Translations under genes and position numbers: made by a program
Shown here: one piece after another, positions 1 through 64,000 of the stretch
Layout of the letters: every line of letters begins with the position of its first letter
Position numbering within the stretch: the stretch's first letter is position 1
Notes under the pieces: generated by a model
Database searches by the model: none
Seen by the model: the letters and a program-made list of their open reading frames with translations, nothing else
Told to the model about the DNA's origin: nothing
Source: Hirudinaria manillensis
Taxonomy: Eukaryota > Annelida > Clitellata > Hirudinida > Hirudinidae
DNA: 64,000 nt
NCBI GenBank assembly: GCA_034509925.1
Contig: CM067536.1
Location: 5,078,501-5,142,500 of the forward strand
Direction: 5' to 3'

Positions 1-351
1 ATAAATATGATCATAATAAACTTCAAATATAAATTTACAATCACAAGTCATCAAACCTATTTCTTCAGTCGTCCGAACGATAAACCAATTCCTCGCACGT
101 CAACACCGACAAACCATCGTGCGTTAATAAAAAGATCAAATAGATTAATTAAACGTTAATTAATTAATCATTACGATGGTAATAGTTTCTATTGATGCTA
201 TAATTAAATACTGTTGACTGTCACGTTGAATGAAAACACGAGGTTTCCATTGAGTCCTAGTCCTGTTTGGTTGATCCTATTTCAGAGCCAAAGTGGCTTC
301 TCTATTTGAAGCGACCAACAGCTAAGCACTCGTCACAGACACCGCAGACAA

Positions 352-582
352 GCTCATCATTATTATCATTATTATTATTATTGTTATTATTATTATAATT
401 TTTCTATTATGACGACGACTATGATTATTATTATTATTATCATTATTATTGTTGCTCTTGTTGTTTTTGTTGCTGCTGTTGTGGTCATTATTATTATTAT
501 TATTATTATTATTAATATTACAATTATTGTATTATTTATTATTGTTGTTATTATTATTATTATTGTTGTTGTTGTTATTATC
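352..582. repeat. ATT/TTG trinucleotide microsatellite
   Basis: Long interrupted array of ATT units with TTG, ATC and GAC variants. It explains the hydrophobic open frames on both strands here. Confidence 0.9.
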
Positions 583-947
583 AAATATTCTTATCTCCGT
601 AACATCGTTTCTCTTACTAATAAGGACATCATTGTCACCAACAGCTGGCAGAACATCAGTGTAAAAGATACGTACAGCTGTATGTTATTGCTTTTCTTAG
701 CTTTGAAATTGAATTAAGTTTAAGTTAACGTTGCTTCAGCACTCATTAAACTTTCTCAGAGGTTGCTACGTTTTGAGGTAAGCAATTATAACAAGATGAT
801 GAATAGCTAATGAGGACTGAAAGTTCAATGCATGCACAAGGAAGCCGCACGAGTCGATCAATACACGACCTGGCTTCCTAGGAGATATCGATTTCATATC
901 CAACTTAATCATCTGCCGTCATCGCCAAAAGTACTTGAACTAAAATA

Positions 948-1020
948 ATAATTTATTATCATTATTATTATTATCATTATCATTATATTATTATTATTAT
1001 TATTAATTATTATTATTTAA
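948..1020. repeat. ATT-rich microsatellite
   Basis: Interrupted ATT/ATC array ending in a run of TTATT units. Confidence 0.85.
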
Positions 1021-1646
1021 GCGCGCATCCCTTAAATTTGTTTTTTACCAAAACATGTTGCATCTGGTCGCACGTGTTGTTGATAAACAAAACAGGCAAT
1101 CATTATGATGACGTCATTAGTGCTTTCTTAGAACATCATCTGATACCAGTTATGGTTCAATCAATTCCATGACAATCTCCAAGACTAATCAGATGGCATT
1201 TTGCATCTCATGAATATGCATGCTTACAAGCGTAAACATTGCCTAGAACTCTTACGACCCATTTCGATGTCACATTTCTCGAGCAAACATGAAATTATTT
1301 CATCGACTCCATTAACAATTCGTTGCCAGTACTAACATTAACTAACATTTTAAAAGAAACGGATTTATTGTGATTAAATTATGATTTTCGGTGAATTTTC
1401 CAGTTGATGGACATCAATCAATCAATCAGAAATAAATATACCTCTCAACAAGTACATTCATATTCTTCGGTTAAAACATCACAAACAAACGTCGACGTGT
1501 TAGAGCCGATGATTGGCATAAAATGGCTTAAAAAAATCTCTCACAAACATGTTAGATTATGTCGTGTGATTGTGGCACGTTTAGCTTAATTATCACGAAA
1601 ACATAATTAATTAATCATCGAGTCTTTAACCTGAGACGGAGGTGCC

Positions 1647-1703
1647 ATGCAAATTAGTGCAACGTTACTCATCGCGACCGTCTCTTGTCAAATTCTCACA
1701 TCG
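1647..1703 (+). CDS. Possible first coding exon encoding a signal peptide
   Basis: An ATG at 1647 opens 19 codons reading MQISATLLIATVSCQILTS, followed at once by a consensus donor (TCG|GTGAGT). The composition is signal-peptide-like: a short polar start, a hydrophobic core (ATLLIATV) and small residues near the end. Upstream sequence is slightly less AT-rich than its surroundings. No downstream partner exon was recognised, so this may be chance. A secreted or membrane protein gene running rightward is the natural reading if it is real. Confidence 0.2.
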
Positions 1704-2172
1704 GTGAGTCTGAATTTAATTAAAATTAAAAAAAAATCTGCACGGGAAATAAATTTTAGAAAAGAATTATGGCAATTAGTCAATCATGGCGTTAAAGCGA
1801 AACTGTTTTCATTGGCCGATTAAAAACACCCGAACGCAATCACTCCTGTGTGTGTTTTTATTTTGCTGAAAGGAGCATTTTTGCGATCTCGTTTCTAGCA
1901 CTCGAAAAAACAACCGGTAAAAACAGCCGCTGACGTATCAGCTGGCATCTTTCGATTTGCTCGAAGTGAAACAGGTTTACGACTCGAAATAAATAACCTA
2001 ATTTAAACCTGCCGTTGAGTACGTCTGACTTTGATCGTAATTATGATTATATAATTAATTGAAATTATATTAAACATGTAGCAAAGGGACTACTTAATAC
2101 TTAAAATATAATATGATATATAATATAATATGTTATAGCAACAGATGGATTGATAACATAATGAAAACTAAC

Positions 2173-3151
2173 CATTGATTTGCTTCATAGATGCCATCAC
2201 ATGGATCCATAATGTCAGCTTTTTCTGGCTGAGACAAAAACTTGTTGATTCTGTTCAGTACTGGCTTCAATTTGGCACTATCAACACTTTCACATGACCC
2301 CTGACTTTGCCTCATTAGGGAGGCACACTTGTCTGATGGCCTATGCAATGGTTTGTCAAAGGTTGTCGTGGGCGAGTTGTCAACATTTGCGATGATGTCG
2401 ACGGAACGCCACGAGGATTCTTTTGTCTCCGACATTTCTGAGGATATTTGGGTTGAATATTTTACATGATTTGATGAAATGCTTTCCTGAAGACTGAATT
2501 CCTCTTTGAACTGGTGTCCTGCAATGCATACTCCCATTTTGGAATTGTAGGACTCGTTGAGAGCGTTCAAACAATCGATCGGACAGTCCATGAAATCGAT
2601 TGTAGAATTGCATGTTTGTCTGAAAAAAATGTCATCGTTGATGGATTTTTTGAAGGACTGAAAGTCATCCTCGTCACTAAACAATGTCCCGTTGACCTCA
2701 TGTTGAAAATCATGGGACAGGTTTGAAATTTGGCAAATGCCGTGATCGGCTTCTGTTTTGTCTTCGACGTCGTAAGAATCGAAGGACACTTTACGAAGGA
2801 AGGTTACTGTCGCAACTTCCCGTTTGCTGCCGGGAACGGACAGGAATCCCTGGATGTCGGTGCAGTCCGACAGGAAGCTCCGATGTCCTGAAAATCCTTC
2901 CATAATTCCTGGATTCATTGCAAACTGTCGAACTATGCGAGCCGAACGATCCTTGAGAAGTTTGTATGTTTTGGGCTTGAAACTCAAGTGAGCTGAACTC
3001 AAGAACTTCTTAGCCCGAGGCGAGGTCGAATTTTCTAGACTCGGATCTTCTCCTAAACCGTTTGGCGGACTCCCTCTCCGAACGTTCTTTCTTTTACATG
3101 GAAGTTGGTTGTTGGCTTTTATAGAAGATGATTCGCTGCTTGGTAGGGTTT
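2173..3151 (-). CDS. Internal exon of an unrecognised minus-strand gene
   Basis: Open for about 326 codons, bounded by a good acceptor (tctttccag before 3151) and a good donor (AATG|GTTAGT at 2173/2172). The phases are 1 nt carried in and 2 nt carried out. The product is hydrophilic and Ser/Asp/Lys-rich. A basic stretch near the start (CKRKNVRRGSP, then SPRAKKF) could be a nuclear localisation signal with S/TP sites. The middle is acidic, and the end (KPVLNRINKFLSQPEK) is amphipathic. No catalytic motif, membrane span or repeat was seen. It could be a cell-cycle or chromatin regulator with a disordered N-terminus, but that is inferred from composition alone. Flanking exons were not found. Base composition is clearly less AT-rich than the neighbours, which supports real coding. 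Confidence 0.6.
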
Positions 3152-3440
3152 CTGGAAAGATTAGAATATCATATCAGAAAAAGGCTAAAATCAGATAACA
3201 ACAATCAATCTATTCTTTATTTAATTGAAATAACATGTTATTTAACGTTATTTAAATGTTTAAAAATGAATCAAACGCTCGATTAATAATCAAATAATAA
3301 AGAAAAGTAATAATTTAAAACCATTAACAAATGACAAAACATGATTGCCTAATTGATTGAGCAGAAGATTCAAAATGCGCGCAACACCGATTAAAAGTAG
3401 TCCAGACTTAACAGCTCGAAAGACAAGCAACTACATACAC

Positions 3441-3486
3441 AAATATATGTATATATATACATATATATATGTATGTATGTATGTAT
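3441..3486. repeat. ATAT/ATGT microsatellite
   Basis: Alternating TA run passing into ATGT tetranucleotides. Confidence 0.85.
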
Positions 3487-5959
3487 GGAGTGCGCAGTGA
3501 CGATTGCTTTATTGGATGTTCGCCAACAGAAAGACAGACATGAATTATCAATTCACCACGTACATTAACCCATCAATTCACAACACAAAGTTGCGATGGA
3601 TCGCGTCGGGTGCTGTCAATGTGCTAAATAATAATATAATAATATAATAACAATAAGCCTCAATTAGTCTCAACGCTCGGACAATGCGCAGAAAAATCTG
3701 CGTTGAATGACAACCATAATTTCGAAAATAAATTTGCTACAAATTTAAAAGTTAAAGAAAGCCATCGAGGAACCTGGATATTACCAGGGTTACGACTAAT
3801 ACTTTGTGCTAACGCCGAAATGCAATATTCGTACGTTGGCTTTAGAAAACCCAAACAATAGCAAACCGAAAGGTTTTCAAACCTTTTCCCGGATTGTTGG
3901 TACTGTTTTTCGGTAGTCTCATGATTTCTGGAAAATCGTAGATGAAAATGACTTGTTCACTACTCGGGAGCGGAGTATAAATTGTTTACCTGTTCTAGAA
4001 AGACGTAAATATTCTTGGTATGGAAACCTAATAGGAGGAGATAAATCTTTCTTCTGTTCGATTAAAAATACTCAAACATTAAAAGTTGTGCTTTAAAATA
4101 CAACTTTCGACCGAAACTGATGCAATCTAACATTTTCTATGAAAGCTGCAAAAGCTGCTCAAAGCAACCTTTGTGCACAAATGTCTCACCTGCATGAATT
4201 TTATGTGCGGGGCTGTTGAGATTTCAACTTTAAACTCTTACATTGAGTTCTACTTTTTCAGATAATCTTTCCTTTCGCCCATTATCGTCTTCTTAATTCA
4301 TTTAATAAGATTTCCAAACGATCATGCGTTCCATTTTTAAAATGTGGCTACACAACAACATTAATTTACAGCTATCAAATAAGATGATGCATCGTTAACT
4401 TTCTTTCAGCGTTGCCTGCGTATAACCTGGAGGCATGCAAATTTAATTTCTTAATTCGTATGGAATTGTTTTGAATTTAACACTTTCCGAGTAGTTAAAC
4501 GAAAGAATTGACAAATATCTACACAAATACATAGATGCATAGCAAGACGTTTTATTTAATCAGCAAAATATCATCGGTTTCGAAGAATAAGAGGTTGTAT
4601 CCGAACCTCTAAGATATTATGATATTGTGAAATGCAATGATATATTTATATGCATCTAACAATGTATATGTTGCCATATGCATCTATGAGAAAATTATTG
4701 GTTTTTTAGTGGTTTTCAAACCGTGCTTACGCTGAACAAATTCCACGGTTGTGTCTCCTGAAACTGAATCAATACATTAAAAAAAATCCAGTAAAAACCA
4801 TGGTTTCTTTTTACATTAAGTAATAATTTATAATATTCATAATTTATAAATTTATGACGTAATTTCAATTTGGCTATTTCTGGCGCTAATAAACTTAAGT
4901 GGTTATTTTTTAAGCGTTGAAGTTGGAGTTGAGTTCAAAAGGATCTCGAGGATGGCTCAGTGGTGGCAAACATAACAGCGGTTCAATTACAATTAAATAA
5001 TAATAACAATAATAATAATAATAATAATAACGGTTATATTAAATCAGTAGTATGCTATTGATGTAGAATATACAATTATAACTGTTTGGTTAAGAGATCA
5101 CGATTAGTTTCGAGAGGGTCACATTAGAATCGAGTCACATTAGATCATCAGGACACGTAAAAATCCAATTCTTCTGGCACGTTTTAAATCAATCAATTCC
5201 TATTAAATGGAGTTCTGTAAATTGAAATCGTCATTCGAATGGATTTGAGATTATGATAATCGGTGTTGCGCAATCAAGTGGGCCTCTTGTAAGCATTTGA
5301 AAAGACATAATTGAGAAAACATTAAAAATCAAATTCGGAATTGAAGCATCAGCGTCTTATTTGAATAGATTCGATGCATTTAGAATGTAGAATCATTCAA
5401 AATGGTAAATCCATTAAGCCAATTAAGTGAAGTGTATGGTTACATAATTATAATCCTAAAATAATAATAAATACTTTGTAACAATATTAATATTAGCGAT
5501 GACAATAACAACAACAATAATAATAACAATGTTGATGGTGATATTTTAAAACGGTTTTGTTTACAATGGTGCACCGTTTTAATTATAATTAGTAAAATGA
5601 CCAATCACATTTTAAAAAAAATTGGCAAATAATAAGATGAAGTATAAACACAGGTATTGCAGGTAATTGATGAGTCATGTGCGAGTGCATTTGCAAGTGC
5701 ATGAACGCACGAATTTCCGTTGAAAATGAATGGACTGTTATTGTTGTGGCCAAAAGTCAAAATAATGTAAAAATTGGATTGGGTGAATTTTGGAACCAAT
5801 ATGGGTATATCGAATAAATGAGCGTATGTACAGTTCTCATTTTGAGACGATAGTGCTTATAAAGATTCTATTTCAGACTTTCATAGAGGAACTTAATATT
5901 ATTATATATTAATTTAATAAATATTACAACCTCCATTTCATATATTACGATCATGGTAA

Positions 5960-6232
5960 ATGCCCTCCAATCAACCAGATATTGGAGGAGTTTATGATTT
6001 TTTTTCCTGCTTGTTTCCTAGTAACCTAAGAAGTTGCTTTCGCAAGAGTAGACATCAACGTTTATTCGCCAATATTTGCCACAACGAGTGCCTGTATTTT
6101 GGTACCGTCCGTAATGGGTTGCATGGTTATGCAATGCTTGGGGGAGCACAGGTCTTAGAGTCCATTAACCAGTGTAATTCCCTAAAAATTGAGCAGAAAG
6201 AACCAAGTTCAGCAAGGCTAGCAAAAAATTAA
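5960..6232 (+). CDS. Unrecognised 90-codon open frame
   Basis: A plus-strand frame of 90 codons beginning MPSNQPDIGG with five cysteines and mixed, non-repetitive composition. It matches no family I recognise, and there is no convincing splice site or promoter context. It may be chance or a repeat-derived fragment. It is listed because it is the only non-low-complexity frame of this size between 3.2 and 7.4 kb. Confidence 0.12.
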   Translation: MPSNQPDIGGVYDFFSCLFPSNLRSCFRKSRHQRLFANICHNECLYFGTVRNGLHGYAMLGGAQVLESINQCNSLKIEQKEPSSARLAKN

Positions 6233-7261
6233 AAAAATTTTGCAGGTTAGGACCAGACGACTGTGTTTCTGCAAGTGGCACCAAAATAGAATCAAAAGTC
6301 GTGCTCGTAAACAAGACTGTGTCGTGGCATGCAAACCCCAGCAAATAAAACTATTGCAGTAATTTGTTAATTATTGTATGAAATTATCCTATGAAAGAAA
6401 TGCCATTAAGAACTTTATCACCTCAAAATAACTTAGAAAATCTTATTTTGAAAACAATGCCTCTTAAGAACTCTTACAACCCCTTATAATAAATGATTGT
6501 GATATTGCGATGATCACTTGATCCAATTGAAACGTATTCAAGGGGATCCAAGGAGATCTGGAAAGTTATTCCGAGGCAAGCATTTGAATATTTCTGTTTA
6601 TTTTGATGGAATAAATCAAATGAATAATTTCATCTTTTCACGTTTTTTGATAATTACATGGATGGACACTTCAATGAAACACCAATAAAAATAACGAACT
6701 TCCAAGAACATCTTTCAACAATAAAAGCTTCCTTCATCATCATCATCCTCGTCGTCACCATCATCATTATCATCGCCACAAGTTACATGAAATCCAAGTA
6801 CAGGAGATTCAATAGAACACAAAGGATTCAAACGTTCTGATTGGCGAGGAATGAAAGTAAACGACACGACAAGGACGCGAGATAGGTTTCCGATTGGATG
6901 GAATGGATGACCTTGAATAAATTATGAGCGACCTTGTTGCGCAATGGTGTGGCACACACAATCTCTGCACGAGATTGGTGTTCATAAATAAAAATATGAC
7001 AATTTGGTAATTCGAGATGCTTTTAAATCCTTAAAAAAGTGCATTTTACCAAACTAAATCTTACAATGTACAACTTATGAATCATAACCACCATCGTCGT
7101 CGTCGTCATCATCATCCTCATCATCAGGAGTATCGGGAGTAGCACGGAGATTTGAGTCGACAAAGTACAAAACCAAGGACGAGAAAGTACATTCCACTTA
7201 AGAACCGCTCTCGAGTATGCACGACACAACATGAAGATGAAAGGATACATTCATAAGCACA

Positions 7262-7291
7262 AATAATAATAATAATAATAATAAAAATAAA

Positions 7292-7330
<39 letters not shown>
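7262..7330. repeat. AAT microsatellite
   Basis: About 23 AAT units with one AAAAT interruption. Confidence 0.95.
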
Positions 7331-7332
<2 letters not shown>

Positions 7333-7797
7333 AATTGTTAAGTTTGAACTCACAGGCAATAAATAGAAAGTAAGGTCGCGCGTTCCACAACGTAAAGTTA
7401 GGAATAAAGTTTGGCTCAAGTGACGCTATGTACACGAAGGAGACAATTTGGCAAAACAAGCACAGATCGTCCTCCAACCATCAACTGCTTGCCACCATCA
7501 ACCATCTGACAACCACCCTTTCTGCCACCAACCACCCTTCCTGCCACCAATCACCTTTTCTGTCCACTGATGCTACTTTTTTTTGGCCTAAACTCGAAAC
7601 CAAGGAACGACCAAAGACAAATACACCATAATACACCATAACATACCATAATACGCATAACTAATCCTGGCCCGTCGGCACGAACTTTGCGAAGCACGAC
7701 AGACGTCCTCTCGAATGCGACTTTCCCCGACGTCCGGTCGGAGCACTATCCCAAAAACATGAAAAGAAAACGAGTCGCCGGCGCGAATCTCCGCGCA

Positions 7798-9431
7798 TCA
7801 CCGAAATTGATTTTTGCTTTGAGCGGAAAGTTTAGAATCCGCGGACCTGTTTTTTAGGCGAGGGGACTGGGAGTGGATCTTGCGAAACATGTCGAAGAAC
7901 TTGTTGTCAGGGAAAATGGTTTGCAGGAGACCCTCGAATATGACGTACACGAGCCTGCGGTTGAGTCGCTGATGTTGGAACATGTTGAAGACCAGCATCA
8001 CTCCTTGCCTCGTGTTCTCGGAGCCGACCAGGTGCTTCAATTCGTCTGCAACCAATCAATCAATTATAATTTATTAGCAGTTTCGATCGCTCAGAAATAT
8101 TTCACAAAATGGCAAATGACGCAACGTATTTAAAAGAGGGACGTCATGGCATTGGAAATCTTGCTGGTAATAAATTTTGTGCTTCAAACTTTGTGATGTT
8201 GTGAAATGAACGAAAGCTTTTTAATTGTGCATTTGCGCTGTTGCGGCGACCGACATAAAAAATAACACATTTATTACACTCAAGAAACAAGAGCAAATTT
8301 GTTTCATCATTACCATCACCAGCATCATCATCATCGTCATCACCTGATAGACTTGCATAAAGTTTAGTTTTGCAGACAACCCTGGTTCTCATCTTAGTGT
8401 TGTAGTCTCTCAATGCCCCTCCTTCTGCCAGTTTCCCTCCAGGCCAAAAGGTGTCCCTGTGATGATGATGGTGATGATGACAATGGCAGTGACATTTCAA
8501 ATGACATTTAGAAACATTACAGAAACATAATTCGTAGTTATACATATATTTTTTTATTTCTAAAGGTAGACAATAAATAACATCTCAAGTATATCATAAA
8601 TAACGAGTCTTGAGCAACAAATAAAAATTAGGCCCCCCCCCCATCTGTGACTACTCATAAACTTTCTCTTTTGTCAGAATTTTTTTTTGCGGAGAACGAA
8701 CAAGCGCTGAAAGCTTGGCCTGCACAACCGATTAGGATATGTATCTATGTATTCTACATATACATTATTACACATCAATCTATTAATACATTGCTCTGCT
8801 TTAACAAGCTCTTATGAGCAATAAACAATAATAATAATTAACATAATAATAATGGCTGAGTTTATTTAAAAGAAAAGAGAGCAAAGAACTAAAAATAAAA
8901 AATGTCCAACCGGACACCCACCTGAAGAGTTTAAAATACTCTGCAATTTGATCGGGAGATGTGAAGTAAGCAACGTTGTCGATGATTTTCCTTGTTTTTG
9001 GAATTGATTAATAAATGAAAAATTGTAAACAACAGCTAATGATAACTTAATAATTCATGTAATAATTAATTCTTATCAATAATTATCAATAACATCATCA
9101 TCATCGTCTTGGTTAGCAGTTGAAAATAATTATAATTAAATTATTTTCGAATGAATTAGTAAATTGTTTGTAATTGATAAGGGCAAACTTAATGACCCTA
9201 GCAATATCACCATTGATTCATATCAATATTATTAATAACATCATCGTCTCAGTTAATATAGAAGCCATAGAAGTATGCAGACCTATTGATGCTGTCCCCA
9301 AACATTGTTTTCGCGATTTGTTGAAGCATCGCAACAATCCTCCTCCTCAGCCATTGGTTCCTGTTTTTGAGGTCAAAAATCTCGTCCATGAGAAGCAACA
9401 TGATGTGCAGTGGTATGCTGTCCTCACCACC
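7798..9431 (-). CDS. SNX13: SNX13 C-terminal nexin-domain exons and stop
   Basis: Exons 9283-9431, 8922-8990, 8344-8456 and 7798-8045. Signature blocks are IPLHIMLLLMDEIFDLKN, RNQWLRRRIVAMLQQ, IIDNVAYFTSPDQIAEYF, RDTFWPGGKLAEGGALRD, MRTRVVCKTKLYASLS and DELKHLVGSENTRQGVM, then VFNMFQHQRLNRRLVYVIFE and LLQTIFPDNKFFDMF. The protein ends in a basic Ser/Lys-rich tail (SADSKLSAQSKNQFR) at the stop codon at 7798. Phases match at every junction (2+1, 2+1, 1+2). An 8.3-kb intron separates this block from the PX exons. Confidence 0.93.
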
Positions 9432-9494
9432 CTTCGGAAGGAAAGACATACTTATTAAGCGTTTGTATCGTGGTGATTGCTACTATGACTATCC

Positions 9495-9529
<35 letters not shown>

Positions 9530-12500
9530 CTAACGATCTGACACGTCGAAATGGAAGTCCAGAATAAACAAAGTCATTGACAAATGCAGAAAAGATCTAG
9601 CCACCATAAAACAATAGAAAAAAGGCAAGACTAGCCAAAAAGTCCAAAGCAAGGTGACAGAATTGTGTGACAAGTCAGCAATGAGCCTGGAAAAAATCGA
9701 CGAGCTTGAGAACAACATCAAAATGAAACTGCAAGCCAAGGCACAAAGAGTAAGAAGATATAGTAACCGCAGCGCACAATTTCAACAAAATAGACTGTTC
9801 TACAAAGATCAAAAAAGATTCTACAGGGAGGTCAACAAATGTCAAATTCGGGTCCAACAACCTCCTCATCCCTGCGAACTGGAAGAATTCTGGAAAGAAA
9901 TATTGGAGAAAGAAATAAACCACAACCACCAGGCAGATTGGATCCTAGAAGAAAAAATGGCACAAGAACGCCTTCAGTCTGACACATGGAGAGACTTTGA
10001 CACGTTCGAACTGACGAAAATACTCTCAACCACACAGAATTGGAAGACACCGGGTTTGGATGGAGTCCATGGGTTCTGGGTAAAATATTTGGTGGCGTTG
10101 CATAATCGGTTGATGTGTGTTTACAACGAGATAACGAAAAACCCAGCAAGTATACCAGAAAGGAATCACCTTCCTCTTACCAAAGACAGAAAATGCTACT
10201 CACCCAAAAAATTACAGACCAATAACCTGCTTGCCAATATTATATAAAATTTTGACTTCCCTAATAGCAGAAAGAATTTATGGACACCTCAAAAACAATA
10301 ACATTTTTCCAGAAGAACAGAAAGGATGCACGAAAAAAAGTAGAGGATGTAAAGACCAATTGTTAATAAGTCAGATGGTGGTACAACATGCAAAGAAATT
10401 TAAGAAAGATTTGAGTATCACATGGATAGACTATAAAAAAGCATTTGACAGCGTTCCACACTCTTTGATCCACCAAATTCTAGAAATTTATAAAGTAAAT
10501 AACATCATCAGAAATTTTATTCAACAGGTGATGGCTACATGGAAAACTAGCATGAATCTGGGAAGGAAGTTGGGAAGGAAAACATAAAAACTGGAAAAAT
10601 CAACATCAAAAGAGGAATATTCCAAGGAGATTCACTGTCACCATTATTGTTCTGCACGATTTTAATACCACTGTCGAATTTGCTTAGAAAAAATGGGGAA
10701 GGAGGATATACAATTCATGGACATAACATCAGCCATCTGCTATACATGGATGACTTGAAATTATTTGCGACCAGTCGCGAGCTCATGAAAAAGAGTTTAA
10801 AAATTGTGGAGGACTTTAGCACGGATATCAAAATGGAATTTGGCATCGAAAAATGCGCCACCATCGAAATTAAAAACGGAAACATCACACAAGGAAGAAG
10901 CATTGAACTATCAACTCCCCTCCATATTAGATCCCTCGAAATTGATGAATATTATAAATACCTTGGAATGGACGAAAACAACGGATTAAATGACAAATTA
11001 ATAAAACTGAACACAAAAAAAGAATATTTCAGGAGATTGAGAACAATTCTGAAGACCCAACTCAACTCAAGAAACAAGATTACAGCCGTCAACAGTTGGG
11101 CAATACCAATACTTACATACGGTTTTGGAATAATCCGCTGGTTAAAAACCGAAATTGAGAAGATGGATAGGAAGACAAGAAAGACCTTGACAACCTACGG
11201 AATGCACCATCCCAGAGCTGATGTACAGAGACTTTACATGAAAAGGAAATGTGGCGGTAGAGGACTCCTCGAAATCTGGACAACATATCAACAAGCAATA
11301 ATAGGCCTCTCAGAATACATAGAAAAAGATAATAGCAAACTCATCCAACTAGTTAAGCTGGACGACGATCCCAAAAAGAAACACTTGGTGACAAGTGAAG
11401 CAAATAAAATTCGAAATAAATATAAGATGGAGATCTGCACTGACACAAAAATCACTGATGAAAATAAGAAAAGCTAGAAAACATCAAGAGTAAACCCCTG
11501 CATGGACAATTTTTTAGAAATATGGAAAAGCCATGGGTTAGCAGAGAAATGACTGCTTCATGGCTCAACAGAAGTGGGATGAAAGGAGAAACAGAAAGTC
11601 TCATCATTGCTGCCCAGGATCAAGTTCTGAAGACAAGGTATTACCAAAAAAACATCCTGAAACAAAATGTTAGTAGCACATGCAGGCTCTGCCACAAGTC
11701 AATAGAAAGTATTAGTCATGTTATTTCAAGATGTCAGGTGCTAGCCCCAACAGAATATACCGAAAATAAACGAATAATAATAATAATAATTATAATAATA
11801 ATAATAATACATAGAGGATACATATAAATAATTAGGAATGGAACAAGCAGTAAACATGGTGTAATGAAAGAGAAAGTATTTTTAAAGAAAGAGAAATTTT
11901 AATTTTTACAGAGTTAAACAGATCTTGAAGAATAAAATTATAGTCATCAATAGCCTCGCAATGCCCGTGCTAAATTACAGTTTTGGTATCATCAATTGGA
12001 TGAGATCAGAATTACAGCAAATGGACAGGAAAACTCGAAAGATGCTAACCATGTATGGAGCTCACCACCCAAACCTAGATGTTGACAGACTATATACTTT
12101 GGCAGAAAGAAAAGAGGGAATGCACTTATCAGTATAGAAAACTCATTTGAAAAACCATAGTAGGTCTAGAAAACTACATACAGTAATTACATTGTATTAT
12201 TCATTTATCTATCCATATTTAAACTATTGTAATTTAATTTGGGCTTGTAACTACTCAACTTGCTTAAAACCCTTACTTAATCTTCAGAAAAAATTCTTAC
12301 GTGTTGCCCTTTGTTTGCCATATAATTCTCATACCGATTATGCATTTACAAATTTAAACATACTTAAAATTCATCAAATTAATAATTTCCATTTGGCCAT
12401 TCTCATGTATAAAGTAGATCATCACATGCTGCCTCGTCTTTTCGATAGCTTGTTTTCTAAAATATCCTCCTTATACAAATACTCTGTTCGAACGTCTAAT

Positions 12501-15500
12501 AATTATAGACCGACTTTTGCTAAATCTGTCACTGGCTCTCGTTCTATTGTCTGTATGGGACCAAAAATTTACTCTGCTGTCCCGCTTAATATTACCAACA
12601 TTTCTAATCTTTATGCTTATAAGAAAGCATTAAAACATTTCATTATTAACTCTATCGGATTAATTTAACTACATGTTATTGTACTATATTTATTGTTTAA
12701 AAACATGCACCTTCTGATTAATGGAACCATTTAATTATATACCATCATTCCTAATTTTTTGTGTTAACTTTTCTGCTTATTGTGTTTCACGGGTCAGTCT
12801 ACTAGCGGAAGCATGTGCTTCCTTAAGGCTGGCCCTTTGAGTTTTATTTTTTTTGCTGCTCTTTTCAGTTTGTGTTAAATGAGGGAATTAGTATAATAAT
12901 AAAACTCGTAACCACCACATACAGACAACTCCAGACAAGCTAGTAGAGGCAATAAAAGAAATAAACAAAATTAAAAGAAAATATTCCATAACAAAGGAAG
13001 CAGAAAACAATCTTAATACAATGTTACTCAACAATAATAGCATAATCTCAGATAAATACAAATTCAAAGAAACATCTGCCTTTGCCCATAGTTCAAACAT
13101 CCATGAAAGAAATGTTAAAGGACAGCATGGAGAAGGAGAGAATAAATGAATTGAGGGAAAAGCCCATGCATGGATTCTTATGCATGAATTCTTATGTAAC
13201 TTAGAAAAGCCTTGTGTGGACAAAGAAGCAAGCTGTGCTTGGTTAAGAAGTGCTGGGCTCAAAGGCAAAACTGAAAGTTTGATCATGGCAGCTCAAGACC
13301 AAACACTAAACGCAAGATATCATCAACGAATGATACTGAAGCAGCAGATAGATGGCAATTGCAGAATCTGTGGCAGAGCCCAAGAAACCATAAGCCACAA
13401 TGTCAGCTTGCACTGTGCTAGCAGCAAATGAATATCTTCACCGACATAATAAGGTGGCCAGTTACATTCACTGGGTTGTATGCTGTGAGCTAAGATGTGA
13501 AGTTCCAAAGAAATGGTATGAACACACACCCCAAAGTGTCATAAATATAAATGAGTGCACCATCTTATTCGACAAAAAATAGAGAGGATGTTAGGTCTAA
13601 CTGAATATTATTTAATTATAAAATAATTAACTATTATTTAATAGCAGTTGTTTCAATAAATGAGATTATTTAGAAAATGGTTGAGTCTTTTACATAAGTC
13701 TTTAACTACAAGAGGTTTGTTTGCACCAACATCTTGACATTAACGATTAGGATTACGTCAAGATTCTGTCAAGACCATCGTTTAGGAGATGGAGTACATG
13801 ATGGAAGAATGTAAGAGACACTTTCTTACAGAAGAGGTGAGCAAAATTGAAGTGTTTTTGTTCATGATGTGGAATGCTTATTTTGATTTCTATGACTTGA
13901 AAAACAAAGTCCAAAAATATGACAACAGGGACATGCATATTTGGATGACAAACAACTGTCCTAATGGGTTTCCCTCTCTGCAAAAGGTGCTTGTGACTGC
14001 ATTCATTTGCAACTTCAAAATCGTACTCCTCTTGGCACAGTCTCAGCTTCTCCAGAAGCACGTTGATGAACTTTTCAACAACATCTTTCTCTGGTTCTTA
14101 CCTGATGTGGAAGCATCACAAGCGAAAAACTCAAAAACGATGGTGGAAATGAGTTAGATTGTAGCAATTTGACATTTATTATTGTACGGATTGTTTTTTA
14201 AATGTCGATGGAGCTGTGGTTTGCGATTATGTCCTGGGGTTCTCTCAGGCCCAGAATGGGGACTTTAAATATTCAGTGGGGTTTTCTTTATATCATTTGT
14301 GGTCTCTTGTTCAAACATTTGTTTGGCTGACAAAATAAACAAACAAAAAAATAATAATAATGACAGCAACAACAATCTGACTTGAGCAGTTGACCAGTAC
14401 AGATGAAATTATATTTGCTTGTTACAAATTACTGTTTTTGCATAGAGTAACAATTTTTTGTTTTGAATTTCTGGTCAATTTGTGTCCCCTACCAACCCTT
14501 TTGTGGTTGGTGAGCATAACTTCTGAAGAAAAGGGGACAATAAAGCTGTGAATTGGATACAACAGTTTCTTTGCTTTGTCTAATCATTTCGTTGATAGAA
14601 CTTCATAGTTTGCAAAGGACTTCAAGTTAGTTTGTTCAATTTGTTGGTTTTTTTTTGGTCAAAATATAGAAGACATTTGGTCCCAAGAAAGATTGTTTGT
14701 TAGTTAGCTAGTTAGAAGTTTATATTCAAGAAATGTGTACCATGAAAATCTCCATGGTTCGAACAGTGAGCATGTACAACAAGAATGTTCGTCAAGAAAA
14801 TGCAAAATTTGTGGCTCTGAGTTTAAATCAGAGCTAGGGTTAAAAATGTATTTTCAGATGCTACCAAATGATAGAAAATCCTGTTGATTGACTTCTCAAC
14901 AGCCATTTGACTGCATAGGAAGGAGAGCTTTTTGTTAAAATTCTTTTTAATTCTTTCTTCTATTTAAACACTTACCGACTCTCCGAAATACGATTCATAA
15001 AAACATGAGAACATATCAAGCATTATTTGAAAGTGATAAACTTGTTTAAAAAAGGTGTTTCTGTGCTGCATATCATTAAACTGAATATAGAAATATTCTG
15101 ACCTAGCAGATAGGAAAGTCTATTGAAGGCATTTATCCCGGATACTTCAAAATCAGTCATTATAGATGTCAGTGCCAGATTTGAGCAAGCATTTCCTACA
15201 TAGGATCCCTGACACTAATTAATTAATTAAGTTTAGTTAATATTCAGAATCTTTTATCTCGAAGACGTATCTAGCGATTCGAGTCATTAGGCAGTTCTGA
15301 TCAAGTCAAGCAATCGACCAGATCTTCTAACCATCTTTTCCATTAGTTAATTCCAATAAAGTTATCCTTACGTTAATTAATTCCTCAGACCCCGGGTTAC
15401 AACAATAGGAATAAGATATTTTTGTTAAAATTCTTTGTAAGCACAAGAAAACAAATGATTGTAGATCTCTTCAGCCCCAGATGTCAACAAAGCATAAACG

Positions 15501-18500
15501 AATGGCATGGTTTTTTAATATGTGGAGCCACCTTCCAAGTGACTTCAGACCCATTATACTGAGTCCAATCATTGGTCAACTCTTTCACATAATATTTGGC
15601 TGGTGAAATCCCTCATTACGAAAAAGAAGCAGGAACTGAAATAGATTTCCAGAGTCAGAAAATAGGGCTTACCCCCCCAGCATAGGGTTAGTTTAGGGTC
15701 TGAGTGGGTTAGGTACCAAAGATACTTGCCTATGAGCTGCTTTTTGCTTGTCACTTATAAGCATTTGAATGAATGCATTGCCTTGTGTTTTCAGGCGAAT
15801 GTCTAGAAAGGTTGAGAACACAGGGAACATAATCCCTGACAAAGACAGCCTTAACGTGATGATAGCAACTAATAAAATCATGTTGATTGGCTTCTCAATG
15901 GCCATTTGACTGCATAGGAATGAGAGCTTTTTGCTAAAAATTCTTTATAATTCTTTCTTCTGTTTAAAAATCGACTGACTGTTGGAAATGTGATTTGAAA
16001 AAACGTGAGAACATATTGAGCATTATTTGAAAGCCAGTGATAAACTTGTTTAAAAAAGGTGTTTCTGGCATTTCACCTAGTTTGTTTATTAATTAATTAG
16101 TTAGTTCATCATTATTAGCAGAACAGTAGATCTTTGTTCTATGTTCTTACAATTATAAATCAGAAAAGAAAAGAATCAACCTGGCCTTTCATAGACTCAT
16201 GGCTTAATTTTCAATTAATTCAAATAAAAAATCAAAAATAAACCCAGATGTCGCCAATATCTTAACGACATCACAATGCAGGAAATAATCTCAAAAACCA
16301 AAGAAATAAGTTCCTTGTTCCTGACCAATCCAGTAGAATACTAAAAGTAAACAGTGATATCAAATTACAGAAATTTATTTTGAATCACTATGAATGCATC
16401 CAACTTTCTAGAGAAGAACTGTCCTTGCTGCTTTGCAATTCAACAGATAAGAACACTCAGCAAGAGTTAATAGATAAAGAATATAACGAATGGTCAGAAA
16501 ATCTTTTCTCCTCAATAACCGGTCGACAATCCACCCAAAAGACATTGAAATGACCCATAGAAAAGAAAAGAACAAAGCAAAACAATGCCAAAGATCAAAT
16601 GTTTGTGAAAGTAAAGACCAGACACAGCAAAAAAGAACTGAGAACCATTGAAAGGCAGAGATACGAAAAAGTAATTCAAGATTTATTGTCTCGAGGAGAT
16701 TCCTCATGTGGACCTCCATAAAAACCCTGCACGAGACCCATAAGATTTGGTGAACTTTTAAAAATAAATGGAAAAGAAGGAAAAAGAAGAGCTGAACTGA
16801 ATGACATTTATGAATGTACATTGACTCTCAAGAACGACTTGGAAGTCCTTTTTTTTGACGGTCTGACGGGATTTCCCAGACCCATTTGCGGACCTAAAAT
16901 TATCGATTCGGATTACAACACCATTGAATTTGGCGAGTTTTGGCTGGGCTAATAAAGGAAAAAAAATTAATGGTAATGATAATTTGCATTTGCAAGCACC
17001 TTGCTTGTATTGCAAACCCTGATGTTAAAGAACAAACTAATTCTAAAGACAACCGATAACTTTTGCCAATACACCATATTTTGAGGGTCTAATTACTGAG
17101 GACTTGAACTTGTTTTAAGAACAATTGATTGAAAAAGAATTAATGAAAGAATAACAAATATTCAAGAAAATGACCCTAATTCAAGACCTTTACAAAGAGT
17201 TTTATAGTAAGATATTTAAAATATAAAAAACTAAAAGAAGTCAACCAGAAAGAAAGGTATAAAATAGTTGGTGGTCAACATTAAGGAACAGTCCACTTGG
17301 TATTATATCCAAGCTATTGCACACAAAAACTCTACTGTACTGAAATGTCTAAACTACATTCTAATGACTAATGAATAATCACATAATAAGATCACATTTT
17401 CCTTGTTTGAATGATCTCATCAACCATAAATTATATATATTTATTTATTATTATATATATATATATATAGTTAATATTTGTCAGTTATTCAATTTAAATC
17501 TCATAATCTCATTGAGAAAACCAACATTTGCTCACCTCAAAATCCAATGATGCACTAACTTTACCTTTCTCCAGTTCCTCATTCCTCATGGATGTGTTTG
17601 ATGGCTATGGACATGTTGACAGGTAACATCATAAATTATTGTTATAATAACAAATGTTTATCTATAACAAGTTGTTCATAATTATCATCAAGGTCATCAG
17701 CACCACAATCATCATCATCTACCACTAACATCACCATCCTATTCCTCTGACCTTGACATTAAGTATCTTGCCTACTCCGTCAAGCATGTTGTTGGGGATG
17801 TTGCGTACCTTGGCAACCCCGTCGGCAAGGCTGTTGGGGACTGAACGCACCATGTTCCCCACGCTCCTCACCGAACTCTTGAACGGGTTCACCAGGGAAT
17901 CCACCTGTTTTTGAGGAGATCATGGTAATGATGTCAAAGCAATGTCAGTGGGGTCATTTTAATGATGCCTTTATTTCATTTGTCAACACATTTATCTCTT
18001 TCAACTTGTGCATTAAACCTCATTCACCAATTGGACAAATTCAGATTATGTTATCATCATCTATATACAGACAAAGCACCCTCAGAAAGTACTCGGTCGA
18101 GTCGACCCACGCATGCAGGCAATCGCTGCTCTCGAGGGTCCTATGTACAAGGGGGGTCGGAACATGGACATCTGCGGCAGTGCCGTCATAAATAAGGACT
18201 GTTGTTGCCACCACAACCACCGCCATCACATCATCACTACCACCACCACCACCATCACATCATCACTACCACCACCACCACCACCACCACCACCACATCA
18301 TCACCATCACCACCACTATCATCGCATCATCATCACACCTTCCTAGCGAGGTCGCTCTTCTCCCTCTCCCAATGGAGGTTCTCAAGGAACTGATGGACGA
18401 CATCAATCATGCCCTTGTGTGAATTCAACAGGCCAGGATTCAGGAGGGTCTGAATGGAAAACAATCACTTCTTGTTTGTAAATAAATATTTTTTCATATT

Positions 18501-19294
18501 AATAATAATAGTAGTAATAATAATAATAACGGTGATGTTAACAATAATTTTATTATTGTCACGATAACTGCTGCAGCTATTACGTTGAAACACTTGTCCT
18601 AATCATTTTCGAGTTAATCTTCCTTGCATCTCTCCTAGGGCCTCAAAGGGTCTAATTAATGCTAATTAATGTTAATTATGCACAATTATCTTGTTGGTCT
18701 TGATGGCTTGCATGACACAATTTTATTCCAATTGTCATCAAACATCAGCATCAAAATAAGTAGAATGATGATTGACCAAAGCATACAAATCAGATGATGA
18801 CTAAACTGATTACAAATCAATATGTTAGCTCCTTTTGCATAAATTACTTAAATTATGTTAATAGCTACCTGGAGGTAGGTGTTGAGTCCGACCTTCCTCT
18901 TCTCTAGGAACTCCTTGTTCATGTTGTCGAAAGCTTTTTTGCTCGGCAGGACCAGACCGGACAAGGTGTCATACTGAGAGGGGTCGATTAACATAAATTA
19001 TTCGTTCGATACGATCGTCGTGCTTTGCTTATTGAAGACGTCGATGCAATCATTTTGAGATCAATTTGCAATCATTGACCTTGCTTTGCAGGTAGGAATG
19101 AAGGTCGTAGAAGTCACTGAATCTCCTGTAAACGTCCCAGGACGCGTCCGTTCCGTCGGACGACTTCTTCAGGACGGAGACCAGGTACACGGCGTACGAC
19201 TTGCCGTGGTCCTGGCATATGCCTGACGACGAGTTTTACACTTACTCTTCAGTTTGCATACATTGTTAATGCAATAACATTAACCATAACAATC

Positions 19295-19336
<42 letters not shown>

Positions 19337-22300
19337 GTTAATTACTAACCAGTGTTTGATATGTGAGCTGAGAGTGTGAACGTTTTGTTGACGTGCGGTT
19401 GTACGATCGGCATCTCCAACGACGACAAACTCTCCCGTGACGAGTGAAGGTCCTCGTTTGACTGGTCGATCAGAGTTGAAAGTCAATAAAATATAATTAA
19501 TCAATATAATCAATTTAAAATTGATCAAATTTAAATTCAAATTGTTCAATATGTTCTTTATTTAATCGCTTCATTTATTATTATTTAATTTATTATTATT
19601 ATTAATTGCTTACGTACATTGAACTTTTTTATGACATTGCACTTCTTTCACATTAGAATATCATTTTTAAAGCAAAACATTGCCACGTCTCCGTCAGTTC
19701 AAAAGATTTGATATGATAATTAAATTGTACGAATGCATAATTAATAGTTTGTATGGAAATTAAAAATTAATCAATTATTTCTGGTAACAAATTAAGACGT
19801 AAAACTTCTCACAGCTTGTAAACTGCAGTATGAGGTCTTCAGTGTTTGATCTTTGAAACAAAACAAAACAAATCCAATGTTTCAATAACTTCAAAGCAAC
19901 CTAAACATCGTCATCGTTTCATTTCTACATTCCATTTAAGCAGAAAATTAAACAAATAAATTAAAATTAATAAATATATCCTTAAAATTTATGGAATATT
20001 AAAATCACGATTATTAAAATTATTATTCATGTTAACAAAGATACATCATCAGAAACAATGCACGAAGCAATATCAAGCAACCATTATTGAAAGCCATAAA
20101 GACATTTAATGATCACTTTTTTTTTATATCAATAATCCGATGAAAAACAAAACGCACCCTCGGGGGTCATCCCATTTTCGGTTTTAGATGTCTGATTGGT
20201 CGAACCATTGCCGTCGAGGTTGTTGTTGTTGTTGTGACCTTCTTGTAGGAGGTCCAACTCGATCAACAACTTGATGTACAACGGACTCCTTTTGAATGCA
20301 GGGAAACACCTGGATTCCTCTTGCATGGTGTCAAATACCTGGAGTGTACCAAGTAATATACGAATTTATTTATTATTTTATTAATATTAATAAATATAAT
20401 ATAAATTAATGTAAATATAATATAAAAAAATTAATATAAATGAAAGATATAATCACAACTCTCCTGATGTTTGCTACTAGAGTAACTTATGATTTTTTTT
20501 CTGTCAAGTTCCAGCTGATATTAACCACTTGTTGTGTTGTCTCAAGTGAATATCATTAGTTAAAATATTTAAACTTATTGAACCTGTACTTATGAACACT
20601 TATTGGTTTTCATAACTCATTAAAATGAAACTCTAAGACCAAGGTAATCAAGGTAATCGACTCACCTTTGCTTGGACGTCGTTGAAGATCGTGTCCATGG
20701 CATCGCCGTGTTTGATTCGAGACAACACGATGTCCACCAGGAGTTCGTCCAATTTCAGACGAGGAGAAGCCTGGAAGGGAGGAATGGTAGAAAATAAATG
20801 AGAATGCGGAGGTGACAATTAATGCTGAAATGCTTCTTAAAAGTATTTAGTGATTACTAAGTACTGCACTAGTAACATAGTGAATCATTATTGTGATGAA
20901 TGCACTCAGGTTCAAATCCAGAATACTTCAATGACTATGAACTATGAACTAGCTATGATGTCTGATTGGATATGACCCTCTTCCAAATCTGCCAGAAGAT
21001 GAAGATGAGTAAACGACAATCGAATCGACGAGGACACCTTTTCCGAGAGGTACTGGTTGAAGATGTTCAGTGCTGCGTCGTGGAGAGTTTCCAGGTCCAT
21101 GCTGTCGGGACCGCTGCTCGTCAACAAAGTCGCCGAAATCTGTTGCTCCGCAGAAACCCTGTAGCCCTGCGAACCGATTCGAAACGTCTAAAAGATGGCA
21201 ACTCCAGTCGGTAGTTTGAAGTGGTTTAGCATCACTCCGGTGGTAGCATTAGACTCCAAAATTTAGCAGCTCTAAAGGCAAAAGTTGCTGCGTTCAAAAC
21301 CCAGTTTGCACTGCTAAGTAAACAGTTGATGAAAAGTAGCTCTGATTCCATGCTTTGCCAATATTCAGACAAAGTTAGCTTGCGAATCTATGCATTCATT
21401 TCAGTAACCATTTATTATGAAATGCTTCTTAAAAGTATTTGGTGCTTACTAAGTACTGCACTAGTAACATAGCGAATCAGGATTGTGATGAATGTATTCA
21501 AGTTCAAATCCAGAATATATAACATATACATATATATATATAATAAAATAAAATATAATAAAATATATATAATAACAAAAAATATATATATAATCTATGA
21601 ATTCATATAATAACATATATATATAATAAAATATATATATATATAAAACATGTCCAACCTCAACTGTTAAGTAAAAGTAAAGATAGTGTTGCATTCCAAT
21701 GCCAGTCATGTATTCTGAAATTCAATTGATCATAAGCCTTTAATTCCCTTTAATTCCATTTAATTACCTTTTAATTCCCTTTAATTACCTGTGACCAGAT
21801 GGGTGTACAGGAAAATAAATCAAGAAACGAACCTATGAAGTACGGCAGTGCGACGTTGTTGGTCAGGAGGATGTCAAAGGCCAGGTCGTGCAACTTCTGT
21901 CCTGGTTTCATCAAGTGTCCTGAACTGGCATTCTTACAAAGTTCAATCATCATCATCATTATCACTATCATCTTCATCATCATCATCACTACCAATCCTT
22001 TTAAAAAATGAAATTAAATTGTCCATAACCAACAAGCAGCATACACACACTCATACACACACACACACACACACATACACACACACACTCACACACACAT
22101 ACAAACGCACGCACGCACGTCTCAGTTGTTGCTACCTTCCTCAACAAAGAATCACTTTCATCTCCCCCCCTGTTCAGTCGATCCGCTCGAGTCTCGCACA
22201 ACGACTTGACGAACATCAGGCTGCCCAGTTGCTGCTTAATGGTCGTGTCTGAGCAAGGATTTATTAAAATTATTTGTTATTATTATTATTACTATTATTA

Positions 22301-23678
22301 TTATTCGTTTATTCACAAGCTATTGCATGCAATAGCTGAAAACTCTGTGGCGCCAGGTCTCAACTAGAACCCAAAGGAAGCCACATCTCAAACATCATGT
22401 CAATCGCAACAACAAAAAAAAACATAATAACTTAACTAGGTCAAGTCATTCTGGTCAAACGAAATAGTTGTCATAATATTATTATTATTGTCGTTGTTAT
22501 TATTATTATTATTATTATTAGATGTGTTATTGATTATTAATCATACTGGTTACTAATGAACGTTTTGTTTGTGTTTAATCAATGAAGGGAATTAATTTCA
22601 ATGCTTCAAGTCACAAAATGCTGTAAGTTTCAAAATTTCAAAACAATGATCGTTAAATTTAATGAATAAATTTAATAAATTAAATGGAAAATTGAATAAA
22701 TAATAATGAGTAAATTTAATTTTAAATTTAATGTTAAATTGTTAATGATGCGTCAAACATTTGCAGAAAGACTTCAAATCAATCAAAAGTCACAAATCAA
22801 TAAAATGACATGCAAGCTTTTATTCGTGATGGAAATTATGAGCCCAATTTTTTCTAATAGAAGTTGCCTAATACAAAACAATTGGTGTTTGTTTGTTCAA
22901 CACTTTATACGAGCAAACAATCATTTTCCACTTTCTTCTGTTTGATTTAGCTTCTTATTGAACTCATTGTTGTGGGCCCGAATTATATAAATATTATCAT
23001 AAATTTGTTAATTATAAATATAATTAATTTTATTTATTATTTGGTAATAATTAATATTCATTCTCAAGCACCTCTTAATTAGGCATTACCATGGATATAA
23101 CACTCATATTACAATATTATTATTGTATTTATTACATTTTATTTATTTATTTCATTTGTTTATTATAATTTATTTATCTCCTTTCCAGTACATTCCAGGA
23201 CCATCCATCCATCTCAACATCTCATCTTCCTGGAGACAACAGCTTTTAAACTTTGACTTTGACATGCAATTCATGGGATCAAACAAATACCTGCTTCTAT
23301 TGATTTTGTGACAAACACCATCACATTAATAACACTAGTAATAATATTGATGATGATGATGATGATGACGACGACAACAACAACGGCAGGAACGTCAAAC
23401 AAGCAGACCATGACAACAAAGTAGAGCAAAGCCGCTTACCATCGTCACCACCGGTATCTTTTGATCTCTGCCTGGCAATTTCCTGCTCCACCTTCTCCTT
23501 GATGGCCAACAATTCGTCCACAGAATCCGTGGTCCTGATGATAGTCAGGAAGCACTCGTTGTTGAACATGGCATCCCTGCACTGAAATCATTGCAAGGCT
23601 GCTTTAAGCTCCGGTCAGAAGCAGAGTTTGAAGTGCAGTTGAATTAATTTAAGAGAAAGCCATACTTTCCTTCCCTAA

Positions 23679-23723
<45 letters not shown>

Positions 23724-26700
23724 CTGCAATTTGTGACCACAGAAAGTGCTTTGAAGAAGATAAACAAAGAAACAACAAAATCCAGAGGAAACAGTTTGTT
23801 AGTTTTAAAGCTGTCTTTTATCTTGTTGCGAGAGAGAGTTGTTTGCATATCGGTTTGTTGTTGTATTTAATCGGAGATAATTTGTTTTGGAATTTTAAAG
23901 AAGGACTTACAGGCAGCGTGAGGGTCTGGTTGATGCGGTCGGGGTCGGATGCGTAGTTCATCGTCGGTAGGAGCACTCCGTTCACCAGAACCTCCTGGAA
24001 AAAGTTTTAAATTAAATTTAAATCACAATTTCAATTAATTATCATTTAATCAATTATAATTTAAAACGTAAATGTTCGATTTAGCTATAACTTAATATCC
24101 CATGAAAACAAGCGCCTGGATAAATTATTAATACAAAACATGCAGCAGCACATGTGCTCTTTAATCAAACATGTGCATCTTTGCGTATCATTATTTTGTC
24201 TTACTGGTGCTAAATTCTGTCCACCTACTAATAATTCAAAATAATTAAAATCTAAAATATTAAAAGCATTATTGTTATAATACCTATAAATAATTAATTA
24301 ATTATATCGAATTACAACACCCATTAATAATTAATTACGTCGACTGATTACTAACGATACCGACCCTGATGATGTATCTCAGAATCTTGTTGTGGAAATC
24401 ATCAGGAGGCAGGAGAAGGAACATGATAACCTCACTTATTTCCTGGAGATATCCTGCACGTTATATTTCATTATATTTCAATTTCATTCATGTTTCATTT
24501 TCAATTCAATTTTCCATTTAAATTAATTTAATTCATTAAAAATTGGCTCCTAAATCAGACGGCAATTTTCTTTCATAACGTTGTTCCGTTGATTTGAATC
24601 AATTGCTTAATTGTTTTCAGTAATTGTTTTGATAATTACTCCAGCAGGCTGCTTGGGAGAGAACATAACAATGTAGCTGCTACGGGCAGACCATTAAGTG
24701 GTGATGAGGATGACGACGACGACGATGATGATGACAGTGATGACATGGAAAGCTCTTCTGGCAAAAGACATCTCATAACAATATAGTTAATTTGGAATAA
24801 TTAACAATTGAATGTTATTTATTTATTTATAAAAAAAAATTAGTCAAATTTGCATAGATCCAAAGACAAAGACCTCTCTGAACAACTCGTTTGTATATGA
24901 AAAAGCACATTGCAAAGTACATTGCAGCTGCAAATAAATTTCTCAATTTCTTGATAAATCATGAAAAAATGTTTAATTCTCTGAAAAAAACCCCCATTGT
25001 TATGCGGTCTATAGCTGTAGATTCGTGATTTTAAAATATATTTTAAGAATAATTGAAGAATTAAATGAGAAATTCAAAATTTGAGGCATCCAATAACCAT
25101 GCAGTGTTTGTTGTGACCAACGTAACCATTTCTACTGTTAATGTTATTTCTGAAGATCATATGAATTTCTCCTAAATCGCTTCTTCTCAAAACCATTTTT
25201 GCACTTTATAAATTATTACAAATTAATTAAGAATAAATAAACTAATTAATTAACTATAAATTATTACTTGTAATAAAATTTAAACTTATAAATTAAGAGA
25301 CATCGACTTTGATCTTTCAAACGTAAAACATGCCCTTTAATCAATTGCTCACTTCAAGTCATCAAATGTCTGCCTTTCAATATCATAATCAGATGTCCAT
25401 GTTTACAACAATCTTATCATAATCATAATTCAGTGGCAAAATCTCAAAGACATCCATCTTTTTTTTTTAGTTTTTTGAGTTTATTCAAAATCAAATCTAG
25501 CAACTTTTAAGATGCTTTATAATATTATTATTGGTGTCATGCTTTATTGTAATCATCATCATCAGCAGCATCATCATCATCAGAGGTATCTTGCTCTGAT
25601 AAGCTTCACAAAATATGTCCTGATTACCATAATTTGTATTAATTTATCTCTCACTCAAGTCCATCAACAATCTGACTGAGATTTAAAAAGAAAATCAAAC
25701 ATTGAAATGCCAAATTCACCACCAAAATTTAACGTTCCCCTTCGGGTTACCCCTCTGGCATCCGAAACCAAACCAAACATATTTGGTTAATTTTCCAAAA
25801 ACAAAAAGATGAAGCCTCAAGCCATTGATGGGGTTCAACTTTGAGCAAGAAACTATCCACACCTGGCAATAACCAATGTTAAAGGAATGCAGACGACAAC
25901 CTCTGCTACCCAACCCCCTCGAGGTCCATCAATGGCTCCGGGCAACAGTTGCTCTTCATTGGCGAGTACTTCTTCATCTTCTGAAGACCTTCGATTCATC
26001 TGTAATGAAGAAGTCGATTGCTCATTATGCCAATGCCAGAAGGAGGATGTCTTCCCATTTTGTCCATCGGCTTTGCTAACTTTGTTGCCAGAGCATCCAT
26101 CCATCCGTCTCCATCACTCTTCTTCTCCCTCAAATAATCATGGTAGCTTAGGCTGGTAAGCTTGCTGTGCAGCATCTTCCACGGTGGCACTATCTCACTC
26201 CTTATGCCAAAATTGGCCCTTTCTTTCCTGAAAATGACTTACTCTTGACTTCCAGATCTCTACATTAAGCTCTGAATTTCCATCCGGACTGGCAATGCTT
26301 AAAGATGCAGCCTCTGTTGTCTTTGGAGTTGCATTCTAATTTTGCTAATCCTTTATTTTTCAACAATGGATCTGAGCAATAGCCTCACCTTACCAAATTT
26401 TCTCAACAATTCCTCAAATTTCTGCCTTTTAATATTTGCAGGCCTTTTCAATAATTAATGTGTCCTAGGACAGATTAAATTATATAAATATTGTAAATAA
26501 CCCCATTTTTTGTTCACTCAGAAGCATTGGAATCATATTAACCTGGAATTCTATTCAAATTGAGTAATGAAGACTGATGAATGAAGAGTAGTGAACAGTT
26601 GCTGTCCACAACATGATGTGATTGGAATGCAACACGAGATGTTCATGTCCTTTGATCAACAACAACAAACCACAACAACAACAGCCCACGACAACCCATA

Positions 26701-29700
26701 ACAACATCAGAAACTCACTTCTCTCGAAAGCATCGGAGAGACAAATCTGATCCCTGCAGATGTCTCTTTCCATCTCGAGTTCAAGGTCGAAGAAGGTCGA
26801 CTCCAAGTCCAGCAAGGGTTTTGAATCTGAGGAAGTAACAAAAGTCAACAAAAGTTTTAGGAAGTAATTTAAGTTAAAAAGTTAATCAGTTAAATGGATT
26901 AAAATGACTGCTAAAATACGTCTGCAAATTACATTTATAAATTTAATATAACATACAGGTTATACATGTATTACTGTTGCCATTTTACAATCTCAAGGTA
27001 ACTGATAATGCCTTTATAAATATCCACAACATCCATTTGTAAATATTCAGAGTGGAAGCTAACGAATAAAAAAATAAGAATTTGCTCAATTAACCACAAT
27101 AAAGAAAATATCACGAAGAATTGCTAAAAATATGTTAAGGAGAAATCATAAGAATGTATGTTAAGGGAGAATTGAAATCATCTCTCTAAAGAAACTAATA
27201 TCATCATAATAGGAAATGTTTGAAAATGAATGGACAGCCATTGGGAAGTACAATGATTTCTTATGAAAGGAATTAATTTGTCACCACGTCTTATAATAAA
27301 AATATAATAATTATAATTATAATAAAATTACCTCAGAATATTATTATTATTATTATTATTATTATTTGGTATTCAAAGTACCAAAAAAGCTAAAATTAAG
27401 ATCTTAATTTTTAAATTTATATTAATGAAAATGCATATCAGTTACACATAAATTTTAAATGTTATCTGAGAGCCAATTACAGGAGCTAAATACATTGGTA
27501 AAATAACTCCATATATGAACTTAATAATGAACTTGATAATGAACTTAATAATGAATGTGACCCAAATCTTGACCCTTATCAGGATAATATCTGAGTTATT
27601 GCAAATTGTAATCAATTTGGCATAGCTGGTAAGTTTAATATTATCAATATCTTTGAAGATCAAGGATGACTTCAAACAATTATAATTATTATTAACATCA
27701 TCATTATTACTATTATTAACATAATTATTATTAATATTATTATTATCAACAACATCATTATTATTAATATTATTATTACTATTATAATTATTATTAACAT
27801 CGTTATTATTATTATTATTATTTATACACTTGGCTTCAGAAGCAAACAAATCTACAATAATATCTGTAACAGCAGCAACAGCTACAAGGCATCGTGACAA
27901 ATCTTGTGCTCACAAAAATTATCTCCACATGAATGTTCCACACTTTGGAACTATAATTGCACACCATGCTTTCATCCCACCACAAAACAAGCCTAAAATG
28001 AAACTCCATTCCAAAATTGGCACTGGTATCCTTCATTAGTAAGTTGACCAATATTTCAGGATTATGATAAAAAGTGCCAAAAAAAAATTCAAGCCTCTTC
28101 ATTAACAAGAACAGCTCAATTATTAATATTTTATGAATTAATTAACAATTAATATTAATTATTCACAAGAACAGCTCAATTATTAATGTTTTTAACAACA
28201 GTTAATATTAATTATTCACAAGAACATCCTCTTTTCCTTAAAGGAGCATAAATATATATACATAAAACAACTACTCAAGAGACAAGTGGAACTACAAGTC
28301 GCCTCTCATCATCATCATCATCACCACCACCATCATCATCACCATCATCATCATCATCAGCAGCAGCAAAACTTAACACGAACGAAGCTATTTTTAGCTG
28401 ACTTGATGACCAAACCTCATCATCGAGAGCATTTCATTGGTCAATTTGAACTCCAGATGACAACTATTGTAATTAAATATGATTGTAGAATTAATGAAGA
28501 AATAATCTATAAAACTCACTGTCATGTTTATGCTCTTTGATCTTGGCAAGCGTCCGTCTATAAAGTCGAATGTGCGAGGCAAAGTCATCAACCAATCTCG
28601 TCGTCAGGTAGGGAATCAAATCGACGTCTCTTGCTCTGCATTGATCAATTTCAAAGAAAATGTCTCAAGATAGTTTTGCATAATTTATTCATCTATTTTA
28701 TTCTAAATTATTTATAATACCTTTGTCCTGAAAATGACAAGCATATGAAATTGATTAGGATTATGTATTTAATTATGAATTAAAGATTTAATTTCCAAAA
28801 GGTGATAATATTATTTATTCATATTATTTCATGACATAATATTTTATATTCTTTGTCATATGATAATAAGACTCTTGAGCATACACTGTACATGACAGTG
28901 CATTGCAATGAACAAACAAAACCTGAAATAATTAATTTGCATGTATATTTCACGTATGCACACTTTCAATTATAAATTCTATGGTGCCATGAACACAACA
29001 TCGAAGACAGAATTGTATCCAATACTCAAGTTTTCAAGTACTAGTACTGAAAGTCTGATCAGAAGTGCTGATCAAATTGTCAAATGCAACTGGATCAGAA
29101 ACAGGCAAAAACCAAATCACTGTCTTTAACTAAAACTTTACTCTACAACTCTATGCTGATCCTACCCTACTCTGACTGACTCTGGAAATCCATGGCAAAC
29201 AATTGAAACTTGTTCTTGTGAGTTGTCTTTTACCTGTCACTTATCCAGGTATCCTTTTTGTCGACTATTTACAAAACAAGTCAGTTAATTACGTTGGCAT
29301 CCTTCGGTCATTATTTTGGCAGCAACTTCAAGAACTCTATTCTCGAAATTAACATGCAGTGATGCTGCAATACATCATTGGTTTGCAATGAAAACATGGA
29401 TAAAGACAAAAAAATGACTTTGACTGGAGAAAATGATTGCTATGGAATAGAAGCAGATGTTTTAAATCTGAAATGTTCTTTCAATTACTTTGGCAACATC
29501 ACTTATAAACTTTAAGCTGGGTTTGTGAACAACGACCAAAGTGTTTGCAGTCACCTTACGTTTAATGAAGCTTTTCATATGAAGCTATAGGAATGTAAAC
29601 AAAGCAAAACAAAGAGATTGCATGTAAATAATAGTAACTATTGACAATTAAGGTGACAAATCACTTACAGCCGGATTAAAATATTTGGCAATAATATACT

Positions 29701-31651
29701 TTCAGGACATAATAAGATGCAGACAAAAAAGTATGAGGATGCATGAGAATGCCACCAAAAGACTATTGTCTCACATTGTATTGTATTACAATTGTATTAT
29801 AATTGTATATTGTATTATATTACAATGGAGAAACAATTGTATTATATTACAATTGTATTGTATTGTATTATATTACAATTATGACCATATGGTGACAATG
29901 ACATCTATGAATTTAATGTAATTTAATGAATTGAAAGTCAGTGAATGAAACTATTCATGGAGAAACAAATGAACATTAATTATTAGCTAATTACATTTTT
30001 ACAATTACAATTACATTTACAATCAGCATAATACTTACAAGTTCGAAGTCATTAATAAACGTTTTATTAGTTTTTAAGTAACTCAAAGTTACTCAAATGC
30101 CAAAAACATGGCACAAACAAAGTCCGTCCGTTGTGGTGGTAAAGAAATTTTGTTTGATGGAAAAATGCATTTGACAATGTCTTTTGTAGTGATAATGTTA
30201 TTACAGCTTCTCATAACATTTAACATTAACATTTAATATTAACATTAAATTAACATTTAACATTAACATTGCTACAATTAGCAATAAACAATAATTAAAT
30301 TAAAAGGAATGCAAATTATAAGAATTATAATAAATAAATTAATTAATTAAATTATAAGAATCATTAATTTGGAACGTTCATACAATCATGAAATGTCATC
30401 ATCATCGTCAGTGAATAATGTTTTACCAAATGGTTATTAAAATCTTCAACATTTTCATAATATAATTCCTCAACACAATTCTCCCCATAAGTTCAATTAG
30501 TTCAAAAATCTCAACAACCTTCTTGGAATGAATTCATTGAATGACAAGGTGAATTATGAAATCTTCTATTTCACTTAATGCTAATAATTCACAGGTAATT
30601 ATAATTACAATTAATTATGATTAGGAGTCGTTTGGTAAATAATTTAATAACGACTCAACAATATTATATGCCAATAAACAAAATCTCACCATCAAAATAA
30701 AATAAAAGTAGCCAATATATATATTTATAAATTTATAAAAAATACAAATAAAGACCTCTCTGCAAATGCCACGATGACTTTCTGGAACGTGTTTCTGATT
30801 TCATAGTGGAAATGTTGATCTTCGCTCACCTTGTGATACCAAGAATGTATGTAATCTCTGTATACGTAATCCAGAATCTATTCAAAACAAAAACATCATT
30901 CATTTTCCAAAAAAAATGTACAAGACGCCGTTGCAAAAAGCATTGCCAATGACTAAATTTCACTTTTGTTCATGAAATTCTTTTAACAATCATTTTCAAC
31001 AATTAATCGTCTTAACTTATTTCTTAACAACTTAACAAATTATTTCTTGAACAAAACAAATAAGCACAAACTTCTTGCAAGACATCATCAATCACTGAAG
31101 AATTGGTCATTCGTTTTTCTATCTTCAACTTTTTTGGCTCTTTGCAAGTATCCAGGATGAGCTAACCAAATACAGATTGTCATTTTCAAAGAGTGGTCAT
31201 GGATAACCCTCTTGCAATATAACCAATTAGTGATCATATGTAAAATGCTTACATAAAATATAATATAAATACTATTAATGCTAAATATATTACATATGCT
31301 ACTGATAATAATACTGACAATCCAACACATTCACTAATTCTTTGAAGATTAATTTGGAATACCTTAGGAAGACCGGCTGATGGTGGTCTGTCTTTACAAT
31401 CAAACACTTCTCTTGGCCACAAAACAAATCTTGATTTGGCTATCATTAGAAGCGACAGACAAAACCTAAAATTACCCAACATGCCATAATCAACACAAAT
31501 TTCTTGAATGAATGAAAACGCTGGAGTCAAACCCAATCAAAGATATTGCCACATAGAAAATCAACCATAGTCCGCCTAGTGGTCCAAATGTACTCAAAAA
31601 AAGCACCAGCGCCAATGTGTACCAGCCATATGCACCCGTTAACGGCGCCAT
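7798..31651 (-). CDS. SNX13: Sorting nexin 13, complete split gene
   Basis: The SNX13 family are endoplasmic-reticulum-anchored sorting nexins that contact endosomes and lysosomes and carry PXA, RGS, PX and nexin-C domains. All are present in order on the minus strand. Exons placed by splice sites and phase: 31533-31651, 31363-31439, 31072-31161, 30756-30877, 28520-28635, 26719-26826, 24365-24453, 23911-23994, 23440-23581, 22136-22248, 21833-21919, 21659-21714, 21038-21166, 20666-20770, 20158-20338, 19813-19850, 19350-19461, 19080-19222, 18869-18973, 18339-18449, 17752-17904, 9283-9431, 8922-8990, 8344-8456 and 7798-8045. They add up to about 2.86 kb, or about 950 residues, close to the vertebrate length. 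Two junctions are unresolved in phase: exon 1 to 2, and 22136 to 21919. The start ATG at 31651 precedes a membrane segment like that of the family. The assignment rests on remembered family sequence, with strong agreement across the whole length. Confidence 0.92.
9496..9529. repeat. AAT microsatellite at the 5' edge of a LINE
   Basis: Eleven perfect AAT units directly abutting the 5'-truncated LINE. Confidence 0.9.
9533..11771 (+). mobile_element. RLE-class LINE (R4/Dong/NeSL-like), partial copy 1
   Basis: A 5'-truncated non-LTR retrotransposon lying between two AAT arrays, sense strand opposite to SNX13. It keeps the region before the reverse transcriptase, most of the RT domain and a C-terminal CCHC zinc knuckle, but stops right after the knuckle. 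The restriction-like endonuclease that should follow is missing. Members of this LINE class use a single ORF with RT followed by CCHC and endonuclease; Dong-type elements are reported to sit in TAA repeats, and the flanking AAT arrays fit that. Several frameshifts show it is dead. Confidence 0.85.
9654..11757 (+). pseudogene. LINE reverse transcriptase ORF, frameshifted
   Basis: Readable in three frames. Pre-RT block: KAQRVRRYSNRSAQFQQNRL and FYKDQKRFYREVN. RT motifs: WKTPGLDGVHGFWVKYL (about 10045-10095), NYRPITCLPILYKIL across a frameshift near 10240, SITWIDYKKAFDSVPHSL (about 10410-10465), GIFQGDSLSPLLF just after a second break near 10587-10610, and the catalytic box YMDD at about 10743-10755. 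Further on come YKYLGM, WAIPILTYGFGI and HHPRADVQRLY. After a stop near 11475 the frame resumes at 11522 and ends with a zinc knuckle C-x2-C-x7-H-x4-C (CRLCHKSIESISHVISRC). The stop codons and frame changes rule out a working protein. Confidence 0.9.
11772..11809. repeat. AAT microsatellite between the two LINE copies
   Basis: AAT array with one AATTAT break, lying between the end of LINE copy 1 and the start of copy 2. Confidence 0.9.
11810..13581 (+). mobile_element. RLE-class LINE, partial copy 2 (interrupted)
   Basis: A second, more decayed copy of a related element. It starts inside the RT thumb region (ATAGAGGATACATATAAATA, reading EDTYKY with a break, then LGMEQ), runs through INSLAMPVLNYSFGIINWM and MDRKTRKMLTMYGAHHPN, and is interrupted at about 12180. 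It resumes at about 12890 with DKLVEAIKEINKIKRK. The zinc knuckle is present at about 13357-13415 (CRICGRAQETISHN...C). After another frameshift comes the start of the restriction-like endonuclease (HRHNKVASYIHWVVCCELR, then VPKKWYEHTPQSV), ending near 13581. Together with copy 1 it shows which end parts each copy lost. Confidence 0.85.
12180..12890 (+). mobile_element. CR1/L2-like LINE 3' fragment nested in LINE copy 2
   Basis: An open frame ending at 12668 encodes the C-terminal tail typical of CR1/L2-group LINE polyproteins: YYSFIYPYLNYCNLIWACNY, LLNLQKKFLRVALCLPYN, LNILKIHQINNFHLAILMYK, then NYRPTFAKS and a final ALKHFIIN. A 3' untranslated stretch follows, containing GTGCTTCCTTAAGGCTGGCC near 12810-12830, then a T-rich run. 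It splits the RLE-class LINE at ENYI, so it inserted later. The same 3' motif recurs on the minus strand near 61 kb. Confidence 0.75.
14875..15063 (+). repeat. Direct repeat, copy 1 (about 190 bp)
   Basis: Begins AAAATCCTGTTGATTGACTT and ends AAAAAAGGTGTTTCTG. It matches 15874-16067 in the same orientation with scattered substitutions and a small indel. Copy starts are 999 bp apart. Confidence 0.85.
15874..16067 (+). repeat. Direct repeat, copy 2 (about 190 bp)
   Basis: Partner of 14875-15063. It shares GCCATTTGACTGCATAGGAA, the GAGAACATAT block and the AACTTGTTTAAAAAAGGTG end. Confidence 0.85.
16605..16730 (+). pseudogene. Short degenerate coding stretch, unknown origin
   Basis: About 40 codons read as a charged helix (KKELRTIERQRYEKVIQDLL) ending at an in-frame stop after SCGPP. 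Flanking DNA in the same orientation has shorter coding-like pieces in other frames. It may be part of a decayed retroelement polyprotein; the family is not recognised. Confidence 0.25.
17432..17470. repeat. TA-rich microsatellite
   Basis: TATATATTTATTTATTATTA followed by a pure TA run. Confidence 0.8.
17752..19222 (-). CDS. SNX13: SNX13 PX-domain exons
   Basis: Exons 19080-19222, 18869-18973, 18339-18449 and 17752-17904. The PX fold is clear: GKSYAVYLVSVLKK, the phosphoinositide-binding signature VYRRFSDFYDLHSYLQ with its paired arginines, LSGLVLPSKKAFDNMNK and FLEKRKVGLNTYLQ, then the helical end FLENLHWEREKSDLARK. The last exon encodes the amphipathic linker VDSLVNPFKSSVRSVGNMVR before the nexin-C domain. 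All four exons keep frame (143, 105, 111 and 153 nt). The PX domain presumably binds PtdIns3P on endosomes, as in the family. The donor after 18339 runs straight into a CATC microsatellite. Confidence 0.92.
18222..18338. repeat. CAC/CAT microsatellite abutting a SNX13 splice donor
   Basis: Long CAC/CATCAT array on the plus strand. It explains the His- and Pro-rich open frames here and begins right at the donor of the SNX13 exon ending at 18339. Confidence 0.9.
19294..19335. repeat. AAT microsatellite
   Basis: Fourteen AAT units inside a SNX13 intron. Confidence 0.9.
19350..22248 (-). CDS. SNX13: SNX13 RGS-domain and linker exons
   Basis: Exons 22136-22248, 21833-21919, 21659-21714, 21038-21166, 20666-20770, 20158-20338, 19813-19850 and 19350-19461. 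RGS hallmarks are LLTNNVALPYFIEYM, LYFYLTVEGYRVSAEQ, ALNIFNQYLSEK and CFPAFKRSPLYIKLLIELD. An Asn-rich tract (from a TTG/TTA run near 20220) and a Ser/Thr-rich linker (RESLSSLEMPIVQPHV) follow. Vertebrate SNX13 is described as a GTPase-activating protein for G-alpha-s; whether this one is active cannot be told. The 38-nt exon at 19813-19850 is the least certain, and the 22136 donor does not match the phase of the next acceptor, so an alternative donor or a missed small exon is likely there. Confidence 0.85.
20829..20935 (+). repeat. Interspersed repeat with tRNA B-box-like motif, copy 1
   Basis: GAAATGCTTCTTAAAAGTAT through TCAAATCCAGAATA. It contains AGGTTCAAATCC, close to the RNA polymerase III B box (GGTTCRANYCC), as in tRNA-derived SINEs. 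It matches 21419-21518 at high identity. Confidence 0.6.
21215..21518 (+). mobile_element. Candidate tRNA-derived SINE with repeat copy 2
   Basis: The left part (about 21224-21305) has TGGTAGCATTAGACTCC, resembling a tRNA A box, and GCGTTCAAAACCC, resembling a B box about 40 bases later. The right part (21419-21518) repeats the 20829-20935 sequence. It lies between two SNX13 RGS exons and ends at a TA-rich array (about 21520-21650). The family is not recognised, and a target-site duplication was not identified. Confidence 0.4.
21520..21650. repeat. TA-rich low-complexity array
   Basis: Alternating TATA and AATAAAATATA blocks at the end of the SINE-like repeat. Confidence 0.85.
22038..22120. 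repeat. CA microsatellite with CGCA variants
   Basis: CACACA array with TCATAC and CGCACGCACG variants, next to the donor of SNX13 exon 22136-22248. The same bases make several candidate GTGCGT donors on the minus strand. Confidence 0.9.
22262..22445 (-). mobile_element. LINE 3'-end fragment with AAT tail
   Basis: On the minus strand the sequence ends in AATAAACGAATAATAATAAT followed by more AAT units. The same AATAAACGAATAATAATAAT string closes RLE-class LINE copy 1 at 11765-11785. Upstream lies a perfect 20-bp palindrome (22318-22337) and a unique stretch containing GGCGCCACAG. It is probably the 3' untranslated end of a related retroelement inserted into an AAT array. Confidence 0.5.
23440..30877 (-). 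CDS. SNX13: SNX13 PXA-domain exons
   Basis: Six exons (30756-30877, 28520-28635, 26719-26826, 24365-24453, 23911-23994, 23440-23581) encode the PX-associated domain. Recognisable blocks are YRDYIHSWYHKVSEDQHF, LTTRLVDDFASHIRLYRR, FFDLELEMERDICRDQIC, MFLLLPPDDFHNKILRYI and EVLVNGVLLPTMNYASDPDR. The last encoded block, ending in SKDTGGDDG, leads to the RGS region. Phases agree across all five junctions, and the exon of 84 bases is exactly 28 codons. PXA domains of this family are thought to form, with the nexin-C part, a hydrophobic lipid-transfer module at membrane contact sites; that role is inferred from the family. Confidence 0.9.
23673..23717. repeat. ATT microsatellite
   Basis: Thirteen ATT units in a SNX13 intron. 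Confidence 0.9.
24454..26718. other. SNX13 intron with a GC-richer unrecognised segment
   Basis: Mostly AT-rich, with a GAC/GAT run near 24706-24745. The segment about 25700-26350 is less AT-rich and open over 60-90 codons in several frames on both strands, including a plus-strand frame with clustered cysteines (CNEEVDCSLCQCQ) at 25887-26159. No frame is clearly the real one. It may be a decayed mobile element. Confidence 0.4.
27690..27825. repeat. ATT/AAC interrupted microsatellite
   Basis: Source of the Asn-rich minus-strand open frame at 27442-27900. Confidence 0.9.
28104..28222 (+). repeat. Tandem duplication, about 56-bp period
   Basis: CACAAGAACAGCTCAATTAT occurs twice, and CACAAGAACA begins a third, truncated unit. 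The units are separated by AATTAATATTAATTATT-type sequence. Confidence 0.8.
28298..28368. repeat. CAT/CAC microsatellite
   Basis: CATCATCATCACCACCACCA run that encodes the apparent poly-His frame at 28286-28540. Confidence 0.9.
28636..30755. other. SNX13 intron, AT-rich
   Basis: No gene seen. It contains alternating ATTGTATTACA/TGTAATATAA units (29755-29890) able to pair with each other, and an AACATTTAACATTA minisatellite (about 30214-30270). Confidence 0.7.
29755..29890. repeat. ATTGTATTACA repeat cluster
   Basis: Repeated TTGTATTATATTACAA-type words, several of them self-complementary. Confidence 0.75.
31072..31651 (-). CDS. SNX13: SNX13 5' exons: membrane anchor and linker
   Basis: Exon 1 starts at 31651 with MAPLTGAYGW and runs into a strongly hydrophobic segment (TLALVLFLSTFGPLGG, then LWLIFYVAISL). 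This fits the N-terminal hairpin membrane anchor of SNX13/14/25 proteins. The exon at 31363-31439 encodes a linker with CKDRPPSAGLPK just before a GTATTC donor. The exon at 31072-31161 is exactly 30 codons (LILDTCKEPKKLKIEK, then the conserved VIDDVLQE that opens the PXA domain). The donor of exon 1 is uncertain: the GG|GTTTGA choice gives a phase that does not match the next exon, so a small exon may be missing. The promoter should lie just right of 31651 in AT-rich DNA. Confidence 0.75.
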
Positions 31652-33622
31652 GTAACGTTAAAGCTTCTGTCACATGAAAATAGAAATTCAGTGGTTTACG
31701 ACCAGTGATATTACAAATGCAAAGGACAATGCAGACTCACTAGTAAGTTAGAAACAACATTAAAATCATTATTATCCAGGTAGGAAAGATTGGAAAATGC
31801 CTAATAAAAATATCAACACCCAAGAAGCTGAATCCCTTGTGCGAAACACTCGTTGAGCATATCAAAATAAAATCAAAATAAACTACAAAAATTTCAAAAA
31901 CTTTGCCCCAACAAAACGGTTTGAAAAATTAAAAAGATAATTCACAAAATTGTTGTTTGAAATGCAATGCAAAATACCTTTATATTCAACCCCTTAACTG
32001 CATTTTTTTACTTAAATATTCAATATTTTGTATTCAATAATTAAAATCTATTATAATTTATCACAAAAATTTATCATTGCAATTGTTGATTTTAAATTAT
32101 ACAAATTACTAAATCTAACTTGGCCTAATTTCAAGCATGTTTTGATGTTTTGTTTGCCTCTCCAGGTGTTGGCAGAGTGTTGTCTAGGGAGCCAGAAAGG
32201 AGTGTCCGATAAAAATTCCTTAAGGAAATGGTTGTAATTCGACAAGGTTTGGGAGATATACATCTATTCACGGTTTAGGCAGAGCTACAAATAACACCAA
32301 TCTAGTTCGTACTTTTTAGCTTGAAAGGTTCGATTGTGTGATACCACATAAATGAGCTTCAGACCATAATATTTGTCACAAAAAGTAATGGCAAAGCTTG
32401 CAGTATCCCATGTATTATGTTTTCGGTGTCTCAAGCTCCTGATTGGGAATTCGAGACCTAAAGTTCATGCTGATGCAACGGCTTAATTCTACGCTACTTT
32501 ATTTGATACAAAATGTTGTAGTACTTTACTATTCTATCGAACTTTTCCAAATTGTTACAGTTTGGAGCCAAAGATTTCTAGTGGGAATGATTGATACAAT
32601 CACACCAATATGCTTAATCTTGGACTTTTTGCCAGCCCATATTTCCCTCAGTGACTTGTCACATTTAGGCGATTTTTCAGTTCAGTTTAAAACATGAATA
32701 ACATTGTTAAGACATAATTCTGTCGAAAAGCCTACGGTTATGAGCACTATGAGTACCCAATTAATCTTTTTCAACTTTGGCCCAGTTGTCCCTTGTAACA
32801 ATTCCATTCTGCTGCTGTGTGTGGCTATGTATCAACTTTCCAAACAAACCAAAACCGATGAATTGATGGAATCAGTACAAGTCAATCATGAATATGAAAT
32901 TAATTCATAAATTGGCACATCTTTGAATCGCATAAACCATTCGATTTGTTTTCTTCATAAATTCAGGAAGGTTGTCCGACACATTTGATGTGTAAATTTC
33001 AATTGGTTTACAAACGTCAGTGAAAAACTTATGAAATTATTAAATGTTAATTAAGTTTAGATACGAATGTAAAAGCGATCATCTTCTTTCCCATAACACA
33101 GAGTTCAACGTGAATGTTTAATGTTAATTTCTTTTGATTCTTCATTTTACTGATTTTTTTTAAATTGAGCCCAAATGACCTCGACATTATACCTTCTTTC
33201 CTAAAAGAAATATTTGTTAATGTAAACAATTAATTTATAATTAATTAATTTGGCAAACTTTTGAAATGTGATTGATGCAATGAATTAAAATGACTCAAAT
33301 TAAAAAAAATCAGAAGAATGGGACTTAATTAAGACATTATGAGAGGCTGAAAAGAAAATGTACATCCATCAAGAAAGGTGCCTTTATACTGGTTATGACA
33401 ATTATCTACTAATATTGGTAACCTAAGGATGAGGAAACCTAAGGATCAATCAATATTGATTTGCGAGGAACTGTTGGAATGGCTAGGTAAATAAATCATG
33501 CCATCCAGGAAATATAAAATATTGCAGAAGTATGAGAAAACAAATCAAGAGAACGTTTATGAGAATTGATTCTACATTGCAAAAGATGTTAGTGAATATG
33601 AAGATTTATTAATTTATAAGAA
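31652..33622. other. Intergenic spacer between SNX13 start and sacsin-like stop
   Basis: About 2 kb that should hold the SNX13 promoter (right of 31651) and the 3' UTR of the sacsin-like gene (left of 33623). A minus-strand AATAAA-type word (plus TTTATT at 33605) lies within 20 bases of the sacsin stop codon. The part 32100-32900 is slightly less AT-rich, with open frames of 68-84 codons on the plus strand (32443-32697, 32704-32910). None is recognised and they probably do not encode proteins. Confidence 0.5.
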
Positions 33623-36600
33623 CTAACTCTTTTTTTGGGAACTTTGTTCTGCTGAATCATCATCATCATCATTGACATTCTTATGCTTTCTTTTCATTCG
33701 TAAATTTTCGCTGACAGATTTTGTTTTGAATGCGTAGAGTCTTGTGGCACAAACTGTCTGTTCAGAAGAACCAAAGTTTACTTTGTACTTAGGCTTTGAA
33801 GTACGTCCAACTTTGTCTGCCAGTTCAATGATTTCAACCAATATATACTTAGGTTCTCCATCTTCTCCATTGAGGGGATCAATAACTTTACATGCTACCA
33901 ATTGTTTTTTGTAATAAATACTAAAATCCTGAACTAGTTCGTGATGAGCTTCAATCGATATTTCAATGCCTAAAGGCACTTTATATGAAAAAGCACTTAT
34001 TCCTAAGTTATTCAATGTGTCATCAATATCATCAGGCTTTACACTCAAAATTTCTTTTATTTCCATCCTTGCTAAAGGAATTTCTAGAAAGGATGCCAGT
34101 GTTGAAGACAGATTTAAAAGTAATTTGTTCATTTTTACGTTAGGAGAAATGTAAACTTCAATTGTTCCATTTTGATGATCCCGCTTAATAAAATAGGGTA
34201 CTTCTTTCAAACTGTCTGTTATAATATTTTTATCCAAAACATAATGCACTTGAATTGATTCCTTTCCAAAAAACTTTATTTTATTTATTTTTTCAATAAA
34301 ATCTGACCCTGAGGGTTCATTAGATCCACAATTATTACCTGAAAAGTTACTTTTTAATCTTGATAGGCCATCCAAGAAATAAGGATGCACTACATTTTTT
34401 TGAAAATTCTCAACAATTTCTAATTTGATATCTCTTCCAATGCTAGATATATTTTCTTCCAGAAACTCATCGAGTAGTTTTGGTCTGACACATTGAGGCA
34501 ATTTCATCAATATTTCAAATCCATCTGTTATAATAACTGAATTTGCTATAGAAGGGAAATTACTAATTTCTTTTACTTCATGTCTATTGGTGCAGTAAAT
34601 CTTCGTTGAATCACATAATGTGCTTCCTTCAGAAGGAAGGAATATTGTCTTTAAATGTTCAAGATATGAACCATTTTCTTTTAGAAGATTCAATAATTTT
34701 TTAAATAATTGAACAGCAATATTTTTCAAATTCAGGTCCATCTTCTGGTTACCAATAATAGCTTGTATTTCACTCAGAGATCCAGTGCACTGCTTTATTG
34801 TCACACTTTTTGAGGCTCCCAATTGGGTAAGAAGATTTTCCAGCTTTCCATAGTAACCTGGAAGTTTGACAATATAAGGAAAGATTTGATCGCCAGAGCA
34901 AATGTCGATTGCAACTTGGTCTGGTCGAACTAAAGCATGCAAGTCATCAATATACAAATACTTGGTACTTTGTAACACCTTCAAAGCCTCTTGGTCCAAA
35001 TTTTTAGAGTTAAACCATGAGAGATGATCTTCTGTGAGTTTTTTTATTACAGTGTCGATATCTAATTGCATTCCTGATGAAATGAGTCTTTCAAATCCAC
35101 ATGAAATATTTTTGATGTTGTTTGCAACTACATTTGAATCTATTTCAGTTTTGACATTCAATTTTCCCAGTAAATCTTTTTTAAATTTACAAACATCAGT
35201 TGGTAGAAAAACTGAAACAGTCCAACATAAATCAATATTACGTGGAAGCATTGAATTCTCAAAAGATATGTAACTTCCATGGCAAGGTCCACAGCAGATG
35301 TTCAAGAGTGTTTTATCAATTTTAAATGGGTATAAGAAAGGAATTGATTTCACTTCTGTCAAAAACTGACTATCCACCCAGCCATTGAAAGATTCAGTGG
35401 AGATTGTATCAATCATTATGGATTGCACCTCTGAAGTATCAAATTGCAATTTTGGTAATTTTTTGGCATATTCCAAAAGCTTTTCTTTTGACAGTTTTAC
35501 CACTAAGCCACATTGGATAACAAACTCTCTCCAATAATCAGAACAGAATGGATCTGGAATAATTGGTTCTTTCATTGTAATAAATGGCTGTTTCTTATCA
35601 TAAAAATAAGATGCTTTTCTTAATTCACCATTATATTCAATAAAAGCAAAATTCTTCAATCTTTGGAGAAACTGGTTATCTCTGAAATAGATCAAAATTT
35701 TTTTAATCCTTTCTAAGTGTCTCAGTCGGTCGGCTTTGTTGAACTGAGGAAAAGCATCAAAAAGGAACATCATATAAGCTTCTGCGCAGGTAAGAATTTG
35801 AACATTTAGAAATTGAAAGATATTTTTAAGTGTGTGATCTTCTTTCAAAATAATTTGTGAGCCACACACAATTGCCACATCAAATGAAGGGATGTCTTCT
35901 GGAAAAGTGTAACATGTTGAATTATTCAATGCAGTTTGACTGCCATTTATGTCAATGAAGAAGCAAAGAGATTTCAAAATTTTGGAGGCATTTTGGCAAG
36001 TTTTTATCATATTTAGATTGTCATTAAAATAACGCAGAATGGATAGTCCATGATGTTTTGATGGAAGGTGTCCTAGTTTCAAATTTAGAAAGACATCCTG
36101 TAGAACTGTTAACATATTTGTAGGATTCTCAACTCCAGCAAATAAATCTTGTAATTCAGAGCTAAATTTAACCAACTTCATGTCTAACTGAGGAACTCCT
36201 GCAGCTTGGAAGCTTTCCAATAATTCTATCAAATTCCATCTCACTAAATAAACCCCAGAAGTGGTTCTTAAAGTGGGAGTGGTTCTTAAAGTGGGTCTTA
36301 AAACACAAAGCCTTTTGTGCATAGGATATACATAACTGTTGTTATTCAGTGTTACAGGTATAATGGGTAAGTCTCTAATTAGATTAAATCCATTCCTCCA
36401 ACAATCCTGTGCATCATTGATAAAGTCCCAAACTGCTGTAAGCCAGTGGATGCATTGTGATTCACTACCAAAACACTTGCAAAGATTATCAAAATTCAAT
36501 GGATCATTGTGACACATTGCTGCCATTAAACATGGAAAATCTTTTATAAATTCAGCAAAATCAGACATTCCTAACTTTTTTAAAATATTTATATTTTTGA

Positions 36601-39600
36601 AAAATGGCTCCACAGCAGGATGAATGAACCAATCTGATTTATGTGGGACAGTTTTGCAGTGTTTTGATTCGAACAGCGAAATTTCTGGATTCACTTTTTG
36701 CAAGACATAGCTTGATGACAGTAAAAGTGGGAGATCAGCACTTGAAACATCTGGTAGAATATTTCTTATGTATTCTAAGACTGCAATAACTCTTGGAAGT
36801 GATTCAAATGGAGTGGTCTCCAATTTTTTCGGAAGATCTTTGAAGATTGGTGCTGAAGATAAGTGACTTACAACATTTTCTGGAGTAATACTTTTAATTT
36901 CAGCACATCCTGAATTTATAAAATTGTACTGGAGATTAAGTGGATCAGAAATTATTTTGAGTTTACAAAAATATAAGGTTTTCCTTAACAAATCATTCCT
37001 TTCATCCAAATCATCAAAATATGTTTGGCTGTCAATATGTGTCCATTCACTAATGTCACTTGTGGGTGAATATAGAAGGAACAGATCCAGTTTGTATTCA
37101 TAAATGTGTTTATAAACATTATTTGTTATTATGTCTAATGTCTCGCTATAATCATTTGGAAACATTCTATAAAAGTTACACAACAGAGTTTTTCTTTCTT
37201 CTTCAGTTTTTATTTTTATGGATTTTCCTGTTAATTCTCTTTCCTTCAAATAAATCAACAATGTGCAATAAGCAGGTGCAATTATTTGAGCCAACACTGC
37301 ATTATTCCACTCGATCCACATTTCGTTGCCTTTGTCATTCCACATGGTCCTCCTGTCTTCATAGTTCAGAAAGAAGTGACCATTTATGTGAACAGGAAGC
37401 TTGGTGGTCATTTTAAGAGGAAGGAATGTGAATATTTTACCAGCTTTCATTGTACCACACTGGAATCTGTCAATTTGGTATGCAACTCCCCCATAAGGTT
37501 GAAGATTTATATCACCTTTGTTGTAAGCTTCTGAAATTGGATCAAGTATCTCTTGTGCATTATTAAAACCAAATTTCTGAACTAATATCCAGTTAGATCC
37601 TTTGGAAGTACAATCATCTATTTTAACTTCATACAAAACTTCCTGACTCTCAACTTCTTTAAGCAAAATAACTTTATTTTGAAGTTTTTTAGATATGTCT
37701 TTTGTACTTTCCATAAATTTATCTTTTTTGGCTTTGAAAACTTTATCAAATTGAAGGCACACTTTATGTATTCCTTCAGGCATTACACTCTTTTGTGATG
37801 AATCATATGCAACATTTATTATATGGATGGACTCGAGAGATTTCAAGAAGAGCAATAACAAATGGGATTCCGTCTGAAATTCACTCAATAACGTTTTGAC
37901 TTCTTTAATGGACACAATGTCTCCACGAAGTTGAGATAATTTCTGTGACTGGGAATTTCTCAATGGTAATCTAAACATAGTTCCTTTCTGATGAACATTG
38001 TACTTGTCAATATTTTGTAAATAACCTTCATAAACATGTGGAAAAACATCTGTTATTATTTTACTTTTGTACAAAGCACCTGGCTCAGTTAGACAAGAAT
38101 CAGGAAGAAAGTGGCAGCTAGGATCAAAAATACCTAAAACATTCCCTGATATATCTGAATCATTTTTGCACTCAACATCTGAATTTATTGTTGTTAAAAA
38201 AGATGGAACATCAGTCAAGCGATAAACACAATTAAAACCAACACCATATTGGCCTGTCTTTGTGATGTCATTTTGTTTCGCTCCTTCACCCAAATTCTGA
38301 ATTCCATAAAGATCATTTAAAGTAAAAGATGTGTTGTTGTAGATACACAAAGCAGGGCCTTGCAAAGGTTTCCAATCATCACAAAAAACCTTTTCACTAG
38401 GCAAATTTCTTGTGTCGGTTATAAAGTGTATCTCTGATGCAGATGCGTCATCTGCATTTTGGATCATTTCTTTAAAAATTGAATCATCCTTTGGATATCC
38501 AATTAGAATTCTATTTATTCTATTAACCAATTTTTCCTTTTGACCAAAGGAAAATGAAAGTCTGGAGTTTGACATGAAGTTTTGGCGTGCCATCTTGATC
38601 CCCAAACGCGAAGCTAATGAAATTGATATTTTGTCGTGACAACATTCACTGCCTTGAAGTTTTGACCATTCGCAGTCATTATATTTTAATTGTAAAGAAA
38701 GGCACATAATTCCTTCTTTGCTTGGAAGGTAAAATGCTTCAGTAATTGTACCTGTCTGAGACATGCATTCTAATATGTTTATGACAACATCCAATGTTGA
38801 TTCATCAAGTTTGACAGAACAAAACTTTTTTTGAATTTCTTTTAATAAATGCACAAATTCAGCCATGGTGAATTTGTCCTGTATTCCAATGGCTTGGCAT
38901 ATGGACTCCCACCTAATTAAGGCAGTTTCATGCACCCCAAACATGTATGGACATAATGACCTGTGAACAGACTTTCTGCATTGTTTTGATGTTAGTAATC
39001 TACCTGGATGACTATTAGAGAGAATAAATCTCAGTTCTGAGAGCTTTGAAAGTTGATGGTTGTCCAGATGATTACCTCCAGTCATATAATTTAACTCTTC
39101 ATACAGTTTTTCAATAATTGATCTCATTGTCTTTTCTTCCATCTTTTCATTTCTTAGTGAATAATTATCACTTTCATCAAAATGTTTGTTAAGCTCTTCT
39201 ATAAGAATTTCAACTGATTCAAAAGGAAGAAGTTTATCTTTTAATCCAAAATGATTTTTAATGCTCGGACATCTTTTCTTAAAACTTTTAGACTCATTAA
39301 TCAAAGAACTAGAAGGTCCTGCTATCAACATTTTGTCTTCAAGGTATCCATCTTTGCAAGACACTAAATATGAAGTTTGTTGCTTCCATGATAAAGGATA
39401 CTCTTCAGGCTTAACTTTGATTGTGAACATTTTTATGCTTTTAATTTTATTGATATATGACAAATCAGGCTGAATTCCTTTAGAATCAAGGTCACTCAAA
39501 TAATTTTCAATCAAATTCAGTAAAATTGGCAATCTTATCTCCACTGATTTGGGGTACTTTTCCACAGAATAACATCTATCAATTGTCTCTTCTTGTGTAA

Positions 39601-42600
39601 GCGAGTCTGGATTTTGACGCATTCCCAAGCAACGAAGCATTTGCAAATATGAATTCTCTTTATTTTTCATATGCTTTGAAACAAAAGGGAACATTTGATC
39701 CTCCTCATCAAATAATTTGGCAATTGTTGACTTTGGATCAATGAGATCTTGAATCAATTTTGTAATTTGGCCATTAGGAGTTACAGGAATGCAAGCATGT
39801 TTTGTTAGGAATTCATTTAAATGACTGTCAGTCACTGTTTCTATAATAATTTCCTCTCTTTCTTCTTTGTTTATTAATGACAAATTTGGCAGAATCCATT
39901 CTTTATAAAATTCTTCCAATTGGACCACTTTTGACTGTAAACTAATTATTTCATGATTAATATTTAAAAGACAATCATAAATGTTTCTGGGAATTTTTAA
40001 TAAGGCAATCCCTTTATGGAGGCTGATCCTTTTCATTGAGCTTTCAATTGCTTTGAAGAAGCATTTGTCTTGCAGCTCAGTCCCAAGTATTCTACAGACG
40101 TTGAAACAATACATCTTATCATCAGCAATAGATTTGAAGACACAACAATTCTCTTTGATTAATTTAATGTAGATGGATTTTACTATTAAAGAATTGTCTT
40201 GCCAACTTGATGAGTTTGGGAAAATCTGGTATAAATTTAAACTCGATTGGTCTGCTAAGAATTTGAGCAAATTGCAGTAGGCTGATGTTATACTGTCGGT
40301 CATGAGCGCTTCATTCCATGTCCACCTTGGATCTTCTATGTCATCTTGAATTTTTGTATAAATCTGAGTACGACTCGAGTTCAAAGCAAAATATCCATTC
40401 ACATAAAATGGAAGGCTTGATGAGCATGGCAATGGCATGAAGCAGAACATTTTACCTTCTGGTAATTTTGGCAATTCTATGATTTGGACATTAGGAGTTA
40501 CAGGAATACGAGCAAGTTTTGGTTGCTTTTTGGAAATTTCTACTTTGATACCTACCGCTCCAACAGGCAATAGGGTTGGCTTCTGTTGATATAATTTATA
40601 TGACTCATTAACTCCTGTACACCAACTGATACACCAAAAATCATTTTTAGTTTTAGTTTCTTGTTCAAAGTATGTCTCAATTGTTTCAACTATGAACAGG
40701 AATTCATTGCTTTTTGCCTGTCTTGGCAATATTTTGAAGACTGATTTTAAGTATGAGAAATCTGTCACTTCAGGCATGTTGTAAATAGATAATCTAATTT
40801 TTCTGGATATACTATAATCTGCTGTCATCTGAGGGCCATTTGAATTTTTATCAATGTGAAAAAGCTCAATGGATTTCAGATTTTGTGCAAACAAAAACAA
40901 ATCTGCCCCAGATTTTGTCAAGCACTCAAATAGCTGATAAACTTCCTTCTCACTGTAATGATTCTGGCATATTTCACTTGATTGTGCCTGACTTTCTGTT
41001 CTCAAAGGAAACCTAAAGAGGGTTCCATTATACTTTTTTATATCACTAAAGTCACATCCAAAAATGTTATTGAAAGGAGCAAACTGATCTTTCAATTTAC
41101 TGAGTTTCTTATTTCCTTCTAACTTCATTCTAATTCCTGGGCAATTTTTGTTTGTCAATGCTTTCCCCAAATATTTGGTATGAGGATCAAAAATGACGAC
41201 ATAGTCACGGCTGACGAACATCGGAACCTCAGTTAGATTGTACACCGAATTAAATCCGAGACCAAACTTTCCTATCTTTGCAGACATGCCTTCTTTTGTT
41301 GCTCCTCCTAATTTGGTAATGTTAATAAAGTCTTCTTTGGTAAATATGGCATTGTTGTGACACCAGATGGCAGGTCCTTGGAGATCCCCCATATTTTTAT
41401 CGAGGAGAATTTTTCTATTATCTTTATTGGCTCTTTCATCAAAAACGAAGCTTATTGAAGTTGCACCAGCATCATCAGCATTTTGAATGAGTTCTTTTAA
41501 TACGGACAGACCATCAGTGTAATCTCTCAATAGCCCTTTCAAACGTGTCGTTATGGGCTCCTCTTGACCCCAGCTCTCAAACTCCTCAACATTCACCAAT
41601 TTACTCAAGCAACTCGCAATGTTCAAATTTTCTGCAGTCTTCATAGGAATTTTGTCGTGTATCAGATGAATGTTGTCATCAAGGTCTTCCATGTCGAATC
41701 CATTTTTATACCAACTTTCATCACAATATACGCAATTTTCAATTGCTTCCATCTGAAGAGTCACATCTTTATCTGTTTTAATTGGGACATAAATTACTTC
41801 TTTGAAATTAGCAGGATCATCTTTGTCTGCCAAATAATTCAAAATCCTGATAGCAAGGTTTAAATCATTGTCTACCCTATCTTCATAAGCCTCTTCATCT
41901 TTTATATTTTCATGGTGTTCCTTTATCAACTTTAATAGATGGATGAAATCTACATGATCAGGAATATTTAAACTTTTCCACAAATTATTAAAACCCTGAA
42001 AGTCACTTGGCAGAACATTAATATAAGGTGTAGTATCAATCTTTGGAGGATTTCTAACAACCAAATCTGCTGAGGAAAATTTTTTGTCATCCCAAACCCA
42101 GGGAAATTTGGCATCCATTGATGTCTTGAGTTCAGTTTCTGAAAAACTATCTAACATTTTATAAATTTCAAAGACATAATTTACCATTTGAATTCTGGTT
42201 TGTGGCTGAAAGTTGATAATTAAGTTTTTCAAATGCTGCAAGATTAAATCAACACGTGGACGTTCATTCCATCCAAAGAATGCCTTAAGGCCATTTAAGT
42301 GTTCACAATCTACCAACAAACATGTTGAACCAACAATTTTTTCAAAACTAGAAGACACAACATCATAAATTCTAGCAGGACCAGTAACTTCTTTGCCTCT
42401 GTAAGTCAAGTAATCTGGGTATCCACAAGGTTTAACATTTTTGAATTTTATCCAATTTATTTGTCTAATCTCATTCTTGAAAGGTTCATCAAGCAAATGG
42501 ATCCTTTCATTCAAGAATTCTAGAAATTTGCTGAATATTTTTTCACCTATAGATCTATTTGGCATACTCTTTATTATTTTAATGCAATCATCTTTTGTAA

Positions 42601-43662
42601 TGAGGTGAGATTTTTTCAGTCCAAGTTTTATTAAAGAATCATGAAATTCAGGATTTTTCCAATCTTTGCCAGGAAAATCATCTTCCTGAAGAATATATTT
42701 CAAACTTCTGTCCTTGTGATCAAACAAATCTTTTGGTCTTGCTAATGTTGTTCCATCATGTTTAATCACAAAATATTTTTCTGATAAAACAGTTTTAGCA
42801 TTTTGAGATACAATTGGAAAATTTTGACAAATGTGTTTCATCAGAATCTGAATTTCTTCCTGATTGTAAAAATTGCATGAAATTCCTGGAATGAAGGCCT
42901 CGTCAAGAAAGCATTTCTCATCAAGTAATTTGATTGAAAGTAATTTTGCTAACTGCTTCGACGATTCTTTTGACAAATCCACCAGTTTAACAAATGATGG
43001 AATAGGAGGAATTTGATGATGATGATGATCACTCATAGCCACATCCACCTCATTCAAAGATACCAGTTCTGCTTTCTTTTTTCCACTATTGTGGATTGTT
43101 TTAAAGATTTTCAAGCTCCTCAAAAGATCTATCTCTCCTTTTGTTAACTGTTCAGACATAGTTTCTAATACCAGGCTATTGATGAAATAATCTTGTTCAT
43201 GGTCATTAAATCTATCAAATATTGATGATTGATCTTTCAATTGTCCTTCTAAGAACTTCAAAATGCTCTTTATTCTTGGTGGTTGGATACACACATTCCA
43301 CAAGTATGGATGCTTATAAACATCCTTGTTATGAGTGTCAACAAATTCTAGAGAGAGCTTTTTACATATTTTGATAAAATGTTTGTTTATTTTTGTATCA
43401 ATAAGTGAAGTTCCAATGAAAGTAGGACTCTCAGTTAACTTGACCACTTTATCATTGGATACCAATAACAAATGTAATCCTATCAAGTGATTCAAGTTAT
43501 CTTTGAAGTCCCTATTCAAACAATTCCATATTTTTTTGAGCCATTCATAAGTGAACCAATTCTCATTTAATAATTCAACTTGTTCATTAACAAATATTTT
43601 CAGTGCATCCTTTAAAAGTTTAACAAAGATTTCTTTACTGACTTGGCGAAGTTTAAAATGCT
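33623..43662 (-). CDS. SACS: Giant last exon of the sacsin-like gene
   Basis: One uninterrupted exon of 10,040 nt, residues 656-4001. An extremely large 3' exon is a known trait of SACS genes. It begins after a tight 65-nt intron (acceptor cattccag before 43662) with [13 protein letters not shown]. It carries sacsin repeats 2 and 3, each with the ATPase core followed by the long C-terminal repeat part (for example [20 protein letters not shown] near 40400 and [20 protein letters not shown] near 37400). The final 25 residues contain RMKRKHK and a run of five Asp. No frameshift or internal stop was found, so the gene looks intact. Open frames on the other strand inside it are shadows. Confidence 0.95.
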
Positions 43663-46600
43663 CTGGAATGAGATTAATTTTTATTACCAAAAATCATTAT
43701 TTTAAAAAAAGAAGATTGTTTAATTACCTGTAAATGTCTTATTAATTTGGAGAGACACTTTAGACAAGTCCAAAAATTTATTCTTATGCATAGGAAAGAG
43801 TTCCATTCCGTACCTTTCATCAGGAATATATATTCGAGCAGCTGATTCTGAATGTTGAAATGCTGTCCATGTGCCATCAGCCAGTGGCAGAAGTTGAACA
43901 CCTTCTAGTTCTTCGATATTCCTTAGATTAGCAAGGAAATGTTCTAACAAAATTATTTTTTCATTTTCTGAACAAATATCATTCTGCTGAACAGATTTGT
44001 AACTTCTGCAAACTTCATCTGCAGTAAGAGAAGTAATAGAACCTTTTGGAGCAATTAACAACAAATAATCAGGAAGATAAGCCAAAGCACTTTCAGCCTT
44101 TAACATAATTTTTTTGAATAAATCTGTCATTTCACCATTCTCAGTTGACAAAATGTATGGCATGGATGGTTGCCAGGTCAGAGTGGTAATTGAAAAGAAC
44201 TCCAGAGATCCAGTGACCATTTTTTTGAAAGAAGTAATCAAATTTCTCCAATGGTGGTTGACAATCGCTTCATTTGGGCATATTGAATATACATTAAGAG
44301 CCTGTTTTTGGAGAAATTCACTGCCTTTCTTCTTGTTTATCAACATTTTGTGCCTCTCCACAAGATGTACAAAATGTTTCTTGAGACAAATTGGAAGTAG
44401 TTTTTCTATGAGGAAATTGTTCCACAAGAGATCTTTGTCAGTGATTTTTGATTGGTCCTGATCAGCAGAAATCCACTTGAGATGTCTTCTATTTTGGTCA
44501 ACAGCAAATGATCCTTGAACATGGAAATAAAAACCTGTAGGACTCTTTTCTTCCAATGGCAAAGGCATAAAACAAAATATTTGTCCATATGGTTCACTTG
44601 ATGTATCCTCAATGCACTTCGATGCAACTCCAACTAATGGAAGGTAACCATCAATTGATTGCCCAGTGGTTGGCTCACTTGTTCTTCCTCCAAAGTGCTG
44701 AGTCACAATCCATGTTGTTGATCTGATTCTTCCATTGCCATCAACCACTTCAGTTTGCAGGGGATAATTTACTGTCAAGGATTTATTCTTGTACCATTCA
44801 TTAGCATTTGCCTCAATATGATTAGATAGCATTTGCCTGCCTTCTTTTGTCAATGTGGCCATTGGTTCTGGAACTTTAATTTCCAATAGTTTGGTCGTTG
44901 TTCCATTTATTTGTTCATAGAATTCAATGTGTTTGATATTTTTCAAAAAAAGAAAAACGAAATCACTCTCTGCCTCCAATGATTTCAAAAGTTGTAGAAC
45001 TTTCTTGCCATCATAGCAATTAGTTGATAAATCAGAATGCATTTCTTTATTTCTCAGAGGAAATCTAAACATGGTTCCATTAAAATTAGCAGATCTTAAA
45101 GTATTTTCAGTGGTTCCAAAAATATTTTGGATGAAAGGCTGAAACTGATGACTGAGCCTCTCAATATCTTCGGCATCTTCTTCCACTTCAAAATCCCAAT
45201 TATAACTCGATGTCTTCTCTGGTCGACTCTGACCAATCGCAGGACCCTCAAAAAATCTTTTGTGGGGATCAAGGAATCCAATAATTTTTCCACTGTATAT
45301 GCTGGGAAGATCTGTAAAGGGAGCCAGATGATTAACTTAACAAAAAAATGTAAAAAAGTTGTGATATTAATATTCTTTCAATTGTTACTTTTTAGAAAGA
45401 AAATAAATTTGATGGAATGGTGAAAGCAATAAGAAAGCAACTTCTAAAAAGATGCCAAAAATATTAGAAATCAGCTAATTATTATGCATCTGCAATTGTT
45501 TAAAGATAAGTCCAACATTTCCTGGACCACTCATTCATAATCTAAAACCACTTGTCACAAATAATTAAGCTAATGCTATATTAAATAAAAATTAATTAAG
45601 ATTCATGTAAAAAACAAGACATTGTTCAGCCAGCAATACCAAAAAAATTCAATTCTCTTCCGTGGTTGGGAAATCTATTAAATCTGCAAATCTCTTTAGC
45701 TATGGATCAACCCAATTTCATAATATTTTCAAGAACATCTAATGTTAGAAAGAAACCATATTTAATGAACAGGTCATTTGAAATTGTCTGAGCATTCAAT
45801 TAAACTCGAAAAATCAATCTTGCAAAAGGAGTTTTAAAAAAAGGTTGCCTAGTTAGAAACATTTTAGAATTGAAATTATTAACATTAAAATGGTCCTTTA
45901 GAAATTTTATTATTTATTTTATTAGACTTCAGCAACCTGTCACATGGAAAACAGATTTAAATCCAAGTCCAAACTTTCCAACTTTGAGAGGATCGTCTGC
46001 TTTAATGCTATCTTGAAGTCTTCGGATTCCCTCCCAATCTCTTTCAGTAAACTTAGCATCATTGTAGGCATACAATGCAGGACCCTGGAACAATTGAATC
46101 AATCATAATTATTATTATTGTTTTAATTTAGTGATAGTAAATATATTATATTATCTGCTCATTCTATATATTATATAATGTTGTAATCTAGGTGGTGGAT
46201 GGTATTTCATAAGTTGTCAAACTTTCTTGCAATTACAGCAATATATACGTACAAATATATATATATATTTATATTAGATATATTATTTAGATATTTATAT
46301 TTTTTTTCTCTGGATTATAACCCACCATTGTGTGCATAAATATAAAAACAATTACCAAATCAAATAATATTTACAGGTTGCGAAAAGCATATAATTTCTT
46401 GACAATCATGCATTGCTTATGTTTGCAATTGTCTCAAGAAATTACAACAAATTACCTACAGTAATCATAGATTGACAAAAATTACTATCACGTATCATCA
46501 TTACTAAGCAATTTTCATTGATAACTAATGACTTTTTGGAGACAAACCAGGCCCACAAATTACAAAGCTTTTGATGCATCAGGAAGCAATAACCAGTTAT

Positions 46601-47782
46601 TGAAATTCCTGTAAGAGAAGGAATAAATTGTCTTCTGGTCTTTAATTCTGATCAGTATTGTCCAAATGAATTGTGTTTAGGTCCTGAATTAATATCATAT
46701 CCTTTTCTGATGTTCACAACTATTAATGATTGAACTATTTTTTGTGCTATTCAAAATTTTCGTTACCATTCCCGTATGTCCGAAGGCATCTTAAAGAATG
46801 ATTGTGGCTATAGTAAGAATGTATTAGGTTTAACAAAAGCTTAGTTTGATGCACAGATAATGCTTGAGTTTATTATAGAGTTTGTGGGATGGATCTTGAA
46901 GTCTTTCAGGCTCTTGCACATTCATCTGTGTTTTACAAGTTCTTCCCAATTAGAAATTTTGTACCACCATAATATATATATATATATATATACTTATTTG
47001 TTAACATTTATTAGTATTAATTTTAGAAATACTTACCAACTATATTTAAATAATATTTATAAAATAAACAATGTTGGTACAAAGCTAAGATTAAGCAACT
47101 GAACAGATCCTACATTTTCTGATTTTTTCTTTAGAAATTGTGTCATAAAATGAATTTTTGATTATGGACCAAATTCAAAATAAGTCCCTCACTTGATAGG
47201 TATTTAGGTCAGGATGATGTAGTTTATTTTGGTCTTTGCCATAGATGCTGTAATCCATCATAAAAACAACTTTTGTTGCTTTTGCATCTTCAGCATTTTG
47301 AATTATTTCCTAAGTTTATAGTAAAAATTAAAACATTCACTAAAACATGTGGACATAGTATGGCCCCGGGCCACATGCGGCCCGTAAAGGCAATCCACAA
47401 ATTTCGACAAATTCTTAGTAATTAAATGTTAAAAACAATTAACCTATACTTATCAATTATTTTCTATTTTTAATTATTTATTACGCTCTGGTGGGGTCAA
47501 ACCGCCCCTCCGCCTCCTAGATGAGCTATTGTCGACATAAAATCAGTTGTTAATAATTGATAATCAAATTTGCTCGTCTAAGCTTCAAGAACATACCTTG
47601 AATATTTGTCCATCGTCCGGATATTGCTCCAAAATGCTTTTGATTTGTGTTATCAGAGTAGGCATTATAATGCCTCTCCGGAAATCATCTTGAAATGAAA
47701 TAATACATTCCATCGAAAAAATAGATAATAAATGTCACCATTATAAACTAAACATACTTTTTCTCCTTTGGGTCGCCATCAT
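33623..47782 (-). CDS. SACS: Sacsin-family giant chaperone-like protein, complete
   Basis: Six coding exons were assembled by splice sites with matching phases: 47758-47782, 47597-47688, 47193-47309, 45937-46084, 43728-45311 and 33623-43662. They total 12006 nt, or 4001 residues plus stop. The start (MMATQRRK) leads straight into the first sacsin repeat. Three GHKL/Hsp90-type ATP-binding modules are seen: [12 protein letters not shown] with [14 protein letters not shown] (residue about 40), [13 protein letters not shown] with [14 protein letters not shown] (about 1379) and [12 protein letters not shown] with [14 protein letters not shown] (about 2387). Vertebrate sacsin has an N-terminal ubiquitin-like domain and C-terminal J and HEPN domains; none of these is here. 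The protein ends after a sacsin-like strand-rich block ([13 protein letters not shown], then [20 protein letters not shown]) with a basic/acidic tail. Sacsin acts in proteostasis, intermediate-filament organisation and mitochondria; the same role here is only an inference. Confidence 0.93.
43728..47782 (-). CDS. SACS: Sacsin-like 5' exons with the first sacsin repeat
   Basis: Exon 1 carries only 25 coding bases (MMATQRRK plus one base) and ends at a GTATGT donor. The exons at 47597-47688 and 47193-47309 give [12 protein letters not shown] joined to [12 protein letters not shown], an exact fit to a GHKL ATPase helix. The exon at 45937-46084 gives [20 protein letters not shown] and [15 protein letters not shown]. 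The exon at 43728-45311 starts with [20 protein letters not shown] and completes repeat 1 ([33 protein letters not shown]). In this repeat the usual Asn-Ala-Asp-Asp is Asn-Ala-Glu-Asp. The introns at 45312-45936 and 46085-47192 are AT-rich. Confidence 0.9.
46085..47192. other. Sacsin-like intron
   Basis: AT-rich intron with TA arrays at about 46253-46275 and 46970-46992. No gene seen; the 80-codon plus-strand frame at 46860-47102 runs through a TA repeat. Confidence 0.7.
47355..47395 (+). repeat. GGCC-rich fragment, possible hAT-type terminus
   Basis: TGGCCCCGGGCCACATGCGG followed by CCCG stands out in an AT-rich intron. GGCCACATGCGGCCC-like ends are familiar from degraded hAT-superfamily DNA transposons in animals. 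Only this short piece is recognisable. Confidence 0.3.
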
Positions 47783-48060
47783 TCCCAGGTTTGAATCACA
47801 ATTTGCCTTTTTAGCAACTAACGCTGCCAAAAGAGGCAGTACCTTTAACGTAAAGAAGCGGATATCGGCTTTTCCATAGTTTCATTTTCTAAGTGGGCTG
47901 ACTTATTAGCGTCATAGGAGCCCACCAGCGTCATAGGAGCCTGACAACAAAATGCGTGAGCCCGACAACAAAGTGGATCAGAAAATAAACAAAAACAATT
48001 ATTTGCATACAGCCAATCATAGGACGGAGGTGTGATTTGCATGTGATTAGGGCGGACCTG
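47783..48060 (-). promoter_or_regulatory. 5' flank of the sacsin-like gene
   Basis: The sequence just upstream of the sacsin start is less AT-rich than the introns and should include its 5' UTR and promoter. No TATA box or initiator could be assigned. It contains AGCGTCATAGGAGCC twice (47909-47942) and a 37-base segment (47924-47960) that recurs inverted at 51594-51633. Confidence 0.3.
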
Positions 48061-48539
48061 AAATAATGAAGTAAATCAATACATATATATTTATAAACCT
48101 GTTTGAGTTCATGAATGAAGCAGGCTCAATGATAGCCATTGTTTAAAAATATTTAAAGTATTTTAGCTCCAAGATTTTAAAATGATAATAACTTTGGGGG
48201 AAGTTTCTGATTAATCCAGGAGAAAATATTCAATGAGTAATTGCACTTTGTACTAAGGGTTTTACATGAAAACCACAATTAATGCCTGAATTTATCTTTC
48301 GCATCTTTCTAACTGGCTGAGTGCCCGAAATAAACAATTGTCCGCCATTGTTCTTGCGGGCAAACTCAAATTTGAGTCAAATAGCAAGTTTTAAAAGTCC
48401 CAGAACCCTCCCTAATCAAGCAACTGTATTTTTATAAGCTGTTACATTTGAAAAGCTGCCTACTACTGCCTAATTTCAATGATTTCACCTACTAAAATTT
48501 GCGAAATAGGAGTTGTAACAAAAACCAGCAATTGATATG

Positions 48540-50110
48540 TTAAAATAAAGGTTTAATTATTAGTAATATTTTCAAAAACCGGCGTAGTTTGAAATGCATT
48601 AATAATGGAGTTATCAAACAAACTTTAAATTACAGCAACAATAACTTTGAAATTCATTTATGTCATAGATTTCGGTCTAACTAAGCTTTTGATACATTTC
48701 CAGTAAATGTAGTAGGCATTAAGTAAGAGTTTTTGAAAAAAAAAGACTAAAATAATATCGAGTTATTTGAATTTCAATGAAGGGACGCGATCCATTTTAA
48801 GTCTCAAATTAATATATTGAGATGGTTTTCTGGGCCCATTTTCAGATATGTTGTGTATTAATCATATATCTCTCCGATACCAAACTTTCGGTTCCCAATT
48901 TGTTGTGGTTTTAGAGTAAATTGGAAATAACAAAGCATCGCAACTTTTGAGAATCGAGTTCGGCGAGCAAGTCCAGTGACTTGAGTTTGCGCCCTATAGG
49001 CTCTTTTTCTCAATTACGAAAATTAGAAAAAAATTAAATTCAAAATAATTTAGGCAATAGGTTAATAATAAGAAATGTGAATGATAAAGCCGAAGTTGGG
49101 ACTTCTAAAGTGAATAGTTTGCCCTATAGGCTCTTTTTCTCAATTACGAAAATTAGAAAAAAATTAAATTCAAAATAATTTAGGCAATAGGTTAATAATA
49201 AGAAATGTGAATGATAAAGCCGAAGTTGGGACTTCTAAAGTGAATAGTTTTTCTTATAATCTCGAAAATATAAAATGGACGCGAAACTCTAAAAATTCTA
49301 AAACCTAAAGTTTGATAAAATGTGTGATAAACTATCTTCAAAAAGTTCATTTTGCTATCAATAGCGAAGTTTTGTGGTAAAAATGAGCAATTTTGCAAAC
49401 GTTCTTTACAGACGACCCCTGGCGTGTTTTGAAAACAATTCGTCGGGGACCGGCCTGATTAATTTAAAATATGAAGTTTATTCAAAACTAATATTATATA
49501 ACTCAAAATAAAGATTTAATTGTCAGTAATGTTTTTCTAAAATTGATTTTACTTGAAATTTAATATTAACGAAATTAGGAAACATAAACCTTTATTTTCA
49601 TTCTCATAATTTTTAAATGTCATGCATCTTAGTACAAATAAGCTTTTGAAATACTTTTCAAAGTACTTAACAAACGTTAAATGGAAGTTTTTGGCCGAAA
49701 AGACTAAAATAATAGCGAGTTTTCTGAATTAAATTAAGCGACGCGATTCGTTTAAAGTCTCGAATTAATGTATTAAGACGGTTTTCTGACCCCATTTTCA
49801 GACATGTTATGTCTTAATAATGTATCTCTTCATTACCAAATTTTCGGCTCCAAATATGCTGTGGTTTTAGAGTAAATTGGAAATAACAGATCATCGCAAC
49901 TTTTGAGAATCGAGTTCGGCGATCATGTCGAGTGACTCGAGTTTGCGCCCTATAGGCTCTTTTTTCTCAATTTCGAAAATTATGAAAAAAATGAAATTTA
50001 AAATAATTCAGGTAACAGGTTAATAATAAGAAGTACGAATGATAAAGCCGAAGTTGGGACTTCTAAAGTGAATAGATTTTCTTATAATCTCGAAAATATA
50101 AGATGGGCGC
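48540..50110 (+). repeat. Diverged tandem duplication, about 960-bp period
   Basis: The blocks 48540-49290 and about 49500-50110 align over most of their length with moderate divergence. Landmarks shared in order are TTTTAGAGTAAATTGGAAAT, GCAACTTTTGAGAATCGAGT, TTTGCGCCCTATAGGCTCTT and GATAAAGCCGAAGTTGGGAC. Confidence 0.85.
48991..49250 (+). repeat. Near-perfect 130-bp tandem duplication
   Basis: GCCCTATAGGCTCTTTTTCT begins at 48991 and again at 49121, and the following 120 bases are essentially identical. This is much younger than the 960-bp duplication that contains it. Confidence 0.95.
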
Positions 50111-50116
50111 GAGACT

Positions 50117-51568
50117 CCATGTCGTTTTTGGCATCGTGAACAAAATAGGTGGATTTGCAAGAAAATGTAAAGGACGAAATTTGTAGAGGATAGTTTCATG
50201 ATTCGTTTGATGTATTGATTTTTAAATTTGGTTCAGTGGAACTGCTGCGTTTCGAGTTAGAATAATCGCCGGCTAGCGATTTTTTCTCAACTTATAACTA
50301 GGTCATTTCTTCCGACCCCATGTCGTCTTTGGCATCGTGAACAAAATAGGTGGATTTGCAAGAAAATGTAAAGGACGAAAATTGTAGAGGATAGTTTCAT
50401 GATTCGTTTGATGTATTAATTTTTAAATTTGATTCGGTGGAACTGCTGCGTTTCGAGTTCGAAGTTGACTCAACACGAAGCGGAAGGGTGCATGTCGTTT
50501 TTGACATAGTGAACAAAATAGGTGGATTTGCAAGAAAATGTAAAGGACGAAAATTGTAGAGGATAGTTTCATGATTCGTTTGATGTATTAATTTTTAAAT
50601 TTGGTTCAGTGGAACTGCTGCGTTTCGAGTTAGAATAATCGCCGGCTAGCGATTTTTCCTCAACTTGTAACTAGGTCATTTCTTCCGACCCCATGTCGTA
50701 TTTGGCATCGTGAACAAAATAGGTGGATTTGCAAGAAAATGTAAAGGACGAAAATTGTAGAGGATAGTTTCATGATTCGTTTGATGTATTAATTTTTAGA
50801 TTTGATTCGGTGGAACTGCTGCGTTTCGAGTTCGAAGTTGACTCAACACGAAGCGGAAGGGTGCATGTCGTTTTTGACATAGTGAACAAAATAGGTGGAT
50901 TTGCAAGAAAATGTAAAGGACGAAAATTGTAGAGGATAGTTTCATGATTCGTTTGATGTATTAATTTTTAAATTTGGTTCAGTGGAACTGCTGCGTTTCG
51001 AGTTAGAATAATCGCCGGCTAGCGATTTTTCCTCAACTTGTAACTAGGTCATTTCTTCCGACCCCATGTCGTATTTGGCATCGTGAACAAAATAAGTGTA
51101 TTTGCAAGAAAATGTAAAGGACGAAAATTGTAGAGGATATTTTCATGATTCGTTTGATGTATTAATTTTTAAATTTGATTCGGTGGAACTGCTGCGTTTC
51201 GAGTTCGAAGTTGACTCAACACGAAGCGGAAGGGTGCATGTCGTTTTTGACATAGTGAACAAAATAGGTGGATTTGCAAGAAAATGTAAAGGACGAAAAT
51301 TGTAGAGGATAGTTTCATGATTCGTTTGATGTATTAATTTTTAAATTTGGTTCAGTGGAACTGCTGCGTTTCGAGTTAGAATAATCGCCGGCTAGCGATT
51401 TTTCCTCAACTTGTAACTAGGTCATTTCTTCCGACCCCATGTCGTATTTGGCATCGTGAACAAAATAAGTGTATTTGCAAGAAAATGTAAAGGACGAAAA
51501 TTGTAGAGGATATTTTCATGATTCGTTTGATGTATTAATTTTTAAATTTGATTCGGTGGAACTGCTGC
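50117..51568 (+). repeat. Higher-order satellite: A/B dimers of 373 bp
   Basis: Eight units start with CATGTCGT at about 50117, 50319, 50491, 50692, 50864, 51065, 51237 and 51439. Long units (about 201 bp) end in the CGCCGGCTAGCG...TTCCGACCC tail; short units (about 172 bp) end in the GACTCAACACGAAGCGGAAG tail. They alternate strictly, giving a dimer period of 373-374 bp. Both types share AACAAAATAGGTGGATTTGC and GTGGAACTGCTGCGTTTCGA. The 69-codon frame at 51096-51305 is a by-product. Confidence 0.95.
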
Positions 51569-51577
51569 CTTTTGAGC

Positions 51578-51676
51578 GGTTTCCTGATTTCGTGCTCACG
51601 CACTTTTTGTTGTCAGTCTCGTATGACGCTGGTTAGGAGCCCGTAAACAAAGTGCGTGAGCCCGGACTCAGGAAAT
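51578..51676. repeat. Hairpin at the satellite turning point
   Basis: Arm 1 (about 51580-51610: TTCCTGATTTCGTGCTCACG plus CACTTTTTGTT) pairs with arm 2 (about 51645-51674: AACAAAGTGCGTGAGCCCGG plus ACTCAGGAAA) around a loop of about 35 bases. Confidence 0.8.
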
Positions 51677-51990
51677 CGCTTGCCATAACTCAAAACGCAG
51701 CAGTTCCACTGAACTAATTTTAAAAATAAATACATCACACGAATCATGAAACTATCCTCCACAATTTGTATTTTTTAAATTTTCTTGTAACTCCACCTAT
51801 TTAGTTCATATGGTCAAAAACGCCATGGAGCCGGCAGAAAAGACCCATTGAAAAATCGCTTGCCGGCGCAAAATGTAACTCTAAACGCAGCAGTTCAACT
51901 GAACCAATTTTAAAAATAAGACATCAAAAGATCAGGAAATTATCCTCTATAATTTGAAGTTTTTAAATTAACTCTATTTATTAATTTCAT
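51677..51990 (-). repeat. Two satellite units in reverse orientation
   Basis: Reading the minus strand recovers the satellite: AAACGCAGCAGTTCCACTGA, ATGAAACTATCCTC and CCACCTATTT...GTCAAAAACG in plus-strand order are reverse complements of the unit at 50491. A second, more diverged inverted unit follows, with AAAATCGCTTGCCGGCG at 51854-51870 and AAACGCAGCAGTTCAACTGA at about 51885. Confidence 0.85.
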
Positions 51991-52232
51991 TCGACCCAAA
52001 ATGCTTCTGAATTGCACGCGCCCGCTGCTAACGGCCATCATTCAATTAGTTTAAATTTCAAATCTTAATGTCCCGCGTATATAAGTAAACATTGCGAGAA
52101 AACCTTTTCCCTTGTTCTGCTTGGAATGTTGAGACCGGTATTTCGAGTGATATATATTTCTATAATATAACTTTACGTTTTTTTCGGGCATATAGTAATA
52201 TAGCTTCTAGTAATAATTAAATAATTAAAATA

Positions 52233-54420
52233 ATGTCGCGGCATATCTTTCTATATAAGAATGTCAGGCGTACCAAGTTTTTAGTCGCTTCTGTTGTTGA
52301 GGTTATGGGTAAGTACGAAGGTAGTCCTTCCGAAATCATTCGGAAGACTTGCTAAGAACTTCAGATGTCTTGGTCCGAAAGGTCTAAGAAATTACTGAGT
52401 GATTTGCATTACCGGTATTTTACGAAGGGAGATAGAAGAATGAAGATCACTTCAGAGGAAGAAACATTCTACGCCGATGGAATGGGCAACGACAGCGTGT
52501 CGACGGTAACAAGTTAAAGCGAGTGATTTTTTATGGGAAATTTATCATTAATAACATTTACCCTAGATATCAGCCGTATTGGAGGAGAAAGATGGGATTG
52601 TTATTCCCGAAACAGCATCTGATGTAATGGAAGCCGAGGAAGAGGAAGTGGGAAATGTTACTCCAGAAACAGTAAGAGTCACCTTTGATTTATAAATGTT
52701 TGTCATCATTGACTAAGGAAAACTATAATTTTAGATGTCAGGATGGGGTGGCTCCATCGTGGAAGCCTCTTCGTGATCAGAAGAAAGTAGAAGACGACAC
52801 AGTAACACATCAAGCATTGCAAAAATCTATTCAAATTGATATGTAATTCAATTTTTTAGAACGGGTTTGACAAACCGAGGGTAATAACTCGGGCAATAGA
52901 ACAGAATACAATGGCTGCTAAAATCCCCAAGGATCTTGCAAAGCCAGGAAGGTCGCACACTGAAAGACCTGAGTTGGACAAATGTTGTCTCTGACGTGCT
53001 CGAACCCATTCTATTCCTTCGTGTTCCGTCGGCACGAGGTGGCAGTACAGGATTCCAAAAGACTTGGTAAGCTCTTTACAACTAGTGGATCGTGGTCTTT
53101 TTTAGGTTTGTTGTTTTGACGTATTAAAAGTATATCTATTTAGAGTAAGAGAATGGCAAATAGCGATACACTTCATTGTCAGGTCAAGTTCAAGTTTTAG
53201 ATCAATATTGATAAGCCCTTCGAAGGAGTTGCTACATATTCCTCCGACATATGTGTGCACAACGTGGGTCAAACCGTTAGAAGGCCAGTCCGGGGAAAGA
53301 AGCTGATGAGAAGCTTCGCCAAGAAACTATAGAACGTAAGTCCGTAAGTTAAATGGGTTGGCAAAAGAAGTGAAGGAACTTGGCAACAGAGATGGCATTC
53401 CCAGCATAAGAGTAAATGAGTTGCTATATTTCTGTTTTGCCAATTAAACACTTATATAAATTAAGATAACTTAGGCCTTGGATCAAATGCGGTACGAGTC
53501 TCACAAAGAACAAAGGATCCACGACAATGAGATGGAAGCCCTGGATCAATTGATCCAGGAAAATCCTTCCGGGCTGGACTCATTAAGGGGCGTCGTGATC
53601 TCCACCTTTAAGACTGTTTCGATGTGGTCTCTCGTAACCATGTCTATCCTTCTGAAGAGGTGGAGTGAAGACGTTACTTATTTTGATGCCACCGGAGGGA
53701 TTATGAAGACATGAGACAAACACTTTTACGTGTACGAGGTAAGATACTTGAATACGGATTAATGACATTAGCATAGCATCTTATGTTAAATTAAATGATG
53801 TAGATGGTGGTAAGAAACACAGTGGAAGGTCAGATACCTCTGCCTGTACTGACAATAGTGACGATGTCAGTTCGATCGGTAAGTTGCGTCCTTGGTATTT
53901 TAATATTTGATTTTATACGCCGTTTTGGGTTGGACGTGCTGAGACCCAAGATGATAATCATGGATGGGTCCCTCGTTCTCCTACAAAGCTTGTTGGAATT
54001 TTTGGGATAAGATATGTCGAAGTAACTGGATGCTTTGTTACAAATCCGACGTGCTCTTATGTTCTTATGTTTAATTTTTTGTTATTTTAAGTGCTGAAAG
54101 GATATTACAGGATCTGCACTAATTCTGCGAAGAAGAAAGACTTGGATCTTCCAATCCTTTACCGATGTTTAAGTTACATTATGAAGAAGCCAAAGAGTGC
54201 TGCCGGAAGTTGTTCGTACATTACATTTTATATTTTATATCGCATATTTTTGATTGGTTTTTTTATTAATAGCTTAAAGCGGGAAACCCTCAAGATGTCA
54301 CGAGGACATTGAAAATTAAGAAGAATTTGCTGCTGACCCAACGTTCGACTACGACCAGAAGAATAGGGTATTTCTATACTTAGATAACGGGCATCCAGAA
54401 ATAAAAATATACTTTTTATA
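52233..54420 (+). pseudogene. Decayed intron-rich DDE transposase-like gene
   Basis: A chain of short exons is joined by consensus splice sites: 52233-52308, 52365-52505, 52567-52671, 52735-52801, 52860-53066, 53144 onward, about 53478-53738, 53804-53878, then unspliced-looking pieces to about 54400. Six inferred introns are only 56-77 nt. Readable blocks are YSSDICVHNVGQTVRRPVRG (about 53240-53297), ALDQLIQENPSGLDSLRGVV, WSEDVTYFDATGGIMK (about 53660-53708), FYVYE|MVVRNTVEGQIPLP, RPKMIIMDGSLVLLQSLLEF (about 53943-54002) and CTNSAKKKDLDLPILYRC (about 54115-54168). The Asp in YFDATGG and in MDGS are placed as the first two acidic residues of a DDE/MULE-type transposase would be. In-frame stops (for example TGA at 53712) mark it as inactive. 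The superfamily assignment is tentative. Confidence 0.5.
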
Positions 54421-56162
54421 CATTTCCTGCAGACATTTTGCAGCGACTATTGAAAGTGACGGATAACTCGAATATTTCACCCGGAAGTAGTATCAGAAAT
54501 AGTAGATTCTACACCCTGGAATTCCTAAGTAAATTTCGAAAATTATTCATACCTGCTGCACCGTTATGGACATGTTTGGTGCTAGGCATTTCTACTAACA
54601 TATAATTTATCGTGACGATATTAAATCTTAAACGATACCAACAGTCGATCTTGGAAGACACGGGAAGGGTGAGGAGTTCCACGAGATTTTTAAAAACACA
54701 GTGCCATGACAGTCCAAATATGTCGATTTGCCTTGGTTGATGTTGTTGCAACACTTTAATTTATTCTGGTACTGAAGCGTATAGTCTGGGGCCATAATAT
54801 TGAATAGAAAACAATTTCAAAGCAGATTTAGAGAAAGGACTATATCCATTAATTTAAATGATCTGAAAAACCTTATGAATTTTCGTCTCTTACATACTTT
54901 CTATTGGTTGTAAAGATGCCTGATAATATCTGTTACGTCCCGTAAAGTAACGTACATTATTAAAATGATAGCTTCGGACGAGAAAATAAACGATTTCGTC
55001 AATATGCCCGCTGTGCTACCATGTTGCTACGCTGCTGTGTTTCTTTTTATCGTCACAACGAAACCGTACCAGTGGATATGTACAAACACATAATGCACTT
55101 TTTAAAAGTTATATTTATCTCTTCCTCATTTTCCTATTGGAAAAAAGTGTCTTTTAAGTCTCCCGGTAAGTGTCTTTTGGCGGATTGTCTCGGGACGGGT
55201 ATTACTGCGTATTAGTATGTGGTTCAAGGAATGGATTGAGATGATTATTATAATTTTTGGATTAAGAAATTAATTTTAACGTATGCATTTGTGACTGGAT
55301 GATAAGGGGTCCCCCGTATGGTGCACTAACTTTGAAATTCCTCTGATAGGAAGGGTATTGCAATGACCTGACACTCGTGCAGACTGCATAGTGATGAAGG
55401 CAATACAAAATCATTAGTGCATTAGAGGAAGAAAACTGGATTGATATATTATCTCATTGCGATAAATGAAGGACTGCAAGGGCTTATTACTCCTTCATCG
55501 ATAAATATTTCGCCATCTATGACAACTGCTTTCTTATTACTGATAGGTAACTTGAGAAAATAAAGCCGTTTTTATTTGATAAAATAAATATAAACCCTCG
55601 TTACTATGCCACTCTCGCTACTATGCCACCCGTTGGGACCGAGCGAAGGAGACTTGAGTGTAATTGACAAAAGAAGTGTACTTAATTGAAACCCGATAAT
55701 GGTTTAATTGAAAAGAAAATGAAATAAAAATAATAAAATAGGTCGAAAGTTTACAAAAAAATGCACATAAAAATCTATTTTGTAATTTTATAAATTAGTT
55801 ATCTTGTAGTCCCTAGGTGGCAGAAGTGTTTTGTCCTGATGCAGTATTTATTTATTTATTTTAAAATCTTTTAACGAAATTTAAGATTTGTGATAGATTC
55901 ATATATGTCACCCAAAAGACCCGAGTTTTGTCAAATTTCAGTTCATTTGGATGTTAGGAAGTAATCGAAAAATCGATTGCAAGATTTGAACGTCCACATA
56001 CCAAGTTAAATAAAATCGTGTAAGAAGATAAATATCAACTTTGAAATTCTATTATATATAGTATATAGTATATTGTAATCTATTAATGTAATCACTGCAA
56101 TTGCGGAATGAACTAGATTTTCAGTGTTGGTAGGAACGACAACGCGAGTCAGAAATACGTTA

Positions 56163-56237
56163 CTGTTACTGAATCAACTATATAGTTTATATTTTAGATC
56201 AGGTTAGGATGTGTTGCATAAAAACGTCATTAACATG
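56163..56237 (+). repeat. 75-bp direct repeat, copy 1
   Basis: TGAATCAACTATATAGTTTA through AAAACGTCATTAACATG. Copy 2 is about 379 bp downstream and practically identical. Confidence 0.9.
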
Positions 56238-56541
56238 AAGATGAAGATCTTCAGGAATCTCAAATTACTAATTGTCTAAAATGTAATTAACTTTTACTCA
56301 AAATTCTTTAATCAGGCCAATGGCATACATAATGTATATGCCTCATAGAGATATCCCCTTTTGCGAATGTTTGGGTCCTTGAAACCTCAGGAAAGGCCTA
56401 GTAGATTCATCAGTGTGAGGGCAAATCTAGTATTTTCCACCTGCAAGAAGCTTCATTTGGAACATATTGGTTCAGGTGACATCTTCCAAGTTGGAGCCTG
56501 GAGATGAGTTCCTCCTTCACCCAGTAGGCGCATTTACGTTA

Positions 56542-56616
56542 CTTTTGATGAATCAACTATATAGTTTATATTTTAGATCAGGTTAGGATGTGTTGCATAA
56601 AAACGTCATTAACATG
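56542..56616 (+). repeat. 75-bp direct repeat, copy 2
   Basis: Identical to 56163-56237 through the AACATG end, after which the sequences diverge. Confidence 0.9.
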
Positions 56617-58261
56617 CATTGGAAAAGGCTCCTAGTCGAATTACGATGATAATGATGCGATTAGTCTTATTTATAGTCTTTTTCTTAAAGAACATGATGA
56701 AGACTTCTTTAGGTAGCACCTGAGCCAAAGTGAGCGGTTTATATACAGGCCTTTTGCGCTAGCTTCTCAGGAAGCCGTGCTTGGGTTTTTTTTTTTATCT
56801 GCTATGATCTGGAATCATTGGCCGCAATTCCTGTACGTAAACATATGAATCGTGAGCGAAAAAAGTCCTGTAACCGTTTGCAACTGCCCTGGGGGTAGCT
56901 CCTCGCGCGTCATAATGGGCTGGCTTCTCGTGACTTAGCGTTCTTGCAGTCCTTGTTGGCCTTATCCATTGGGAGGATACCTCCGCAGCCCGTGACAGTC
57001 TTGCAATAAATGTCGACCTGCTTTTGCTGGTCAGGCCGATACCTCAGAGGGATGCGTAAGTGGACCTGATGATTAATCCCATCGCATCCACTTCGATGGC
57101 AACTATATGTTGTAGCCTTAGATTCATGTTCAAGTCAAGATATTTCTCCTCCTCTTTCAGACTACTGCTTGATCAAATTCTGGTCAACGTCAGTTACGCC
57201 AGAATAAACTTGTCTGTCTTATTTGGTAACATCATGACGTCCGGCCTTAGCTCAGATGAGTTGCTGCTTATTAATAAAATAATAGATAAACTGGAACTGG
57301 AACAATTCTGACTAGAACGCTGCGAGAATGGTGTCCACTAAAAAAAAAAAAACACTGACAAACAAATATAAGCGACGTACTTGCCAAAGTTCATGTCTCG
57401 TTGTTACTAGTACTCAAATCTTGAGTACTTGTGCTTGGTGCTCCGGTACTTGCACAAGATAACATTCACTAAAGATAAATATATTAATGATTGAGTGAAA
57501 CCCCTGTTGGCAATGATAAGTAGCACTTAGATGGGTGTCTTCCAGGTCCGCAGACCAACAATTGTTTAAACGTGTCATAGAATAAATCAAAATTAAACAA
57601 TGAAATGCGAAATTAGCTCTGTAAAACTGCTCAAATTAAAATAATTCATTCTTGAAAGTGGATATTAGCAATATAAATTAATGGACATTAAGAGGTTGTG
57701 TTTTCTTGCTCGAGTGTTACAGGTTGTATGAGTAGCTTTCATTCAAAACATACCAAGAATATTTAAAATAATTAGAAATCACCTCTTCGGATTAAATTTT
57801 TCGTAGGCCAAAGAACATTCGGCGAAAAATTTTAATTCGACACTTATAATGCATATCGCATATGTTTGTCTTGGACATACGTTTATTTGAGAGGTTTGGT
57901 TTATTATTTGTCTCTTGTGCACGCGTGATACACTACATGTAAGTTGTTGTTTAGCTCGGCCTTCAATGTCCGTGATTCAATTATTCGTTGCAGCGAGTCG
58001 AGTTATACTACCGGCAGTTGATGCCAGAAAAACGAAAGAATCGAAGAGAATATATTACTAAATAATTACAAGAGGATGGTGAATTATTGGCCGGTATGAC
58101 GTTTTACACCTTCATCATTAATTAGGCTTCGGATATAAACGCGTATGAATTCATTAAAGGGAATTGCCTAGGCCCGTTAATTAGCCATTGAGAGTATTCT
58201 TAAACTGGAGTATGTCCTCTCAATGTTTTCAATGGTTTTTCAGACTGTTTTAGAGTTTGGA

Positions 58262-61200
58262 ATGGATGAAAAAGTGTGGTCAATTATAGTCTTTGTGCTG
58301 GCCATGGTTCCATGGATATCATACTGCCTCATGCTTTTCTTCTTTGCAATTTCCCTGCTCTATGGGTTAGTCTTTAATTTAAATTAATTTAATAAAAATT
58401 AAAATTAATTTTAAAAAAATTGAATTCATGTTAAATTAGTTGAATTAGACTGCCCAGTTTAATATTTTATAGCTTAAACCTTTACCTTGTCTTCTTTCAT
58501 TATCTGGTTGTTTAACATCATATATCACGATCAGATTGATTCCTCACAAATTTCGGTGCTTTGTTTTGAGTTTGAGTGCAGTTCTGTGCAATTTGCTTAT
58601 CAGAGTCATTTTTGCTTGATAAATTATGTGATATGATGTCATAATGCTAACAAGCTGACTAATTCATGGTTAACATATTCATAGTTGTATGTTATTTTTG
58701 GATGTTTTGTTTGACAATTTCTGATTTACTTTACTTGGAAATAATGCTTTAATATCCGTTTGTTGATGAAATAATAATGTTCAATATAATAATACAAATA
58801 TTATTATTGACAATTCAATATTACTTCTAATTAATTTAAATACAAACAAAATAGAAGCAAATATGCATTTTATAGAATTTGAAACCTGCCTAGGAACACT
58901 CATAACTAATGAAATAGAAAATAATAAATTGAGAATCAAATCAGTTTTAGGCATTTGAAGCACTGTTCGAGATTATTTATTAATTTAATGAAAATTATTT
59001 GTTATTTAGCCACACTTTGGCAATTGTTTTTTTACATTTAACCTCCCTCCTCCCATGTTTATTTTTTAAAGTTTTGGCAAAACACTCCTGACTAGTCTAC
59101 TTAAACTTGTGTCACATCAATAATTGATGGGTCTTTGTAAGAAAATAAAATAAAATGCTTTTTATTTAAACTCCTCAATATTTGGGTTTAGATTTCATTG
59201 AAATATTCTTATAATTATTTGTTCATAGCTATTAATGCAAATTAAAAATTATTTTTAAAACACACTTTGAAAGAATTTGGCTTTCAAGCGAATACTGTTT
59301 TGGCTATCAGTGTACATTAATTTTAGCTTAGAACAGGTGCATTGGGCTGTCTCTGAGCAGTTATTATTGAAAGGACAGCCCCTTAAGCTTTGTTTGAAGT
59401 CATTCTTTGTTTTTATTGTGTGCGTGTGTGTGTGTGTGCGTGCACGAGAATACGTGTCAGATAATAAAATTTGAATATGTGAATTCCTATAACAAGAGAA
59501 TATGCTTAGAATGAAAGTAGCGTGGATACCATCATTGACTGTCATTGGGTTAAACATCATTCTATAATAAATATTATATAATAATATCATTCACTACATA
59601 CATCTCATGTCATTCATTTTTCCCAATCATCTATCCTCTGTGTTCTTCCAATGGGTTGTATGTAAATTAGCTTTTACAAAATATCATGGTGGATGGATTT
59701 TTCTAGGTTATATTGGAAGACAAACAAGCATTTGCCTGATGCTGTTCACGTTGGTGCTGGCTTTTGGTAGATTTAGATGATCTTATAAATAGAGCAATGA
59801 CTATCATGAGGGTTGGAGATGCTTTATTGTGGATATTTTGCCATTATTTTGCTGGGGAAGTTTGTGGTTGAACATCACAAGTTATGGTTGAACATCACAA
59901 GTTATGGTTGAACATCACAAGTTATGGTTGAACATTACAAGTTATGGTTGAACATCACAAGTCATGGTTGAATCATTGTTGTCAGGTTAGAAAATCAAAA
60001 GCCACGTTCCATTTTGGAGCCAATAATATTTTAATACATGTTTTGTCTCTAAATTTGTTGCAGACATGTTTACTAATGTAACCAACCTTTTTTTTGTATT
60101 CTGCAGCAATTATAGAATATTTTTCTAGAATAATCCACAACTAGGATTATAAAAGGGTTGGGGCCATTTTTATTTTTATCATTCCTTCCAATGAAACCGT
60201 GCAGGGAGAGAATGTTGCTGTGTTATCTGTTTACAGCCAATGTTTTTCCTAAAAACATCTTCATTGTTGGTGCTGGAATTTGGAATTGTTTAATATTCCA
60301 CCAGTGAATGAAGGTGAAGATCCATTCCCATCATAATTATTGTGTTATTTCATTAAACCGATTTTAATAAATCAAATGATTTTAATAAGGTCTTAATGTA
60401 TAACAATATAAATGATTAAATTTTTATCACAAAAAAACATATTCCCATATGAATTGAAACATTAACCTTTGTGTCTACCAGACTTATCAATTTGCATTTG
60501 CATTTCTTTAACTTTTGGTTTAATTTATTTATTATTTAAGCCTGGGAACTTTGGACGAATTTTAATAACCTCTTTATATCCTGTGAATTTTTAGGAAGTA
60601 AACTCTACTGACTGACTACTTTTAAAAAGTGGGTGATTGATTCAAGGGGACTTTATGAGCTTATTTCAAGTTCAAATCAATGAAAAACCAGGCAACTTCC
60701 TACAAATTCACAGTCAGAAAAAGTGACCGAGCAAACGCAAACGACAGATACGTACAAGGGATTAGAACAAGTGTTATTTATTTATTTTTATTTATTTGTT
60801 TATTTATTTTCAAAACTGTAGGACCAAGAAGGACTCACTGAATCGAGTTTGTATGTTATACATAAAACATAAAGTAACAACACAGCCATCAAATAAATGT
60901 TAAGTAATAATTGTCTAAGTCAAGTTCGGCCAAAACGGCCAAAACAGGGAAAGTAAGAAAAATAACTTAAAAAAATAAACTCAGAGAGCCAGCCTTAAGG
61001 AGGCACATTCAAGAACAGTTTGAAGGAGAATTTCCTCTTAGAGGAATTTTTTTATTTAAGTTTTATTTAAGTTTATTATGTCACTAAATAAAATGAAATC
61101 TTGGATATAAAACATGTCAGTTATTCAAGCTTTTGAACTGCCAAAAGTCTGATCTCCAGATCAGCTTGTGTTAAATGTTTGATACTTTACACTGTTTGAT

Positions 61201-63939
61201 AGACATTCATGTTTTAAGTTTCTATCTTGATTTCTGTCTGCAAATGTTTTATAACTTTGTGTAGATGGTAGTTCACTATCTTTTCATTTAAGCAGATGAT
61301 TTTGAAACTTATTTTATTTTGCAATATTTGCAATTTTATTTTAACTGTTCAATTTTTTTGTTTAACAATTTTTAAATACTTGTTGTCAGTACTTGAATTA
61401 AAAATTTTGTCTCTTGAAGAAGTACTTATGTAAATATTTATGTTTTTAATGCAAAGAAGTTAGAAGCATGAAAGAATTGAAGTGTGGAATGGAAAGCAGA
61501 TGTTTGGTGTAAATTACTTTATATTAACAACATTCTCTGATGCACCTTTTCTAATTGAGTGTCATGTCTTGGTAGAACATTTGCTTGTGTTAGAAATTAA
61601 TAATTGGATTTTTTTTTCAATAATCGATGCTTATAATTCTCAATTGGTATTAATAATACTCAATTATTTTAGGAATTGGTTATTTGACATTTATGTATTG
61701 AGTTTGTTGTTTTGCTGGATATGACAAAGACGAGGAATGCACATTCATTCAAAGGTTTTGCCTGAAAGATTATGATTGTGATTGTTATTCAAGAAGGTCA
61801 TCACCTTTAAGAATTTATTTTAGAATTATAAGCTTTTATTGCTTAATTTGAGTATTCTCATTGAAATGTTTGCAAATTATGTTCCCTTGATTCTGGTCAT
61901 CTTTTGCTTTTTGTACAATCACATGCAAATTATATATAAACATACATGTAAGTAAACATATTCCATAACCATTATTATTAATTAGATTTTAATTAAATGT
62001 CAACTTAACCTAACTGGGAAGTTGGACTTGTTAAGAAATAAAAATCCACAAAACATCAACAGGAGACTGAAGATGCACAGAACTTCGGTGCCGAACACAG
62101 AACCCCTGCCCGGGGTATCCATAGTCAAACCGCTCATGGGTGTCGATCCTTACCTGGAATTCAATCTCGAAAGCCACTTTGCACTCGATTACCCCCAGGT
62201 TGGTTTGTTGTCATCCGATATTTCCCATGTCGTCAATTTTTATTCGTCATAATCTTTGGAGGTTTTAGTTAGTTATAAAATGCAAATTAAGTCTGGGTTA
62301 TCGGTGGTGGATCACGTTTGTCCTACGTAGTACATGATGAAATGTCCTTTGTGAAATTCATTTTCATTGTCATGTGTTTCTACTTCATTATTCATGATAT
62401 TAGGCTCAGACTAACTTAGTGGGCGTTTCTATTAATAGGCATCAACTGGGTTACAATACAATGAGATTCATCTTCAACTGATTCATAATGTTTCTTGCAT
62501 TTTTTTAATCAATGCTTGCCAAATACTTAATGAGTCAAATAATTGTCAGGTATTTATAACTCTTCTTTTAAGTTTTACTCAAGTAAATGTTTTTAAATTG
62601 CCTTAAGCAAGAAAGAAACAACTCCTGTGGTAACTTGAATTTATTTAAATTTCACTTTAAGCAAGACAAAAAAATGGCTTTAAAGTATTTATGAAAATGT
62701 CAGAAATAAATTATATTTGCGTCATCACCTCAAGTTATTGTAAAATATTTAACTCCTTCATCATTAATTATTAACTTTAAAAACCTAAAACAGCAAAAAG
62801 TTCCTCTCAATAACCTGTCATCTCTGAAATTGTTGCATCATTTTCCAATTCTTTTGTCATCCTAGCCTCGTTGTTTCATTTCAAGTTTGAACTACTGCTG
62901 TGCGTGGAAGATGCCATGGATCCTGCGCTGGAAGTCGTCAAAAAGCTGCAAGGGAGGCATCCGGAAGTGGACTGCAGGGTGTTTGTGGGAGGAAAGCCCG
63001 GCATTCAGAATCCCATGGTGTACAACATGAGCCCGGGATATGATGCTGCCAAGTACGACATCGTTTGGATAAGCACCAGTAGAATCCAAGGTTTGATTCC
63101 CTGATTCTCGGATGTCTGCTCGAGGAGTCTTTAGACGTTACAGTTTCTGGTGCATCTCATTGAAACAATGAATCCTTAGATGTTTCTCTATGTCAAGTAA
63201 CATTTCTATTTGTAGCGAGTACAGAGATTTTGTTGGACATGGTGGCAAAATTGGGCAGGCCCAATGTTGCTCTGGTTCACCAGATACCCTTCACGACGGA
63301 CCAGAAAGGCTTCGCTCATGCTGTCGAAAAGGTCAGCCATCTTGAGATCTTAAAAGACTTTTAACATTTTTATTTATTGACATTTACTAGGATTAAATAA
63401 GGAGATTATTTTTTATTTTGAAATGTTTCATTAATTAAATTGTTATTAAATCAGTTGGAAATGTTTGGTTGAATGTTATGAAGCCCATGCATGAAGCAAA
63501 ATCATATTATTAATTTGTTTTCAACTCAAGCCATTGACCTTAAACTTATAAACAGTTTTTCTGAGGTCTTACTCTGTATCATGTCTGATAGTGCAAGAAA
63601 TGATAACATGCTCTTTAACATAATTGATTCTTTGCTGCTAAATATTCAGGGCTTAACAGTTAAAGTCGTTTATTCGTCAAGGGGCGAGAGATAAAAATTA
63701 AAAAAAGTTTGCGTCGAGCGACGGAACCCGAAACGAATAAATTTGTGACGTCGAACGCAGGTCTACTTCGGCACGACGGTGGCGCGGTTCAACCTGGCTT
63801 TCCACTCCTTGGGCATCAGCTGCTTCACGGGGATGTCTTACCTGGTCAAGAAGGACGAGGTGGAGAAACTCAACGGGCTCTCGTGGTTCGGCAGGTTCCT
63901 GGCAGAAGACTTCTTCTTGGCCAAATACCTCCACGACAA
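58262..63939 (+). CDS. UGCG: Ceramide glucosyltransferase, 5' five exons (runs off the edge)
   Basis: UGCG transfers glucose from UDP-glucose to ceramide on the cytosolic face of the Golgi, the first step of glucosphingolipid synthesis. Exons: 58262-58365, 62063-62198, 62886-63090, 63216-63331 and 63761-63939 (donor AA|GTGGGT), all with matching phases. They cover residues 1 to about 247 of roughly 390. The N-terminus is a membrane anchor (SIIVFVLAMVPWISYCLMLF). The GT21 core follows: LPGVSIVKPLMGVDP, D1 in LLCVEDAMDPALE (residues about 83-95), VFVGGKPGIQNPMVYNMSPG, GMSYLVKK and D3 in FLAEDFFLAK (Asp about 237). The D2 position, an Asp in vertebrate enzymes (WICDS), is Thr here (WISTS, residue about 144). 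The QxxRW motif and C-terminal membrane helices lie beyond the window. Confidence 0.95.
59863..59972 (+). repeat. 20-bp minisatellite
   Basis: Just over five copies of ATGGTTGAACATCACAAGTT, with single changes in the fourth (CATTAC) and last (GTCATG) units. Confidence 0.95.
60800..61020 (-). mobile_element. CR1/L2-like LINE 3'-end fragment
   Basis: On the minus strand it reads TGTGCCTCCTTAAGGCTGGC followed by TCTCTGAGTTTATTTTTTT. This closely matches the 3' untranslated end of the CR1/L2-like fragment at about 12808-12850. The coding part is absent. The similarity covers about 45 bases, so assignment of the rest is loose. Confidence 0.45.
62199..62885. other. UGCG intron 2
   Basis: AT-rich sequence between the GTTGGT donor and the TTTCAAG acceptor. 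Nothing else seen. Confidence 0.8.
63332..63760. other. UGCG intron 4
   Basis: AT-rich apart from its last 60 bases, which are CG-containing up to the AACGCAG acceptor. The 67-codon plus-strand frame at 63491-63694 is not part of the spliced gene and is unrecognised. Confidence 0.75.
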
Positions 63940-64000
63940 GTGGGTTCATTGGCTTTCAAATTTGAGGCCTTGGTTTATGAATGTCCTTACAAAGTAATCT

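Follow-up and report, generated by a model that had tools for sequence, protein, structure and literature searches.

A gene-less derivative nested in the terminal repeat of a decayed, gene-bearing copy: two elements of a probable Rehavkus-type transposon family in a leech genome

Rehavkus transposons are Mutator-related elements of arthropods and annelids, described as having a 9-bp target-site duplication, a PHD finger, and a minisatellite (PMC6446971). Very few are known, and the same source describes them as documented in Repbase only. Rehavkus-1_TC of Tribolium is 9.5 kb in length; its two inverted termini share one satellite with a 164-bp unit, mostly present as five and eight monomers (PMC10218199). 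Tandem repeats are also a feature of Tetris from Drosophila virilis, where units of ~220 bp vary in number and are accompanied by 8-10-bp duplications, derivatives, and satellite expansion (PMC4079207). Tm1, a Mutator/Foldback element of root-knot nematodes, has 9-bp duplications and composite termini with tandem motifs, and occurs in both transposase-bearing and gene-less forms (PMC3169594). In the collection of papers searched, no publication names Rehavkus together with Ulp1, and none combines transposon and satellite DNA with terminal inverted repeats and leech.

The region described here lies in a window of 64,000 nucleotides (the whole stretch of DNA that was analysed), and very likely represents two nested copies of one family of cut-and-paste DNA transposons, most likely Rehavkus, in an annelid-like genome. 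The inner copy, element 1 (47924..51633, 3,710 bp), is flanked by a perfect 9-bp target-site duplication, TAGGAGCCC, at 47915..47923 and 51634..51642. Its unique-arm end (47924..47965, forward strand) pairs with its satellite end (51590..51633, reverse strand, read 51633-51590) as a terminal inverted repeat of 88.6% identity over 44 bp, confirming the inverted boundary motif reported in the initial annotation, and the terminus pattern recurs genome-wide. The arms of element 1 are mutually inverted only across these outer 44 bp, one containing a satellite and the other a duplicated unique block. In the latter, 48542..49128 is repeated directly at 49505..50086 (both forward; offset 963 bp, 79% identity), which is the 960-bp duplication noticed earlier, and there is a perfect 130-bp tandem duplication at 48991..49250 (forward). 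Because element 1 matches, in reverse orientation, both arms of a full-length relative (the C6 copy, described below) while the gene is absent, it is a deletion derivative.

The satellite arm of element 1 (50119..51580, forward) consists of eight units, the last truncated, of 201 bp (A) or 172 bp (B) with a 373-bp higher-order period, the spacings from 50119 being 201, 172, 201, 172, 201, 172, and 201. Within this array, A units are 97-100% alike and full-length B units 97.7-98.8% alike (95-98% for the truncated last unit), whereas A and B share about 85-87% identity and differ by a 29-bp indel. The strict A/B alternation originally described holds in the window but not in some other copies, where runs such as BBBB and AAAAA are found. 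In the case of the proposed hairpin at a strand flip, an inverted satellite does exist beyond element 1 (51686-51955, 76-85% identical to stretches of 50115-51576), but the sequence at ~51580-51690 is a junction of two elements, where the right end of element 1 abuts the left terminus of element 2 at the point of interruption.

Alignment of this junction to the C6 arm places the outer left tip of element 2, with the sequence ATTAGCGTCA, at 47905..47914 (forward), severed by element 1 from the remainder of the left terminal repeat, a short satellite arm inverted with respect to element 1 (about 51686-51969), and a leader, which together occupy 51643..52125 (forward). When 47905-47923 is joined to 51643 onward, the resulting empty site aligns with the uninterrupted C6 arm at 180 of 224 aligned bases, with no gap at the junction once element 1 and one duplication are removed. 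Since the repeat is continuous with the C6 arm after this removal, element 1 is nested in the terminal repeat of element 2. Downstream is the decayed, truncated, intron-rich transposase-like gene of element 2 (52222..54753, forward), which aligns to the C6 copy, introns included, with 87% identity over 52222-54296 and 81% over 54295-54753, in agreement with the multi-exon gene first proposed. The exon at 53475..53738 (forward; limits set from the corresponding C6 exon) contains the first catalytic-aspartate-like motif, YFDATGG, and an in-frame TGA; the DDE-like block recognised in the initial annotation (YFDATGGI...IIMDGS...CLSH) is conserved between paralogues. A search of the window with the rest of the C6 element gave no match outside 47900-52200. 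The Ulp1-like region, PHD finger, and right end of element 2 were not found in the window, nor was its own target-site duplication, which was sought there.

The full-length relative, at C6:6488622-6499060, is 10,439 bp in length and has the shared terminal repeats and flanking duplication that the initial annotation had proposed looking for, namely inverted termini and identical 9-bp flanks. Its parts are arranged as a satellite arm, an intron-rich gene with DDE-like blocks that ends in a Ulp1-like region and a PHD finger, then a minisatellite of 134 bp, and the duplicated other arm. The minisatellite (134 bp x 4.9) lies about 45 bp past the PHD stop codon (L031 2272-2926), at the opposite end of the element from the satellite arm. 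The family's full-length form would be an element of ~10.4 kb with a short terminal inverted repeat, satellite arm, leader, gene, minisatellite, and a differently built second arm. The original suggestion that a satellite arm and a transposase-like gene belong together was right, because the C6 copy has both; there they form one unit, whereas the window holds two nested elements.

The C6 gene has 14 inferred introns of 55-114 bp. No intact gene was found, because in the C6 exon model the reading frame does not carry over cleanly between exons 8 and 9, and no in-frame joining of the tail exons was obtained. The D, D, and CxxH residues, CxxH being a signature of Mutator-like enzymes, align across three paralogues, with the first D changed to H in one. 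The E that would complete the catalytic triad was not found, and Pfam and NCBIfam transposase models gave no match to the DDE-like region. The PHD finger (PF00628) of the C6 copy scores 29.9 bits against a cut-off of 24 (26.0 in a longer piece), and the Ulp1-like region 13.7 bits, below the Pfam cut-off of 20.7 and unlisted for the longer piece. One paralogue exceeds both cut-offs (Ulp1 25.6 against 20.7; PHD 27.4), and a second falls under both (PHD 22.5). When the C-terminal part was searched against PDB sequences, nearly all matches were PHD-finger proteins (best E 0.009), with no Ulp1 protease among the 56 listed sequences at E up to 1.

Perfect 9-bp duplications flank 15 of 22 copies, among them element 1 and the full-length C6 copy. 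Among 21 element pairs tested, 14 match at 9/9 positions, three at 8/9, and one at 7/9; L012 has an 8-bp match offset by a single base, and L025 and L027 have no duplication. The 22nd copy, L013a, also has a 9/9 duplication. In a control of 200,000 random 9-mer pairs drawn from the window, 89 reached at least 8 matching positions. A 1-kb arm stretch is pairwise 97.2-100% identical in 12 of 21 sequences (those matching over more than 900 bp), and such identity indicates that movement has been recent.

The family is probably of the Rehavkus type, an assignment made by published traits. In addition to the 9-bp duplications, these traits include a PHD finger in the transposase protein, found in the C6 copy and a paralogue; a minisatellite lying C-terminally or ahead of the 3' terminal repeat; inverted termini 26-400 bp long, here 44 bp; and an arthropod or annelid host, here indicated indirectly by PF16915, an annelid erythrocruorin-linker family, for which seven of eight matches in the genome exceed the cut-off. 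The element is thus not of an undescribed kind, as first suggested, since the duplication, PHD finger, and minisatellite are already recorded for Rehavkus (PMC6446971). Rehavkus-1_TC is also similar in length (9.5 kb against 10.4 kb) and in the size of its terminal-arm tandem units (164 bp against 172/201 bp); the two differ in that the A/B array of the leech element is present in one arm only, the other being a duplicated unique block (PMC10218199).

An alternative, which we regard as unlikely, is that the family belongs to an ordinary MULE clade (Phantom or others) or to a new superfamily, the PHD finger and 9-bp duplication having arisen by convergence. The duplication and the D..D..CxxH blocks would fit Mutator-like enzymes in general, and aphid Phantom elements are described as having a mini-satellite after the transposase frame as well (PMC6446971). 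Nevertheless, the MULE transposase domain PF10551 has no Pfam match to this gene although other loci in the genome match it well, and the consulted parts of the table in the same source list a PHD finger for Rehavkus alone. An hhalign run against Mutator transposases from elsewhere in this genome yielded no real match, with few sequences and low power. A candidate link to a PF10551-matching gene at C4:9218588 was dropped, because the terminus-like site ~1.1 kb away (C4:9219948) faces away from that gene.

Still less probable is a Foldback-type element (FB, Tetris, Tm1), a type whose hallmarks are 8-10-bp duplications and long arms in inverted orientation, built from tandem repeats. Tandem repeats in the arm, 9-bp duplications, and many rearranged copies are reminiscent of Tetris (PMC4079207) and Tm1 (PMC3169594), with Tetris also resembling the leech family in the variable number of its tandem units, its derivatives, and its satellite expansion. 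However, the arms of Tetris are described as long and inverted, and the element apparently encodes no protein, whereas here the arms are unlike each other, the inverted repeat of element 1 spans only 44 bp, and the full-length copy has a gene. Tm1 shares the duplications, composite termini, and coexisting transposase-bearing and gene-less forms, but differs in its motif repeats of about 14 bp and its Phantom-type transposase of 496 aa (PMC3169594). The PHD finger and Ulp1-like region found here go unmentioned in the available portions of the accounts of FB, Tetris, and Tm1.

Across the genome, 38 of 41 satellite places have no gene match within 5 kb. Satellite without a nearby transposase had been put forward as grounds for rejecting the arm-gene association, and literally this was found, yet those gene-less copies in which both ends were read share the termini and mostly the duplications, so they are derivatives and the association stands. 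A terminus match lies within 120 bp at 27 of the 41 places, one of the 27 being the inverted stretch of the window, whose near terminus belongs to element 1. Ten of the other 14 were examined; a complete GACGCTGGT terminus closes nine of them (L012, L013b, L016, L017, L021, L023, L025, L026, and L028), and the tenth, L013a, closes with an interrupted one. Seven further loci were compared with the C6 element. Arm, leader, and gene follow in the C6 order at L029; at L037 and L038 the Ulp1 segment is all that is left of the gene, accompanied by arm and leader as well as a minisatellite unit and sequence of the right arm; at L030 arm and gene are both present, separated by termini and a piece of right arm; gene pieces occur at L032 and L034 with no satellite in the 4 kb covered; and L033 has no match. 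That an independent tandem repeat and an unrelated transposase gene lie side by side by chance is highly improbable, for while the places without a gene and the gene pieces without satellite might suggest it, the C6 arm and gene share one pair of termini with identical flanks, the three loci L029, L037, and L038 keep the arm with leader and gene or Ulp1 segment, and termini accompany the satellite places as counted above.

For a Rehavkus-type family, the transposase would bind the shared ~44-bp termini, excise the element, and reinsert it via a 9-bp staggered cut, and deletion derivatives keeping both arms, such as element 1, would be moved in trans. The satellite units of the arm would expand or contract through unequal exchange or slippage. 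The present arrangement would have originated with the insertion of a gene-less derivative in the left terminal repeat of the gene-bearing element 2, which is decayed and missing its 3' half; in other words, a short passenger copy would have landed in the end of a copy whose enzyme gene may already have been broken.

Two of the 22 copies examined (in the window and at L013) are lodged within a terminal repeat belonging to a second copy, where about 0.001 would be expected by chance (a hand calculation for 22 copies, from 122 terminus matches of ~44 bp across 148 Mb). This count is biased upward, since the window was chosen as odd and the other loci for a high satellite score. We offer only tentatively the idea that a Rehavkus-type transposon, combining a DDE-like core with a possible Ulp1 SUMO-protease-like domain and a PHD domain that may read histones, prefers to insert into its own terminal repeats. 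If true, nesting of this kind would give rise to compound palindromes of satellite and act as a source of higher-order satellites. This genome contains the 10.4-kb copy, complete at both ends, together with a set of deletion derivatives and with arms that vary in the number and order of satellite units, providing a good test case for the conversion of transposon arms into higher-order satellites, and for whether protease-like and chromatin-reader domains regularly belong to this transposase.

The sequence parts from which the initial annotation had tentatively assembled one possibly undescribed transposon, with a satellite arm and a transposase-like gene, are all present in the window. They include a boundary motif that recurs on the opposite strand (47924-47965 against 51633-51590, 88.6% over 44 bp), a direct duplication of ~960 bp (48542-49128 against 49505-50086, 79% identity), eight satellite units, the first at 50119, that alternate between 201 bp (A) and 172 bp (B), a stretch of this satellite in inverted orientation at ~51686-51969, and, downstream of the latter, a multi-exon gene with short introns (52222-54753); a perfect tandem duplication of 130 bp lies at 48991-49250. 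However, these parts belong to two nested elements rather than one. Element 1, a gene-less derivative (47924-51633), runs from ACCAGCGTC to GACGCTGGT between two copies of TAGGAGCCC, a 9-mer that is itself part of the terminal repeat of element 2, a decayed, gene-bearing copy. Omission of element 1 together with a single TAGGAGCCC joins 47905-47923 to 51643 onward, and the rejoined sequence matches the uninterrupted satellite-end arms of a full-length relative, the C6 copy (180 of 224 aligned bases), and of locus L019 (179 of 227), with a gap-free junction in both cases; L027 and L030, which have unique-arm or mixed ends, match the outer part only (105/173 and 112/189). Thus, the inverted satellite is real, but the proposed hairpin is the right end of element 1 meeting the remainder of the left end of element 2. 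Self-nested insertions account for two of 22 copies, the second being at L013 (C9:1604000-1613900; 1117-6324), where copy b, with duplication CGTATGACG, interrupts the right terminal repeat of copy a; copy a retains intact flanks of its own, GCTATACTG.

The proposed link between satellite and gene is borne out by the C6 copy (C6:6488622-6499060), a single 10,439-bp unit with CATCCAGAC on both flanks in which a terminal repeat and satellite arm are followed by the leader and spliced gene, then by a minisatellite (134 bp x 4.9) and a second arm, the last being a reverse match to the unique, duplicated left part of element 1. Since element 1 matches the C6 arms, it is a C6-type element that lacks the gene. 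Among seven further loci compared with the C6 copy, L029 repeats the order of arm, leader and gene, L030 has termini and a right-arm piece between arm and gene, L032 and L034 carry gene pieces without satellite, and L033 has no match. L037 and L038 pass straight from arm and leader to the Ulp1 segment, with a minisatellite unit and right-arm sequence after it, and on sequence grounds both loci are other internal deletions of a C6-type element. Beyond the window, the leader (52101-52183) has eight matches (C6:2037373, C6:1560234, C4:10045491, C4:6739124, C12:1378291, C8:3541109, C3:8009971 and C8:5082025), and each of them directly adjoins the Ulp1 segment; this pairing, with L037 and L038 as two of the eight, is evidently a recurrent deletion form keeping both. 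Ulp1-encoding segments also occur in arrays, every ~540 bp at C6:5471225-5477771 and every ~1.4 kb at C9:5171889-5179342, which are, to judge from their makeup, tandemly amplified pieces of the transposase gene.

Termini like ACCAGCGTSATWSGAGCCYG (at most three mismatches) number 122 in the 148-Mb genome versus 17 for the reversed pattern. End pairs were read for 21 copies, namely the C6 copy, the window and 19 from loci picked for high satellite matches, a non-random sample in which partial further copies at some loci were left out. The 9-bp flanks are identical in 14 pairs, differ by one base in three and by two in one; at L012, an 8-bp match is displaced by one base, and no flank duplication was found at either L025 or L027, with both ends read. 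A 22nd copy, L013a, has identical flanks and a right terminal repeat interrupted by L013b. In the case of L025 (C15:94500-104400; 2925-5195), the copy adjoins another terminus and its flanks are inverted, not direct, 8-9-mers (CTCCCGACA and GTCGGGAGA), which may record an inversion between copies. Of 21 sequences compared over 1 kb of arm, 12 match for longer than 900 bp, and these 12 share 97.2-100% pairwise identity; the family has therefore moved recently. In the copies read, arrays hold 2 to 11 units in variable number and order, with alternation frequent toward the outer end and runs such as BBBB or AAAAA also occurring. Beside the C6 element, L018 carries another satellite with ~177/350-bp periods (2212-3232), probably a sister subfamily, adjoining a match to window 48588-49932 (L018 999-2211).

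The gene of the C6 copy, with borders set by eye, has fifteen exons and 14 introns of 55-114 bp that start with GT (once GC) and end with AG, plus three C-terminal segments outside the joined model. D-T-G-G, D-x-S and C-x-S-H blocks are common to three paralogues, the first D being H in one of them. The PHD finger of the C6 copy exceeds its cut-off (29.9 bits against 24), whereas its Ulp1-like region falls below the Pfam cut-off (13.7 against 20.7); both domains are above cut-off in paralogue C6:11255032 (Ulp1 25.6, PHD 27.4) and below it in C7:4703131 (17.8 and 22.5). The DDE-like region gave no Pfam or NCBIfam transposase match and no real profile match to the few Mutator transposases of the same genome. 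No intact gene was found, the frame of the C6 model breaking between exons 8 and 9. In the window copy, a TGA interrupts the frame of the DDE-like exon, and neither the Ulp1 and PHD parts nor the right end of the gene-bearing copy were found in the window. At 54750-54850, where similarity to the full-length element ends, lies a short dispersed repeat with 14 other genome matches listed.

Elsewhere in the window, a giant sacsin-like coding region (33623-45336, minus strand) comprises open frames of 3,356 and 538 aa, both of which contain SACS domains (at 501 and 82 bits), and broken reverse-transcriptase-like frames of a retroelement lie at 9618-11477 on the plus strand (RVT_1, 45.6 bits at 10551-11474). 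Two perfect copies of AGTGGTTCTTAAAGTGGG at 36260-36295 may resemble hAT-type transposon ends, and a tandem array of a 20-bp unit (5.4 copies, 96% matches) occupies 59865-59972.

That the element is a transposon is well supported; its kind, suggested to be undescribed, is a published one, most probably Rehavkus, a Mutator-related group. The passages on Rehavkus in PMC6446971 give a 9-bp duplication, terminal repeats of 26-400 bp, a PHD finger and a minisatellite toward the C terminus, and name arthropods and annelids as hosts; PMC10218199 describes Rehavkus-1_TC as 9.5 kb with a 164-bp satellite within inverted termini. Every trait in these passages that could be compared here is found in the present element, and the host genome is annelid-like by PF16915. 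Nested copies of a Rehavkus-type cut-and-paste family, assigned by shared features, are thus the best explanation and a quite probable one, our confidence being lowered by the arrangement at L030 and by the Phantom elements of aphids, in which a minisatellite also follows the transposase frame, according to the same passages (PMC6446971). The label also has against it that no sequence link to Rehavkus or Mutator transposases emerged from the domain and profile searches. The element joins a described kind as a new member that differs somewhat in how its arms are laid out and which domains it contains.

Ends, duplications, nesting, order of parts, derivatives and variation in the number and order of satellite units are read directly from the copies. 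Movement would proceed by DDE cut-and-paste with a 9-bp stagger, gene-less copies would be mobilised in trans, and satellite units may turn over through unequal exchange or slippage. The Ulp1 (SUMO-protease-like) and PHD (histone-binding) domains may have some role in regulation or targeting of the family.
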